DNA from: Crossaster papposus | Taxonomy: Eukaryota > Echinodermata > Asteroidea > Velatida > Solasteridae | NCBI GenBank assembly: GCA_037893245.1 | Contig: JBAIAA010000443.1 | Span: 744,001 to 808,000 of the forward strand | DNA length: 64,000 nt | Direction: 5' to 3' | Notes under the pieces: model-generated | The model's input: the letters and a program-made list of their open reading frames with translations, nothing else | Told to the model about the DNA's origin: nothing | The model's database searches: none | Shown: positions 1-64,000 of the stretch, in pieces | How positions within the stretch are numbered: position 1 is the stretch's first letter | How the letters are laid out: the number at the start of each line of letters is the position of its first letter | Translations under genes and position numbers: made by a program

Positions 1-834
1 TTTACTCCAGACTAAGCCTACTGGTTGTAGGATTTCTTTTGGAGGTTGCACATACAACCTCTGAAACAGAGTTTGGAACCGCTTTAGTTAGCACGTCTTA
101 TTTGCGACCGTGCAGTTCAGGACCCTTATTCACAGTAGCATCTCGCATACCCACCACCGGTCTACGGTGCCATATCATGCATATGTAGTGGCTCTACAGG
201 TAAGTAGAGTGAAGTAGACCCCCCTACCACTGTAGTGTGGTAGGGGTCTACGAACGAATACTTACCTGTAGAGCTCCCCCCGCCTCCCCACTTATTCTCG
301 ATCTTGTGGTTGTGGGAGGGTCAACACATTGGACAAGCCTGTCATCACATTTTCATACTATTCTTGTTGACAACACATTGGCCAAGCCTGTCTAACGTAG
401 TTTGTTCTGTTCATATTTCTTAGGTTTTTTCCTATTATCGGATCACATTTTCATACTATTCTTGTTTACAACACATTCGCCAAGCCCGTCTAACGTAGTT
501 TGGTCTGTTCATATGATGATCTCTATGTCCTCGGGCTGACGAATTTTGGGTTTTTCCGCATCCTCCCTTAGATGCTCCAACCCGTTGTATCCAAGGGTTC
601 TACTTGTGGTTGATTAAATAAGATACATTTTGTCTTGATACTTATTTACTCCAGACTAAGCCTACTGGTTGTAGGACTTCTTTCGGAGGTTGCACATACA
701 ACCTCTGAAACAGAGTTTGGAACCGCTTTAGTTAGCACGTCTTATTTGCGACCGTGCAGTTCAGGACCCTTATTCACAGTAGCATCTCGCATACCCACCA
801 CCGGTCTACGGTGCCATATCATGCATATGTAGTG

Positions 835-918
835 GCTCTACAGGTAAGTAGAGTGAAGTAGACCCCCCTACCACAGTAGTGTGGTAGGGGTCTACGAACG
901 AATACTTACCTGTAGAGC
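835..918. other. Nested hairpin in the satellite unit (one example of 26)
   Basis: The outer arms 835-850 and 903-918 are perfectly complementary over 16 bases (GCTCTACAGGTAAGTA). An inner stem lies at about 858-874 and 881-895 (GTAGACCCC with GGGGTCTAC). The outer arm contains CAG|GTAAGT, the perfect metazoan 5' splice site, and its complement contains ATACTTACCTG, identical to the 5' end of U1 snRNA. The hairpin recurs in every unit at the same place. Function is unknown. Confidence 0.8.
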
Positions 919-1280
919 TCCCCCCGCCTCCCCACTTATTCTCGATCTTGTGGTTGTGGGAGGGTCAACACATTGGACAAGCCTGTCATCACATTTTCAT
1001 ACTATTCTTGTTGACAACTCATTGGCCAAGCCTGTCTAACGTAGTTTGTTCTGTTCATATTTCTTAGGTTTTTTCCTATTATCGGATCACATTTTCATAC
1101 TATTCTTGTTTACAACACATTGGCCAAGCCCGTCTAACGTAGTTTGGTCTGTTCATATGATGATCTCTATGTCCTCGGGCTGACACGAATTTTGGGTTTT
1201 TCCGCATCCTCCCTTAGATGCTCCAACCCGTTTTATCCAAGGGTTCTACTTGTGGTTGATTAAATAAGATACATTTTGTC

Positions 1281-4200
1281 TTGATACTTATTTACTCCAG
1301 ACTAAGCCTACTGGTTGTAGGACTTCTTTCGGAGGTTGCACATACAACCTCTGAAACAGAGTTTGGAACCGCTTTAGTTAGCACGTCTTATTTGCGACCG
1401 TGCAGTTCAGGACCCTTATTCACAGTAGCATCTCGCATACCCACCACCGGTCTACGGTGCCATATCATGCATATGTAGTGGCTCTACAGGTAAGTAGAGT
1501 GAAGTAGACCCCCCTACCACTGTAGTGTGGTAGGGGTCTACGAACGAATACTTACCTGTAGAGCTCCCCCCCGCCTCCCCACTTATTCTCGATCTTGTGG
1601 TTGTGGGAGGGTCAACACATTGGACAAGCCTGTCATCACATTTTCATACTATTCTTGTTGACAACACATTGGCCAAGCCTGTCTAACGTAGTTTGTTCTG
1701 TTCATATTTCTTAGGTTTTTTCCTATTATCGGATCACATTTTCATACTATTCTTGTTTACAACACATTGGCCAAGCCCGTCTAACGTAGTTTGGTCTGTT
1801 CATATGATGATCTCTATGTCCTCGGGCTGACGAATTTTGGGTTTTTCCGCATCCTCCCTTAGATGCTCCAACCCGTTGAATCCAAGGGTTCTACTTGTGG
1901 TTGATTAAATAAGATACATTTTGTCTTGATACTTATTTACTCCAGACTAAGCCTACTGGTTGTAGGACTTCTTTCGGAGGTTGCACATAGAACCTCTGAA
2001 ACAGAGTTTGGAACCGCTTTAGTTAGCACGTCTTATTTGCGACCGTGCAGTTCAGGACCCTTATTCACAGTAGCATCTCGCATACCCACCACCGGTCTAC
2101 GGTGCCATATCATGCATATGTAGTGGCTCTACAGGTAAGTAGAGTGAAGTAGACCCCCCTACCACTGTAGTGTGGTAGGGGTCTACGAACGAATACTTAC
2201 CTGTAGAGCTCCCCCCCCACCTCCCCACTTATTCTCGATCTTGTGGTTGTGGGAGGGTCAACACATCCGACAAGCCTGTCATCACATTTTCATACTATTC
2301 TTGTTGACAACACATTGGCCAAGCCTGTCTAACGTAGTTTGTTCTGTTCATATTTCTTAGGTTTTTTCCTATTATCGGATCACATTTTCATACTATTCTT
2401 GTTTACAACACATTGGCCAAGCCCGTCTAACGTAGTTTGGTCTGTTCATATGATGATCTCTATGTCCTCGGGCTGACGAATTTTGGGTTTTTCCGCATCC
2501 TCCCTTAGATGCTCCAACCCGTTTTATCCAAGGGTTCTACTTGTGGTTGATTAAATAAGATACATTTTGTCTTGATACTTATTTACTCCAGACTAAGCCT
2601 ACTGGTTGTAGGACTTCTTTTGGAGGTTGCACATACAACCTCTGAAACAGAGTTTGGAACCGCTTTAGTTAGCACGTCTTATTTGCGACCGTGCAGTTCA
2701 GGACCCTTATTCACAGTAGCATCTCGCATACCCACCACCGGTCTACGGTGCCATATCATGCATATGTAGTGGCTCTACAGGTAAGTAGAGTGAAGTAGAC
2801 CCCCCTACCACTGTAGTGTGGTAGGGGTCTACGAACGAATACTTACCTGTAGAGCTCCCCCCGCCTCCCCACTTATTCTCGATCTTGTGGTTGTGGGAGG
2901 GTCAACACATTGGACAAGCCTGTCATCACATTTTCATACTATTCTTGTTGACAACACATTGGCCAAGCCTGTCTAACGTAGTTTGTTCTGTTCATATTTC
3001 TTAGGTTTTTTCCTATTATCGGATCACATTTTCATACTATTCTTGTTTACAACACATTGGCCAAGCCCGTCTAACGTAGTTTGGTCTGTTCATATGATGA
3101 TCTCTATGTCCTCGGGCTGACACGAATTTTGGGTTTTTCCGCATCCTCCCTTAGATGCTCCAACCCGTTTTATCCAAGGGTTCTACTTGTGGTTGATTAA
3201 ATAAGATACATTTTGTCTTGATACTTATTTACTCCAGACTAAGCCTACTGGTTGTAGGACTTCTTTCGGAGGTTGCACATACAACCTCTGAAACAGAGTT
3301 TGGAACCGCTTTAGTTAGCACGTCTTATTTGCGACCGTGCAGTTCAGGACCCTTATTCACAGTAGCATCTCGCATACCCACCACCGGTCTACGGTGCCAT
3401 ATCATGCATATGTAGTGGCTCTACAGGTAAGTAGAGTGAAGTAGACCCCCCTACCACTGTAGTGTGGTAGGGGTCTACGAACGAATACTTACCTGTAGAG
3501 CTCCCCCCCGCCTCCCCACTTATTCTCGATCTTGTGGTTGTGGGAGGGTCAACACATTGGACAAGCCTGTCATCACATTTTCATACTATTCTTGTTGACA
3601 ACACATTGGCCAAGCCTGTCTAACGTAGTTTGTTCTGTTCATATTTCTTAGGTTTTTTCCTATTATCGGATCACATTTTCATACTATTCTTGTTTACAAC
3701 ACATTGGCCAAGCCCGTCTAACGTAGTTTGGTCTGTTCATATGATGATCTCTATGTCCTCGGGCTGACGAATTTTGGGTTTTTCCGCATCCTCCCTTAGA
3801 TGCTCCAACCCGTTGAATCCAAGGGTTCTACTTGTGGTTGATTAAATAAGATACATTTTGTCTTGATACTTATTTACTCCAGACTAAGCCTACTGGTTGT
3901 AGGACTTCTTTCGGAGGTTGCACATAGAACCTCTGAAACAGAGTTTGGAACCGCTTTAGTTAGCACGTCTTATTTGCGACCGTGCAGTTCAGGACCCTTA
4001 TTCACAGTAGCATCTCGCATACCCACCACCGGTCTACGGTGCCATATCATGCATATGTAGTGGCTCTACAGGTAAGTAGAGTGAAGTAGACCCCCCTACC
4101 ACTGTAGTGTGGTAGGGGTCTACGAACGAATACTTACCTGTAGAGCTCCCCCCCCGCCTCCCCACTTATTCTCGATCTTGTGGTTGTGGGAGGGTCAACA

Positions 4201-7088
4201 CATCCGACAAGCCTGTCATCACATTTTCATACTATTCTTGTTGACAACACATTGGCCAAGCCTGTCTAACGTAGTTTGTTCTGTTCATATTTCTTAGGTT
4301 TTTTCCTATTATCGGATCACATTTTCATACTATTCTTGTTTACAACACATTGGCCAAGCCCGTCTAACGTAGTTTGGTCTGTTCATATGATGATCTCTAT
4401 GTCCTCGGGCTGACGAATTTTGGGTTTTTCCGCATCCTCCCTTAGATGCTCCAACCCGTTTTATCCAAGGGTTCTACTTGTGGTTGATTAAATAAGATAC
4501 ATTTTGTCTTGATACTTATTTACTCCAGACTAAGCCTACTGGTTGTAGGACTTCTTTTGGAGGTTGCACATACAACCTCTGAAACAGAGTTTGGAACCGC
4601 TTTAGTTAGCACGTCTTATTTGCGACCGTGCAGTTCAGGACCCTTATTCACAGTAGCATCTCGCATACCCACCACCGGTCTACGGTGCCATATCATGCAT
4701 ATGTAGTGGCTCTACAGGTAAGTAGAGTGAAGTAGACCCCCCTACCACTGTAGTGTGGTAGGGGTCTACGAACGAATACTTACCTGTAGAGCTCCCCCCG
4801 CCTCCCCACTTATTCTCGATCTTGTGGTTGTGGGAGGGTCAACACATTGGACAAGCCTGTCATCACATTTTCATACTATTCTTGTTGACAACACATTGGC
4901 CAAGCCTGTCTAACGTAGTTTGTTCTGTTCATATTTCTTAGGTTTTTTCCTATTATCGGATCACATTTTCATACTATTCTTGTTTACAACACATTGGCCA
5001 AGCCCGTCTAACGTAGTTTGGTCTGTTCATATGATGATCTCTATGTCCTCGGGCTGACACGAATTTTGGGTTTTTCCGCATCCTCCCTTAGATGCTCCAA
5101 CCCGTTTTATCCAAGGGTTCTACTTGTGGTTGATTAAATAAGATACATTTTGTCTTGATACTTATTTACTCCAGACTAAGCCTACTGGTTGTAGGACTTC
5201 TTTCGGAGGTTGCACATACAACCTCTGAAACAGAGTTTGGAACCGCTTTAGTTAGCACGTCTTATTTGCGACCGTGCAGTTCAGGACCCTTATTCACAGT
5301 AGCATCTCGCATACCCACCACCGGTCTACGGTGCCATATCATGCATATGTAGTGGCTCTACAGGTAAGTAGAGTGAAGTAGACCCCCCTACCACTGTAGT
5401 GTGGTAGGGGTCTACGAACGAATACTTACCTGTAGAGCTCCCCCCCGCCTCCCCACTTATTCTCGATCTTGTGGTTGTGGGAGGGTCAACACATTGGACA
5501 AGCCTGTCATCACATTTTCATACTATTCTTGTTGACAACACATTGGCCAAGCCTGTCTAACGTAGTTTGTTCTGTTCATATTTCTTAGGTTTTTTCCTAT
5601 TATCGGATCACATTTTCATACTATTCTTGTTTACAACACATTGGCCAAGCCCGTCTAACGTAGTTTGGTCTGTTCATATGATGATCTCTATGTCCTCGGG
5701 CTGACGAATTTTGGGTTTTTCCGCATCCTCCCTTAGATGCTCCAACCCGTTGAATCCAAGGGTTCTACTTGTGGTTGATTAAATAAGATACATTTTGTCT
5801 TGATACTTATTTACTCCAGACTAAGCCTACTGGTTGTAGGACTTCTTTCGGAGGTTGCACATAGAACCTCTGAAACAGAGTTTGGAACCGCTTTAGTTAG
5901 CACGTCTTATTTGCGACCGTGCAGTTCAGGACCCTTATTCACAGTAGCATCTCGCATACCCACCACCGGTCTACGGTGCCATATCATGCATATGTAGTGG
6001 CTCTACAGGTAAGTAGAGTGAAGTAGACCCCCCTACCACTGTAGTGTGGTAGGGGTCTACGAACGAATACTTACCTGTAGAGCTCCCCCCCGCCTCCCCA
6101 CTTATTCTCGATCTTGTGGTTGTGGGAGGGTCAACACATCCGACAAGCCTGTCATCACATTTTCATACTATTCTTGTTGACAACACATTGGCCAAGCCTG
6201 TCTAACGTAGTTTGTTCTGTTCATATTTCTTAGGTTTTTTCCTATTATCGGATCACATTTTCATACTATTCTTGTTTACAACACATTGGCCAAGCCCGTC
6301 TAACGTAGTTTGGTCTGTTCATATGATGATCTCTATGTCCTCGGGCTGACGAATTTTGGGTTTTTCCGCATCCTCCCTTAGATGCTCCAACCCGTTTTAT
6401 CCAAGGGTTCTACTTGTGGTTGATTAAATAAGATACATTTTGTCTTGATACTTATTTACTCCAGACTAAGCCTACTGGTTGTAGGACTTCTTTTGGAGGT
6501 TGCACATACAACCTCTGAAACAGAGTTTGGAACCGCTTTAGTTAGCACGTCTTATTTGCGACCGTGCAGTTCAGGACCCTTATTCACAGTAGCATCTCGC
6601 ATACCCACCACCGGTCTACGGTGCCATATCATGCATATGTAGTGGCTCTACAGGTAAGTAGAGTGAAGTAGACCCCCCTACCACTGTAGTGTGGTAGGGG
6701 TCTACGAACGAATACTTACCTGTAGAGCTCCCCCCGCCTCCCCACTTATTCTCGATCTTGTGGTTGTGGGAGGGTCAACACATTGGACAAGCCTGTCATC
6801 ACATTTTCATACTATTCTTGTTGACAACACATTGGCCAAGCCTGTCTAACGTAGTTTGTTCTGTTCATATTTCTTAGGTTTTTTCCTATTATCGGATCAC
6901 ATTTTCATACTATTCTTGTTTACAACACATTGGCCAAGCCCGTCTAACGTAGTTTGGTCTGTTCATATGATGATCTCTATGTCCTCGGGCTGACGAATTT
7001 TGGGTTTTTCCGCATCCTCCCTTAGATGCTCCAACCCGTTGAATCCAAGGGTTCTACTTGTGGTTGATTAAATAAGATACATTTTGTC
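1281..7088. repeat. Trimeric higher-order repeat, about 1,937 bp period
   Basis: Diagnostic variants cycle with a period of three units. They are TTTCGGAGG versus TTTTGGAGG, CACATACAACC versus CACATAGAACC, and GTTTTATCC versus GTTGAATCC. Equivalent units start at 1281, 3218 and 5155, exactly 1,937 bp apart. One trimer near 7089 lacks its first member, and the pattern resumes at 8382. From about 12252 the array becomes dimeric, with period near 1,289 bp (shared AAACGGAG at 12897 and 14186). Confidence 0.85.
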
Positions 7089-10000
7089 TTGATACTTATT
7101 TACTCCAGACTAAGCCTACTGGTTGTAGGACTTCTTTCGGAGGTTGCACATAGAACCTCTGAAACAGAGTTTGGAACCGCTTTAGTTAGCACGTCTTATT
7201 TGCGACCGTGCAGTTCAGGACCCTTATTCACAGTAGCATCTCGCATACCCACCACCGGTCTACGGTGCCATATCATGCATATGTAGTGGCTCTACAGGTA
7301 AGTAGAGTGAAGTAGACCCCCCTACCACTGTAGTGTGGTAGGGGTCTACGAACGAATACTTACCTGTAGAGCTCCCCCCCCCGCCTCCCCACTTATTCTC
7401 GATCTTGTGGTTGTGGGAGGGTCAACACATCCGACAAGCCTGTCATCACATTTTCATACTATTCTTGTTGACAACACATTGGCCAAGCCTGTCTAACGTA
7501 GTTTGTTCTGTTCATATTTCTTAGGTTTTTTCCTATTATCGGATCACATTTTCATACTATTCTTGTTTACAACACATTGGCCAAGCCCGTCTAACGTAGT
7601 TTGGTCTGTTCATATGATGATCTCTATGTCCTCGGGCTGACGAATTTTGGGTTTTTCCGCATCCTCCCTTAGATGCTCCAACCCGTTTTATCCAAGGGTT
7701 CTACTTGTGGTTGATTAAATAAGATACATTTTGTCTTGATACTTATTTACTCCAGACTAAGCCTACTGGTTGTAGGACTTCTTTTGGAGGTTGCACATAC
7801 AACCTCTGAAACAGAGTTTGGAACCGCTTTAGTTAGCACGTCTTATTTGCGACCGTGCAGTTCAGGACCCTTATTCACAGTAGCATCTCGCATACCCACC
7901 ACCGGTCTACGGTGCCATATCATGCATATGTAGTGGCTCTACAGGTAAGTAGAGTGAAGTAGACCCCCCTACCACTGTAGTGTGGTAGGGGTCTACGAAC
8001 GAATACTTACCTGTAGAGCTCCCCCCGCCTCCCCACTTATTCTCGATCTTGTGGTTGTGGGAGGGTCAACACATTGGACAAGCCTGTCATCACATTTTCA
8101 TACTATTCTTGTTGACAACACATTGGCCAAGCCTGTCTAACGTAGTTTGTTCTGTTCATATTTCTTAGGTTTTTTCCTATTATCGGATCACATTTTCATA
8201 CTATTCTTGTTTACAACACATTGGCCAAGCCCGTCTAACGTAGTTTGGTCTGTTCATATGATGATCTCTATGTCCTCGGGCTGACACGAATTTTGGGTTT
8301 TTCCGCATCCTCCCTTAGATGCTCCAACCCGTTTTATCCAAGGGTTCTACTTGTGGTTGATTAAATAAGATACATTTTGTCTTGATACTTATTTACTCCA
8401 GACTAAGCCTACTGGTTGTAGGACTTCTTTCGGAGGTTGCACATACAACCTCTGAAACAGAGTTTGGAACCGCTTTAGTTAGCACGTCTTATTTGCGACC
8501 GTGCAGTTCAGGACCCTTATTCACAGTAGCATCTCGCATACCCACCACCGGTCTACGGTGCCATATCATGCATATGTAGTGGCTCTACAGGTAAGTAGAG
8601 TGAAGTAGACCCCCCTACCACTGTAGTGTGGTAGGGGTCTACGAACGAATACTTACCTGTAGAGCTCCCCCCCGCCTCCCCACTTATTCTCGATCTTGTG
8701 GTTGTGGGAGGGTCAACACATTAGACAAGCCTGTCATCACATTTTCATACTATTCTTGTTGACAACACATTGGCCAAGCCTGTCTAACGTAGTTTGTTCT
8801 GTTCATATTTCTTAGGTTTTTTCCTATTATCGGATCACATTTTCATACTATTCTTGTTTACAACACATTGGCCAAGCCCGTCTAACGTAGTTTGGTCTGT
8901 TCATATGATGATCTCTATGTCCTCGGGCTGACGAATTTTGGGTTTTTCCGCATCCTCCCTTAGATGCTCCAACCCGTTGAATCCAAGGGTTCTACTTGTG
9001 GTTGATTAAATAAGATACATTTTGTCTTGATACTTATTTACTCCAGACTAAGCCTACTGGTTGTAGGACTTCTTTCGGAGGTTGCACATAGAACCTCTGA
9101 AACAGAGTTTGGAACCGCTTTAGTTAGCACGTCTTATTTGCGACCGTGCAGTTCAGGACCCTTATTCACAGTAGCATCTCGCATACCCACCACCGGTCTA
9201 CGGTGCCATATCATGCATATGTAGTGGCTCTACAGGTAAGTAGAGTGAAGTAGACCCCCCTACCACTGTAGTGTGGTAGGGGTCTACGAACGAATACTTA
9301 CCTGTAGAGCTCCCCCCCGCCTCCCCACTTATTCTCGATCTTGTGGTTGTGGGAGGGTCAACACATCCGACAAGCCTGTCATCACATTTTCATACTATTC
9401 TTGTTGACAACACATTGGCCAAGCCTGTCTAACGTAGTTTGTTCTGTTCATATTTCTTAGGTTTTTTCCTATTATCGGATCACATTTTCATACTATTCTT
9501 GTTTACAACACATTGGCCAAGCCCGTCTAACGTAGTTTGGTCTGTTCATATGATGATCTCTATGTCCTCGGGCTGACGAATTTTGGGTTTTTCCGCATCC
9601 TCCCTTAGATGCTCCAACCCGTTTTATCCAAGGGTTCTACTTGTGGTTGATTAAATAAGATACATTTTGTCTTGATACTTATTTACTCCAGACTAAGCCT
9701 ACTGGTTGTAGGACTTCTTTTGGAGGTTGCACATACAACCTCTGAAACAGAGTTTGGAACCGCTTTAGTTAGCACGTCTTATTTGCGACCGTGCAGTTCA
9801 GGACCCTTATTCACAGTAGCATCTCGCATACCCACCACCGGTCTACGGTGCCATATCATGCATATGTAGTGGCTCTACAGGTAAGTAGAGTGAAGTAGAC
9901 CCCCCTACCACTGTAGTGTGGTAGGGGTCTATGAACGAATACTTACCTGTAGAGCTCCCCCCGCCTCCCCACTTATTCTCGATCTTGTGGTTGTGGGAGG

Positions 10001-13000
10001 GTCAACACATTGGACAAGCCTGTCATCACATTTTCATACTATTCTTGTTGACAACACATTGGCCAAGCCTGTCTAACGTAGTTTGTTCTGTTCATATTTC
10101 TTAGGTTTTTTCCTATTATCGGATCACATTTTCATACTATTCTTGTTTACAACACATTCGCCAAGCCCGTCTAACGTAGTTTGGTCTGTTCATATGATGA
10201 TCTCTATGTCCTCGGGCTGACGAATTTTGGGTTTTTCCGCATCCTCCCTTAGATGCTCCAACCCGTTGTATCCAAGGGTTCTACTTGTGGTTGATTAAAT
10301 AAGATACATTTTGTCTTGATACTTATTTACTCCAGACTAAGCCTACTGGTTGTAGGACTTCTTTCGGAGGTTGCACATACAACCTCTGAAACAGAGTTTG
10401 GAACCGCTTTAGTTAGCACGTCTTATTTGCGACCGTGCAGTTCAGGACCCTTATTCACAGTAGCATCTCGCATACCCACCACCGGTCTACGGTGCCATAT
10501 CATGCATATGTAGTGGCTCTACAGGTAAGTAGAGTGAAGTAGACCCCCCTACCACAGTAGTGTGGTAGGGGTCTACGAACGAATACTTACCTGTAGAGCT
10601 CCCCCCGCCTCCCCACTTATTCTCGATCTTGTGGTTGTGGGAGGGTCAACACATTGGACAAGCCTGTCATCACATTTTCATACTATTCTTGTTGACAACA
10701 CATTGGCCAAGCCTGTCTAACGTAGTTTGTTCTGTTCATATTTCTTAGGTTTTTTCCTATTATCGGATCACATTTTCATACTATTCTTGTTTACAACACA
10801 TTGGCCAAGCCCGTCTAACGTAGTTTGGTCTGTTCATATGATGATCTCTATGTCCTCGGGCTGACACGAATTTTGGGTTTTTCCGCATCCTCCCTTAGAT
10901 GCTCCAACCCGTTTTATCCAAGGGTTCTACTTGTGGTTGATTAAATAAGATACATTTTGTCTTGATACTTATTTACTCCAGACTAAGCCTACTGGTTGTA
11001 GGACTTCTTTCGGAGGTTGCACATACAACCTCTCAAACAGAGTTTGGAACCGCTTTAGTTAGCACGTCTTATTTGCGACCGTGCAGTTCAGGACCCTTAT
11101 TCACAGTAGCATCTCGCATACCCACCACCGGTCTACGGTGCCATATCATGCATATGTAGTGGCTCTACAGGTAAGTAGAGTGAAGTAGACCCCCCTACCA
11201 CTGTAGTGTGGTAGGGGTCTACGAACGAATACTTACCTGTAGAGCTCCCCCCCCGCCTCCCCACTTATTCTCGATCTTGTGGTTGTGGGAGGGTCAACAC
11301 ATTGGACAAGCCTGTCATCACATTTTCATACTATTCTTGTTGACAACACATTGGCCAAGCCTGTCTAACGTAGTTTGTTCTGTTCATATTTCTTAGGTTT
11401 TTTCCTATTATCGGATCACATTTTCATACTATTCTTGTTTACAACACATTGGCCAAGCCCGTCTAACGTAGTTTGGTCTGTTCATATGATGATCTCTATG
11501 TCCTCGGGCTGACGAATTTTGGGTTTTTCCACATCCTCCCTTAGATGCTCCAACCCGTTGAATCCAAGGGTTCTACTTGTGGTTGATTAAATAAGATACA
11601 TTTTGTCTTGATACTTATTTACTCCAGACTAAGCCTACTGGTTGTAGGACTTCTTTCGGAGGTTGCACATAGAACCTCTGAAACAGAGTTTGGAACCGCT
11701 TTAGTTAGCACGTCTTATTTGCGACCGTGCAGTTCAGGACCCTTATTCACAGTAGCATCTCGCATACCCACCACCGGTCTACGGTGCCATATCATGCATA
11801 TGTAGTGGCTCTACAGGTAAGTAGAGTGAAGTAGACCCCCCTACCACAGTAGTGTGGTAGGGGTCTACGAACGAATACTTACCTGTAGAGCTCCCCCCGC
11901 CTCCCCACTTATTCTCGATCTTGTGGTTGTGGGAGGGTCAACACATTGGACAAGCCTGTCATCACATTTTCATACTATTCTTGTTGACAACACATTGGCC
12001 AAGCCTGTCTAACGTAGTTTGTTCTGTTAATATTTCTTAGGTTTTTTCCTATTATCGGATCACATTTTCATACTATTCTTGTTTACAACACATTGGCCAA
12101 GCCCGTCTAACGTAGTTTGGTCTGTTCATATGATGATCTTTATGTCCTCGGGCTGACGAATTTTGGGTTTTTCCGCATCCTCCCTTAGATGCTCCAACCC
12201 GTTGTATCCAAGGGTTCTACTTGTGGTTGATTAAATAAGATACATTTTGTCTTGATACTTATTTACTCCAGACTAAGCCTACTGGTTGTAGGACTTCTTT
12301 CGGAGGTTGCACATACAACCTCTGAAACAGAGTTTGGAACCGCTTTAGTTAGCACGTCTTATTTGCGACCGTGCAGTTCAGGACCCTTATTCACAGTAGC
12401 ATCTCGCATACCCACCACCGGTCTACGGTGCCATATCATGCATATGTAGTGGCTCTACAGGTAAGTAGAGTGAAGTAGACCCCCCTACCACTGTAGTGTG
12501 GTAGGGGTCTACGAACGAATACTTACCTGTAGAGCTCCCCCCCGCCTCCCCACTTATTCTCGATATTGTGGTTGTGGGAGGGTCAACACATTGGACAAGC
12601 CTGTCATCACATTTTCATACTATTCTTGTTGACAACACATTGGCCAAGCCTGTCTAACGTAGTTTGTTCTGTTCATATTTCTTAGGTTTTTTCCTATTAT
12701 CGGATCACATTTTCATACTATTCTTGTTTACAACACATTGGCCAAGCCCGTCTAACGTAGTTTGGTCTGTTCATATGATGATCTCTATGTCCTCGGGCTG
12801 ACGAATTTTGGGTTTTTCCGCATCCTCCCTTAGATGCTCCAACCCGTTGTATCCAAGGGTTCTACTTGTGGTTGATTAAATAAGATACATTTTGTCTTGA
12901 TACTTATTTACTCCAGACTAAGCCTACTGGTTGTAGGACTTCTTTCGGAGGTTGCACATACAACCTCTGAAACGGAGTTTGGAACCGCTTTAGTTAGCAC

Positions 13001-16000
13001 GTCTTATTTGCGACCGTGCAGTTCAGGACCCTTATTCACAGTAGCATCTCGCATACCCACCACCGGTCTACGGTGCCATATCATGCATATGTAGTGGCTC
13101 TACAGGTAAGTAGAGTGAAGTAGACCCCCCTACCACAGTAGTGTGGTAGGGGTCTACGAACGAATACTTACCTGTAGAGCTCCCCCCGCCTCCCCACTTA
13201 TTCTCGATCTTGTGGTTGTGGGAGGGTCAACACATTGGACAAGCCTGTCATCACATTTTCATACTATTCTTGTTGACAACACATTGGCCAAGCCTGTCTA
13301 ACGTAGTTTGTTCTGTTCATATTTCTTAGGTTTTTTCCTATTATCGGATCACATTTTCATACTATTCTTGTTTACAACACATTGGCCAAGCCCGTCTAAC
13401 GTAGTTTGGTCTGTTCATATGATGATCTTTATGTCCTCGGGCTGACGAATTTTGGGTTTTTCCGCATCCTCCCTTAGATGCTCCAACTCGTTGTATCCAA
13501 GGGTTCTACTTGTGGTTGATTAAATAAGATACATTTTGTCTTGATACTTATTTACTCCAGACTAAGCCTACTGGTTGTAGGACTTCTTTCGGAGGTTGCA
13601 CATACAACCTCTGAAACAGAGTTTGGAACCGCTTTAGTTAGCACGTCTTATTTGCGACCGTGCAGTTCAGGACCCTTATTCACAGTAGCATCTCGCATAC
13701 CCACCACCGGTCTACGGTGCCATATCATGCATATGTAGTGGCTCTACAGGTAAGTAGAGTGAAGTAGACCCCCCTACCACTGTAGTGTGGTAGGGGTCTA
13801 CGAACGAATACTTACCTGTAGAGCTCCCCCCCGCCTCCCCACTTATTCTTGATATTGTGGTTGTGGGAGGGTCAACACATTGGACAAGCCTGTCATCACA
13901 TTTTCATACTATTCTTGTTGACAACACATTGGCCAAGCCTGTCTAACGTAGTTTGTTCTGTTCATATTTCTTAGGTTTTTTCCTATTATCGGATCACATT
14001 TTCATACTATTCTTGTTTACAACACATTGGCCAAGCCCGTCTAACGTAGTTTGGTCTGTTCATATGATGATCTCTATGTCCTCGGGCTGACGAATTTTGG
14101 GTTTTTCCGCATCCTCCCTTAGATGCTCCAACCCGTTGTATTCAAGGGTTCTACTTGTGGTTGATTAAATAAGATACATTTTGTCTTGATACTTATTTAC
14201 TCCAGACTAAGCCTACTGGTTGTAGGACTTCTTTCGGAGGTTGCACATACAACCTCTGAAACGGAGTTTGGAACCGCTTTAGTTAGCACGTCTTATTTGC
14301 GACCGTGCAGTTCAGGACCCTTATTCACAGTAGCATCTCGCATACCCACCACCGGTCTACGGTGCCATATCATGCATATGTAGTGGCTCTACAGGTAAGT
14401 AGAGTGAAGTAGACCCCCCTACCACAGTAGTGTGGTAGGGGTCTACGAACGAATACTTACCTGTAGAGCTCCCCCCGCCTCCCCACTTATTCTCGATCTT
14501 GTGGTTGTGGGAGGGTCAACACATTGGACAAGCCTGTCATCACATTTTCATACTATTCTTGTTGACAACACATTGGCCAAGCCTGTCTAACGTAGTTTGT
14601 TCTCTTCACATTTCTTAGGTTTTTTCCTATTATCGGATCACATTTTCATACTATTCTTGTTTACAACACATTGGCCAAGCCCGTCTAACGTAGTTTGGTC
14701 TGTTCATATGATGATCTCTATGTCCTCGGGCTGACGAATTTTGGGTTTTTCCGCATCCTCCCTTAGATGCTCCAACCCGTTTTATCCAAGGGTTCTACTT
14801 GTGGTTGATTAAATAAGATACATTTGTCTTGATACTTATTTACTCCAGACTAAGCCTACTGGTTGTAGGACTTCTTTCGGAGGTTGCACATACAACCTCT
14901 GAAACAGAGTTTGGAACCGCTTTAGTTAGCACGTCTTATTTGCGACCGTGCAGTTCAGGACCCTTATTCACAGTAGCATCTCGCATACCCACCACCGGTC
15001 TACGGTGCCATATCATGCATATGTAGTGGCTCTACAGGTAAGTAGAGTGAAGTAGACCCCCCTACCACTGTAGTGTGGTAGGGGTCTACGAACGAATACT
15101 TACCTGTAGAGCTCCCCCCCGCCTCCCCACTTATTCTCGATCTTGTGGTTGTGGGAGGGTCAACACATTGGACAAGCCTGTCATCACATTTTCATACTAT
15201 TCTTGTTGACAACACATTGGCCAAGCCTGTCTAACGTAGTTTGTTCTGTTCATATTTCTTAGGTGTTTTCCTATAATCGGATCACATTTTCATACTATTC
15301 TTGTTTACAACACATTGGCCAAGCCCGTCTAACGTAGTTTGGTCTGTTCATATGATGATCTCTATGTCCTCGGGCTGACGAATTTTGGGTTTTTCCGCAT
15401 CCTCCCTTAGATGCTCCAACCCGTTTTATCCAAGGGTTCTACTTGTGGTTGATTAAATAAGATACATTTTGTCTTGATACTTATTTATTCCAGACTAAGC
15501 CTACTGGTTGTAGGACTTCTTTCGGAGGTTGCACATACAACCTCTGAAACAGAGTTTGGAACCGCTTTAGTTAGCTTGTCTTATTTGCGACCGTGCAGTT
15601 CAGGACCCTTATTCACAGTAGCATCTCGCATACCCACCACCGGTCTACGGTGCCATATCATGCATATGTAGTGGCTCTACAGGTAAGTAGAGTGAAGTAG
15701 ACCCCCCTACCACAGTAGTGTGGTAGGGGTCTACGAACGAATACTTACCTGTAGAGCTTCCCCCCGCCTCCCCACTTATTCTCGATCTTGTGGTTGTGGG
15801 AGGGTCAACACATTGGACAAGCCTGTCATCACATTTTCATACTATTCTTGTTGACAACACATTGGCCAAGCCTGTCTAACGTAGTTTGTTCTCTTCACAT
15901 TTCTTAGGTTTTTTCCTATTATCGGATCACATTTTCATACTATTCTTGTTTACAACACATTGGCCAAGCCCGTCTAACGTAGTTTGGTCTGTTCATATGA

Positions 16001-17089
16001 TGATCTCTATGTCCTCGGGCTGACGAATTTTGGGTTTTTCCGCATCCTCCCTTAGATGCTCCAACCCGTTTTATCCAAGGGTTCTACTTGTGGTTGATTA
16101 AATAAGATACATTTTGTCTTGATACTTATTTACTCCAGACTAAGCCTACTGGTTGTAGGACTTCTTTCGGAGGTTGCACATACAACCTCTCAAACAGAGT
16201 TTGGAACCGCTTTAGTTAGCACGTCTTATTTGCGACCGTGCAGTTCAGGACCCTTATTCACAGTAGCATCTCGCATACCCACCACCGGTCTACGGTGCCA
16301 TATCATGCATATGTAGTGGCTCTACAGGTAAGTAGAGTGAAGTAGACCCCCCTACCACTGTAGTGTGGTAGGGGTCTACGAACGAATACTTACCTGTAGA
16401 GCTCCCCCCCGCCTCCCCACTTATTCTCGATCTTGTGGTTGTGGGAGGGTCAACACATTGGACAAGCCTGTCATCACATTTTCATACTATTCTTGTTGAC
16501 AACACATTGGCCAAGCCTGTCTAACGTAGTTTGTTCTGTTCATATTTCTTAGGTGTTTTCCTATAATCGGATCACATTTTCATACTATTCTTGTTTACAA
16601 CACATTGGCCAAGCCCGTCTAACGTAGTTTGGTCTGTTCATATGATGATCTCTATGTCCTCGGGCTGACGAATTTTGGGTTTTTCCGCATCCTCCCTTAG
16701 ATGCTCCAACCCGTTTTATCCAAGGGTTCTACTTGTGGTTGATTAAATAAGATACATTTTGTCTTGATACTTATTTACTCCAGACTAAGCCTACTGGTTG
16801 TAGGACTTCTTTCGGAGGTTGCACATACAACCTCTCAAACAGAGTTTGGAACCGCTTTAGTTAGCACGTCTTATTTGCGACCGTGCAGTTCAGGACCCTT
16901 ATTCACAGTAGCATCTCGCATACCCACCACCGGTCTACGGTGCCATATCATGCATATGTAGTGGCTCTACAGGTAAGTAGAGTGACATAGACCCCCCCTA
17001 CCACAGTAGTGTGGTAGGGGTCTACGAACGAATACTTACCTGTAGAGCTCCCCCCCGCCTCCCCACTTATTCTTGATCTTGTGGTTGTG

Positions 17090-17470
17090 GGAGGGTCAAC
17101 ACATTGGACAAGCCTGTCATCACATTTTCATGCTATTCTTGTTGACAACACATTGGCCAAGTCTGTCTAACGTAGTTTGTTCTGTTCATATTTCTTAGGT
17201 TTTTTCCCTATTATCGGATCACATTTTCATACTATTCTTGTTTACAACACATTGGCCAAGCCTGTCATCACATTTGTATACTATTCCTGTTTACAACATA
17301 TTGGCCAAGCCTGTCTAACGTTGTTTGTTCCGTTCATATTTCTTACGTTTTTCCTATTATTGGATCACATTTTCACACTATTCTTGTTTACAATACATTG
17401 GCCAAGCCTGTCGTCACATTTTCATACTAATCTTGTTTACAACACATTGGCCAAGCCCGTCTAACGTAGT
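17090..17470. repeat. Satellite edge unit with expanded sub-repeats
   Basis: The last unit carries five copies of the internal ATTTTCATACTATTCTTG motif instead of two, at about 17124, 17222, 17271, 17369 and 17420. The copies are more diverged than those in internal units. This is the usual look of an array edge that escapes homogenisation. Confidence 0.8.
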
Positions 17471-17648
17471 TTGGTCTGTTCATATGATGATCTCTATGTC
17501 CTCGGGCTGACGAATTTTGGGTTTTTCTGCATCTTCCCTTAGATGCTCCAACCCGTTTTATCCAAGGGTTCTGCTTGTGGTTGATTAAATAAGATACATT
17601 TTGTTTTGATACTTATTTACTCCAAACTAAGCATACTGGTTGTAGGAC

Positions 17649-18046
17649 AAACACTAGTTGATCTAATGTTGTGACACCGTCCTCAGTGACACCATCCTAT
17701 GAGAAGTCGTGTTACCGAAAACAACCCACAGGGTCTCCTGATTAATTATTACATTGGAGTATGTTATACAATTACAATTAAGCCTAGGTAGGATACAACA
17801 TTTGCAGAGTATCAAACATTTCTACTACCGAATTATTAAGAAATATCCTACTTATTCGAAAGTAAATAATGATTCTACTAAACATTCTGCAAAGGAATTG
17901 TGCTAGATATCCAGTAATTGTTCCGAAAAATTGAATTTTATTTAAATTTATTTAAACTGCCCGACGACGGTTAAAAACGAATCTTCCCCCCCCCCCCCCC
18001 CCCCCCGAATTCACCCATTTCTGACAATTCAAGTAATTAGCAATAG
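17649..18046. other. Spacer between satellite and hAT element
   Basis: No gene or transposon end was recognised here. The stretch is AT-rich and holds a 21-base C-run at 17986-18006. Its last eight bases (AGCAATAG) are the left target-site copy of the hAT element. Confidence 0.6.
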
Positions 18047-18140
18047 CAGGGGCGGCGCCAGGGTATTTTGATAGGGGGGGCAAACAATAGTTGACAGTAC
18101 GGCGCGTCAGCGGCGGCCGACGCACTAGCGCTACGCGGGG

Positions 18141-18176
<36 letters not shown>

Positions 18177-19261
18177 CTGAGAGAAAATGTGCCCCCCCCG
18201 CCGAAGACGGAAAAAATCAAAGTCAAAGCTAAAATGAAGCTATTTTATGCAGCATTTTTACGCTTTTGGTTCGTTATTTATTTATTTTCAGACCATAATT
18301 TTGGATCATCCATTAAGCTACCGGGACGCAATCCGTAGTCAGCATTGCTTCGGGCTCTCCATAGCAACAGTTAAAGATTGTTTAGACTTTGATTTTTTAT
18401 TGTAAAATATATTGTAAAATTTAGTTTTTAAATGGAGTGGGATTCGAACCACAGAACACTGATCAATATGCCAATCTACCTAACCACTTTACTAGAGAGG
18501 GTGAGCTGCCAGAAATGTGATTTTAATCCTCTATAATTCTTACGGAATCAATCTATATTCCTAATATGATATAGAGCGTACACATAGAAGACCGTTACTG
18601 TATTGTATATTATTAATACAATCTGAAACCGATAATGAACGTTTCCGCTGACTCTAAGATCACTATTCAAATGTTGGCTACGGAAAATAATTCGCTACCG
18701 GCACCGACTTCCATGCCTCGTACACTGCAAATTGATCTGAACAACTCGGACGTTCTCTGGTGTTACGCTTTTTGAACACCGGCATGTGTTCATATAAAGC
18801 ATTAGAACACATAGGCCTATGCCTAACACATGTGTAGTAAATGTTCTGAAATTTGTTAGAACACATAGCACACTTGTAGAACAATGATTTTCAATCTAAA
18901 GAACCATAACTATTGAGCTTGTAAGCCCACACTAATTTCATTCAGTAAAAAGGAACTCTAATCTGCGGGGAGGTTTTTGGGCAAACGCATTGATTACTTT
19001 ATCAAAAATCACGGCGCTTTTAGCGTTGTGAGCGTTTTAGGGCCTCAGTCTGCACAAAGTCTTCCGTGTGTCAGTGGGTTTTTTTCAGATCCGGGTCCTT
19101 AGAAATATAAGCAAGACAAACACAACCCCCTCCACCATTTCTCCTTCTTTTTCTCCTCCTTCTTCTTCTCCTTTTTTTTTTTTTTTTAAAATCATAGGGG
19201 GGGCGGCCGCCCCCCCCCTGCCCCCCCTGCCCCCCCTGCCCCCCCTGTAGCGCCGCGCCTG
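18047..19261. mobile_element. Non-autonomous hAT-type DNA transposon
   Basis: The terminal inverted repeats are CAGGGGCGGCGCCAGG at 18047 and its partner ending GCGCCGCGCCTG at 19261. Flanking 8-bp target duplications are AGCAATAG (18039-18046) and AGCAATGG (19262-19269), one mismatch apart. Eight-base duplications and CAGGG ends are known for hAT elements. The 1.2 kb interior has no transposase. It contains a 33-base G-run (18143-18175), an antisense tRNA-like stretch with a B-box near 18430-18500, and a C-rich array of CCCCCCTG near the right end. Confidence 0.8.
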
Positions 19262-19309
19262 AGCAATGGTGTATCCTACCTCAAAGTTGCGTGTTTTTTT
19301 TGGTTAGTA

Positions 19310-19914
19310 CAGTGGAACGCCGCTATAAGTACGTCACAGGATCGTATATTGATCGTTCGGTATAGCGATTTTCAGGTGCTAGTCCATCACGTGCCTATTT
19401 TTCAAGATGGCGTCCGCCCTCTTGTGGCCTACACACCAAATTCTTATTCATCACATTAAATTATAAAGCAACTGTTGGCTTTTCCCTTCTATTCACATGG
19501 TAAATAATAGTCACCCAACACTCGTTAACATAAAGCACTGGCCAGTTGACATTTGGGAATTAAAGTCAGCCTAAATAAGCCTTATCGCAAATACCACTTG
19601 AATGAATTCGCAAAATAGATACAAAGCACTGTGGGAAGGAAAAGGGAGCAGTATCTGCTCCTTTTCTCTTCCCACAATTCTTGTTATCCATTGTGCAAAT
19701 TTACTCAAGCAGCTAGTACACCTAGCGATAAGGCTTATAGCGTTAAATATACCCAGTGAATTTCTAACAAATCTATTGACTCATTTTAAACAATATTTGG
19801 TACATGTACATAAATGTTTTTACACAAAATATTTGGAGCCAAGGATTGTGTTCGGTTAAATTAATAGCCGAATGTTCACTATAGCGGTGTTCGGTATAGC
19901 GGTGTTCCACACTG
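19310..19914. mobile_element. TIR element (MITE) with CAGTGGAAC ends
   Basis: The left end CAGTGGAACGCCGCTATA and the right end TATAGCGGTGTTCCACACTG are inverted copies with a 2-base gap. The left end is preceded by TA. No transposase frame is seen in the 605 bp. The ends resemble the CAGTCAAACCT class of Tc1/mariner-pogo MITEs (compare 43594-43959). It lies directly upstream of the ATR start exon, so it may sit in the promoter or in a 5' intron. Confidence 0.65.
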
Positions 19915-19969
19915 AAAAATTAGATTGAAAAACTAAATACGTGTTTTTTAATTAAATTTTGTTCTATAG

Positions 19970-20095
19970 ATGTAGTACCAACATGTAAGCAGTAATGGCG
20001 TCGTCTGGATCAATAGGAGGAATGGCAGGGTCCAATCAAATCTGCCTAAAAGACGCAGAGGCAGCTGCATTTCAGAAGCTGAGGGATGCAAAGAC
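19970..20095 (+). CDS. ATR: ATR start-codon exon
   Basis: The start codon at 19995 opens a 33-codon frame (MASSGSIGG...FQKLRDAK) ending in a strong GTGAGT donor at phase 2. A plausible acceptor (TTCTATAG) at 19960-19969 suggests that a separate 5' untranslated exon lies upstream. The N-terminus is not conserved with human. The call rests on the next exon, which joins in frame and aligns to human TPEEYNTVVQKPRQILCQFI. Confidence 0.75.
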
Positions 20096-23000
20096 GTGAG
20101 TATACTAGAGAAAACAAGACACCAAGTTAAAAAAATGGAAAGTATCCTGATGCTACTTCAGCGGTTGTGTACAAAGACTATGGAGATTCTAGTTCCATAC
20201 ATGTGGCTCAAATACTAGACTTCCTTCGTATTGTGAGCCACACAGCTGCCATGTAAAAATAGAGAAAGGGCCAGAAAACATTCTGTTGCTATGGACATGG
20301 ACATAGTGCCATCAACCGCCCCCCAAAAAGATCAATGACGCATGCTCGATCTATTCACGACCAAAGCTGCCGTTGGTGGCGCTATGCAATCTTGTGCATG
20401 ACTCCATCTTGCTAGTTATTGTTCTCGTATTTGTTTTTGGGGAAAAGTATGAAATTGTGTAAGAAATTACAGGATAGCTAAACAGTTTGAAGATACAGAA
20501 TCCCCAAGATTTGCAACTTTAACAAGGTCAGAAATGGAATGATTATCAACTGAAAACAAAAGCCCAAATCGCTTTTTTTGTACCTGTTCGCCATTTTTAC
20601 ATAAGGCCGCTGTGTGGCTCACATTACGGAGGAGGTCCAGTATTTAAGCCACATTATGGGGCTATGGAGAGTCAAGAAAAAACAATTTTTAACAAGATTA
20701 GAAATGTATCTTAGTCCAAGATTCATGTCTTTTCAACATTTTTGCACTGATTGACCTTCACTGAGATGATATATAAAGGAAAAAACAGCAGTGTTTCCAA
20801 AATAATTGATTATCTCACAGAATAATATTTTCAAGTAATTTCTCGACAATTTCATCTCATCATTTCCCCTTCAAACTATATATAATTTAAAAGTAAACAA
20901 AGAAATTGGCGCTCTACCAACTAAGCTATCTTGCCCATTTCTTGTTCACTTTGAAATTTATGCAAATTTACCTGGTCAGTTTATCTGGTTTATTTGTGTA
21001 TTATAAGATAAAAGGTCGTATCCTCAATAAGTGATCTCCACAATGTCGCTTCCACGGTTGTATCGTAAAATTGGGTGTGATCCCTGGTCACACGGCATTC
21101 TGGTGTGTATGACTTCTGACTAGCGCCTTCGAACAAAGATACTGAAAAATTGGGAGACCGCCAACATAGGGCAAGATAGCTTGTTTGGTAGAGCGCTAGT
21201 CCAATATCCCGCCTTGCCAATTTCTTTGTTTACTTTGAAATTTATGCAAATTTACCTGTCAGTTTCCCCTGTGGTTTATTTGTGTATATATAATTTCATT
21301 ACAAATTATTTGTTTACTTTATTTTCACTCAGCCCTGATGAGAGACAGAAGGCTCTAAAGACATGCCGTAAGATAATTTGTCATCTAGTGGATAGCTGCT
21401 TGACAGACTTGCAAAAAGGTCAGTGTGTCCGGTTAAAAAGTTGTGGACATTATTTCAAGACCTTTTTTAGTTGCCCGTTTAACCAGTTTGTGTCGATTGC
21501 CGTGTATACACGCAAAGTTATCACAAAGGGCGGAAATATCTCCCAACGAAATATCAGGGTGTGCTACTCACAAATGCCGGCATCAACCCACATCGGATCG
21601 GATCGCGGTTTGTGAGAAACAAAATCCTGTGCCTGGTCCTGGTCAATGCCAAAATAATCCAGAACTGGTTAAAAAAGAAAGCAATTTTAGAAAGAAAAAA
21701 AAAAGCTGCAGTAAAGTGAGCATAATCTACTTTTAATAACCCTATCTCTCTAGCCCATTTTTCTTGCACATAACCTGAGCCCTGCAAAATACTGCAGTTC
21801 CAAAGTGGTAAAACTCCATGTAACCTGAATCCTGCAAAATTTTGCAGTGGATTTGCCATTGAGCTATAAAGCAGCCAAACATGGAACAAACAGCTGCTAC
21901 CTACGTGCCCAATTGACCATTTGCCCTTTGGAATTTGAATAATATCTGGTACACTGACTCGTTCACACAGCTTGGCACAGTTTACATCTAAATTCTCCAG
22001 ACCAAAGACACTGTTGCTATATCACGTGATTCGGGGCAAGCCTTACGCTAGCAACCCCCGGCTCTGGAATGGTCTGGTGTCTTTGTACTATTGTCAACCA
22101 TTGTGAACAATCTATTGGTGCTGAGCGTCTCTAACGTAACTATGCAAGAGCTTGCCCCAAATGACGTGATCAGTGTATTTGTTCTGGATAATTTAAAGTC
22201 AAACTGTGCCAAGCTGTGTGAACAAGTCAGTGTACCAGATATTATTTAAATTCCACACGCAAATGGTCAATTACAATATAGGTCTGCACACATGACCCTT
22301 GGTATGCAAACGTTTCCCATCCTTGACACATAACTTGCATCTTGACTGAAGATCTATCATGAAGAATGTGCATAGAGCATGAGCAGTGTGAAAGTACAAA
22401 GGAACAAAAACCTTCATTTTGATAAATACCCAAGTAACAGCAAATCTGCAAAAGCATTCAGTATTAGTTTAGGCTTTATGACCTGGATCCTGCATTGTCC
22501 TCCAGTGGCAAAACCCCAATTGCACTCAATCCTGCACATTTCTCTGATGCATCAACTTCCAAGTGACCTCAATCCTGCAAAATTCCTTGCAATTTGCAAA
22601 TAGTATTTTAAAAAATTTGGGAAGGTTAGGGTAAAAAAAAAAAAAAGTAAAGAAATCACAATAATTTTGATTGTTAAATATTTTAATTTATTGTTTTGTA
22701 AGCATTGTGGTTTATTTTACGAATGAGAGCATTCTTTTTTCTATCAGAGTTCTTTACTGCAAGTCAGTGATACATGTCAAATTACTCCAGCTGCAGTGCA
22801 TTGAAGGATTTTTGCATGTACAGTGAAGAGCCCTTCTGTATAATAAATGGGCATATGGCTTTGCTTATCAGTGTAATATACACAGTGGACCCAGCATGAC
22901 CTAGTTGACCTGCAGTTTCTTTTGGCATTTCTTGGAGTTTTTTTAAGGGCCATGTGAAAAACATACCAGTAGTCCTCCATAGTGCTCCTGCCCCCTTCCC

Positions 23001-26000
23001 TGGCAACTTGTCTTGCCTCCTCTTGTATTCCATCTGTGCCATCTTGTTGCATTCACAAACCAAATGGATTACATTTTCATCTTTCTGCTCCCACATCCTA
23101 CACATTGGTCCCTCTATCTTCGCCTTCATTACTTTCGTCCAAAGTGCCTGGTCCTGTGCAGCAGTTATCAACCCCCCCCCCCCATCTTCTTCTTCAAGTC
23201 ACCTCTCTTTAATCAACTCCAGGTCTTGTTACCTGCTACCTCTTCTGTGTCTCTCAGAAATTCCTTATAAAGTGGCTTTCCTTCTTAATCTCTGAGCCTT
23301 TCCTCCTTTCTTTCACAACAGGATCAACTTCCTTTCCAACGACAAGTTTTTAGCCATTCTCAACAATCCATCCTGCGCCCGAGAAATTAACATACCCCTA
23401 AAAACCTCTCTTCTCAATGTCAACAGTCTGTCATGCTTTTAGAGTTATTTCATATGGCCAAAACAATTCCCGCAAATTTAAAACAAGTCTGTGGGCCTGA
23501 CGCAGAAAAGTATTTGATTTCACACAAAATGACCTTTTTTGTATGATCTTATCATTTGGACCACAGTTGCAGCCGAGTTATCCAACAGCCAGCTAAGCAC
23601 CGTCATGCTCAATTTCCTCGACCAGTACTGCATTAGTCAGTTCCCCATCATGTTTGCTCGCACCAGTTTGACAATGTCTGGTGTCAGCGATACAACAGGA
23701 CCGTTAAGGCCGCAGTTAAAGGTGCCTCAGGATCCAAAATATCACATATGCAAAGGTACGAGACTGGGTGCTAGACCTGTTAAGGGTGGGTTTTCACGGG
23801 GCTTGCGAACGAGTTGCAAAGGATGCGAATGCCAAAAAAATTGCAAAGTCCAACATTCGGAGAAGTTTTTCTCTGAATGTTTCGCGACAATGCAGTTTGT
23901 GCATAGTTCTCACAACGTACGTGCGAATGTCGTGTGTAACGTTGCCGAACTATGGCCAGTCCACATACACGAGGAACATGCGACTAAAATGTGAACAACA
24001 CTAATGTTGCACGAATCTCGGGAAACTTTTTCAAATTCCCGCCAAACTAAAAACGACTCCCGCGAACAATTGACGACGCTTCCGAACCCCCGCCCCGCTA
24101 ATGTTTGGCGAACATTTGGAACCTAAAATATGAATTTTCACTTTGCCATTTTTTCGGCATTTGCATCATTCGCGAATCGTTCGCGTGCCCCGTAAAAAAT
24201 CACCCCAACTGTTAAACTGAATATAGTCTGGTTTTCTGCCCTGACAATATTTTCATGTCCAGACTTCTAAAATTTAAGTTCAGGTAGGCCGACAACAAAA
24301 ATAGTTCACGACCACAGTACACTGCGTAGCTATTTTTATATGATGCAAATGATGCAACAATTCAAATTATGACGGCTTTTTCCCAAAAGGCACATTGGCG
24401 TTAAATAGTGATATTATATTTTGTCTGGTGTTGATTTTTGCCAATGCAAGTTTTGATTTCATGCAAAACAAAAATCTGGATCGATGAGCTTTATTTTGTT
24501 AACATTGTTTGCCTTACAACCACATAACTCCCAGAAACACTCAAACAGTGCAAAAGTTAACGATAATACCCGACTGTCAATAAAAAGTGTTCAAAACATT
24601 TCGGACATTTTCAGGAAAAGGCAGCATTCCCCTTTTTTTTTCGTCATGTGACACTGGACGATACTGGACCTCAAAATTCATCAGGAATAGTCAGATGTAT
24701 TTAGTCTGGGAACAGACTAGACTGAATACTGTTTTGACTGGTTTGAATGTTGGCGCAGATCTTGTTTTTTTGAATTACTTGATTTTCTGTTTACAATTTC
24801 TTTCACAAAACCCTTGGTTGGTTTGCTATATACTCACTTGCCTAAACGATGAACCCGACCATTGATGTCAGGTACCAGAATCGACCAGTAAAGCAACTTT
24901 GTTAGACAGCACGAACTAATCTGATTATCTCTCTGAGGAGTACAATGCAATGCACACAATAACACAGCTGTGTTTCTTTATATTGCTGCCAACTGACCCA
25001 AATAGTGACTTCTGCATAGGAGGGTTAATGCACAACCCACAACCTGACCCCCCTCACTTATAACCTGTCCGTTTTGATTCCATCCACAGGTCTGAATACG
25101 TGGCTGCTATCTTGTCTGATCCGGATTCTCAATGATTACTTCTGTCTTGACCTTCATGATCAGATTGTCAAAGTTATGGTATCTCTGCTTCATGCTGTCA
25201 AGTACAAGGATCCACCTTCCTTTTCTGAGCTTCTCAATGAGCTCTGTAGATTTGTAACAGGTGAGATTCACACGAACGTTATTTATTTTGTGTTAATTGT
25301 CAGTAATATAAAAATTAGTAATTTTTTTTCTTTTTCTAATTGATTTTTTTATTGCTATTCTGGTACCTTATCGTTAAACGCTGTTTTCATCGAACTTTGC
25401 ATCGCCAATAATCGACGTTCATGTTAACTAACTTTTTTATTTTTTTATTTTTTTATTTTTTTATTTTGCCACCATGTGGCAGGTTTTCACAGATCGCATC
25501 ACATTTTAGATATGAAGCTCACAATATCATGAAGTATCCTACTTGATGGCATGTAAATACAGTCAAGTCTCGTTAAATACAAACTCGACCGGACCTAGCA
25601 AAATGGTTGGGTATATTAGATTTTTGTTTCGGTCCCATTCACTGTGCACATAAATGCAGAGTTAATGCACATGTCTATTGTCCATGACACCTTGCAAGAG
25701 ATTATAAATCCAACGTCATACTTATCTCAAGGGTGGACAAAAAATGCATTCAGTTTGACTTTCAAGTGAATAAAATTAAATGCGGCAAAAACAAACGAAA
25801 AAGCAAAAGATCAGTAACATTGCAAGATAGGTTTATCAAGTCTCGGTTTTATGTTTTGCGTACAGATGTATCTGCAGCCGTCTTGAACAACTTTGCGGCT
25901 GGCGATGTTGAAGAACTAGAACCTCCTCTGATAATGAAGCACTTTACTGTTGATGTAGACAAGCTAAGCAGCTTGGAGGTATGATGGCATCAAATAAATG

Positions 26001-29000
26001 TATATGTTTAACCCTAACTACCCCAAACCTATCAACTCCAACTGCAGGTTTTGGCAGGTTTGGTACCAAACTTTAGCAACTAGTTGTTAGACTTTGTTTG
26101 ACTCGGTACCAAAGGCCCATGAAGACCCTGTTGAATTATGTGAAGTTTAGGAGGGAAAGGCATGAGACGGGTAACGTTTTTGGAGTTTGGGGAAATGCAC
26201 AGGCATTTATCATTTTTATGGGTGACCCACAGCTGTTCACGGCACAGTTCCTGGTCAACTGCTTGTGTACATACATGTACACCCTGAGTGTGTCCTCACT
26301 CAATAACATATATACTATTAGCCAGTCATCACTGCAGAGATCTCACACTGAACAATGAATTGACCCATCTGTATCAAGTCAATTAAACTGTTGGAGTTTG
26401 GCAGGTTTAGTACTGTTAGGTTCAGTTAGGTTCATTTACTGAATCTGTGTGAGCTGTTGAAGTTTGTTAGAGAGGCTTTTTAGTGCGAGAGCCTTTGAAA
26501 AAACAGACGCAACTTAAAAATATACAGAAGACCTCGAATAGATTTTCAAACAATTTTTTACCTATGCCAAACTTCAGGTGCCGATTACTTGAAACAAGGT
26601 TCTGGGGGACATTCCTCATTTAGCCTCAGTAGATCACAAATGTTGGGATTCTTCGACTAACTTGCCGCGTCTTTTTCCTACTCTTCCTGTTGAACGGTGT
26701 TTGATTTGTTTATGTCTGGTTTGTATAGGAGCAGGAAGAAATGTTATGCACCTACAGAAACTCCCGACCGATCACGTTGAGGTATCACACTAACTGCAAT
26801 CTCCTTCAGTTGAACCTGACGTGAGTATGAACACATTTATTTTCTTTGTATGAGAAACATTTTGCAACTCTACTGGTTATTCGTTGATACCCAACAGTTT
26901 TTGCTGTGTTTGTTCCTAATGTTGGTAGGGGTATATACTTGTGTATTTCTCACAGTGGATCACTGGCCAGTCGCATGTATTTCAGGATCAGTAATTTGTG
27001 GAGTGCTTTGATCTCATAGTCTGCAGCATTGAATTTGTGATTTGCAGGGAATTCTACAGGAAATGTGTTCGAGTCCAGCCTTTGGTTATGGTGCGTGTGC
27101 CCTTGGGCAAGGCGCTTTGTCATTCATTGCTTTTCTCCACCCAGGAGTAAATGAGTACCTGTTAGGGCAGAGAATGTTATTGCGGTTGATTTTAGCTGTT
27201 TTGCACCAAAATGGTGGCATCGAGCTGTATACTCCCCAAGGATCTTAGATGGAATTTGGAATATTTCTTTGACCCAATAAGCAGGGGTAATAATGCACCC
27301 ATGCCACTCTGCTTTATAATGCAGCATCCTAATTGGTACAAGGGTAGATATCAAAAATAGGTTGACCCCTGCGTCATAGGTCAATTTGACAATTTTCGTA
27401 CTGGCCAGACTTGTACTTGTTCAGGTTTCCAATGGTTAAAGTTGCCTCAAGGAGTGTTTGTAGGTCTTGTCACTATCTGGTTTGTAAATCACTTTGTCAT
27501 ACAGACGAACGTACCATTGATTACAAGCGCTCATTGGCTAAATACACAGTAGCGCGTTAATTACTTCCAGCTCCACTCCGTGTGAAATGTATGCGGGTTC
27601 AAGTTTAAGTGTCGTCACACTAACGAACCGGATACTAATGAATTCAGTTTAAAAACCTAAATTATTCGGGTCTCTTTACGTCACTTTTATTAGAAAAAAA
27701 AATTTCCCTGCCGTTTTGATACATTTGTGCGATAAAAGTGGTTATTAAATATACATTAAACTCTCTGTGTGTTTTTTCAGGAAACTACTAAATGAGTTGA
27801 TTTATGACGTGACACTGGTAACCTCCTTCCATCAGTCTCCAGGCTTTTGGTCCACTTTGGTCCAACAGTTTGATGCCGGCCAGTACGAAGTCAAACAGGT
27901 AACTTCAACTTCTGCTTTATTTACCAATATGAAAATAACAGGCAGGCTAATTTACCTGGACCAGTCAAAAAGTAACCAATTCAAAAACTATTAGAAATCT
28001 TACTTGTCAAGATATTAGTGACCAGCGAGTGCGTTGTTCGAATGCTTGCGCACACCATTCACAGGTAAACCAATTCAAATTTGGACTCAGCAAATTTAAA
28101 TTTAAATCAAAATCTTACAATATTGTTTTATTTGGAGCAATGAGCTAAAACTTCATCAGGTTGAGTTGCCAAGCACCTTTCTTTATATTTTAAACACTTT
28201 TGTTGCTTCAAACGATAAAAATGCACAACTGACAAATGGTACGCCATCTCTTAACCAGTTCGCGCCTGGATTATTTTAACATCACCGAGCCGAGGGACGT
28301 GATTATTTTTAACGAAACTCGATCCGAAGCAGGTTCAGGCCGATAGTGCCGGGAAGCACACCCATGCATTTCCGGCCTTACTCGCTGCTGACAGACATTT
28401 CCGAACTTGAACTTGGTGTGTTTATGCGTCATCCGTTTTGAATTTGGGGAAAACTTTGCGTTTATATACGTCATCTGGCGCGAACTGGTTAAATCATTGG
28501 TAATTATATCATTATAACAGGCGACCCTAGATGTCATAACCAAGTTACTTCCTCTGAACGGACTACCAACGACGGACATTCTGAACAAGCTGATGCAACT
28601 CATGCTGTTCTTCCTGACGTTGTTCCTCTCTGTAGATGACCTGGAGGGATACGGGTGAGTTGAATCCAAAGTAAGGCTGTGCATCGGAACAAGGTACCCG
28701 AGTACCCGACCGTGGATGTCAGGAACCGGTTCCAGATTATGGAACAGAGTACCCGTAACCAACTTTACAAATGACATAGTAACTTCTCAGACAATGAAAT
28801 TGAATGGTTTTGAATGTCATTTGTTGATTATTTTAAACGTGAAACCAGGCTACAAAATATGAGTCGATAGTGTAGTTACGGGCCCCTCTCTAGTTTCGAT
28901 CAAATTAGAGTCAAGGGTGTTTTGTTATCATTCCAAAATGACTTCATCAACTTCGAATATAATTCTCTTGATTTTAATGACACTAATGTTTTTAAATTTG

Positions 29001-32000
29001 AACAGTTTCTTGCTTGAAAAAATTGTGTTTTTTGGTTTTTGTCTTACGAAGCAATGCGGTTTTGTCTATTCAATGTTTTGGGTGTCGCCATCTTTATGCA
29101 GAAATAACTCTTTAACCCTAACCCTCCAGGTTATTTTTGATAGACAGCCTAGGCCTGGCCACACCCAGCAAAGTGCAGCAACTGTCTAAACAACTTGGTA
29201 GTACATGTACAGTGCAGAAACATCCATCAGGTCAAAAATCTTAAGGTCAAACTGCCCTAGAGTCACTGATTACCGAACGCAGCCGATTCATCTCTGGCAT
29301 TGTTCAATGGGGACTAGCTCTCAATAGTCTTATACTGTGGTATTAATACACTGGTGTCGACAGCAGAATGCATCAAAGTGCCCCCAGGCTTTTTTTCTGA
29401 TGCACTGTGCTGTGTGTAGCAGGGTTAGGGTTAAGAAGAAAACAATTTAAATTTGTTTGAACCCCCAAAGGGACATGGTGGGCTTGGAGAAAAGTCTAGC
29501 TTCCTGCCTCAAGGAGTTGTTCTCCCTTGATCAAACCTACTACCTACGTCATCTACCAGTCTCGGTTCTTAACGTTACCATGGAGACCATGGCAAGCTAT
29601 CTACCAATCCGAGGTCTTGGAGTGATTCAAACAGGTGGGTCACTTTTTCTTGCCGTAATTAAGTCTTTATTACAAACTGGCTCGGGAGGGACGCGAACCC
29701 ACAGTCAATAATGAGTTGAAGCTTTCACGCAAAATGTACATATTGCCGATGCAAATTCCATTTCTTAAAAGATTTTGGCTGTGGTTCCTGTTGCTTTGTC
29801 AGACTTGAACCACCCATCTGACCCCGGCTAGCTTGGTGGTGGAGTGGTAAGACATCTGCACTAGAAAGCAAAAGGTCGTGGGTTCGAGTCCGACCTGAGT
29901 AGTTTATAGCAATTTTCTCACAAGACGTCTGAGTATACAATCTTTAAAAAATACTTCAGGAAAGTGCAAATCCAAAATTAAAATGTACATCTTTCTGATG
30001 CAAAATCAACATTTTGGCAACTTTAGAATTTCATTAAAATCTTATGAATAATTTACTTCAGCGTGAGGAAAGTTAGCAGTATCCTGACGCCACTTCAGTG
30101 GTTGTTGTAAAAAGGTTACAGAGATTCTAAACAAATTCTAATTATTTCCTAACAAAATTGACAATGTTTCTCAGTCCCAAATTCAACATTTTTGCACTGA
30201 TTGACCTTCATTACGTACCGTATGTTCATATTGTACCGCCTGTGTATCAGCTTAGTTTGAATAGACTTACTTGATGCGCCTAGTCTCCGGTAAATTTACC
30301 TAGGGATGGGGGTGGTCTGTGCGATACCTTAACCCTGCGAGCAGCCATGGGGCGGATTCGGTAGGCACATTTGTTACTCTTTCTAACTTCCATATGAAGC
30401 CGTCGGCGTATTCCATTCCAATTTTTCGTATTCCTCATTGACACACACAAGTTTAAAGTGGTATAGTCACTTTTGAGGAAGGAGTCCACTAGGGGTCACT
30501 CGAGTCGCGAGAAACCTGGGCCCCAGCGAAAAACCCATTCACTTGTGCACAAAATGGGCCCCATTAACTTGTGCACAAATTGGGCTCTTTTTGCTTGCGC
30601 AGCTCGCAGGGTTAAGACAATAGAAACAACTAAAGTTCGCAGTACTAACATACGTGTCATTTAGGCCGCTTACTGAAATTGACTAGCCGTGCCGGCCGCG
30701 TTCTTTCTGCAGACTCCTGCAGACTTTTTAAACAAAAGAGCCCTTAGTTACCCGTCCTAGCACGGGCCAGAACGCTTCATTTAAATAACAAACAACGTGA
30801 ATATACCCGATCTTCTGCAGACCCGCCGGGCCAGCTGGAGCGCTAGGGAGCTAATTTAAATATGAATAATTACGACGATGGCCGGTCAGTCTGCAGAATA
30901 CCGACTTGCAAAACCGCAACTATTTTGATGGTTTGGCATACTGGCCCTGGATCACGAACATGGCTGTTTTTCAAACATCAGCTTTGTCTTCGTTCTGCAG
31001 TTTAGCAATAGGCTTTAGCCTGATACAGAGCCGAAGCCAGGGATTTTGTAAACGGTCCAAGTACAAGTATTATTTATAAGTTAACGATCGTGGTCGTTAT
31101 TTGGAGGGCCCGGTTCACTATTATAAATATTAGGAAACAAAATACAGAATAGTTGACTAAATAGCATACCAAACTGGTTATTGGCGACATTAAAAGAACA
31201 TGCATGCATGTCACGAACACGAATAGAGGGCATTGGTTTAAAATTATTAAGAGATATTATTTATTATTTTTAAGGGGGGTTATTTTAGGGGATTAAGAAA
31301 AATGTATCCCTATCGGGAAATCCCCGCTGGCACGCAATAATTCAAGTTGCTACATACTGTACATGTAGCTAGCTACGGGAAACACGACGACAGTTTATGT
31401 ATGCACTTTATGTATGCAGATATGGGACGCACAAGTAATTTTAAGTACGGACAATGTTTGTGTGGCACAACTTCCAGTACAGAAGTTTCCTCTCCAAGTT
31501 GATAAATTAAAGCAAATTAATTCTTCCCAATGCTGACGGTACGGTGCAAATCGTCGTGTTTTTGTTTACACTGTAGCAGGCCTCTGGACGGCTAATCAAC
31601 AGTTGCTTATTCTTCCGTCCACGGTGTTCCTGTGCTGGCGACAACATACTAGCTGCATGCAGGATTGTCTGACCATTTATTATACATGGTCTGACGAATT
31701 GTTTACATTCGCACAATCCGAAAGTATGCCACGTTAGGCCTGATTTAATATATATTCATTGTGAACATCCGTTTTAAAATGCATTTCATCCGAGAAATAA
31801 ATAGTCTGAAAAGGCCCCCCGCCCCAGGGACAATGTAATTTTGCGGCTCCTGTGAGTTTCTACAAACTGTCCAAACCTATTCAAAGTGCGAGTCGGAAAT
31901 CTAGCCAATTTTGTTTTCTAGATTTTTCATTGACAAAAAAGTGTTTCAAAAATCTTTAACGCTACCTTTTAAAATGCACTTCATCCGAGAAATAAATAGT

Positions 32001-32010
32001 CTAAAAGTCC

Positions 32011-32044
<34 letters not shown>

Positions 32045-35000
32045 CCCCAGGGACTGAACAAAAAAATTACCAAAAGCAAAAGTCATTTAACAATTTAACA
32101 CTGGTTTCCTTGACAACAATGTTCCTATGCAACCATCCATGTTTTGGCCTTTATTAGCGTCTTCAGGCCGATAATCTCATTGGTGCTAGAATTCCGTCTC
32201 CATGACAATCTGCTGTCTAGCGCTTAGTTCCCACGGTCAATACTTGGCGATGGGCCAAGAAGTTTCCCGCGCAAAGCATCAGTTTAAGTTGTGGACGGCT
32301 GTTTACTGTGCAATGTTCCTACATGGAGGTCTGCAAGCGCCGTCATCCCCGACGATTTAAGCTGCTTGTTTAAGTATTTTTAAAAATAACATTTAATTGA
32401 ATTGATATAAATCTGCCTAGGATTTTCTAATAGTTTACCTGTCCCAAAACAACTTCACTGATGTCACAAGGAACCGTGTGTAAAAACAAAACCAAAGTTA
32501 TACTGTATCATAAAAAACCAAATTTGTCCACCCTAAACATTTTACATTTATAAATTATCAGAGTGTATGGTCTAGTAGGCTGAATGACCAGGGGATTGGA
32601 AGTTATTCGCCAGATGCAGACAACATGGTCCCGGGAACAGGGAGTTTATGAATAACTCACTGGAATTACTTTTGTCGACTGGTAACAATTATATAATTGA
32701 GAGATACCTTTCCTACATGATACAGCATTGTCGCCATGTGTGTTTTTCTAATCATCCTAAAAAATAATATTTTCTTGCCCGTCTATAATTATAAAATAAA
32801 TATGTATTTCTAAAATTCCTATAAACATTATTAAACAACGGATGTTCACATATATATTAAATCAGGCCTAACGTGGCATACTTTCGGATTGTGCGAATGT
32901 AAACAATTCGTTAGACCATAATAAAATGGTCAGACAATCCATGCAGCTATAGCTAGTATGTTTTCGCCAGCCCAGGAACACCACGGAAGAATAATAAGCA
33001 ACCGTTGATTATCCGTCCAGAGGCCTGCTACAGTGTCGAAAAACACCGACGATTTGCACCATACCATCAGCATTGGGAAGAATTAATTTGCTTTAATTTA
33101 TCAACTTGGAGAAAAAAATTCTGTACTGGAAGTTGTGCCACACAAACATTGTCCGTTAAAATTACTTGTGCGTCCCATATATGCATTTTCAGAGTGCATA
33201 CATAAACGGTCGTCGTGTTCCCCGATGCGTAGCTAGCTACATGTAGCAACTTGAATTATTGCGTGCCAGCGGGAATTTCCCGAGGCCGTTTTCCAAACCC
33301 CAACTTCGTCTCAACTGAGGCTTCGTTCCTGTAGTTTGGCAATAATGATGGAGCCCGCATAGGGCCTAGGCTGGGGTTTGGAAAACCGCCAGCGTGCTTT
33401 TAGTTCCGAGTTGTGCAATGCATGCGTGCGATCGCGAAGATCGCTGTTTCGAGTATAATATCGCGTAAAGTTTTTTCTTTTCGTTTAGCAGTTTAAAACA
33501 TAAAGATGGATAGAATATGCAAGATAAAGGTATCAGAGGAAATAAGAGATTCTAATCTTTGTTTAAATGATGCAAACTTTAAGAAACTTTGTGATTAATT
33601 TTGCAGTGTCTGTTCGTGAAAACAGAAAAAGGCCATGTATCAATTAGTCCCTTCGTGAAAACGAAAAACTCGCTTATAGGGATACATTTTCCTTTTTCAT
33701 TATAGTGTTTATAATAGTGAACCGGGCCCTCCAAATAACGAACACGATCTTTAACCTATAAATAATACTTGTACTTGGACCGTTTTCAAAATCCCTGGCT
33801 TCGGCTCTGTATCAGGCTAAAGCCTATTGCTAAACTGCAGAACGAAGACAAAGCTGATGTTTGAAAAACAGCCATGTTCGTGATCCGGGGCCAGTATGCC
33901 AAACCATCAAATTAGTTGCGGTTTTGCAAGTCGGTATTCTGCAGACTGACCGGCCATCGTTGTAACTATTCATATTTAAATTAGCTCCCTAGCGCTCCAG
34001 ATGGCCCGGCGGGTCTGCAGAAGATCGGGTATATTCACGTTGTTTGTCATTTAAATGAAGCATTCTGGCCCGTGCTAGGACGGGTAACTAAGGGCTCTTT
34101 TGTTAAAAAAGTCTGCAGGAGTCTGCAGAAAGAACGCGGCCGGCACGCTAAGTCAATTTCAGTAAGCGGCCTTAGTATTGTATAGCAAATATTATTACAC
34201 TGTCTTGTTTGAAGGTTTGTATTTGTAGATGCTGAAAAAACAAACAAAAACAATCATGTTCTTGTAGTCTTGTTTCCTGATCCCACTTAAGATGAAACGG
34301 AGCAATTGATAAACGTCGGGGAATTGTACGGATGGGAAACTGGTGTAGCTGGCTTGCACCCATTCATATCGATTTTTTTTTTTAAAGCGGACACACTGAA
34401 TATGGTAAATTCAAGGTAGTATTTCCAAGAAACTAGTTTTTTCCCAACGCTGGTCAGCCGACCAGAAAATGATATAAAAATACCACTTTTTAAAAAACAT
34501 TCGGTACACCAGGTGCCATAATTTCACAGAATGCTTTACACTGTAAAGTTTACTTTTACATAATTTTTCAGAATGTTTTACACTGAGCCGAATCGAGAGA
34601 TTTTGGTTAAACAAATCTAGAAAGATTCCCTATCTATCCAAACTCTTTTTTCTGCTTAGATTGTTTTCTTTCTTCTATTTTTTTATATCTTTTTGACCAC
34701 CCTGTAGATTGGTTAAAACATTGGCTTGGTGTTGATAAAGATTTAGGGCAATTTAAAACAAAATTACCTTGATTTCTCCTCAGTTTGTTGTAGCACCTCT
34801 CCTGAGGACAATCCAGAATGAATTCACCTCCTGCCAAACCCACAAATCGGCACCCCAGCCGTCAATGCGCCTCTCTACCCTTACGACAACATCGTCAGCG
34901 TCACTCAGCTCTGTCAGCAGAAAGGATGTCCTCATCTCCATGGAGACCGTCGCCATGGATACCAGCAGCTCCTGCACAAGCAGCGGCGACGAGAGACAAG

Positions 35001-38000
35001 ACAAGAGGAGACGCCTGGCATTGCACAGGACACCGGGCAAGAAGGGAGGCAAAACGGGAGGCAAAACAGGGTGCGAATGAAAAACCAAAACGTTTGCATC
35101 ACCCTTAACCTAAATCTTATGAATAGTTTGATTATTATTTATTATTATTAATTCTTTCTGGCTATAAAACCAAATTTCCCTTAAAAGTGCTCTATGCACT
35201 GTAGCTCACAAGCCTGAAGAAACATAAAGAGAACGCAGGTCCCAGCGGTGGAAGGCGAGGAAAGAACTGCTGCGCCAACCTAACTCTGCTATTGTGGTGC
35301 CTGCTCCTATATCAAGCTTGGTGTTCGAGTAGTAGGACTTCTGCACTAGTAAGCACGAGTGCGTGAGTTTGAGTCCCACTCGAGTAGCTTTTCAGTATTG
35401 CCAATTTAAATTGCAGCCACAATCAGCATTCGGGGTTCAGGTCACTCACTGAACTGACAAATAATTGCGACCTCGAGCGCATGCATTGTTTTAACAATTG
35501 CGCACACTATTTGCATATTACAAACTAACTACTAAAGAAAATGTCCATGAATGCCCCTCTGTTATGCATCTTTGGAAATGACCTTCTTTTAGAGCATCGG
35601 ATTGCAAGGTTCGAGGTACAAATCAGCCCCCGCTCACCCACCATATGGGTAGCACTTCGGTGCGGTATAAGGTGAACTGGGAGTTGAAGACAGATGTGGC
35701 GCTCCGTCTCAACAATTGATCTTCCTGGTCTAGCACTAACAAAAAGGGGATACACTCTTTAGTTGTGTGGCTCAGTCGGTAGAGCATCAGACCAAGGATT
35801 GCAAGGTCCGCGGTTCAAATCTGCCTTCGCTCACCCAGCGTATGGGTAGTACTTCGGTGCGGTAAGTGAACTGGGAGTTGAAAACAGGTGTGGCGCTCTG
35901 TCTCAACAATTGATCTTCCTGGTCTAGCACTAACAAAAAGAGGGATAGACTCCCTTGCTGTATTGCTGATACTGACAATAGGCCTCCTCAACCTACCTAC
36001 CCACCTACCTTCTTTTAGTGTTTTCTTCAAAATGAAACATGCCAGAAGGAATAATTTCACATGGAGTATAGTGTCAATAATCTTTACAAGCTATCAAAAG
36101 GTATAATTCAGCTTGAACTTCTCTTGCTTATATTTTTGGACATCAGGGAAGTGGCCAGCAGTAGTGATGAGGATTCCGCTTTTGTCGTTGAGAATTCACT
36201 AACTGTCAAGGAAATCGTTGAGAAGTTGAGCAACATCTCCACATCGCAAACCGTGAGTTTAGAAACTTGGAAGTTTTCTTGTTTGAAATTAAGCAAGTAG
36301 AAAGATCTTTTGCATGAAACAACTGGAAATATTTTCCATTTCCCCTGGATAGGATGCTAGTTCATCACAGAATAGTCTTCAGATACTAATTGTGACCCAC
36401 TCCACAAAAAAAGTTATTATGAAATTGAGTAAATATACTTGCTCAAAGACACAATGTAGAACCAGCAGGAGGATTTGAACTCCTAACCCTCTGATCATGA
36501 GCCACAATCCGTAACTACTAGGTCACACTTTCCATTTTGTTACCAGAGATGAAACTTTTCAGATTTTAATTTTAAAGCAGACTTTTTCAATTTGTTTACG
36601 AAAATTTCGATTTTTCTGACGATCTTTTCCAAATATGATTTAAAAAATAAATCTCAACATGGTGAAAAGCAAACGCAATTTCATTCTGTTTTACCAGTCG
36701 TCGGTGCACAAATTATATTGTAGATGCACACAAGTAGGCCAAGATTGAAGTAGTTTACGGCTGGAAATAAGTGAAATTGGGCGGTGGGTGGGTTTTACTG
36801 TACATATACATTGTGCGCGCGCCCAAGATTTTGGACACCTTTTTTTGGTCAGTTTGGGCTAGTTTCATCTCTGCATCACTACAGTCATGTTTTCATTCTT
36901 CTTTCTTTTCTTTCCTTTTCTTAACGACTCTAGGACAGTCTTAAAGACATTTTGGAAGGAATCCGCTGTTGCCTGGAGGTTCTCCTCCGATCCTGCTGTT
37001 ACCTGCTTGCTAAGACCCCACCCAAGGACATGCAGGCCAACCCACCGGACAGAACTCCGCGGTCGTCCAAAACACGCAGCAAAGGTCCACCGTTTACCAA
37101 AAACGTTTTTGCTGCATGGATGCCTCTCGAACAAATAAGAGAGCTCTGCGCCACCCTTGTGGCTGTCTTACGCAATCTGGCCAAATGCCAAGAGGTCCGA
37201 GTCGTCAAACCGCGTTACAAGAAACTCCTTGAGATTACCGGCTCTCTATTGGCTACCCAAGGTGAGCGTTGTTACTCAAGATCATAATCAATCAACCACA
37301 AAGCTCGGGATATTTTGGAATGTGAAAATAATACTTATTATTTTTACAAAAAATTATTAAAATACTAATGAAACTACATTTAAAGTGCTGTGTTTTCTTT
37401 TCAGATTTGATCAAGTTACCTCTTTCCCAGCTACATACATTTGTTTGGATGCTGTCGTTGCCATGGCTACCTAAGTTTTTCTTTTCTATTTTAAATAATG
37501 TGAAATGTAGAAGGCACTTTTTAGCCAATACTGTCACTAATGCCAGGATCACCTAAGTCATGGAAACATTCCTGGAAAACCCTGGAATTGTTAAGGCTAT
37601 TACAGAAAATCATGGAAAGGTCATGGAATTTTGTTTCCCACTGAACAGGGATTCTCCAAGAAAAAGTGTAAGGGAACTCTGCAATGTAATTGCAGGGCAC
37701 ATACAGAGTTTATAAACCTAGGGTTTGAGTTGATTTTGTAATGGTGGTTTTTTGCCTTCAGATGGATTCTAACTGGCTTGATCTGAGGGTCCAAGGAGAT
37801 ATGACATCTCGGGAGATCGCTGAGCTGAGTTCTGCCTTGGCTGATAAGATTGGTAAGCAAGCAAGCAAGCAAGTGTACCATCTTTAACATATGATGGCAT
37901 TATTAACAGAACATTAAAAATTCTATCGCAAAATTCCATCTTATGAAACATTTAGGTGTGGTACTCGCTGCTAATCAGATTTGATCCAGCCCGCCGACCC

Positions 38001-41000
38001 TGGCTAGTTCGGTGGTCGAGTGGTTCGAGTTCCACTCAAATGATTTTTTTTATAATAATCAGTCAGGACTACACTTTGTATAGTGTTTATAAAATATGTT
38101 ATCAACGGACAAAATTAATATTGACAAAATAAAAAACCAAAATATAATTTGATTATATTTTGAGATACATTGTAAGTCCACCAGGTTCAGTGTTTTTTAC
38201 AGCTTTAAATTTGAGCAGTGCGGCAGAAAATGCAAGCGTGGAGCTATACACAGTGTTTTGGATTCTAGATGCTTTGTGGTGCATTCTGAGCATTTTCTGG
38301 CTGCTTTCCCCCGAATTTTGAGCTGAAAATGCGTGGAAACGTTTCCGACGCTGCCCCCATGCCACTATGGTAGTTAAACGGGTACTCAAGATGAATGAAT
38401 CATGGCCAAACACGAAAATTAATGAATAACAGGAACAACTTAAATGCAGCGAATGACGAACGTGTTAAAACAATTTGTCCGCGCCCATGGGCACATAACA
38501 ACAGTTTTGTAGTTATAGCCATCCGACGATGCGATTTTTTTTTTATATACTTCAATTTACAGGATATCTAGCGCAATCATTTTGATAGATGCCTAAAATC
38601 GTTTTAAATAAGTAAGATATTTCTTGACCAGTTCGCGCCGGGATTATTCACCGAGCCGAGGCTCGAAACTCGATCCGACGCAGGTTCAGGCCGATTGTAC
38701 CGGGAAGCACAACCATGACATTTCTGGCCTTGCTCGGTGCTGACAGACATTCGTGGCCTTACTCGTTGCGTGTTTATGCGTCATCTGTGAATCTTGGAAA
38801 AACTTTGCGTGTATGTACGTCTTCCGGCCCAAACTGGTTAATAATTTGGTAGTAAAACTTGTCGATATCTGCAAATGGTGCGTCCTACCTTTAAAAGGGT
38901 GCATGTCTTATCAGTCCCTTTGGTCCATTTTTAGATGGCCATCGTTTGTTTCGTTGGTGGTGTCTCACTGAAAATCTCCTGAAATGTACGTGTCATTTTT
39001 CAGATGAGGACATGGAGTGTCTGTTTCTTCACAATCTTGCGCTGTTTCCAAAGGAAATTGCATCCAAGTGGAGAACACATGTCTTCAAAGACGCTGTTGT
39101 AAGTAACTAAACTCAAAAATTTGAACGAATTCGCTGTGCAAATTCGCAGGTCGAGAGGGTGACATTTTTGGTCAAAATTAGACCAGTTTTTGTTTCATCT
39201 TTTCCCGGGAATGGTAAGACATTAGGTTGATTTCCTAAAAACCATATGTTTGAAATAGGATAAATAAACAGTCAAAAACATAATATTTTGGGGCATTTTA
39301 GGACATAGACATAGTGCCCCTTTAAGACCACCTACCTTACAGGATTTCAACCAATTGGTAAATTGTCTCAAAACCGCAAAATTGCGCCCCAACCGAAGAA
39401 TGGCGTATCACTGTTAAATGGCCCTGTCACATACCGCGCTTCGTAACGTCGCCCTATCTCAGGCTCTCAATGTTAACAAATCATTTTAAGTGATTCCAAG
39501 TGATCGCTGACCCATAAGCTGTCTACCCACTAATACCCCCTTCACTTACACAGGTTTTCTTTTTAGAAGTCCTTACGGATCGCACTAATTCACATATCTT
39601 TCACAAATCCTTACGATTTGGCCACTTTTGCGACTGATTTAAATTTATTACGAGTTATTGCGATGTATTTACGTCAAAATTCTACGGGTTGTTACGAGTT
39701 GTCACAGATAACTACAACCAACTTAATAGCATTTTACGAGCTTTTTACGGTTTGTAACGAGTATATTACGGATTGTTACTATTCATCAAAGCTTTTACGT
39801 GTTAGTTATGACCTGTTCACGTGTTGTTACGAATAGTTACAAGTTAGTTACGAGTTACTTACGAGTATTTACAAGTCCTCAGGATTTTTTGCCAAAAAAG
39901 ATATAAATCCAGCAAATCTCAATGTATCATCGAAGACAACTGATGAAGTGTTCAATTTTGCAGCTTTTATACCTTTCCCCAAAGTGTAAACAATACGTAA
40001 GAATACGTAAAGTGTACGTATCTATTCGTAAGTACTCGTAACTACACGTAAAGTGCTCTTAATAACTCAGAACAATCCGTAAAGCCATCGTAACACGACC
40101 CGAATGAAATCGTAAACAACACGTAAGCACTCGTAATAATCTGTAAATAATCCGTAAACAAATTGTAAACTAACCGTAACAAATCGTTACAAATGTTGTT
40201 ACGAATCATTTACGGATTCTTGCGAGCAGTTTACGGATAGTTACGTGTTGTTGCAAGCGGTTTACAATACTCACGGGTTGTTACGAGCTATTTACAAGTT
40301 ATTTACAGAAAAATCAATCTGTAGACAATCGTAATAAGATTTTTGACCTGTCAAAAAATTTGCCTCTCCTTTCACGGATTCTTAATTAAGAGTGTCTGCG
40401 AGTTGTTGCGAGTTGTGACAAGTTATTTTCGGATACCAGCGAGTTATTTACGGATGCTTGTGATTGACTACGAGTTGGCAATCCGTAAGGACTGGTAAGA
40501 AAAATCAGTGTAGTTTTTCTATAAAATAAACCAAAATGCCAGCATAAGCATAACTTCCATTACTTCCAATGATCTTTTAAGCCCTGTGATTTTGTCTTGA
40601 CAGGGGAGTGCCAAGACGTCAGTTCGCGTTGCTGCAGTCAATGCGTTCCCCTTCCTCCACAAGCTGGGAGCCAACTCTCTGCATCTTCTGTACGATCACT
40701 TCCAGTAAGTTGGTCACGTCATCGAACCTGAATCATTTATTACATTTAAAATATAAAAATCTCCGTTCACCGAAAGTAGTGCTTGGTTGCAGTGCCTGCT
40801 GCTATATTTGAACCAGCCACTCAAACGAGTAAGCTTGATGGTCGAGTGGTAAGACCTCTGCACTATAAGCAGGTGGAATGGGTTCGAATCCTACCCTAAT
40901 TAACTTGTGAATAGTTTTTCTTGCCTCCTCTTTGGACAAAAACTGAGTATACAGTGTCCATAAAAATAACGCTTTTCAACATTATCTGGGTAACTTATTT

Positions 41001-44000
41001 CTTGTATTGACCTTTGTACAGTGATATGCTCAAGGACAAGTCTACCATTGTCTTGGAGGAACTTGGCCGCACCGTCGGGACCGTTTCCTGCGTCGTCTGC
41101 AAAAAAGTCGAACCTCACAGGTAGGATGATGCTGGAGTTAAGTCTGTCACCGATTCCATCTTAAATCCATTAAAGTCCATCACAAGTCGCTCTGAAGTCC
41201 TTGTCGTGTCTGTCACAATTCCTTGTCATGTCTGTCACAAGTCCATTGCAAGTCCATTGCGACGGACTAGCGACTGTCGCTTGTCTGTCGCTTGTCTGTC
41301 GCAACATTGTGGGGATCACTAAATGAGAAAAAAGATATTGACAATTTGGGAGACTGCAAACACATGGCAAGATAGCTCAGTTCACTTTAAAATTTATATT
41401 TTTTGAAAGCTCAAATCTGTTATGGCCCTATAGCCAAATATCTTTCTCATGACTTACTCTGACTGTGTGCCAAATGTCATGCTTTTTTGCATTAAGTAAA
41501 CAATTCTATCATATTTTTGCACCAATCTGCCCGACTATATCTCTAGAACGCCAACAGAACTGCTGACCCACTAACTGCAAAGAGTCTGTCTAGCACCCTG
41601 ACTCTTCAATGCCATACCTGTGAGCAGAGCACATTCGGTTCAGTAGCCAGTGATTCGGCACCTAGTGAGAGTCTACCGTTGGCTGTCGTCGTACCGTACT
41701 TTGTATTACTCTCAAACAAAGTCTCTGTCAAACAGGGTAAAGCTAGTGTTCTTTAATGTTTCTTTCCAATGTAGAAATTGTTTTATGCCCATGACTCGTG
41801 AAACTACAGCTTGACAGGTATACGTGTTCGCCTTCAAAAACATGAATTACAGAATGTATGATTTGGTTACGAAAGGATTGTAAGTGATCTAAAGGTCTCA
41901 TAGGTTTCAACTCCCTAGGAATGCTGGGCCCGATTTCATAAAAGTCATCGTAACTTACGATTCATTGCAGCCCCGCGACGCGTCGTATCCCTTCCATGCG
42001 TCGCAGCTGCGACGTGTCCTAAAATTCATTTCACGAAAAAAACATTGTACGTGCGACGCGTTGTAGGTGTAGTTATAGCTCAAAATGACCGTGAAATGCG
42101 TCGTACGACGCGTCACGAGAAGCAACCAGTACACTTTGTAAATTGAGCTCCGACATGTCGCAGAGCTTTATGAAATCGGGTGCTGGTGTACATAAAGGGC
42201 ATTCCAGGAGGTTGGTACACAAAGTGTGAAATTTTGCTACATTTCTAGTTACATGCCATCTACACTCCGACTAAATGTTTAAAAATTTTATTCCTGATGT
42301 CGGACTGAATTTGTTGGACTGAGTTGGGCTGAGATTTGTACCATTCGAACAATAGTGTGTTGAGTTTTACCGTCGTGAGAGACGCGAAAGTGCACAGACT
42401 CGGATTATCGGTACAGAACAACAGATTTATTATTCCTGGCGATCGGACACAGGTCCGACCGGTTCAAAGTCAGAACAGCAACTCTCTCATTCGCATCTTG
42501 TACAATGTACTTATTCAATATGTATTTACAAGTGGAATAAAAAGACCAAACATTCCAATCATAATATTTACAATAGAATTCTATAAAAACACGAAATAAG
42601 GTAGCGTGTAGCGTGGCAAAACAATAATACGCACTCCGCCAAAAAAGGGCGCTAGCGCGACCAAACAAGTTCGCATTGTTTACACAAGGTTCTAAATCAC
42701 GCACAGCATGCAATGCATGCAATGTACATGTACATGTACATGTACATGTACATCGTCAATGCAAGCAGGCGCTCGACGTCCCACAGCGCAAACGCGTACA
42801 GACCATCGCAATGCGTATTATCAGGTAATCTTCTACAGATAATCAATAACTAATGATCAATACTCAATAAATGTCATATAATTTTACAACAATAGTTTAC
42901 TGAGAAATTAAATATCATGACGAATTTAGGATTCCCGTGTAACAGGGGACGCCATGTCTTTTTGACTCTATATATTTTTATAAGGTTATTGTAAATAAAT
43001 TACAAGGGATGTGTTGAAAAAAAGCAGGTGTTGCTGGTCAGATCTATTCATTTATGCATTGTTTAATTCTTTTGGCAGATTTTTTGAGGAGTTTCCCTCA
43101 GCTATTCAACCATCTGGATCTGTTGAGACCAAACACAGCCGTGACTAACTTCCTGATCTCCTGTTTGGACTTGATTGAAGATAAGAAGTACGACCTCAGA
43201 CTGGAGTTCAGGTAAACAACAATTATTATACTCCCCCCCCCCCCCCCCCCCCCCCCTCCCCTACTTGTTAAAAAAGGGGGTTCAGGTAATACAATAATAG
43301 ATTAAACCCCCTTTTAAAATCAGATTGTATCAGGGGTGTGCATTTACGAGTAGTTTGGCTGTATTCGTTATTTGCTATTGTAACGGACCGAGCGTTCTAA
43401 AAAGGGTGGGGCGCCACCCATATGAGTAACGACTTAAATGAAATACAATACGGAAAACATACTATGGCACAGGAACAGTATGTGGAGGGCCCTCCAGGCA
43501 ATATATGTGCAATTTATTATTGATTATAAATGATTCAATTATTATTATACATGTGGTTTGACCCAAACGAAGAAACATATACCATTACTAATACAGTCAA
43601 ACCTTGATATAGCGGTGCCGGTTTTTGTGGCCACTATACGCAAGTGGCCACTATAGCAAAATGTACACATGTACACACACCCATACATGTACATGTATGA
43701 AGTCCAGGAACCAAACAACAGGGGAGATTTCAAAGTCAACAGAGGGCGCACTTCATTTCTGCGGCCGGAGTACACAGGTTTCACGGCAATGTAATTGTAC
43801 ACATTTTATTTGCTGTGGGCTAATATGGGTTGGCCACTGGCCGCGTTACGCAGTGGCCGCATTAGCAGAAATGGTTATGGTATGTTTATGCAAGAATCAA
43901 ACTGGGACCAAGCAAAGGTGGCCGCTGTATCAAGGTGGCCGCAATGGCAGGTTTGACTGTACAAGCAAAATAAAGTTACAATATGTTCTAGAAAGAAGGT

Positions 44001-47000
44001 GCTGGAGGCTGGAGTAACGGCCCAAAATGGCACGAAAATATACTAAAAAGAAGTGATGCCAAAATTTAAACAGGAGAGGACAAAATGAAACAACAAAATC
44101 AAAGAGACTTATCTGAAAAATTAAACTCCTCTCCTGTAGGTGTTCCCCAGACCCAGTACAAACTAAAATGACCACACCTCAACCTCCAACACAACACTTT
44201 TATATCTGTCCCTTTCCCGCTTGACTAGATTTCAAACGAAAGTATGTGACCCCACAAAACTATTTCGTAAATGGGTGGGATTAGAACCCACGCCATCAAA
44301 ATGACATAATATATGCAAATCTAAATAACCAACTACTAGTCCAGGCAGACCTAGCCAAGATTAAAATTCCTGTCAACCTCTAATCCAGTCAACGCTAACA
44401 ACAAGCATTTGTTACAACTACCCTCCACCAAGTGAAGACACGTCCCGTGTCTTAATTCATAATTTTTGAACACGATTTGTATATTAAATTATTTATATAT
44501 ATATATATATTTTCTTTAAGCCCATTAAAATATCAACGACATCTTATATACCAATATAACCAGGGAATTCAAATATACCAAAATTTTTCCAAAACTCAAA
44601 CTCGTCAAAACTCCTCTTTTTTTTAAAGATGACATCTCATAATTCAAAATTTGTAATTTAACTTGTAATCAAAATACCAGCCCTTACATTCGTTTTGTTC
44701 ACACAGTTTTTGTTTTGTTTTCCTTTTTTTTTCCTTTTTTTTTAAAAACTACATCCAAATCCATAATGAAGATTAAAATTTATCCCCCCCTTAAATACTA
44801 ATCTAAATTATGACATCCAATGTATAAAAACATTAACAGAAAATCAACCAAGCAAAAGATAAGACCCTTTAGTTCCAGGCAAATTAACATTCACGCTGAT
44901 TATATTATGTTATGACTATAACCACGTTTCCTGATGCGACAATTTGTGTGTGTGTACCCTCCACCAAAACTTGTAAGAGTTCAGTATATTCAGGTCACAA
45001 AGTCCCTCATCCAGACTGGGTGGTGTTGTATCCTGCCACTGCGTGTCACTCTTGGGCCTTTTTCAGGTATAACCCCAGCATTAACAGGAATTGCAAAAGC
45101 ACTGCTCCCATGGGTACTATCAGGCACATAAACCACAGTATCCAGTTTTGGATCCATATCAGTATGAAAGCTACCTTCAGGTCTAGTGGCAGCGTCGTCG
45201 TACTCTCGGATGACTTGATCAGGGTCATCAGTAGCTCGTCGTTCATTCTGGCGTGGCATCTCTCCGTCGGAGGCATGCAATCCGACGGGGTACTCCCCAG
45301 GATCCTCAAGTTCATCCTCTTGCTGAACACACGGCTTGAGCCGGTCGTAATGCACCACTTGTCGTTGCTTTGAGACATTGGGAACTTTGATGAGGTAGTT
45401 GGCGTCAGAATATTTCTTTAATATTGTGCACGGCCCTTTCCAATGGCAGCGAAGCTTAGGACTTAATCCCACATACCAGTCGAATGTTGGCGGGCTACCT
45501 CAAAGGCATTTTCAAGCTTGTCATGGACACGCATGGCATACGTCCTTGGATCTTTAGCTGGTGCATTGGGTAAGGGACCTGCAAGAATATCTAAAGGCAA
45601 ATTTACCTCACGACCAAACATGAGGCTATTAGGTGTTGCCCCTGTTGTTTCCTGTTGGGAAGCTCGATAAGCCATAAGTACAAACGGTAAATGTACATCC
45701 CAGTCAGTCTGATCATCCTTACAATACATACTTAGCATAGACTCTAGGGTTCTATTAAATCGTTCCACTAAACCATCGGATTGTGGGTATGCCGTTGTTC
45801 TGGTCTTATTTATATCCAATAATTTACACAAATGGCCAAATAAATTTGATTCAAAATTCGACCCCTGATCACTATGGATTTGGATGGGTACTCCATATCT
45901 ACAAATGAACTCATTGACTAATACATTTGCTACTGTTTCAGCTTGTTGGTTGGGGAGTGCATACGCTTCAGCCCATTTTGTAAAGTAGTCCATTATGACT
46001 AGAATATATCTATTGCCGTTATGGGTGAGAGGCAACGGACCAATTACATCCAAAGCAATGCGCTGAAATGGCGCGCCGACCGGAGCTAAGCACAACGCTG
46101 CTCTAGGCTATCGTTTAGAAGACTTTCTCGCTTGACATTGCTCACAGCTGTTAACCCAGAGGTCTACTGTGTGACGATAGCCTACCCAATAAAATGACTT
46201 TTGCATTTTCTTAAATGTTCTTACCTGACCAAGATGTCCAGCTGTGCGTCTATCATGAGCAAATTGGATTACCTTCTTTTTAAGAGAAGAAGGTACAACA
46301 AGTTGCCAAACTTCCGGTGTCTTCCCATTGATCATTTGGCGGTATAGAATGCCATCCTCTAGTTTGAGTTGCTTCCACTGAAACCACAATGATTTGGTCG
46401 CGCAAGAAAATCCAGACACGTTTTTGCCAGGAGGACCATATCTGTTCCCTGTCTCCAGCCACCTAATGATTGGAGAAAGACTAGAATCATTCCGTTCTGC
46501 ACTACGGACGCTATCGTGGTCCCAACCTGTTACGAGAAAAATGCCACAACATTTGCCCTGCATAGTGCGTTCAACTGGATCAGCTTTATCTGTTACATTG
46601 GATAAGTCATCATGTGGACACCTAAAGAGGGCATCAGCATTTTGATGCTTCAATCCCTGGCGGTGCTGAATCTGAAAATCAAACATACTTAGTACTTCTA
46701 GCCAACGTGCCATTTGACCTTCAGCTTCCTTGAAGTTCATTAGCCATCGTAGTGAAGCCTGATCTGTACGAACAAGAAACTTCCTGCCATACAAATAATG
46801 GCGGAAGTGTTTGATGTAAGTGACGACTGCCAAGAGCTCTTTTCTGGTGACACTATAACGACGTTTGCACTTACTTAACTTGCGGCTTGCATAACAAATG
46901 ACGTGTTCCTTGCTGTTAATATCTTGAGAAAGAACAGCGCCAATACCTTCCCCACTCGCATCTGTATCTAAGATAAATGGTTTTTCAAAATCTGGGTAAG

Positions 47001-50000
47001 CAAGGACAGGTGATGTTGTGAGTGTTACTTTTAACTGTTGAAAAGCCCTCTCACAGTCGTCTGACCAATGAAAACCAACTTCTTTCTGCGTCAATCTATG
47101 TAATGGAGACGCAATTTGAGCAAAGTTGTTGACAAATCGCCTATAATAAAAACACATACCAAGAAAGCTTCGCACTTCCTTCAGGTTCTTAGGTACCGGC
47201 CACTCCTTTACTTGACATATTTTAGCTGGATCTGTAGCAATTCCCTGCTTAGAAACAATATGACCAAGATAAAGAACTCGAGATTGAAACAGTGTACACT
47301 TTTTAGCTTTCAACATCAATCCCGCATCTTTAAGTCTCGCAAGGACAATCCCTAGGCGAGCAAGGTGTTCATCAAAGGTTTTGGCAAATACAATTATGTC
47401 GTCCAAATAGACTAGACAAATTTCCCAATGAAGCCCTGCAAGTATACGCTCCATAAGGCGCTCAAAGGTGGCCGGAGCATTACATAACCCAAAGGGCATT
47501 ACATTAAACTCGTATAGGCCGGTACCAACTGAAAAGGCAGTTTTATGGCGATCAGCTGGATCCACTTCGACCTGCCAATAACCGCTTGCTAAATCTATCG
47601 TACTGAACCATTGGGCCCCATGTAAAGCATCAAGACTGTCGTCAATCCGTGGTAGGGGATAAGCATCTTTATGAGTGACGTCATTTAATTTACGATAGTC
47701 GATGCAGAATCTTGTACTTCCATCTTTCTTTTTTACCAAAACTACAGGTGACAACCATGAGCTATCAGATGGACTTACCACACCCTGTTTGACCATGTCG
47801 CTGATATGCTTATTCATCTCTGGTTGTTGATGATACGGAACTCGACGAACTCTCTGCCGGATGGGAGGATGATCTTTAGTATGGATGCGATGCTGAACTT
47901 TTTCTGTTATGCCCAGTTCACCAATCTTAGGAAAGACAGCTTGATGATCTTTGATCAAAGCTTTCAGATGCCCCTGTTGTTCCTCATTCAGCTCTTTAGA
48001 GCTACGTTGCAAGAGATCAACTAGCTCCGGGGTGTTCTCAAGCTCTGTGGTGCCATGATCTAAAGATATAGGCCTGGAATTAAAAGACTCTGGAATCCCA
48101 TGAACGGACTGTAACAAAGCAACGTTAGTATTTTTATACAAAGTTATAGGATCACTCTGCACATTTAAAATTCTAACAGGAACAAATCGATTGGAAACAC
48201 TAACAAGCGCCCGTGCTACAAGGACTCCCTTTTCCTGAATCACCTTGGCCGTTGGCTCGGTCATTCCCACAGACAGGGGCCTCCTAGCTGCAATTCTTCC
48301 AGAGATTACAGACTCTTGACCTGGCTGAATAGTCACAGTCCGATCAACTACAATACGACAACAAAATGAAGAATCTGTTTCTTTGATGGCACGAAGAACT
48401 GTACCATTAATTAACAGCTCACCTCGACCTGGATTTATAACTACGTCGTGGCTCTGAAGGTCCATACCTAGGACACCAGCTGGTTGAATATCTGCAACCA
48501 CAACATTGTGAAGAGCCTTCAGCTTGCCTAATTGTAGAGAAACCTGTAATTCTCCGTTGACCACAAGTTGAGCACCAGTAGCAGAAATCATGGATAGATC
48601 ACATGGTTTCAGTTGCTGTTGAATGTTTTCTGAAAATAACTGAAACACCTGTGAATTTATGACAGTTTCCGATGATCCTGTGTCAATCAACATTTTAACA
48701 TTAATACCTGATATAGTTATAAAAACAAACATGGAAATGTGTCCAAATGACGGATGAGCCTGTTTTGCTAGATGTGGTTGTACGTCGGCCCCAGATACAA
48801 CCGGCCCTAGTTTTCCTGGTTGTAGGGAAGCTCTGATCTACAGTACCTTTGGATATGACCCCTTTTCCCACACTTATGGCACACAATGTTTTGTCTCTTC
48901 ATTTGCTGGACCAGCTCTTGCATAATTTTGATTTGTTCGTTTGCCTTACCTTCTAGATTATTCATTCGTTGTTCCAAGTTCAGTTGGGCTTTATTATGTA
49001 CAACCGGTTCCTGTAAGGAAGCTAAGCATGGCTGACTATCTGTGACAGGGTTACTCTCGGCCAGGAGAATATCTTCCTCCCTTTAGACAATTTTTAACGC
49101 AAATTGGAGCGTCTCTGGGTTTGCACGACGTACTTCAGCACGAATGGCTTTCGGGCGCAAAGCATCAACAAAATAGTTCACGGCTAAGTTTTCTCTGTTT
49201 TCAGTATCTATGCGGGGGTATGCATTGGCTACTTGACCACGAATGTCTTGAGCCAACGCAGCGAGCTTTTCGCCACTTTGCCTTTCACGTTGTTTTAAAC
49301 GTGAACGGTAAGTGTCAGCAGAATGGCTAGGGCTGAAACGTGCACGGAACTCATCAAGTGTTCCCAAGTAATTTGATTTACAAGTGTCGGGCATATGTCT
49401 GAAAAATTTGAGGGCCTCTCCTCTTAAACTAACAGCAAAATTATTGATTTTATCATCGGCATTCCATTGGTTAACCGTACTACACAAGTTAAAGTGTAAA
49501 ATCCAATCTTTAAAATCGGTGGTCCCATCGTATGTTTCTGGAATGCGGTGATGTGAACCTTCCACATAAATTACATTTGGGTTCTGTGATACTGGTCTGG
49601 ATTTCGCTTTTCGTCTTACTGTAACATTATCAACAGAGGACCTTGAACTAGAAATAGGCCCTCCAGTTATCGGGTGGTCATGGGTCTGAGGTTTGGGCGG
49701 TTTCTGTTTCCGATAACTGGAGGAACCCGCTCGACAGATATGCAAATCTAAATAACCAACTACTAGTCCAGGCAGGCCTAGCCAAGATTAAGATTCCTGT
49801 CAACCTCTAATCCAGTCAACGCTAACAACAAGCATTTGTTACACTATCCCTCTCTATGACAGTAAGACCATGAAGTACCTGATAGGCTATGGTGAGAGAT
49901 CCAACACGGCCAATGACCAGGCTGTGGTTACCAGACTCAAAGCAGCCTTCCTAGCAGCCAAAGCCTCGGGGAATAGCCAACTGCAAGAAATCGTGGTCCA

Positions 50001-53000
50001 CACGATTGCAGAACTGGGAGTGTAAGTTTTCTTTCTTAAATTGTACCAAGTCATTCATGTTGGTTGTGTAAAATTCAGAGCAACAAAAGTCGGAAGTCTA
50101 GACGCTGAGTATTTAAGATACTATGCCTGACTTAAACTGGATTGCTTTTACATAAGAAAGCTTGGTGGTTGAGTGGTAAAGACATCAACACTTAGTCTAG
50201 TATAAAGCAGGAAGTCGTGGGTTCGAGTCCCATCCGAGTTGGCTTCTGAATAATTTCTCGCAAGCCCCCAGACAACACTGAGTAATTAATAATAAATCCA
50301 GACATTAGTTTTTAATTTGTGTAAATACCACATATTTATATTTATATATTTATATATCCATATATTTATGTTTAATTGTTTTGTCATTCAATCAGTTTGG
50401 AGAGCCCCCTGACAGAAACTAGTTTCTTTTGGGCAATCCTGCGGGAGCTAATTGGATGTTGTTTTAGTTTTTTTATGTTATTGTTAAGTTGCATTGTTTT
50501 TTTCCATTTATTCTTTATTGTGTTCATTATTTGTCTGTAGTTCTGTGACAATAAGTGTATATCCCGGAAAATGAAATAAATAAATAAATAAATAAAGACA
50601 TTGACTGAAGGCGGGGCTTTGAACCAGCGACCTCCGAACTATTCTTTTTGTGCTTTACCAACTGAGTTATCTCTACCCCCATGTTTGCGGTTTTCCAACT
50701 TTGTCGATATCTTTGTGCGCTGGTCAGAAGCCATAAACTCGTAAATGCCATGGGGCCAGGGATCACGCTCCAACAAACCTGGGAAATAGCCGAAAAAAAT
50801 TAAAAAAAGTTAGTTTTGTTGTCGGGCAGTGTATTTTTGTTTGTATGACGGTGTTTGTCACCATGTGTATGACAGTTGCTGAGGGTGAGTTGTTACTAGT
50901 CTCCATCATCAGCCTCTTGGAGTCGCTCCTGTCATCCTCGGCTCTCGTCAGAGCTGCTGCTTATGTTAAGGTCAGTTACCGGTACTCAATTAGCCCTAAC
51001 CCCTTGATTGCTTATACTAGAAAGTGTCCTGAATCTGCCAAAGTCCATCAAGTTTGCCATGCAAACAATTCTGGTGTCCTGGTGTTGATCATAATTCTCC
51101 AGTATACATTCTGAAGAAATCCTGAATCCGTCAACAATCCACCAGCAAAAGTATGATGGATTCTAACGGATTCGAGATACCATGCTGGCCTAAAAATATT
51201 TTGCATTGTTTCTTCATATAATCTTTCAAATCTGTCACCTCAAAATCCATTCTGCAGTACTGCACAATCCTGCAGTACTGCTAGGCTTAAAATCCTGAAT
51301 CCATCAGAACTCCTCCAAAACAGGGAATAGATTTTGATGGATTTAGGTACGTTAGGGTTAAAGAATTCACAAAGCCTCAGCCGATACTTTTTAAAATTTA
51401 CATCGTTATTTGGTTACACCTGAAGTTTTTAAAATATATTTAATTAGGGCGACCTTGCGACAACACAGATCAGTCAAAGACTAACTTTTCAGAATAAAGC
51501 TGTGCCTGAGCTTGGACAGTATTAATCACAATTTTTGTGTGACCCGAATGTAACTGCGATGATATTAAGATATTAAACAGTCGCAAGAGTAGATAAGTTT
51601 CAACTTACGCACCGCAATAAAATGTGTTCCCTACATCGATTGGGGAAATCAATCGCAGTTAACCCGTTGTCATGCGTGCCTCTTATTTCGTTTTGTAGCC
51701 GATCAGCGTGCGGTTAATGGTCGAATGAACAGATTGACATGGCTATGAAATATCATTGGTTATCAACACGCGCACTGCCATTTTGAAGTTAAATGATCAT
51801 GTCCATGCCAAGAAATTGTCGCTGCCTTCTGGGTCCTAAGATGTAGCTGCTCTTAAAAGTTTAAAACATTGACATTTTGTGCCGGGAACTCCCTGGAACA
51901 ACCTAAGGCTGTTCAGGATAAGTCAGACACATATTAGAGTGGGGAAAATCTTCTCAACTCAAGGCTCTTCTCTACACAAGAGTTGCTCAGAGCGACCTTC
52001 AAGGCTAAGGATGCAGGTCCGTTTTGTTGGAAATCTACCGCTGATTGTGATGATTGCGATTACTCTCTGTTAATTACACAATAAACCTGTAAACAACTGG
52101 ATTGCTTTGCTTTGTGGTAAGCTTTGCCCAGCCAGCACCCGCAACTACATCTACCAGTCGCGTGCATCTACCAGTCGCGTGCATCTACCAGTCGCGTGCA
52201 TCTACCAGTCGCGTGCATCTACCAGTCGCGTGCATCTACCAGTCGCGTGCATCTACCAGTCGCGTACATCTACCAGTCGCGTACATCTACCAGTCGCGTA
52301 CATCTACCAGTCGCGTACATCTACCAGTCGCGTACATCTACCAGTCGCGTACATCTACCAGTCGCGTACATCTACCAGTACATCTACAATTACAAGATCT
52401 TTATTTGATATGTCCTTATGTTTGTCAGGTTTTCAGCGGTCTAGCCATGCTTGCCTCCAAGGATACCAACTACAGAGGACCTAAACCCATCACCGAGGCA
52501 ACGGCCATGGCTGACTTTCTCCAACCCAGACTTCTGGGTATTCTGGCTTTTTTTGATTCTCGCACATTGCAGTGGAAGACAAGAAACTGGTAACAAATTA
52601 ATGATGTTTTTAATAATTCATAATCTTTTGTTATTATACTGAATGCTTAACTGTGTCTGTGTTTCATTCGTCATTTTTCATCAAAACTTTAAGATTAAAA
52701 GGACAAGCAATGTATTTTGTTTCTGTAATGCTTAAAAATGGATCTTTGTGGCACATTTAACCTTATTTTCTAATTTAAATTGTTGCAATTTGTTACGGTA
52801 TTTTGGTGCCTTTTTGTTTTCACGCCACTGCAAATTCCCCGCATATTCATGAACAGAACTGTGATGTCATTCCGGGCAGAAACCTCAAATGTTACAGCTA
52901 TTTTGGCATGAAAAGTTGCTAGAATTTGGATGTTTGAGTTGTAAATGTTGGGGTTTTTTGAGATCTTTTCTTGTGTCTCTACATGGCAGTATTAGCTAAT

Positions 53001-56000
53001 GAGCAAACGTTTCTTACAAATGATCAAATTTAGGGTCGGACAAAAAACCCGCTACACTAAACAGTGTCTTTCTGAAATGTCATCAAAGCAAGAGCGCCCT
53101 AAGTTGTCAAGAAAACTATTAACCATTTTAATGTTTAAAGAAGTGCGCTTTCCAATAAAATTTACCAAAAAGGGATGTAAACCTTTTTTTAGGTATTTAT
53201 TTATTTAGGTAGTATATTCTTGAACAAAATGTTTTCTTAATAAAAATTCATCGCATATGAAGCTTTTGAGTATAGGTATTGTAAAAGTTCTCACCTAACT
53301 TTTTAAAGATATGACAGACACAAGGAGGGTAAAGTCCGTAAATACAAAAATAAATTTTACCCACCCCAAATATAGTACCCTCCATATATAAACAAAAAAA
53401 ATAAGTTAATCAAGGATAGAGGCATAATAATATTAATGACCTCGATAATCTCATTGTCCTGTTAGGCCCTAGAAAGTCTTGTGTGCATCATGTACCAGGC
53501 ACATCACCGGTGTCCGACTCAAGATCATGGCCACCCTCAAGATTGGTCTACACTTTAAGGATAATGGGTTTCCCTTACTGTCCTGCAGGGCATGGCAGTG
53601 CTTCGTGCACAGGTAGGAGTGTAAAATGTGGTCAAATCTCGTCGTTATGGGTTGCAAAAACAATCTCGGAACCTTAAAACCAGCAAAGTTTTCTTGCGAG
53701 TTTCACAAATTTTAAGAGAGTGTATGTCAATTGATTTTTCTATTAGTGAGGCATTCTGGAAAAATGAGACAGAAGTGGGCACAGGCATAGAGTTATATTA
53801 TAGAAACTAGAGAGCTCACCCACTATACTGTGCACGCTACACATAACTGTAACCCGTCTGTAAATTTGTAAGTGGGCAACACGATAGTAAAATACCCGGA
53901 TGTATCATGCACTTAACGGCGTGGCAGCTATAATTTAGCAAACTTTATTGGCTGTTTAATGTCGGTCTCAAGTGAAATTGCGTGTGGTACCGGTACTTGG
54001 ACAGACAGCTCATTGGTAAATCTTATCTCTATTTTCCTCCAAGTCAATGGTGGATCCAGGATTTGATTGCTCATGGCTGATGAGGTCATGAAATGGCAGA
54101 CGCAGAGAGCAAAGGCGCGAAGCAGTGGACTTACACGATTATATGACAGGCGAATTTTGCATGTTGCTTTGTGTAACCCACCATGGTTTCACCCTTATCC
54201 CAGGAAGTATTTACTTGTGAAAAGAAACGGTTCTGGTCTTGCTGACGTTGCTCCGATTTGTGCAGCCAAAGCACGCATAAATCTCGCCCCCGGGATCTAT
54301 TTGCAGGGCGCGGCCAAGAGATGAAGGAGATACGTAGGCTATGTCAACTATGTCAACTTCGTACTTTTTGAAGTACAACAAATTATTGTAAATTAAAATG
54401 AAAAATAATATTTTTATGAAAGCTTTTGTTTACCTCTTAGTGAAAATTATTTCAAGAAAACTACTAAATTTACATGTTGAAGATCCTATTTGAGGTGCCC
54501 GGGACCTCGGTTTCTCGTAAACTCTTGCACGTTCTTGGGGTCAACTTATACGCCGAATGGGTGTGGTATTTTTTATTTTTTGTTACAGATTTATTGATGT
54601 TTGTAATTTTTGAAACATCGTTTACACATATATTTTTTAATTTTTTTTCTCCCAGTGTGGAGCCATCGTCCCTCGGTCCAATGATCAGTCAGGTCATTGT
54701 CACTCTGCTTTGTTTACTTCATCAATTGCCAGAGCAGGTGGCTAAGATCTACAACTTCCTCATCGTTGAAAACAGGTGCCAAGAAATTCTTCTTTAATAA
54801 TTTGTTAAACATAACTAGAAATTCCTGCTAAAAGTAGCATTACTCTGGCTATTTTGAGTCCTTTTTCTTTTAAAAGTTTCTCACTTTTAAATAAGACATC
54901 GACCAAAATAAAATCAGCCCATGTTTAGGTAATAAATTATTACTGTAAACATTTTGAATTATTAGCTGCCAAACGTTAATTTAATTTTTGCTAGTGCTGC
55001 CCCTCAACCAGTATTGATAATGCACAGAGCCAGTCTGCTCCCAAAGCGAATCTGTTTGTGCCCAATGCAAGAAACTTATTTTCAGAGAAAAAGTTATGAA
55101 AGGTTTTAGTTGCATTAAAACATACGAGTTGAAAATGTATTAAGAGGAGAAAAAAAGTCTACGTCGTTTTTCAAACCCAAGCTTAGATTTTGTCTCCGTC
55201 TCCATCACCGGCTCCATCACCATTGACGAACTGCATAAACGAAGCCACAGACGAAGATGAAGCTGGGGTTTGGAAAACTGCCATAATTTGTTGTACGGGT
55301 AATGCAATTTGCACGGGTAATGCAAGTTTTTGGTTTGTAGTAAAAGTGAATACTTCAAAGTGAATTTATTTGAAGGTTTGCAGTCGAACCAAGTACTAAG
55401 TTTCTTGTGAGTCTAGGTGGTCCTTTGTCAAACTTCAGACTGTTCAAGAGGAAAGGGGAAGTTATAAATCTTCAAAGGGAAAATGCAAGATCTGAGACTG
55501 TTTCATTTTCTTGTTTCTCCTGATTCTACAGGGAGAGTTTCAACCAGCATTTTCACGAGTTGTACTTCATGCCCGACCTGGCAGAACTCAACGAGGTCAA
55601 CTCTGTCTTGAAGGAACATCGGGAGGATCCTTCCAGTCAGCCGGATCTTAAGACTCAACTCAGGCAGTCTATCAAGGGAGTGACTCATGAGAGTCTGGAT
55701 GTCAGACTTCACGCGCTGTCAAAACTCCGGGACCTGCTGCGAAAGAACCAGGTCAGAATAAGCCAGTGCGATATTCCTTTTGCGCCTGTGCACAACAAGA
55801 TTCAACAATTTGTTCTCTCATGAAAAACGTGGCAGATAAATGCAGACAAGGCTGTGAAATTTTTTGTGCAATCGATAAGGAAGACGGTGCATACGTTTGA
55901 CCTATCTGGACTTTTTTCTTAATTTGATTATAACCTTCAAATTTTGTAAATTGAAATGAAAAATTATATTTTTATGAAAGCTTTTATTTTAACCTTTAAT

Positions 56001-59000
56001 TAAAAAAAACAGCGTTAAAACAAATTATGTCACGTTGAAGCTGAGGTTGAGGTGCTTGGAAGTTCGGTTTCTCGTAAACTCTTGTACGTTCTCTGGGTCA
56101 ACTTACACGCTCTATAGGCAATGCGGTCAATATTACCTCTCTTGTTGACTAGATACATTTTTTCTTCGCCCCTTTTCTGTAGTCGTGATGGGTAACGAGA
56201 TAGTAGATCCTACTATTACTGAACTGGTCTCCGTGGTAAGTCTTATCTTTCGCCTAATTAGTGTTAAAAACACTATGAACATAATTTTTAACATTAATAC
56301 TACCATATATTTCAATTCGAAAATCCATGTTTCTCTTCTATATAATGTAACAAATGTATTTATTATTACAACAGATTGGTGATATAGGATTGTGTCTTTG
56401 ATGGAATTTGGAGTATGTCATAAGAAAGATATTAGACTGAAGGGCCGTTGCAGATTTGTTCTTGGAAAAATTGGAACATGGCTTGTTCTACATTTATTTC
56501 TTCAAAGGACGAATCTGAGATGGCCCTAAAGCAAAATATCGTTCTCATGACATACTCTGTGTGCCAAATCTCATGCTTGTATCATATCATTTTTGTTTTG
56601 TTTTTTGGTATAGTTATTGAGTGGTTTTCGTGACTCCGACACAAAAGCACAGAGTCTGTTTGGTGAGTGTCTGAGAGAGTTGGGTGCCATTGATCCTGGG
56701 AGGCTGGAGATTATTACTAACAACACAATAAACCTGTAAACAACTGGATTGCTTTGCTTTGTGGTAAGCTTTGCCCAGCCAGCACCCGCAACTACATCTA
56801 CCAGTCGCGTGCATCTACCAGTCGCGTGCATCTATCAGTCGCGTGCATCTACCAGTCGCGTGCATCTACCAGTCGCGTGCATCTACCAGTCGCGTACATC
56901 TACCAGTCGCGTACATCTACCAGTCGCGTACATCTACCAGTCGCGTACATCTACCAGTCGCGTACATCTACCAGTCGCGTACATCTACCAGTAGCGTACA
57001 TCTACCAGTACATCTACATCTACCAGTACATCTACAATTACAAGATCTTTATTTGATATGTCCTTATGTTTGTCAGGTTTTCAGCGGTCTAGCCATGCTT
57101 GCCTCCAAGGATACCAACTACAGAGGACCTAAACCCATCACCGAGGCAACGGCCATGGCTGACTTTCTCCAACCCAGACTTCTGGGTATTCTGGCTTTTT
57201 TTGATTCTCACACATTGCAGTGGAAGACAAGAAACTGGTAACAAATTAATGATGTTTTTAATAATTCATAATCTTTTGTTATTATACTGAATGCTTAACT
57301 GTGTCTGTGTTTCATTCGTCATTTTTCATCAAAACTTTAAGATTAAAAGGACAAGCAATGTATTTTGTTTCTGTAATGCTTAAAAATGGATCTTTGTGGC
57401 ACATTTAACCTTATTTTCTAATTTAAATTGTTGCAATTTGTTACGGTATTTTGGTGCCTTTTTGTTTTCACGCCACTGCAAATTCCCCGCATATTCATGA
57501 ACAGAACTGTGATGTCATTCCGGGCAGAAACCTCAAATGTTACAGCTATTTTGGCATGAAAAGTTGCTAGAATTTGGATGTTTGAGTTGTAAATGTTGGG
57601 GTTTTTTGAGATCTTTTCTTGTGTCTCTACATGGCAGTATTAGCTAATGAGCAAACGTTTCTTACAAATGATCAAATTTAGGGTCGGACAAAAAACCCGC
57701 TACACTAAACAGTGTCTTTCTGAAATGTCATCAAAGCAAGAGCGCCCTAAGTTGTCAAGAAAACTATTAACCATTTTAATGTTTAAAGAAGTGCGCTTTC
57801 CAATAAAATTTACCAAAAAGGGATGTAAACCTTTTTTTAGGTATTTATTTATTTAGGTAGTATATTCTTGAACAAAATGTTTTCTTAATAAAAATTCATC
57901 GCATATGAAGCTTTTGAGTATAGGTATTGTAAAAGTTCTCACCTAACTTTTTAAAGATATGACAGACACAAGGAGGGTAAAGTCCGTAAATACAAAAATA
58001 AATTTTACCCACCCCAAATATAGTACCCTCCATATATAAACAAAAAAAATAAGTTAATCAAGGATAGAGGCATAATAATATTAATGACCTCGATAATCTC
58101 ATTGTCCTGTTAGGCCCTAGAAAGTCTTGTGTGCATCATGTACCAGGCACATCACCGGTGTCCGACTCAAGATCATGGCCACCCTCAAGATTGGTCTACA
58201 CTTTAAGGATAATGGGTTTCCCTTACTGTCCTGCAGGGCATGGCAGTGCTTCGTGCACAGGTAGGAGTGTAAAATGTGGTCAAATCTCGTCGTTATGGGT
58301 TGCAAAAACAATCTCGGAACCTTAAAACCAGCAAAGTTTTCTTGCGAGTTTCACAAATTTTAAGAGAGTGTATGTCAATTGATTTTTCTATTAGTGAGGC
58401 ATTCTGGAAAAATGAGACAGAAGTGGGCACAGGCATAGAGTTATATTATAGAAACTAGAGAGCTCACCCACTATACTGTGCACGCTACACATAACTGTAA
58501 CCCGTCTGTAAATTTGTAAGTGGGCAACACGATAGTAAAATACCCGGATGTATCATGCACTTAACGGCGTGGCAGCTATAATTTAGCAAACTTTATTGGC
58601 TGTTTAATGTCGGTCTCAAGTGAAATTGCGTGTGGTACCGGTACTTGGACAGACAGCTCATTGGTAAATCTTATCTCTATTTTCCTCCAAGTCAATGGTG
58701 GATCCAGGATTTGATTGCTCATGGCTGATGAGGTCATGAAATGGCAGACGCAGAGAGCAAAGGCGCGAAGCAGTGGACTTACACGATTATATGACAGGCG
58801 AATTTTGCATGTTGCTTTGTGTAACCCACCATGGTTTCACCCTTATCCCAGGAAGTATTTACTTGTGAAAAGAAACGGTTCTGGTCTTGCTGACGTTGCT
58901 CCGATTTGTGCAGCCAAAGCACGCATAAATCTCGCCCCCGGGATCTATTTGCAGGGCGCGGCCAAGAGATGAAGGAGATACGTAGGCTATGTCAACTATG

Positions 59001-62000
59001 TCAACTTCGTACTTTTTGAAGTACAACAAATTATTGTAAATTAAAATGAAAAATAATATTTTTATGAAAGCTTTTGTTTACCTCTTAGTGAAAATTATTT
59101 CAAGAAAACTACTAAATTTACATGTTGAAGATCCTATTTGAGGTGCCCGGGACCTCGGTTTCTCGTAAACTCTTGCACGTTCTTGGGGTCAACTTATACG
59201 CCGAATGGGTGTGGTATTTTTTATTTTTTGTTACAGATTTATTGATGTTTGTAATTTTTGAAACATCGTTTACACATATATTTTTTAATTTTTTTTCTCC
59301 CAGTGTGGAGCCATCGTCCCTCGGTCCAATGATCAGTCAGGTCATTGTCACTCTGCTTTGTTTACTTCATCAATTGCCAGAGCAGGTGGCTAAGATCTAC
59401 AACTTCCTCATCGTTGAAAACAGGTGCCAAGAAATTCTTCTTTAATAATTTGTTAAACATAACTAGAAATTCCTGCTAAAAGTAGCATTACTCTGGCTAT
59501 TTTGAGTCCTTTTTCTTTTAAAAGTTTCTCACTTTTAAATAAGACATCGACCAAAATAAAATCAGCCCATGTTTAGGTAATAAATTATTACTGTAAACAT
59601 TTTGAATTATTAGCTGCCAAACGTTAATTTAATTTTTGCTAGTGCTGCCCCTCAACCAGTATTGATAATGCACAGAGCCAGTCTGCTCCCAAAGCGAATC
59701 TGTTTGTGCCCAATGCAAGAAACTTATTTTCAGAGAAAAAGTTATGAAAGGTTTTAGTTGCATTAAAACATACGAGTTGAAAATGTATTAAGAGGAGAAA
59801 AAAAGTCTACGTCGTTTTTCAAACCCAAGCTTAGATTTTGTCTCCGTCTCCATCACCGGCTCCATCACCATTGACGAACTGCATAAACGAAGCCACAGAC
59901 GAAGATGAAGCTGGGGTTTGGAAAACTGCCATAATTTGTTGTACGGGTAATGCAATTTGCACGGGTAATGCAAGTTTTTGGTTTGTAGTAAAAGTGAATA
60001 CTTCAAAGTGAATTTATTTGAAGGTTTGCAGTCGAACCAAGTACTAAGTTTCTTGTGAGTCTAGGTGGTCCTTTGTCAAACTTCAGACTGTTCAAGAGGA
60101 AAGGGGAAGTTATAAATCTTCAAAGGGAAAATGCAAGATCTGAGACTGTTTCATTTTCTTGTTTCTCCTGATTCTACAGGGAGAGTTTCAACCAGCATTT
60201 TCACGAGTTGTACTTCATGCCCGACCTGGCAGAACTCAACGAGGTCAACTCTGTCTTGAAGGAACATCGGGAGGATCCTTCCAGTCAGCCGGATCTTAAG
60301 ACTCAACTCAGGCAGTCTATCAAGGGAGTGACTCATGAGAGTCTGGATGTCAGACTTCACGCGCTGTCAAAACTCCGGGACCTGCTGCGAAAGAACCAGG
60401 TCAGAATAAGCCAGTGCGATATTCCTTTTGCGCCTGTGCACAACAAGATTCAACAATTTGTTCTCTCATGAAAAACGTGGCAGATAAATGCAGACAAGGC
60501 TGTGAAATTTTTTGTGCAATCGATAAGGAAGACGGTGCATACGTTTGACCTATCTGGACTTTTTTCTTAATTTGATTATAACCTTCAAATTTTGTAAATT
60601 GAAATGAAAAATTATATTTTTATGAAAGCTTTTATTTTAACCTTTAATTAAAAAAAACAGCGTTAAAACAAATTATGTCACGTTGAAGCTGAGGTTGAGG
60701 TGCTTGGAAGTTCGGTTTCTCGTAAACTCTTGTACGTTCTCTGGGTCAACTTACACGCTCTATAGGCAATGCGGTCAATATTACCTCTCTTGTTGACTAG
60801 ATACATTTTTTCTTCGCCCCTTTTCTGTAGTCGTGATGGGTAACGAGATAGTAGATCCTACTATTACTGAACTGGTCTCCGTGGTAAGTCTTATCTTTCG
60901 CCTAATTAGTGTTAAAAACACTATGAACATAATTTTTAACATTAATACTACCATATATTTCAATTCGAAAATCCATGTTTCTCTTCTATATAATGTAACA
61001 AATGTATTTATTATTACAACAGATTGGTGATATAGGATTGTGTCTTTGATGGAATTTGGAGTATGTCATAAGAAAGATATTAGACTGAAGGGCCGTTGCA
61101 GATTTGTTCTTGGAAAAATTGGAACATGGCTTGTTCTACATTTATTTCTTCAAAGGACGAATCTGAGATGGCCCTAAAGCAAAATATCGTTCTCATGACA
61201 TACTCTGTGTGCCAAATCTCATGCTTGTATCATATCATTTTTGTTTTGTTTTTTGGTATAGTTATTGAGTGGTTTTCGTGACTCCGACACAAAAGCACAG
61301 AGTCTGTTTGGTGAGTGTCTGAGAGAGTTGGGTGCCATTGATCCTGGGAGGCTGGAGATTATTACTAACAACAAGACAGAAGATATGTCCAAGTTCCATG
61401 TAAGTATTGCCATCAACTTTGGTATAAATCGGGTGAACAAAACTCACTGTCTAGACTATAAACTGTCAGTCTTTCTTTTGACTTTTTTAGACTCTGACTG
61501 GCGTTTATAATGCCAACTTTGCTTTTGATCTGATCAGTGAGCTAGCAAGAGCCTTCTTAGCTGCAGCCGATACTCGCTGTCTTCATTATAAACTGTCAGT
61601 CTTTCCTTTGACCTTTCAGACTGGCGTTGACGGCACCAACTTTGCTTTTGATCTGATCAGTGAGCTAGCAAAAGCCTTCTTAGCTGCGGCCAATACTCGC
61701 TGTCTACACTATAAACTGTCGATCTTTTCTTTGACCTTTCAGACTGGCGTTGACGATGCTAACTTTGCCTTCAATCTGATCAGTGAATTAGCGAGAGCCT
61801 TCTTAGCTGCGGCCAATACTCACTGTACACACTATAAACTGTCAGTCTTTCGTTTGACCTTCCAGACTGGCGTTGACGCCGCTAACTTTGCATTCAATCT
61901 GATCAGTGAGCTAGCAAGAGCCTTCTTAGCTGTGGCCAATACTTACTGTCTACACTATAAACTTTCATTCCTTCCTTTGACCTTTCAGACTGGCGTTGAT

Positions 62001-62972
62001 GACGCCAACTTTGCCTTTGATCTGATCAGTGAGCTAGCGGGAGCCTTCTTAGCTGCAGCCGATACTCGTTCTCAGGACTGCTCTGCCTATGCCATACAGG
62101 AGCTGCTTCAGATCTACGATTGCAAGGAATCACCAAAAGAATCGTAAGTAACTCTTTCAATTTTGTTATTCATTTGATAGAATTTTCGATTATAATTTGT
62201 GATTAAAGTATATAAAGTGATAAGAATACAAATATATCTGGAGCCTTTCTTTTATAGAAAGATTGTTAACTTTATGTTTATTTCCTTTCATTGATTGTCT
62301 ATGTTGACAATCATCCGCCTGTTAAAGTTATATCTGGTGGAGTGCCATGCCGTGCTCTCGTGGTCTGGAGCATTGAATTTGTGGTCTGGGGAATTCTGCA
62401 GTTTGCGGGTTTGAGTCCAGCCTGGGTTTATGTCCAGCCTGGGTTTATAATGTGTGTGCCCTTGGGCGAGGTACTTATTCACTGTTTGCTTCTCTCCACC
62501 CAGGAGTAAATGGGTATCTATGAGTGCAGAGATGGTTATTGTGGTTGATTTAGCTGCATTGCGCCAAACTGGCAGCATCAAGCTGTATACTTCTCAGGGA
62601 GCTGAGATTGTATTTGGAATGTTTCATTGCCCCAATGATTAGAGTAATAATGATGCAGCTCCTTGGTTATCTGACATGGTGGATAAGTTCACTTTACAAT
62701 CTCATTATTATAGCAGCTGTAATGGTAAATCAGATGCAGGTCAAATTTAAATTTTGTCGTATTAACTTTTCCCGACCTGTAGATCTGGCCGTCAGCTTTG
62801 GAGGCGTTTCTCCGGCCACATTAAGGAAATCTTACTCCCCCTCCTTGATGCTAAGTATGTCCCCGCCTCTTCTCTTTCATGGACTAACATCCCTAAGCCC
62901 ATCTATCGGAGCAAGAAAGGCAAGACGTACAAGGACTGGGTCTGTGCTTGGACTGGATACCTTGTTACCAAG
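19995..62972 (+). CDS. ATR: ATR checkpoint kinase gene, N-terminal HEAT-repeat part (multi-exon, incomplete)
   Basis: ATR is the PIKK-family kinase that, with its partner ATRIP, senses RPA-coated single-stranded DNA in the nucleus and phosphorylates CHK1. About 29 distinct exons read in order against human ATR recalled from memory, from the N-terminus to the start of the FAT domain (human residue about 1650 of 2644). Most junctions keep phase at GT-AG sites. The kinase, PRD and FATC parts lie beyond the window. Oddities are an expected stretch missing between 29634 and 34784, most of the UME region missing between 50970 and 52429, a 4.65 kb tandem duplication covering six exons, a fivefold 123-bp exon amplification, and four one-base frame conflicts between 50021 and 56183. 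The locus may be functional but misassembled, or damaged. Confidence 0.93.
20141..20775. repeat. Dispersed repeat in ATR intron 1
   Basis: AGTATCCTGATGCTACTTCA at the left and CATTTTTGCACTGATTGACC at the right recur at 30077-30215 in a shorter copy. No coding potential or transposon class was recognised. The rest of intron 1 up to 20880 shows nothing else. Confidence 0.6.
20885..21310. repeat. Pair of tRNA-like SINE pieces in ATR intron 1
   Basis: GTTTACTTTGAAATTTATGC and its near copy occur at about 20947 and 21230, each followed by AAATTTACCTG. A tRNA-like A-box (GATAGCTTGTTTGGTAGAGC) lies at 21174 and its inverted partner at about 20905. A third fragment of the family is at about 41365. 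Both are incomplete. Confidence 0.55.
21333..21418 (+). CDS. ATR: ATR exon 2
   Basis: The frame begins by completing a Thr codon and reads PDERQKALKTCRKIICHLVD, then SCLTDLQK. This parallels human ATR [20 protein letters not shown]. It has a TTCACTCAG acceptor and a GTCAGT donor, and leaves one base for the next exon. Confidence 0.85.
21911..22272. mobile_element. Foldback MITE with AATTGACCATTTGC ends
   Basis: A 362-bp palindrome-like element. The ends are AATTGACCATTTGC and GCAAATGGTCAATT, and about 90 bp of the two arms (TATCTGGTACACTGACT, CACACAGCTTGGCACAGTTT) are near-perfect inverted copies. No open frame of note. It lies in the second ATR intron. Confidence 0.8.
22782..23171 (-). pseudogene. 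LINE ORF2 C-terminal fragment
   Basis: The antisense frame reads CRMWEQKDENVIHLVCECNK, then MAQMEYKRRQDKL. This resembles the Cys/His motif and the LAQKEYKRRHD stretch seen at the C-terminus of the reverse-transcriptase ORF of some non-LTR retrotransposons. About 130 residues are seen, with no reverse-transcriptase core, so this is a 5'-truncated copy. Its relics may extend to about 23480. The call is from memory of the family. Confidence 0.65.
23567..23755 (+). CDS. ATR: ATR exon 3
   Basis: It starts with TT, completing Val, and reads VAAELSNSQLSTVMLNFLDQ followed by YCISQFPIMFARTSL. This aligns to human VAVELVKKTDSQPTSVMLLD and the following residues. The second half (about 30 residues) is not conserved. 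It leaves one base, which fits exon 4. Confidence 0.85.
23784..24206. mobile_element. MITE with GGGTGGGTTTTCACGGGGC ends
   Basis: A 423-bp element with about 50-bp terminal inverted repeats. The left reads GGGTTTTCACGGGGCTTGCG; the reverse complement of the right reads GATTTTTTACGGGGCACGCG. The interior is rich in GCGAA and CGAAC words, and no protein is recognised. The rest of this intron (24207-25089) shows nothing I can name. Confidence 0.75.
25090..25260 (+). CDS. ATR: ATR exon 4
   Basis: It encodes GLNTWLLSCLIRILNDYF, then IVKVMVSLLHAVKYKDPPSF, matching human FSNWIITRLLRIAA and ICEVICSLLFLFKSKSPAIF. Clean CACAG acceptor and GTGAGA donor, phase 1 to phase 1. This is the N-terminal HEAT region. 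Confidence 0.9.
25435..25467. repeat. (TTTTTTA)n microsatellite
   Basis: Four to five units of TTTTTTA in the intron between 25260 and 25866. The rest of that intron holds only a lone CAGTCAAGTCTCGTTAAA end (about 25560), similar to Tc1/mariner-type MITE termini. Confidence 0.85.
25866..25978 (+). CDS. ATR: ATR exon 5
   Basis: Reads DVSAAVLNNFAAGDVEEL and on to VDKLSSLE, loosely matching the human stretch around MSRFLSQLDEHMGYLQSAPL. It joins exon 4 in frame (G plus AT) and ends at phase 0 before GTATGA. Sequence similarity is weak, so the call relies mainly on phase and position. Confidence 0.75.
26729..26820 (+). CDS. ATR: ATR exon 6
   Basis: Reads EQEEMLCTYRNSRPITLRYH, then TNCNLLQLNL, at phase 0 after exon 5, with a GTGAGT donor leaving two bases. 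The end corresponds to human MSMQNLEFIEVTLLMV. The first half has no clear human counterpart, so the exact acceptor is less sure. Confidence 0.7.
27010..27320 (+). repeat. tRNA-type SINE tail family, copy 1
   Basis: It shares with 62345-62655 the string TGTGCCCTTGGGC, CTCCACCCAGGAGTAAATG, and TGGCATCGAGCTGTATACT (TGGCAGCATCAAGCTGTATA in the other copy). The two copies are about 75-80 percent alike. A SINE is inferred from length, dispersion and style. No intact Pol III boxes are visible. Confidence 0.6.
27781..27898 (+). CDS. ATR: ATR exon 7
   Basis: Acceptor TTTTTTCAG, then KLLNELIYDVTLVTSFHQSP and FWSTLVQQFDAGQYEVKQ. It corresponds to human LTRIIAIVFFRRQELLLWQI and the residues after it. 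Phases agree on both sides (completes Thr, ends at phase 0 before GTAACT). Confidence 0.8.
28255..28488. mobile_element. piggyBac-type MITE, family A copy 1
   Basis: 234 bp flanked by TTAA on both sides (28251-28254 and 28489-28492), with ends CCAGTTCGCGCC and GGCGCGAACTGG. TTAA target duplication is the known signature of piggyBac. Not coding. Confidence 0.85.
28521..28654 (+). CDS. ATR: ATR exon 8
   Basis: Reads ATLDVITKLLPLNGLPTTDI, then LMQLMLFFLTLFLSVDDLEG. It aligns to human SLAISFLTELFQLGGLPAQP and FLELLKHLVEMDTDQLKL. Donor GTGAGT, two bases left over. Confidence 0.87.
29471..29634 (+). CDS. ATR: ATR exon 9
   Basis: Reads LEKSLASCLKELFSLDQTYY, then LPVSVLNVTMETMASYLPIR, aligning to human YEEPLSKLIKTLFPFEAEAY and IEPVYLNMLLEKLCVMF. 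It leaves one base (G). The next recognised exon (34784) starts at phase 0, so at least one exon between them is not seen. Confidence 0.87.
29821..29905 (+). repeat. tRNA-derived SINE head (Ser/Leu-like)
   Basis: A-box-like GGTGGAGTGGTAAGAC, a long variable part, and B-box GGGTTCGAGTCC. Relatives lie at 35315-35395, 37990-38050, 40829-40905 and 50158-50240. The acceptor stem does not pair well, so this is read as a SINE head and not a working tRNA gene. Confidence 0.7.
30333..30611. mobile_element. piggyBac-type MITE, family B
   Basis: 279 bp flanked by TTAA (30329-30332 and 30612-30615), with ends CCCTGCGAGCAGC and GCAGCTCGCAGGG. The interior differs from family A. It lies 50 bp upstream of the large foldback element. 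Confidence 0.8.
30664..34171. mobile_element. Harbinger-type 3.5 kb foldback element
   Basis: The two arms, about 30664-31772 and 32836-34171, are inverted copies over more than 1.1 kb (for example GGCCGCTTACTGAAATTGAC, CCCGTCCTAGCACGGGCCAG and GCTTTAGCCTGATACAGAG). Three-base TTA duplications flank it (30661-30663 and 34172-34174), the known signature of PIF/Harbinger. No transposase frame is seen. The middle (31773-32835) has a 32-base C-run and two copies of CATCCGAGAAATAAATAGTC. The right arm carries a nested 107-bp MITE. The remaining intron 34175-34783 has nothing recognised. Confidence 0.85.
33284..33390. mobile_element. Short MITE nested in the foldback right arm
   Basis: 107 bp with ends GGCCGTTTTCCAAACCCC and GGGGTTTGGAAAACCGCC, absent from the matching place in the left arm. 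It therefore inserted after the foldback formed. Related to the element at 55163-55282. Confidence 0.78.
34784..35070 (+). CDS. ATR: ATR exon with basic, NLS-like segment
   Basis: Starts FVVAPLLRTIQNEF, matching human EYLLGPLYAALKMES, runs through a Ser/Thr-rich linker and ends GDERQDKRRRLALHRTPGKK. The human protein has SPKRRRLSSSLNPSKRAPK at the same place, a basic cluster that could act as a nuclear localisation signal. Donor GTGCGA is weak. It leaves two bases, which fit the exon at 36147. Confidence 0.85.
35575..35985 (+). repeat. Two tandem tRNA-derived SINE copies
   Basis: The second copy (35761-35985) has an A-box-like TGGCTCAGTCGGTAGAGC and a B-box GGTTCAAATC. Both copies continue with GGGTAGTACTTCGGTGCGG or a variant, then CTCAACAATTGATCTTCCTG and GTCTAGCACTAACAAAAAG. 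The first copy (35575-35752) lacks the clear A-box. Tandem SINE pairs are less usual than single insertions. Confidence 0.75.
36147..36252 (+). CDS. ATR: ATR exon 11
   Basis: Reads EVASSSDEDSAFVVENSLTV, then KEIVEKLSNISTSQT, comparable to human QKSILWSALKQKAESLQISL. Acceptor ACATCAG, donor GTGAGT, ends at phase 0. The acidic Ser-rich start is a possible phosphorylation patch (inference). Confidence 0.8.
36461..36530 (-). repeat. Antisense tRNA-like SINE piece
   Basis: The reverse strand shows a B-box-like GAGTTCAAATCC and an A-box-like TGACCTAGTAGTTACGG, in the intron between 36252 and 36934. Nothing else was recognised in that intron. Confidence 0.55.
36934..37261 (+). CDS. ATR: ATR exon 12
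   Basis: One of the largest exons, 109 codons. It reads DSLKDILEGIRCCLEVLLRS, parallel to human NPVIEMLEGIAVVLQLTALC, and later FAAWMPLEQIRELCATLVAV, parallel to VVITWMSLDFYTKVLKSCRS. Donor GTGAGC, one base left over. HEAT-repeat region. Confidence 0.92.
37405..37499 (+). CDS. ATR: ATR exon 13 (3' end uncertain)
   Basis: Reads DLIKLPLSQLHTFVWMLSLP, then WLPK, matching human EDHILEDLCGMLSLPWIY. The homology ends near 37475. The only donor that keeps phase with the next exon is the weak AAT|GTGAAA after 37499, which adds about eight residues (FFFSILNN). The 3' boundary is therefore uncertain. Confidence 0.75.
37762..37852 (+). CDS. ATR: ATR exon 14
   Basis: Reads MDSNWLDLRVQGDMTSREIA, then ELSSALADKI, corresponding to human DDGCLKLTTFAANLLTLSCR. 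Good GCCTTCAG acceptor and GTAAGC donor. The leftover G completes the first Asp of the exon at 39004. Confidence 0.82.
38628..38837. mobile_element. piggyBac-type MITE, family A copy 2
   Basis: 210 bp, same family as 28255-28488 (GTTCGCGCC end, CCGAGCCGAGG, CAGGTTCAGGCCGAT, GTTTATGCGTCATC). It is flanked by TTGA on the left and TTAA on the right. It is more diverged and shorter than copy 1. Confidence 0.82.
39004..39098 (+). CDS. ATR: ATR exon 15
   Basis: Reads DEDMECLFLHNLALFPKEIA, then SKWRTHVFKDAV, closely matching human CVFLLTLFPRRIFLEWRTAV. Acceptor TTTTTCAG, donor GTAAGT, ends at phase 0. Confidence 0.92.
39549..40510. mobile_element. Foldback element built of degenerate TTACG words
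   Basis: 962 bp with inverted ends (left CACAGGTTTTCTTTTTAG, then AAGTCCTTACGGATCGC; right GCAATCCGTAAGGACT to CAGTG) and TA on both sides. The interior is a dense run of TTACG-type words in the left and right parts and CGTAA words in the middle, at irregular 8-20 base spacing. No protein. TA duplication would fit Tc1/mariner (inference). Confidence 0.75.
40604..40704 (+). CDS. ATR: ATR exon 16
   Basis: Reads GSAKTSVRVAAVNAFPFLHK, then LGANSLHLLYDHF, matching human SHEVIRASCVSGFFILLQQQ. Donor GTAAGT, two bases left over. It lies 94 bp downstream of the TTACG-word element. Confidence 0.9.
40829..40905 (+). repeat. tRNA-derived SINE head
   Basis: GATGGTCGAGTGGTAAGACC followed by ATGGGTTCGAATCCTACCC. 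Same family as 29821-29905. Confidence 0.65.
41022..41120 (+). CDS. ATR: ATR exon 17
   Basis: Reads DMLKDKSTIVLEELGRTVGT, then VSCVVCKKVEPH, matching human KVKDDSDIVKKEFASILGQL. Acceptor TTTGTACAG, donor GTAGGA. It leaves AG, which fits the exon at 41558. Confidence 0.9.
41130..41310. repeat. Degenerate short-word repeat (AAGTCC, TGTCGC)
   Basis: Repeated variants of CACAAGTCCATTGCAAGTCC and TGTCGCTTGTCTGTCGCTTG, with no fixed period. No ends recognised. It resembles the interior style of the TTACG element. The intron otherwise has an old SINE piece at about 41365. Confidence 0.6.
41558..41736 (+). CDS. ATR: ATR exon 18
   Basis: Starts inside CCAACAG|A with a poor pyrimidine tract. This acceptor keeps phase with the previous exon and avoids an in-frame TAG just upstream. 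It ends LPLAVVVPYFVLLSNKVSVK, matching human KASVCKPFLFLLKKKIPSPV. The Cys/Ser-rich first half aligns poorly. Donor GTAAAG. Confidence 0.83.
41926..42183. mobile_element. MITE with GGGCCCGATTTCATAAA ends
   Basis: 258 bp, left end GGGCCCGATTTCATAAA and right end TTTATGAAATCGGGTGC. The interior is rich in GCGACGCGTCG words, many in inverted orientation. No coding capacity. Confidence 0.8.
42722..42753. repeat. (ACATGT)n microsatellite
   Basis: About five units of TGTACA/ACATGT in the intron between 41736 and 43079. The remaining 300 bp before the next exon show nothing recognisable. Confidence 0.85.
43079..43211 (+). CDS. ATR: ATR exon 19
   Basis: Reads DFLRSFPQLFNHLDLLRPNT, then FLISCLDLIEDKKYDLRLEF, matching human AFIDNLHHLCKHLDFREDET and LLNLMEDPDKDVRVAFS. 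Acceptor TTGGCAG, donor GTAAAC. The following intron (43212-49862) hosts the Ty3/gypsy fossil. Confidence 0.92.
43379..44416 (-). repeat. LTR, 3' end of the gypsy fossil
   Basis: 1,038 bp from TGTAACGG to TTGTTACA. Its last 106 bp (44311-44416) match 49738-49843. A 366-bp MITE is nested inside at 43594-43959. Confidence 0.85.
43594..43959. mobile_element. Tc1/mariner-pogo-type MITE nested in the LTR
   Basis: 366 bp, ends CAGTCAAACCTTGATATAGC and GGCAGGTTTGACTG, flanked by TA on both sides. Repeated GGCCACTATA and TGGCCGC words inside. CAGTCAAACC ends with TA duplications are typical of this class. Confidence 0.82.
44990..48732 (-). pseudogene. pol region of the gypsy fossil
   Basis: In order on the minus strand: aspartic protease (DTGSSETVIN), reverse transcriptase (FCIDYRKLN, YLDDIIVF), RNase H (LDTDASGEGIGAVLSQ), integrase zinc-binding (CEQCQARK) and catalytic core (RIALDVIGPLP, SDQGSNFES, GLVERFNRTLE), then a C-terminal part (CHWKGPCTI). 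The set and order are those of Ty3/gypsy. Confidence 0.92.
48839..49745 (-). pseudogene. gag region of the gypsy fossil
   Basis: It shows a capsid-like stretch (PETYDGTTDFKDWILHF, RGEALKFFRHMP, FRARFSP) and a CCHC zinc knuckle (CHKCGKRGHIQRYC) at about 48839-48886. Gag packages the element RNA in related elements. Treated as a fossil part. Confidence 0.85.
49738..49843 (-). repeat. LTR sequence, 5' end of the gypsy fossil
   Basis: 106 bp shared with 44311-44416, ending TTGTTACA before the CTAT target duplication. The ATR exon at 49863 begins 19 bp further on. Confidence 0.85.
49863..50021 (+). CDS. ATR: ATR exon 20
   Basis: Completes Ser from the exon ending at 43211, then KTMKYLIGYGERSNTANDQA, VVTRLKAAFLAAKASGNSQL and IVVHTIAELG. 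It aligns to human NIKHILESLDSEDGFIKELF and LKDTLILTTGDIG. It starts only 19 bp after the end of the Ty3/gypsy element. The GTAAGT donor leaves two bases, but the next exon needs one. Confidence 0.9.
50158..50240 (+). repeat. tRNA-derived SINE head
   Basis: AGCTTGGTGGTTGAGTGGTA, then GTCGTGGGTTCGAGTCCC. Same family as 29821-29905, with a lengthened middle. It lies in the intron between 50021 and 50876. Confidence 0.7.
50575..50700 (-). repeat. Antisense tRNA-like SINE with (AAAT)n tail
   Basis: (AAAT)n at 50575-50597 is followed by an antisense tRNA-like segment. On the reverse strand the A-box reads GATAACTCAGTTGGTAAAGC and the B-box GGTCGCTGGTTCAAAGCC. Confidence 0.65.
50876..50970 (+). 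CDS. ATR: ATR exon 21
   Basis: Reads VAEGELLLVSIISLLESLLS, then SSALVRAAAYVK, matching human AAKGDLVPFALLHLLHCLLS and SVSGAAYTEI. Donor GTCAGT. The only good acceptor (TATGACAG) gives a one-base frame conflict with the exon ending at 50021. Confidence 0.87.
51020..51360. repeat. Degenerate AATCC-word repeat
   Basis: Many variants of TCCTGAATCCGTCAA and GATGGATTC in both orientations without a fixed period. Similar words occur at 21770-21850 and 22480-22600. The rest of 50971-52075 has no recognised exon; 51860-52075 is open over 64 codons but matches nothing I know. Confidence 0.6.
52145..52385. repeat. 17-bp minisatellite, about 13 units
   Basis: Unit CATCTACCAGTCGCGTG, six units with G in the last position followed by seven with A. 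Because 17 is not a multiple of three and the unit has no stop in any frame, all three + frames stay open, giving spurious repeats such as HLPVACIYQSRAST. It lies about 70 bp inside the left edge of the duplication and directly upstream of an ATR exon. Confidence 0.95.
52429..52589 (+). CDS. ATR: ATR exon 22, copy 1 (end of UME region)
   Basis: Reads VFSGLAMLASKDTNYRGPKP, then AMADFLQPRLLGILAFF, matching human VFNGLSILASFASSDDPYQG and LMADYLQPKLLGILAFFN. The exon ends VEDKKL in a second frame (human IEDKKM), which fits the next exon at phase 0. At 161 nt it is therefore one base off within the last 20 codons. Confidence 0.9.
53466..53612 (+). CDS. ATR: ATR exon 23, copy 1
   Basis: Begins ALESLVCIMYQ (human ALNSLMSLMKLM) and continues in the next frame as HITGVRLKIMATLKIGLHFK, then FPLLSCRAWQCFVH (human HVSSVRVKMMTTLRTGLRFK and PELCCRAWDCFVRC). 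There appears to be one extra base near CCAGGCAC (about 53495-53502). Donor GTAGGA. Confidence 0.88.
54656..54775 (+). CDS. ATR: ATR exon 24, copy 1
   Basis: Reads SVEPSSLGPMISQVIVTLLC, then LPEQVAKIYNFLIVEN, matching human LDHACLGSLLSHVIVALLPL and ETAAIFHYLIIEN. The acceptor is preceded by a T-rich tract. It leaves AG, which fits the next exon. Confidence 0.93.
55163..55282. mobile_element. Short MITE with GTTTTCCAAACCCC ends, copy 1
   Basis: About 120 bp with inverted ends, CGTTTTTCAAACCCAAGC on the left and GCTGGGGTTTGGAAAACTGCC on the right. A relative is inserted in the foldback element at 33284-33390. A second copy lies at 59811-59930 because of the tandem duplication. No coding capacity. 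Confidence 0.7.
55532..55751 (+). CDS. ATR: ATR exon 25, copy 1
   Basis: Reads ESFNQHFHELYFMPDLAELN, then LRQSIKGVTHESLDVRLHAL and SKLRDLLRKNQ. It aligns to human DAVQDFLHEIYFLPDHPELK and LQLSMKAIQHENVDVRIHAL. Donor GTCAGA, ends at phase 0. Confidence 0.95.
56183..56235 (+). CDS. ATR: ATR exon 26, copy 1
   Basis: Short exon reading VMGNEIVDPTITELVSV, comparable to human DSETVEPIISQLVTV. It has a strong acceptor after a pyrimidine tract (CTTTTCTGTAG) and a GTAAGT donor. Its two leading bases require a leftover base that the exon ending at 55751 does not supply, so a microexon may be missed or a one-base error present. Confidence 0.8.
56614..56725 (+). pseudogene. ATR: ATR exon 27, copy 1, truncated by the duplication join
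   Basis: Reads LLSGFRDSDTKAQ, LFGECLRELGAIDPGRL and EIITNN, then runs into intron sequence at 56723-56725 without a donor site. The intact copy is at 61262-61399. If this fragment is skipped, the exon ending at 56235 (phase 0) could splice to 57077 (phase 0). Confidence 0.92.
56791..57010. repeat. 17-bp minisatellite, second copy, about 12 units
   Basis: Same unit as at 52145, with the same order of G-type then A-type units. It has one unit fewer and three private variants (TCTATCAG, GTAGCGTA and an extra CATCTAC block at the end). These are the main differences between the two duplication copies. Confidence 0.95.
57077..57237 (+). CDS. ATR: ATR exon 22, copy 2
   Basis: Identical to 52429-52589 except for one base (DSHTLQ in place of DSRTLQ). 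It carries the same one-base frame conflict, so that change predates the duplication or both copies come from one consensus. Confidence 0.9.
58114..58260 (+). CDS. ATR: ATR exon 23, copy 2
   Basis: Same sequence as 53466-53612, including the apparent extra base between MYQ and HITGV. Flanking intron sequence is also unchanged. Confidence 0.88.
59304..59423 (+). CDS. ATR: ATR exon 24, copy 2
   Basis: Same sequence as 54656-54775 (SVEPSSLGPMISQVIVTLLC), with intact splice sites. Confidence 0.92.
59811..59930. mobile_element. Short MITE, second copy through the tandem duplication
   Basis: Identical to 55163-55282. It was copied with the 4.65 kb block and not by a new insertion. Confidence 0.7.
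60180..60399 (+). CDS. ATR: ATR exon 25, copy 2
   Basis: Same sequence as 55532-55751 (HELYFMPDLAELN), with intact splice sites. Confidence 0.94.
60831..60883 (+). CDS. ATR: ATR exon 26, copy 2
   Basis: Same sequence as 56183-56235 (VMGNEIVDPTITELVSV). It ends at phase 0 and joins the intact exon at 61262 in frame. Confidence 0.8.
61262..61399 (+). CDS. ATR: ATR exon 27, intact copy
   Basis: 46 codons containing LFGECLRELGAIDPGRL, nearly identical to human LLCGECLGELGAIDPGRL and the strongest single identifier of the gene. It ends EDMSKFH at phase 0 with a GTAAGT donor. A short 91-bp intron follows. Confidence 0.96.
61446..62060. repeat. 123-bp tandem repeat of an intron-exon junction, five copies
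   Basis: ACTGGCGTT starts at 61497, 61620, 61743, 61866 and 61989, exactly 123 bp apart. Each unit has about 45 bp of intron end (CACTATAAACTGTCAGTC plus a pyrimidine tract and AG) and about 78 bp of exon start. Units differ at roughly 5-10 percent of sites, so this amplification is clearly older than the 4.65 kb duplication. Confidence 0.95.
61491..62143 (+). CDS. ATR: ATR exon 28 with five in-frame 41-residue repeats
   Basis: Open from the acceptor at 61490 (TTTTTTAG) to a GTAAGT donor after 62143, 217 codons plus two bases. It reads TLTGVYNANFAFDLISELAR, then four more near-copies starting TGVDGTNFAF, TGVDDANFAF, TGVDAANFAF and TGVDDANFAF. Only the last continues into SQDCSAYAIQELLQIYDC, matching human AQDSAAYAIQELLSIYDC. 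Human ATR has one copy (TGVEDSSFAYGLLMELTRAY). Each repeat carries its own CTTTGACCTTTCAG-type acceptor, so any of the five could be used and all keep phase 0. Confidence 0.9.
62345..62655 (+). repeat. tRNA-type SINE tail family, copy 2
   Basis: Second member of the family at 27010, in the intron between 62143 and 62783. It carries a small internal duplication (CCAGCCTGGGTTTAT twice). The rest of this intron has no recognised feature. Confidence 0.6.
62783..62972 (+). CDS. ATR: ATR exon 29, entry to the FAT domain
   Basis: Reads SGRQLWRRFSGHIKEILLPL, then WTNIPKPIYRSKKGKTYKDW and WTGYLVTK. It matches human GHQLWRRFPEHVREILEPHL, GVKKPIYLSKLGSNFAEW and WAGYLITK. It joins the previous exon in frame (TC plus A) and ends at phase 0 before GTAACA. 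This is the last ATR exon seen; the gene continues past the window. Confidence 0.95.
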
Positions 62973-63084
62973 GTAACACTGATATACAGAAATTGTGGAT
63001 TTCAAAAAATATATATATTTAAACATTTGACATTTTTTGAGTGCTCTGTAAAATGCTGTGACCTTGTGATCTGGAGCATTGAAT

Positions 63085-63995
63085 TTATTATTATTATTTA
63101 TTAATAACCAAGAATCCCTCAAAAGCGTAAGCCTGAAGAAACCTGTATAGAGAGAAGACAATGAGAAGAAGGTACAGTTTTAGGAGGAAAACCAAGAAGA
63201 ATATACTGGGGAAAACCCACGGAATCAGGCAGGGACTGAAAACCCAATCCACATATTGACCCATCAGTCTTTCATTTTAATAAACACGAGGAGAGCTTAA
63301 AATCGCTTTCCTTAAATCCTGATGTTTATTTGAATCCTGCTATTCGCTCTCCTTAAATAAAAAGTCAAATAAGTTAAGAGGGCCTAATATTTCGATCGTA
63401 ACAAGATCTTCTTCGGAGACAAAATAAAAAAAAAGAAAGAAAAAAAGTACGAAAACAAGAGCTGTTTCGGCCTACATGTGTATGTCCGAAACAGCAAAAA
63501 AAAAACATGATAAAGATAATACATGTAAATTTTCATTACTGTATTTGTAGCACTGGTTTATTTACACTCACTAATGGAAAACGGGCATTATTATCCACCG
63601 AGTCGAAGTTTGCTAATGCATGTGCTAGCTACACATTTGTTTACAGTGCGCGCGCACACTGTACTTCTTTGTTTAGTCTCAGTGCCATACAATAATGTAC
63701 CACTTATATTTTACCACAAAACGTATTGCTTGCGTCAGGCACTCACATGCGCACGTGCATTGGCAGCCAGCCACATTGACTCATATATGACTAAAGAGCA
63801 CAGCCAGAGATCGAAAGTATTTGAATTTTCCAGAGGGAGGAAAACCGGAGGACCCGGAGAAAAACCCTCGTGACACAGAAAAAAAACCAACGCATAGCCG
63901 TACTCGCATATGGTCCGGGACGGGTATTGAACCGGGGCCACATTGGTGAGAGGCAAGCGTTTCTACGCACAAGCCACCCATGGACAATTAGCTCC
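63085..63995. repeat. Patchwork of dispersed repeat pieces after the last ATR exon
   Basis: AGCCTGAAGAAAC (about 63131) also occurs at 35211. A TTTCGATCGTAACAAGATCT stretch (about 63391) and a GAGGAAAACCGGAGGACCCG stretch (about 63835), the latter followed by TATTGAACCGGGGCCACATT, are styles familiar from dispersed marine-animal repeats. Family names cannot be assigned. No exon was recognised here. Confidence 0.5.
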
Positions 63996-64000
63996 TAAAA

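Follow-up and report, generated by a model that had tools for sequence, protein, structure and literature searches.

In most animals ATR is an essential checkpoint kinase encoded by a single-copy gene. Its copy in the sea star Crossaster papposus described here carries a tandem repeat, and in-frame coding minisatellites and tandem repeats of exon parts are a general known kind. Amplification of a genome-guard gene is known from elephants, in which TP53 has reached many copies, many of them truncated, by way of retrocopies; sea urchins are also used for the study of long life. Among echinoderms, passages of two papers describe SpTransformer (Sp185/333) of the purple sea urchin as clustered segmental duplicates with a repeat-bearing coding exon and local instability (PMC5103432, PMC10887614), and passages of a third, in which ATR is unnamed, describe gene family expansions in other camarodont urchins (PMC13419447). 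The titles and abstract openings covered by a literature search held no report of ATR amplification or of the 123-bp array.

The locus lies in a 64,000-nucleotide stretch of DNA, analysed as a whole and called the window below. Analogous to in-frame coding minisatellites, its array has a unit that is a multiple of three, open joins and number changes by unequal exchange; here, however, the unit straddles an intron-exon border, and an intron tail with its splice site became the repeat. The amplified genome-guard gene with many truncated copies is shared with elephant TP53, but the ATR copies are intron-bearing genomic segments and not retrocopies. Clustered segmental duplicates, a coding exon with repeats and local instability are shared with SpTransformer as those passages present it, an immune family where ATR is a checkpoint kinase. 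Relative to human ATR, the window exons align to residues about 1089-1767, with weaker N-terminal matches, and in one of the two classes of copy described below (class B) there are linked FAT, kinase (GLGDRHGEN...DFN) and FATC exons as well. The window copy differs in that FAT is incomplete and kinase and FATC are absent. The copies also differ from human ATR in the extra array, placed before the helix at residues 1384-1409, and in number, dozens here versus one. We favor, at a probability of roughly 55%, reading the array as a passive in-frame minisatellite within a strongly amplified ATR family.

The 123-bp array and its splice sites

The array occupies 61446-62060 of the window on the plus strand. 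The five-fold 123-bp repeat of the first-pass annotation is real, as Tandem Repeats Finder reports 61438-62068 with a period of 123, 5.1 copies, 84% matches and a score of 849. The unit is exactly 41 codons, with starts at 61446, 61569, 61692, 61815 and 61938, and the joins proved open as claimed: a frame of 218 amino acids (61491-62144) runs through all units and stops at 62145-62147, within the following intron. The composition of the unit, an intron end followed by an exon start, is likewise supported. In unit 1 (61446-61568; acceptor AG 61489-61490) the intron part contains in-frame stops, while unit 2 (61569-61691; AG 61618-61619), unit 3 (61692-61814; AG 61741-61742), unit 4 (61815-61937; AG 61864-61865) and unit 5 (61938-62060; AG 61987-61988) are open. 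Unit 5 runs on into the remainder of the ancestral exon (62061-62143, plus strand), which encodes the second HEAT helix (DTRSQDCSAYAIQELLQIYDCKESPKES) and ends at a GTAAGT donor from 62144. An example of a peptide that spans a former splice site is LSVFPLTFQTGVD. The divergence of 5-10% first given for the units was wrong: units 2-5 are 85-88% identical (12-15% different), and in an ungapped count the identity of unit 1 to the other four drops to 65-72%, owing to a different intron part and an offset. Human ATR does have a single such segment; in phmmer, only the last unit and its tail aligned.

Splice sites were scored with approximate matrices. In a scan of 61401-62140, the five unit acceptors are the five best-scoring AGs (11.4-13.5, with the next at 7.2), and all are phase-0 3′ splice sites in frame 0, so the claim that every unit keeps a credible 3′ splice site stands. 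The top donor of the interval scanned is GTAAGT at 61400-61405 on the plus strand (CAT/GTAAGT, score 9.3 by the approximate matrix). It follows the ATR exon before the array (61262-61399, plus strand; LLSGFRDSDTKAQSLFGECLRELGAIDPGRLEIITNNKTEDMSKFH), which matches human ATR residues 1339-1373 by tblastn and ends in phase 0. Several same-phase acceptors after one donor make these putative tandem alternative 3′ splice sites.

Each unit had been described as a HEAT-type helix pair, but alignment to human ATR yields one HEAT helix plus intron-derived sequence. AlphaFold predicts each unit at low confidence as one helix with a strand-like tail; mean pLDDT is 52.5 for a five-unit and 51.2 for an eight-unit stretch, too uncertain for a fold search. 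By alignment, the added units precede the helix noted above and follow a poorly conserved stretch, and inclusion of units may therefore be tolerated by the protein.

Copies of ATR in the window and across the genome

Joined, the window exons match human ATR chains in the PDB over the HEAT region at an E-value of 6.6e-72, supporting the identification of the gene as ATR; a Pfam scan of the array frame and the joined exons matched no ATR model. We searched contig C443, 684001-868000, by tblastn with a human ATR probe. Besides the exons for residues about 1089-1767, among them the exon after the array at 62782-62972 on the plus strand (SGRQLWRRF...GYLVTK), the window copy gave weak matches to residues 100-149, 616-663 and 880-911. 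Exon order is broken, as an exon for residues 1885-1913 (FAT region) precedes that for 1717-1767, and tblastn found no ATR exons past human residue about 1913 within 60 kb downstream of the window, so that the rest of the FAT, kinase and FATC exons do not follow in order. The supposition of an ATR product from the window gene is thus not supported; judging from its exons, this copy most likely cannot make one. It also has F and R where the copy on C60, class B and human ATR all have C and G, and a short exon at about 60837-60882 is, as read, not in phase with the preceding exon, where a small exon may be missing.

Self-comparison and tblastn further revealed a tandem duplication of a block of about 4.6 kb on the plus strand that holds at least four ATR exons (human residues about 1089-1373), with copies at 52148-56725 and 56795-61372 (end approximate). 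In the class A copy about 115 kb upstream this block is single, and a later exon is partly doubled instead. Each block contains a 17-bp minisatellite of about 13.8 copies. The plus-strand 645-bp satellite at 1-17648 belongs to a 28-kb block (contig positions 733616-761648) lying 5′ of the ATR exons and between ATR copies, and a variant unit at about 91-92% identity recurs in it. Frames of a Gypsy-type LTR retrotransposon (gag, protease, RT, RNase H, integrase) lie at 44990-49787 on the minus strand.

A search for the 27-residue tail that ends the last unit gave 46 places across the 1.02-Gb genome (all 46 candidates scored), every one in or beside an array. A search with the 615-bp array supplied 40 places (40 of 46 candidates scored), a second array search (again 40 of 46 scored) added C355, C635:866520, C950:236109, C67:418945 and C1134, and C246, with three units read, came from a partial reading; C334:144253 lies about 0.8 kb past its array. 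As read from the table, at least 20 places resemble the window sequence closely (class A, 97-100%), and at least 20 are at 89-93% (class B). Frame lengths over the 46 places are 218 (17 places), 312 (one), 352 (one), 353 (ten), 394 (nine) and 397 residues (two), with 341, 177, 171, 161, 152 and 59 at one place each. The main step is 41 residues, or one unit. Unit number varies among copies of the same genome: five, seven and eight were read directly and six is deduced from frame length. Stops are absent from 67 of 70 units read, and the three exceptions are first units of class A arrays, the first part of which is intron. With a unit that is a multiple of three, stop-free units and variable unit number, the array is a putative in-frame coding minisatellite.

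By sequence, 17 of 20 class A arrays have the 218-residue frame; among the others, C67 has eight units and a frame of 341, the tail of C589 contains a stop, and C334:142816 is split. Nineteen of the 20 class B arrays keep frames of 353-397 residues, the exception being C174, where the frame is broken at 152 and the match is one base short. Frame-keeping length changes were also seen, of +9 bases in both C356 arrays and -3 in C635:866520.

Exons linked to the 46 places were sought on the same strand within set distances, using hand-typed tables. The mid-FAT exon tested corresponds to about human 1997-2062, and counts for the FAT, FATC and second kinase exons are lower bounds (best 96 of 448 and 102 of 237 candidates). 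Among 23 places with frames of 312-397 residues (341 left out), the N-terminal exon is linked at 19, mid-FAT at at least 22, kinase at 20 and FATC at at least 14, with all four at 12 or more; for class B, the N-terminal, FAT, kinase and FATC exons follow in order on the same strand. The 17 places with the 218-residue frame have the N-terminal exon at 11 and, among the matches listed, mid-FAT at one (C60); none has a kinase exon within 80-85 kb downstream, and FATC and the full set of four were found at none among the matches listed. Six other places have the N-terminal exon at five, FAT at at least two, kinase at three, FATC at at least three and all four at at least two.

The first kinase exon is complete at 28 places, stop-free and at 98-100% identity (all 40 candidates scored), and the translations printed retain the GLGDRHGEN...DFN motif. 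In 325 pairwise comparisons of 26 loci, this exon differs by 0.80% versus 1.55% for the aligned flanks, with five silent and two changing variants, a pattern compatible with constraint on at least some copies, or with conversion among copies. A multiple alignment of the 26 kinase loci (exon 0.78% versus flank 6.4%, 40% of columns variable) was set aside because indels inflate the gap, and the pairwise figures are used. Further FATC-like exons, about 63-67% identical to human ATR, occur on C130, C185 and C114 and may have arisen when the ATR end was amplified separately; C130 has about a dozen of them, with no FAT or kinase match among those listed. A Bindin exon (C356:817825-818052, E 9.5e-32) shares its contig with an ATR copy at a distance of about 188 kb; bindin is typical of sea urchins, and the match points to an echinoderm genome.

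Rad9 was found at two places that space their exons almost alike, which suggests that both haplotypes are present for some loci, and the haploid ATR number may be about half of 46. The same doubling, together with the 1841 contigs of the assembly, is what could be cited for an assembly artefact in which duplicate contigs or haplotigs make one ATR gene, or a few, look like many. We regard this as very improbable: the window's contig alone holds seven array places, six of them on the plus strand and spaced 111-120 kb, adjacent copies differ (the 4.6-kb block doubled in one, another exon in the other), unit numbers differ between copies, and five weaker kinase-exon places, probably other PIKKs, occur once each on five contigs. 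No array-free ATR copy was found in the genome, although a very divergent ATR could escape; the working ATR of this genome therefore probably carries the array.

Splicing, turnover and selection of the units

In all seven class B loci read (L021, L022, L023, L025, L026, L027 and L028), the intron before the array is mostly deleted, and the upstream exon, a remnant of the intron start bearing GTAAGT and the units form one open frame. These loci have seven or eight units, the first of them partial; one of the seven partly read, C1190, carries a stop in the exon that follows the array. The array of C67 (L024), class A by sequence, has lost the upstream exon and has kinase and FATC exons downstream. 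Since the array is wholly one open frame in the class B copies read, acceptor choice is unnecessary there, even though the donor and acceptors are still present and may yet serve in splicing.

The GTAAGT donor is present in both classes (the window for class A, C902 for class B), and the seven acceptors of C902 are equally strong. These sites would also permit splicing to the last acceptor, giving an ordinary ATR, and one possible, though doubtful, explanation is that the array is an intron in practice, with its upstream units ignored. Besides the donor kept in both classes, the acceptors of class B agree with such use: their 20-mer is identical in 45 of 45 non-first units, whereas several variants occur among 15 class A ones. 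This uniformity could mean that acceptors are kept for use, and it may stem from constraint or from recent homogenisation. However, splicing usually favors an early strong acceptor, which sits poorly with seven equal ones and a choice of the last, and the long frames kept by 19 of 20 class B arrays also speak against it, although common descent can account for most of them. In L022 (C902), two units also contain a stronger donor-like site, TCG/GTGAGC (6.6 versus 3.2).

The composition of the units points to unequal exchange, as recombinants were read: in C67, unit 5 combines a tail like that of unit 5 with a body like that of unit 2, and in C334, unit 7 pairs a unit-7 tail with the body of unit 8. 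Units 2 and 3 of C861 are identical. Flanks were compared for loci L021-L028 without C363 and C67. In five longer alignments of class B with the window, the difference near the array is 2.5-3.3% for introns and 1.2-1.7% for exons, while the arrays differ by about 7-11% and therefore turn over faster than their flanks. Over short stretches the exon is the more different, at 1.85% of 108 sites versus 1.54% of 521 intron sites in C861 and at 5 of 219 exon versus 1 of 321 intron sites between C60 and the window, the latter result being the reverse of constraint.

Among 24 distinct units, pN/pS is 0.31 for the exon-derived part (0.40 in internal units) and 0.55 for the intron-derived part. The value of 0.31 lies in the direction of purifying selection, but it is not significant when distinct changes are counted. 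Excess silent change is not significant in the units (P 0.08 and 0.33; internal units 0.15 and 0.30), nor when split by class (P 0.08-0.52). No stop occurs in any non-first unit, the one 'stop' tallied for internal class B units arising because linked changes were taken singly. The chance of seeing none is 0.76 and 0.49 (internal units, 0.77 and 0.54). The first-pass annotation had taken open units as a hint of selection and had proposed a silent/changing test between them; that test detected no significant selection, and with openness expected by chance at 0.49-0.77 and a silent excess at P 0.08-0.33, open frames were dropped as a sign of selection. The non-significant silent excess of internal units also fits treatment of the array as an intron.

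We consider it improbable that regulated acceptor choice produces a ladder of ATR forms by unit number that selection maintains. Acceptors that are all in phase and similar in score, copies that vary in unit number and a pN/pS below 1 would each suit such a ladder, but the window copy is without kinase exons, the units carry no significant selection and class B would require no splicing for all units to be included.

A proposed history of the array and what it means

The passive minisatellite remains the reading we prefer, and its history may be sketched as follows. A 123-bp piece of intron end and exon start would have been tandemly duplicated in the ancestral ATR of this lineage, and units would since have been gained and lost through unequal exchange, the extra ones staying in frame thanks to a length of 41 codons and a chance lack of stops. 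Segmental amplification would have spread the gene to about 46 places. In the five-unit group, which includes the window and whose copies lie about 115 kb apart on its contig, the 3′ part of the gene is missing, and these copies are most likely non-functional. The group with six to eight units, as judged by frame fit, continues into FAT, kinase and FATC exons, and its array would have become one long open exon when the intron before it was mostly deleted in frame. Full-length copies, if transcribed, probably retain most units, either through read-through or through an early acceptor, and these units would add helix-plus-linker pieces to a loop between HEAT repeats, tolerated and not selected.

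A stronger version, in which a dozen or more ATR genes work, each with six to eight splice-site-derived repeats, so that every animal would hold ATRs of varied length, seems unlikely. A sea star genome carrying some 20 or more ATR copies with kinase exons, in which each copy checked has an in-frame repeat within the HEAT solenoid, would provide a natural experiment on the dosage of ATR and on the route from splice acceptor to coding sequence.
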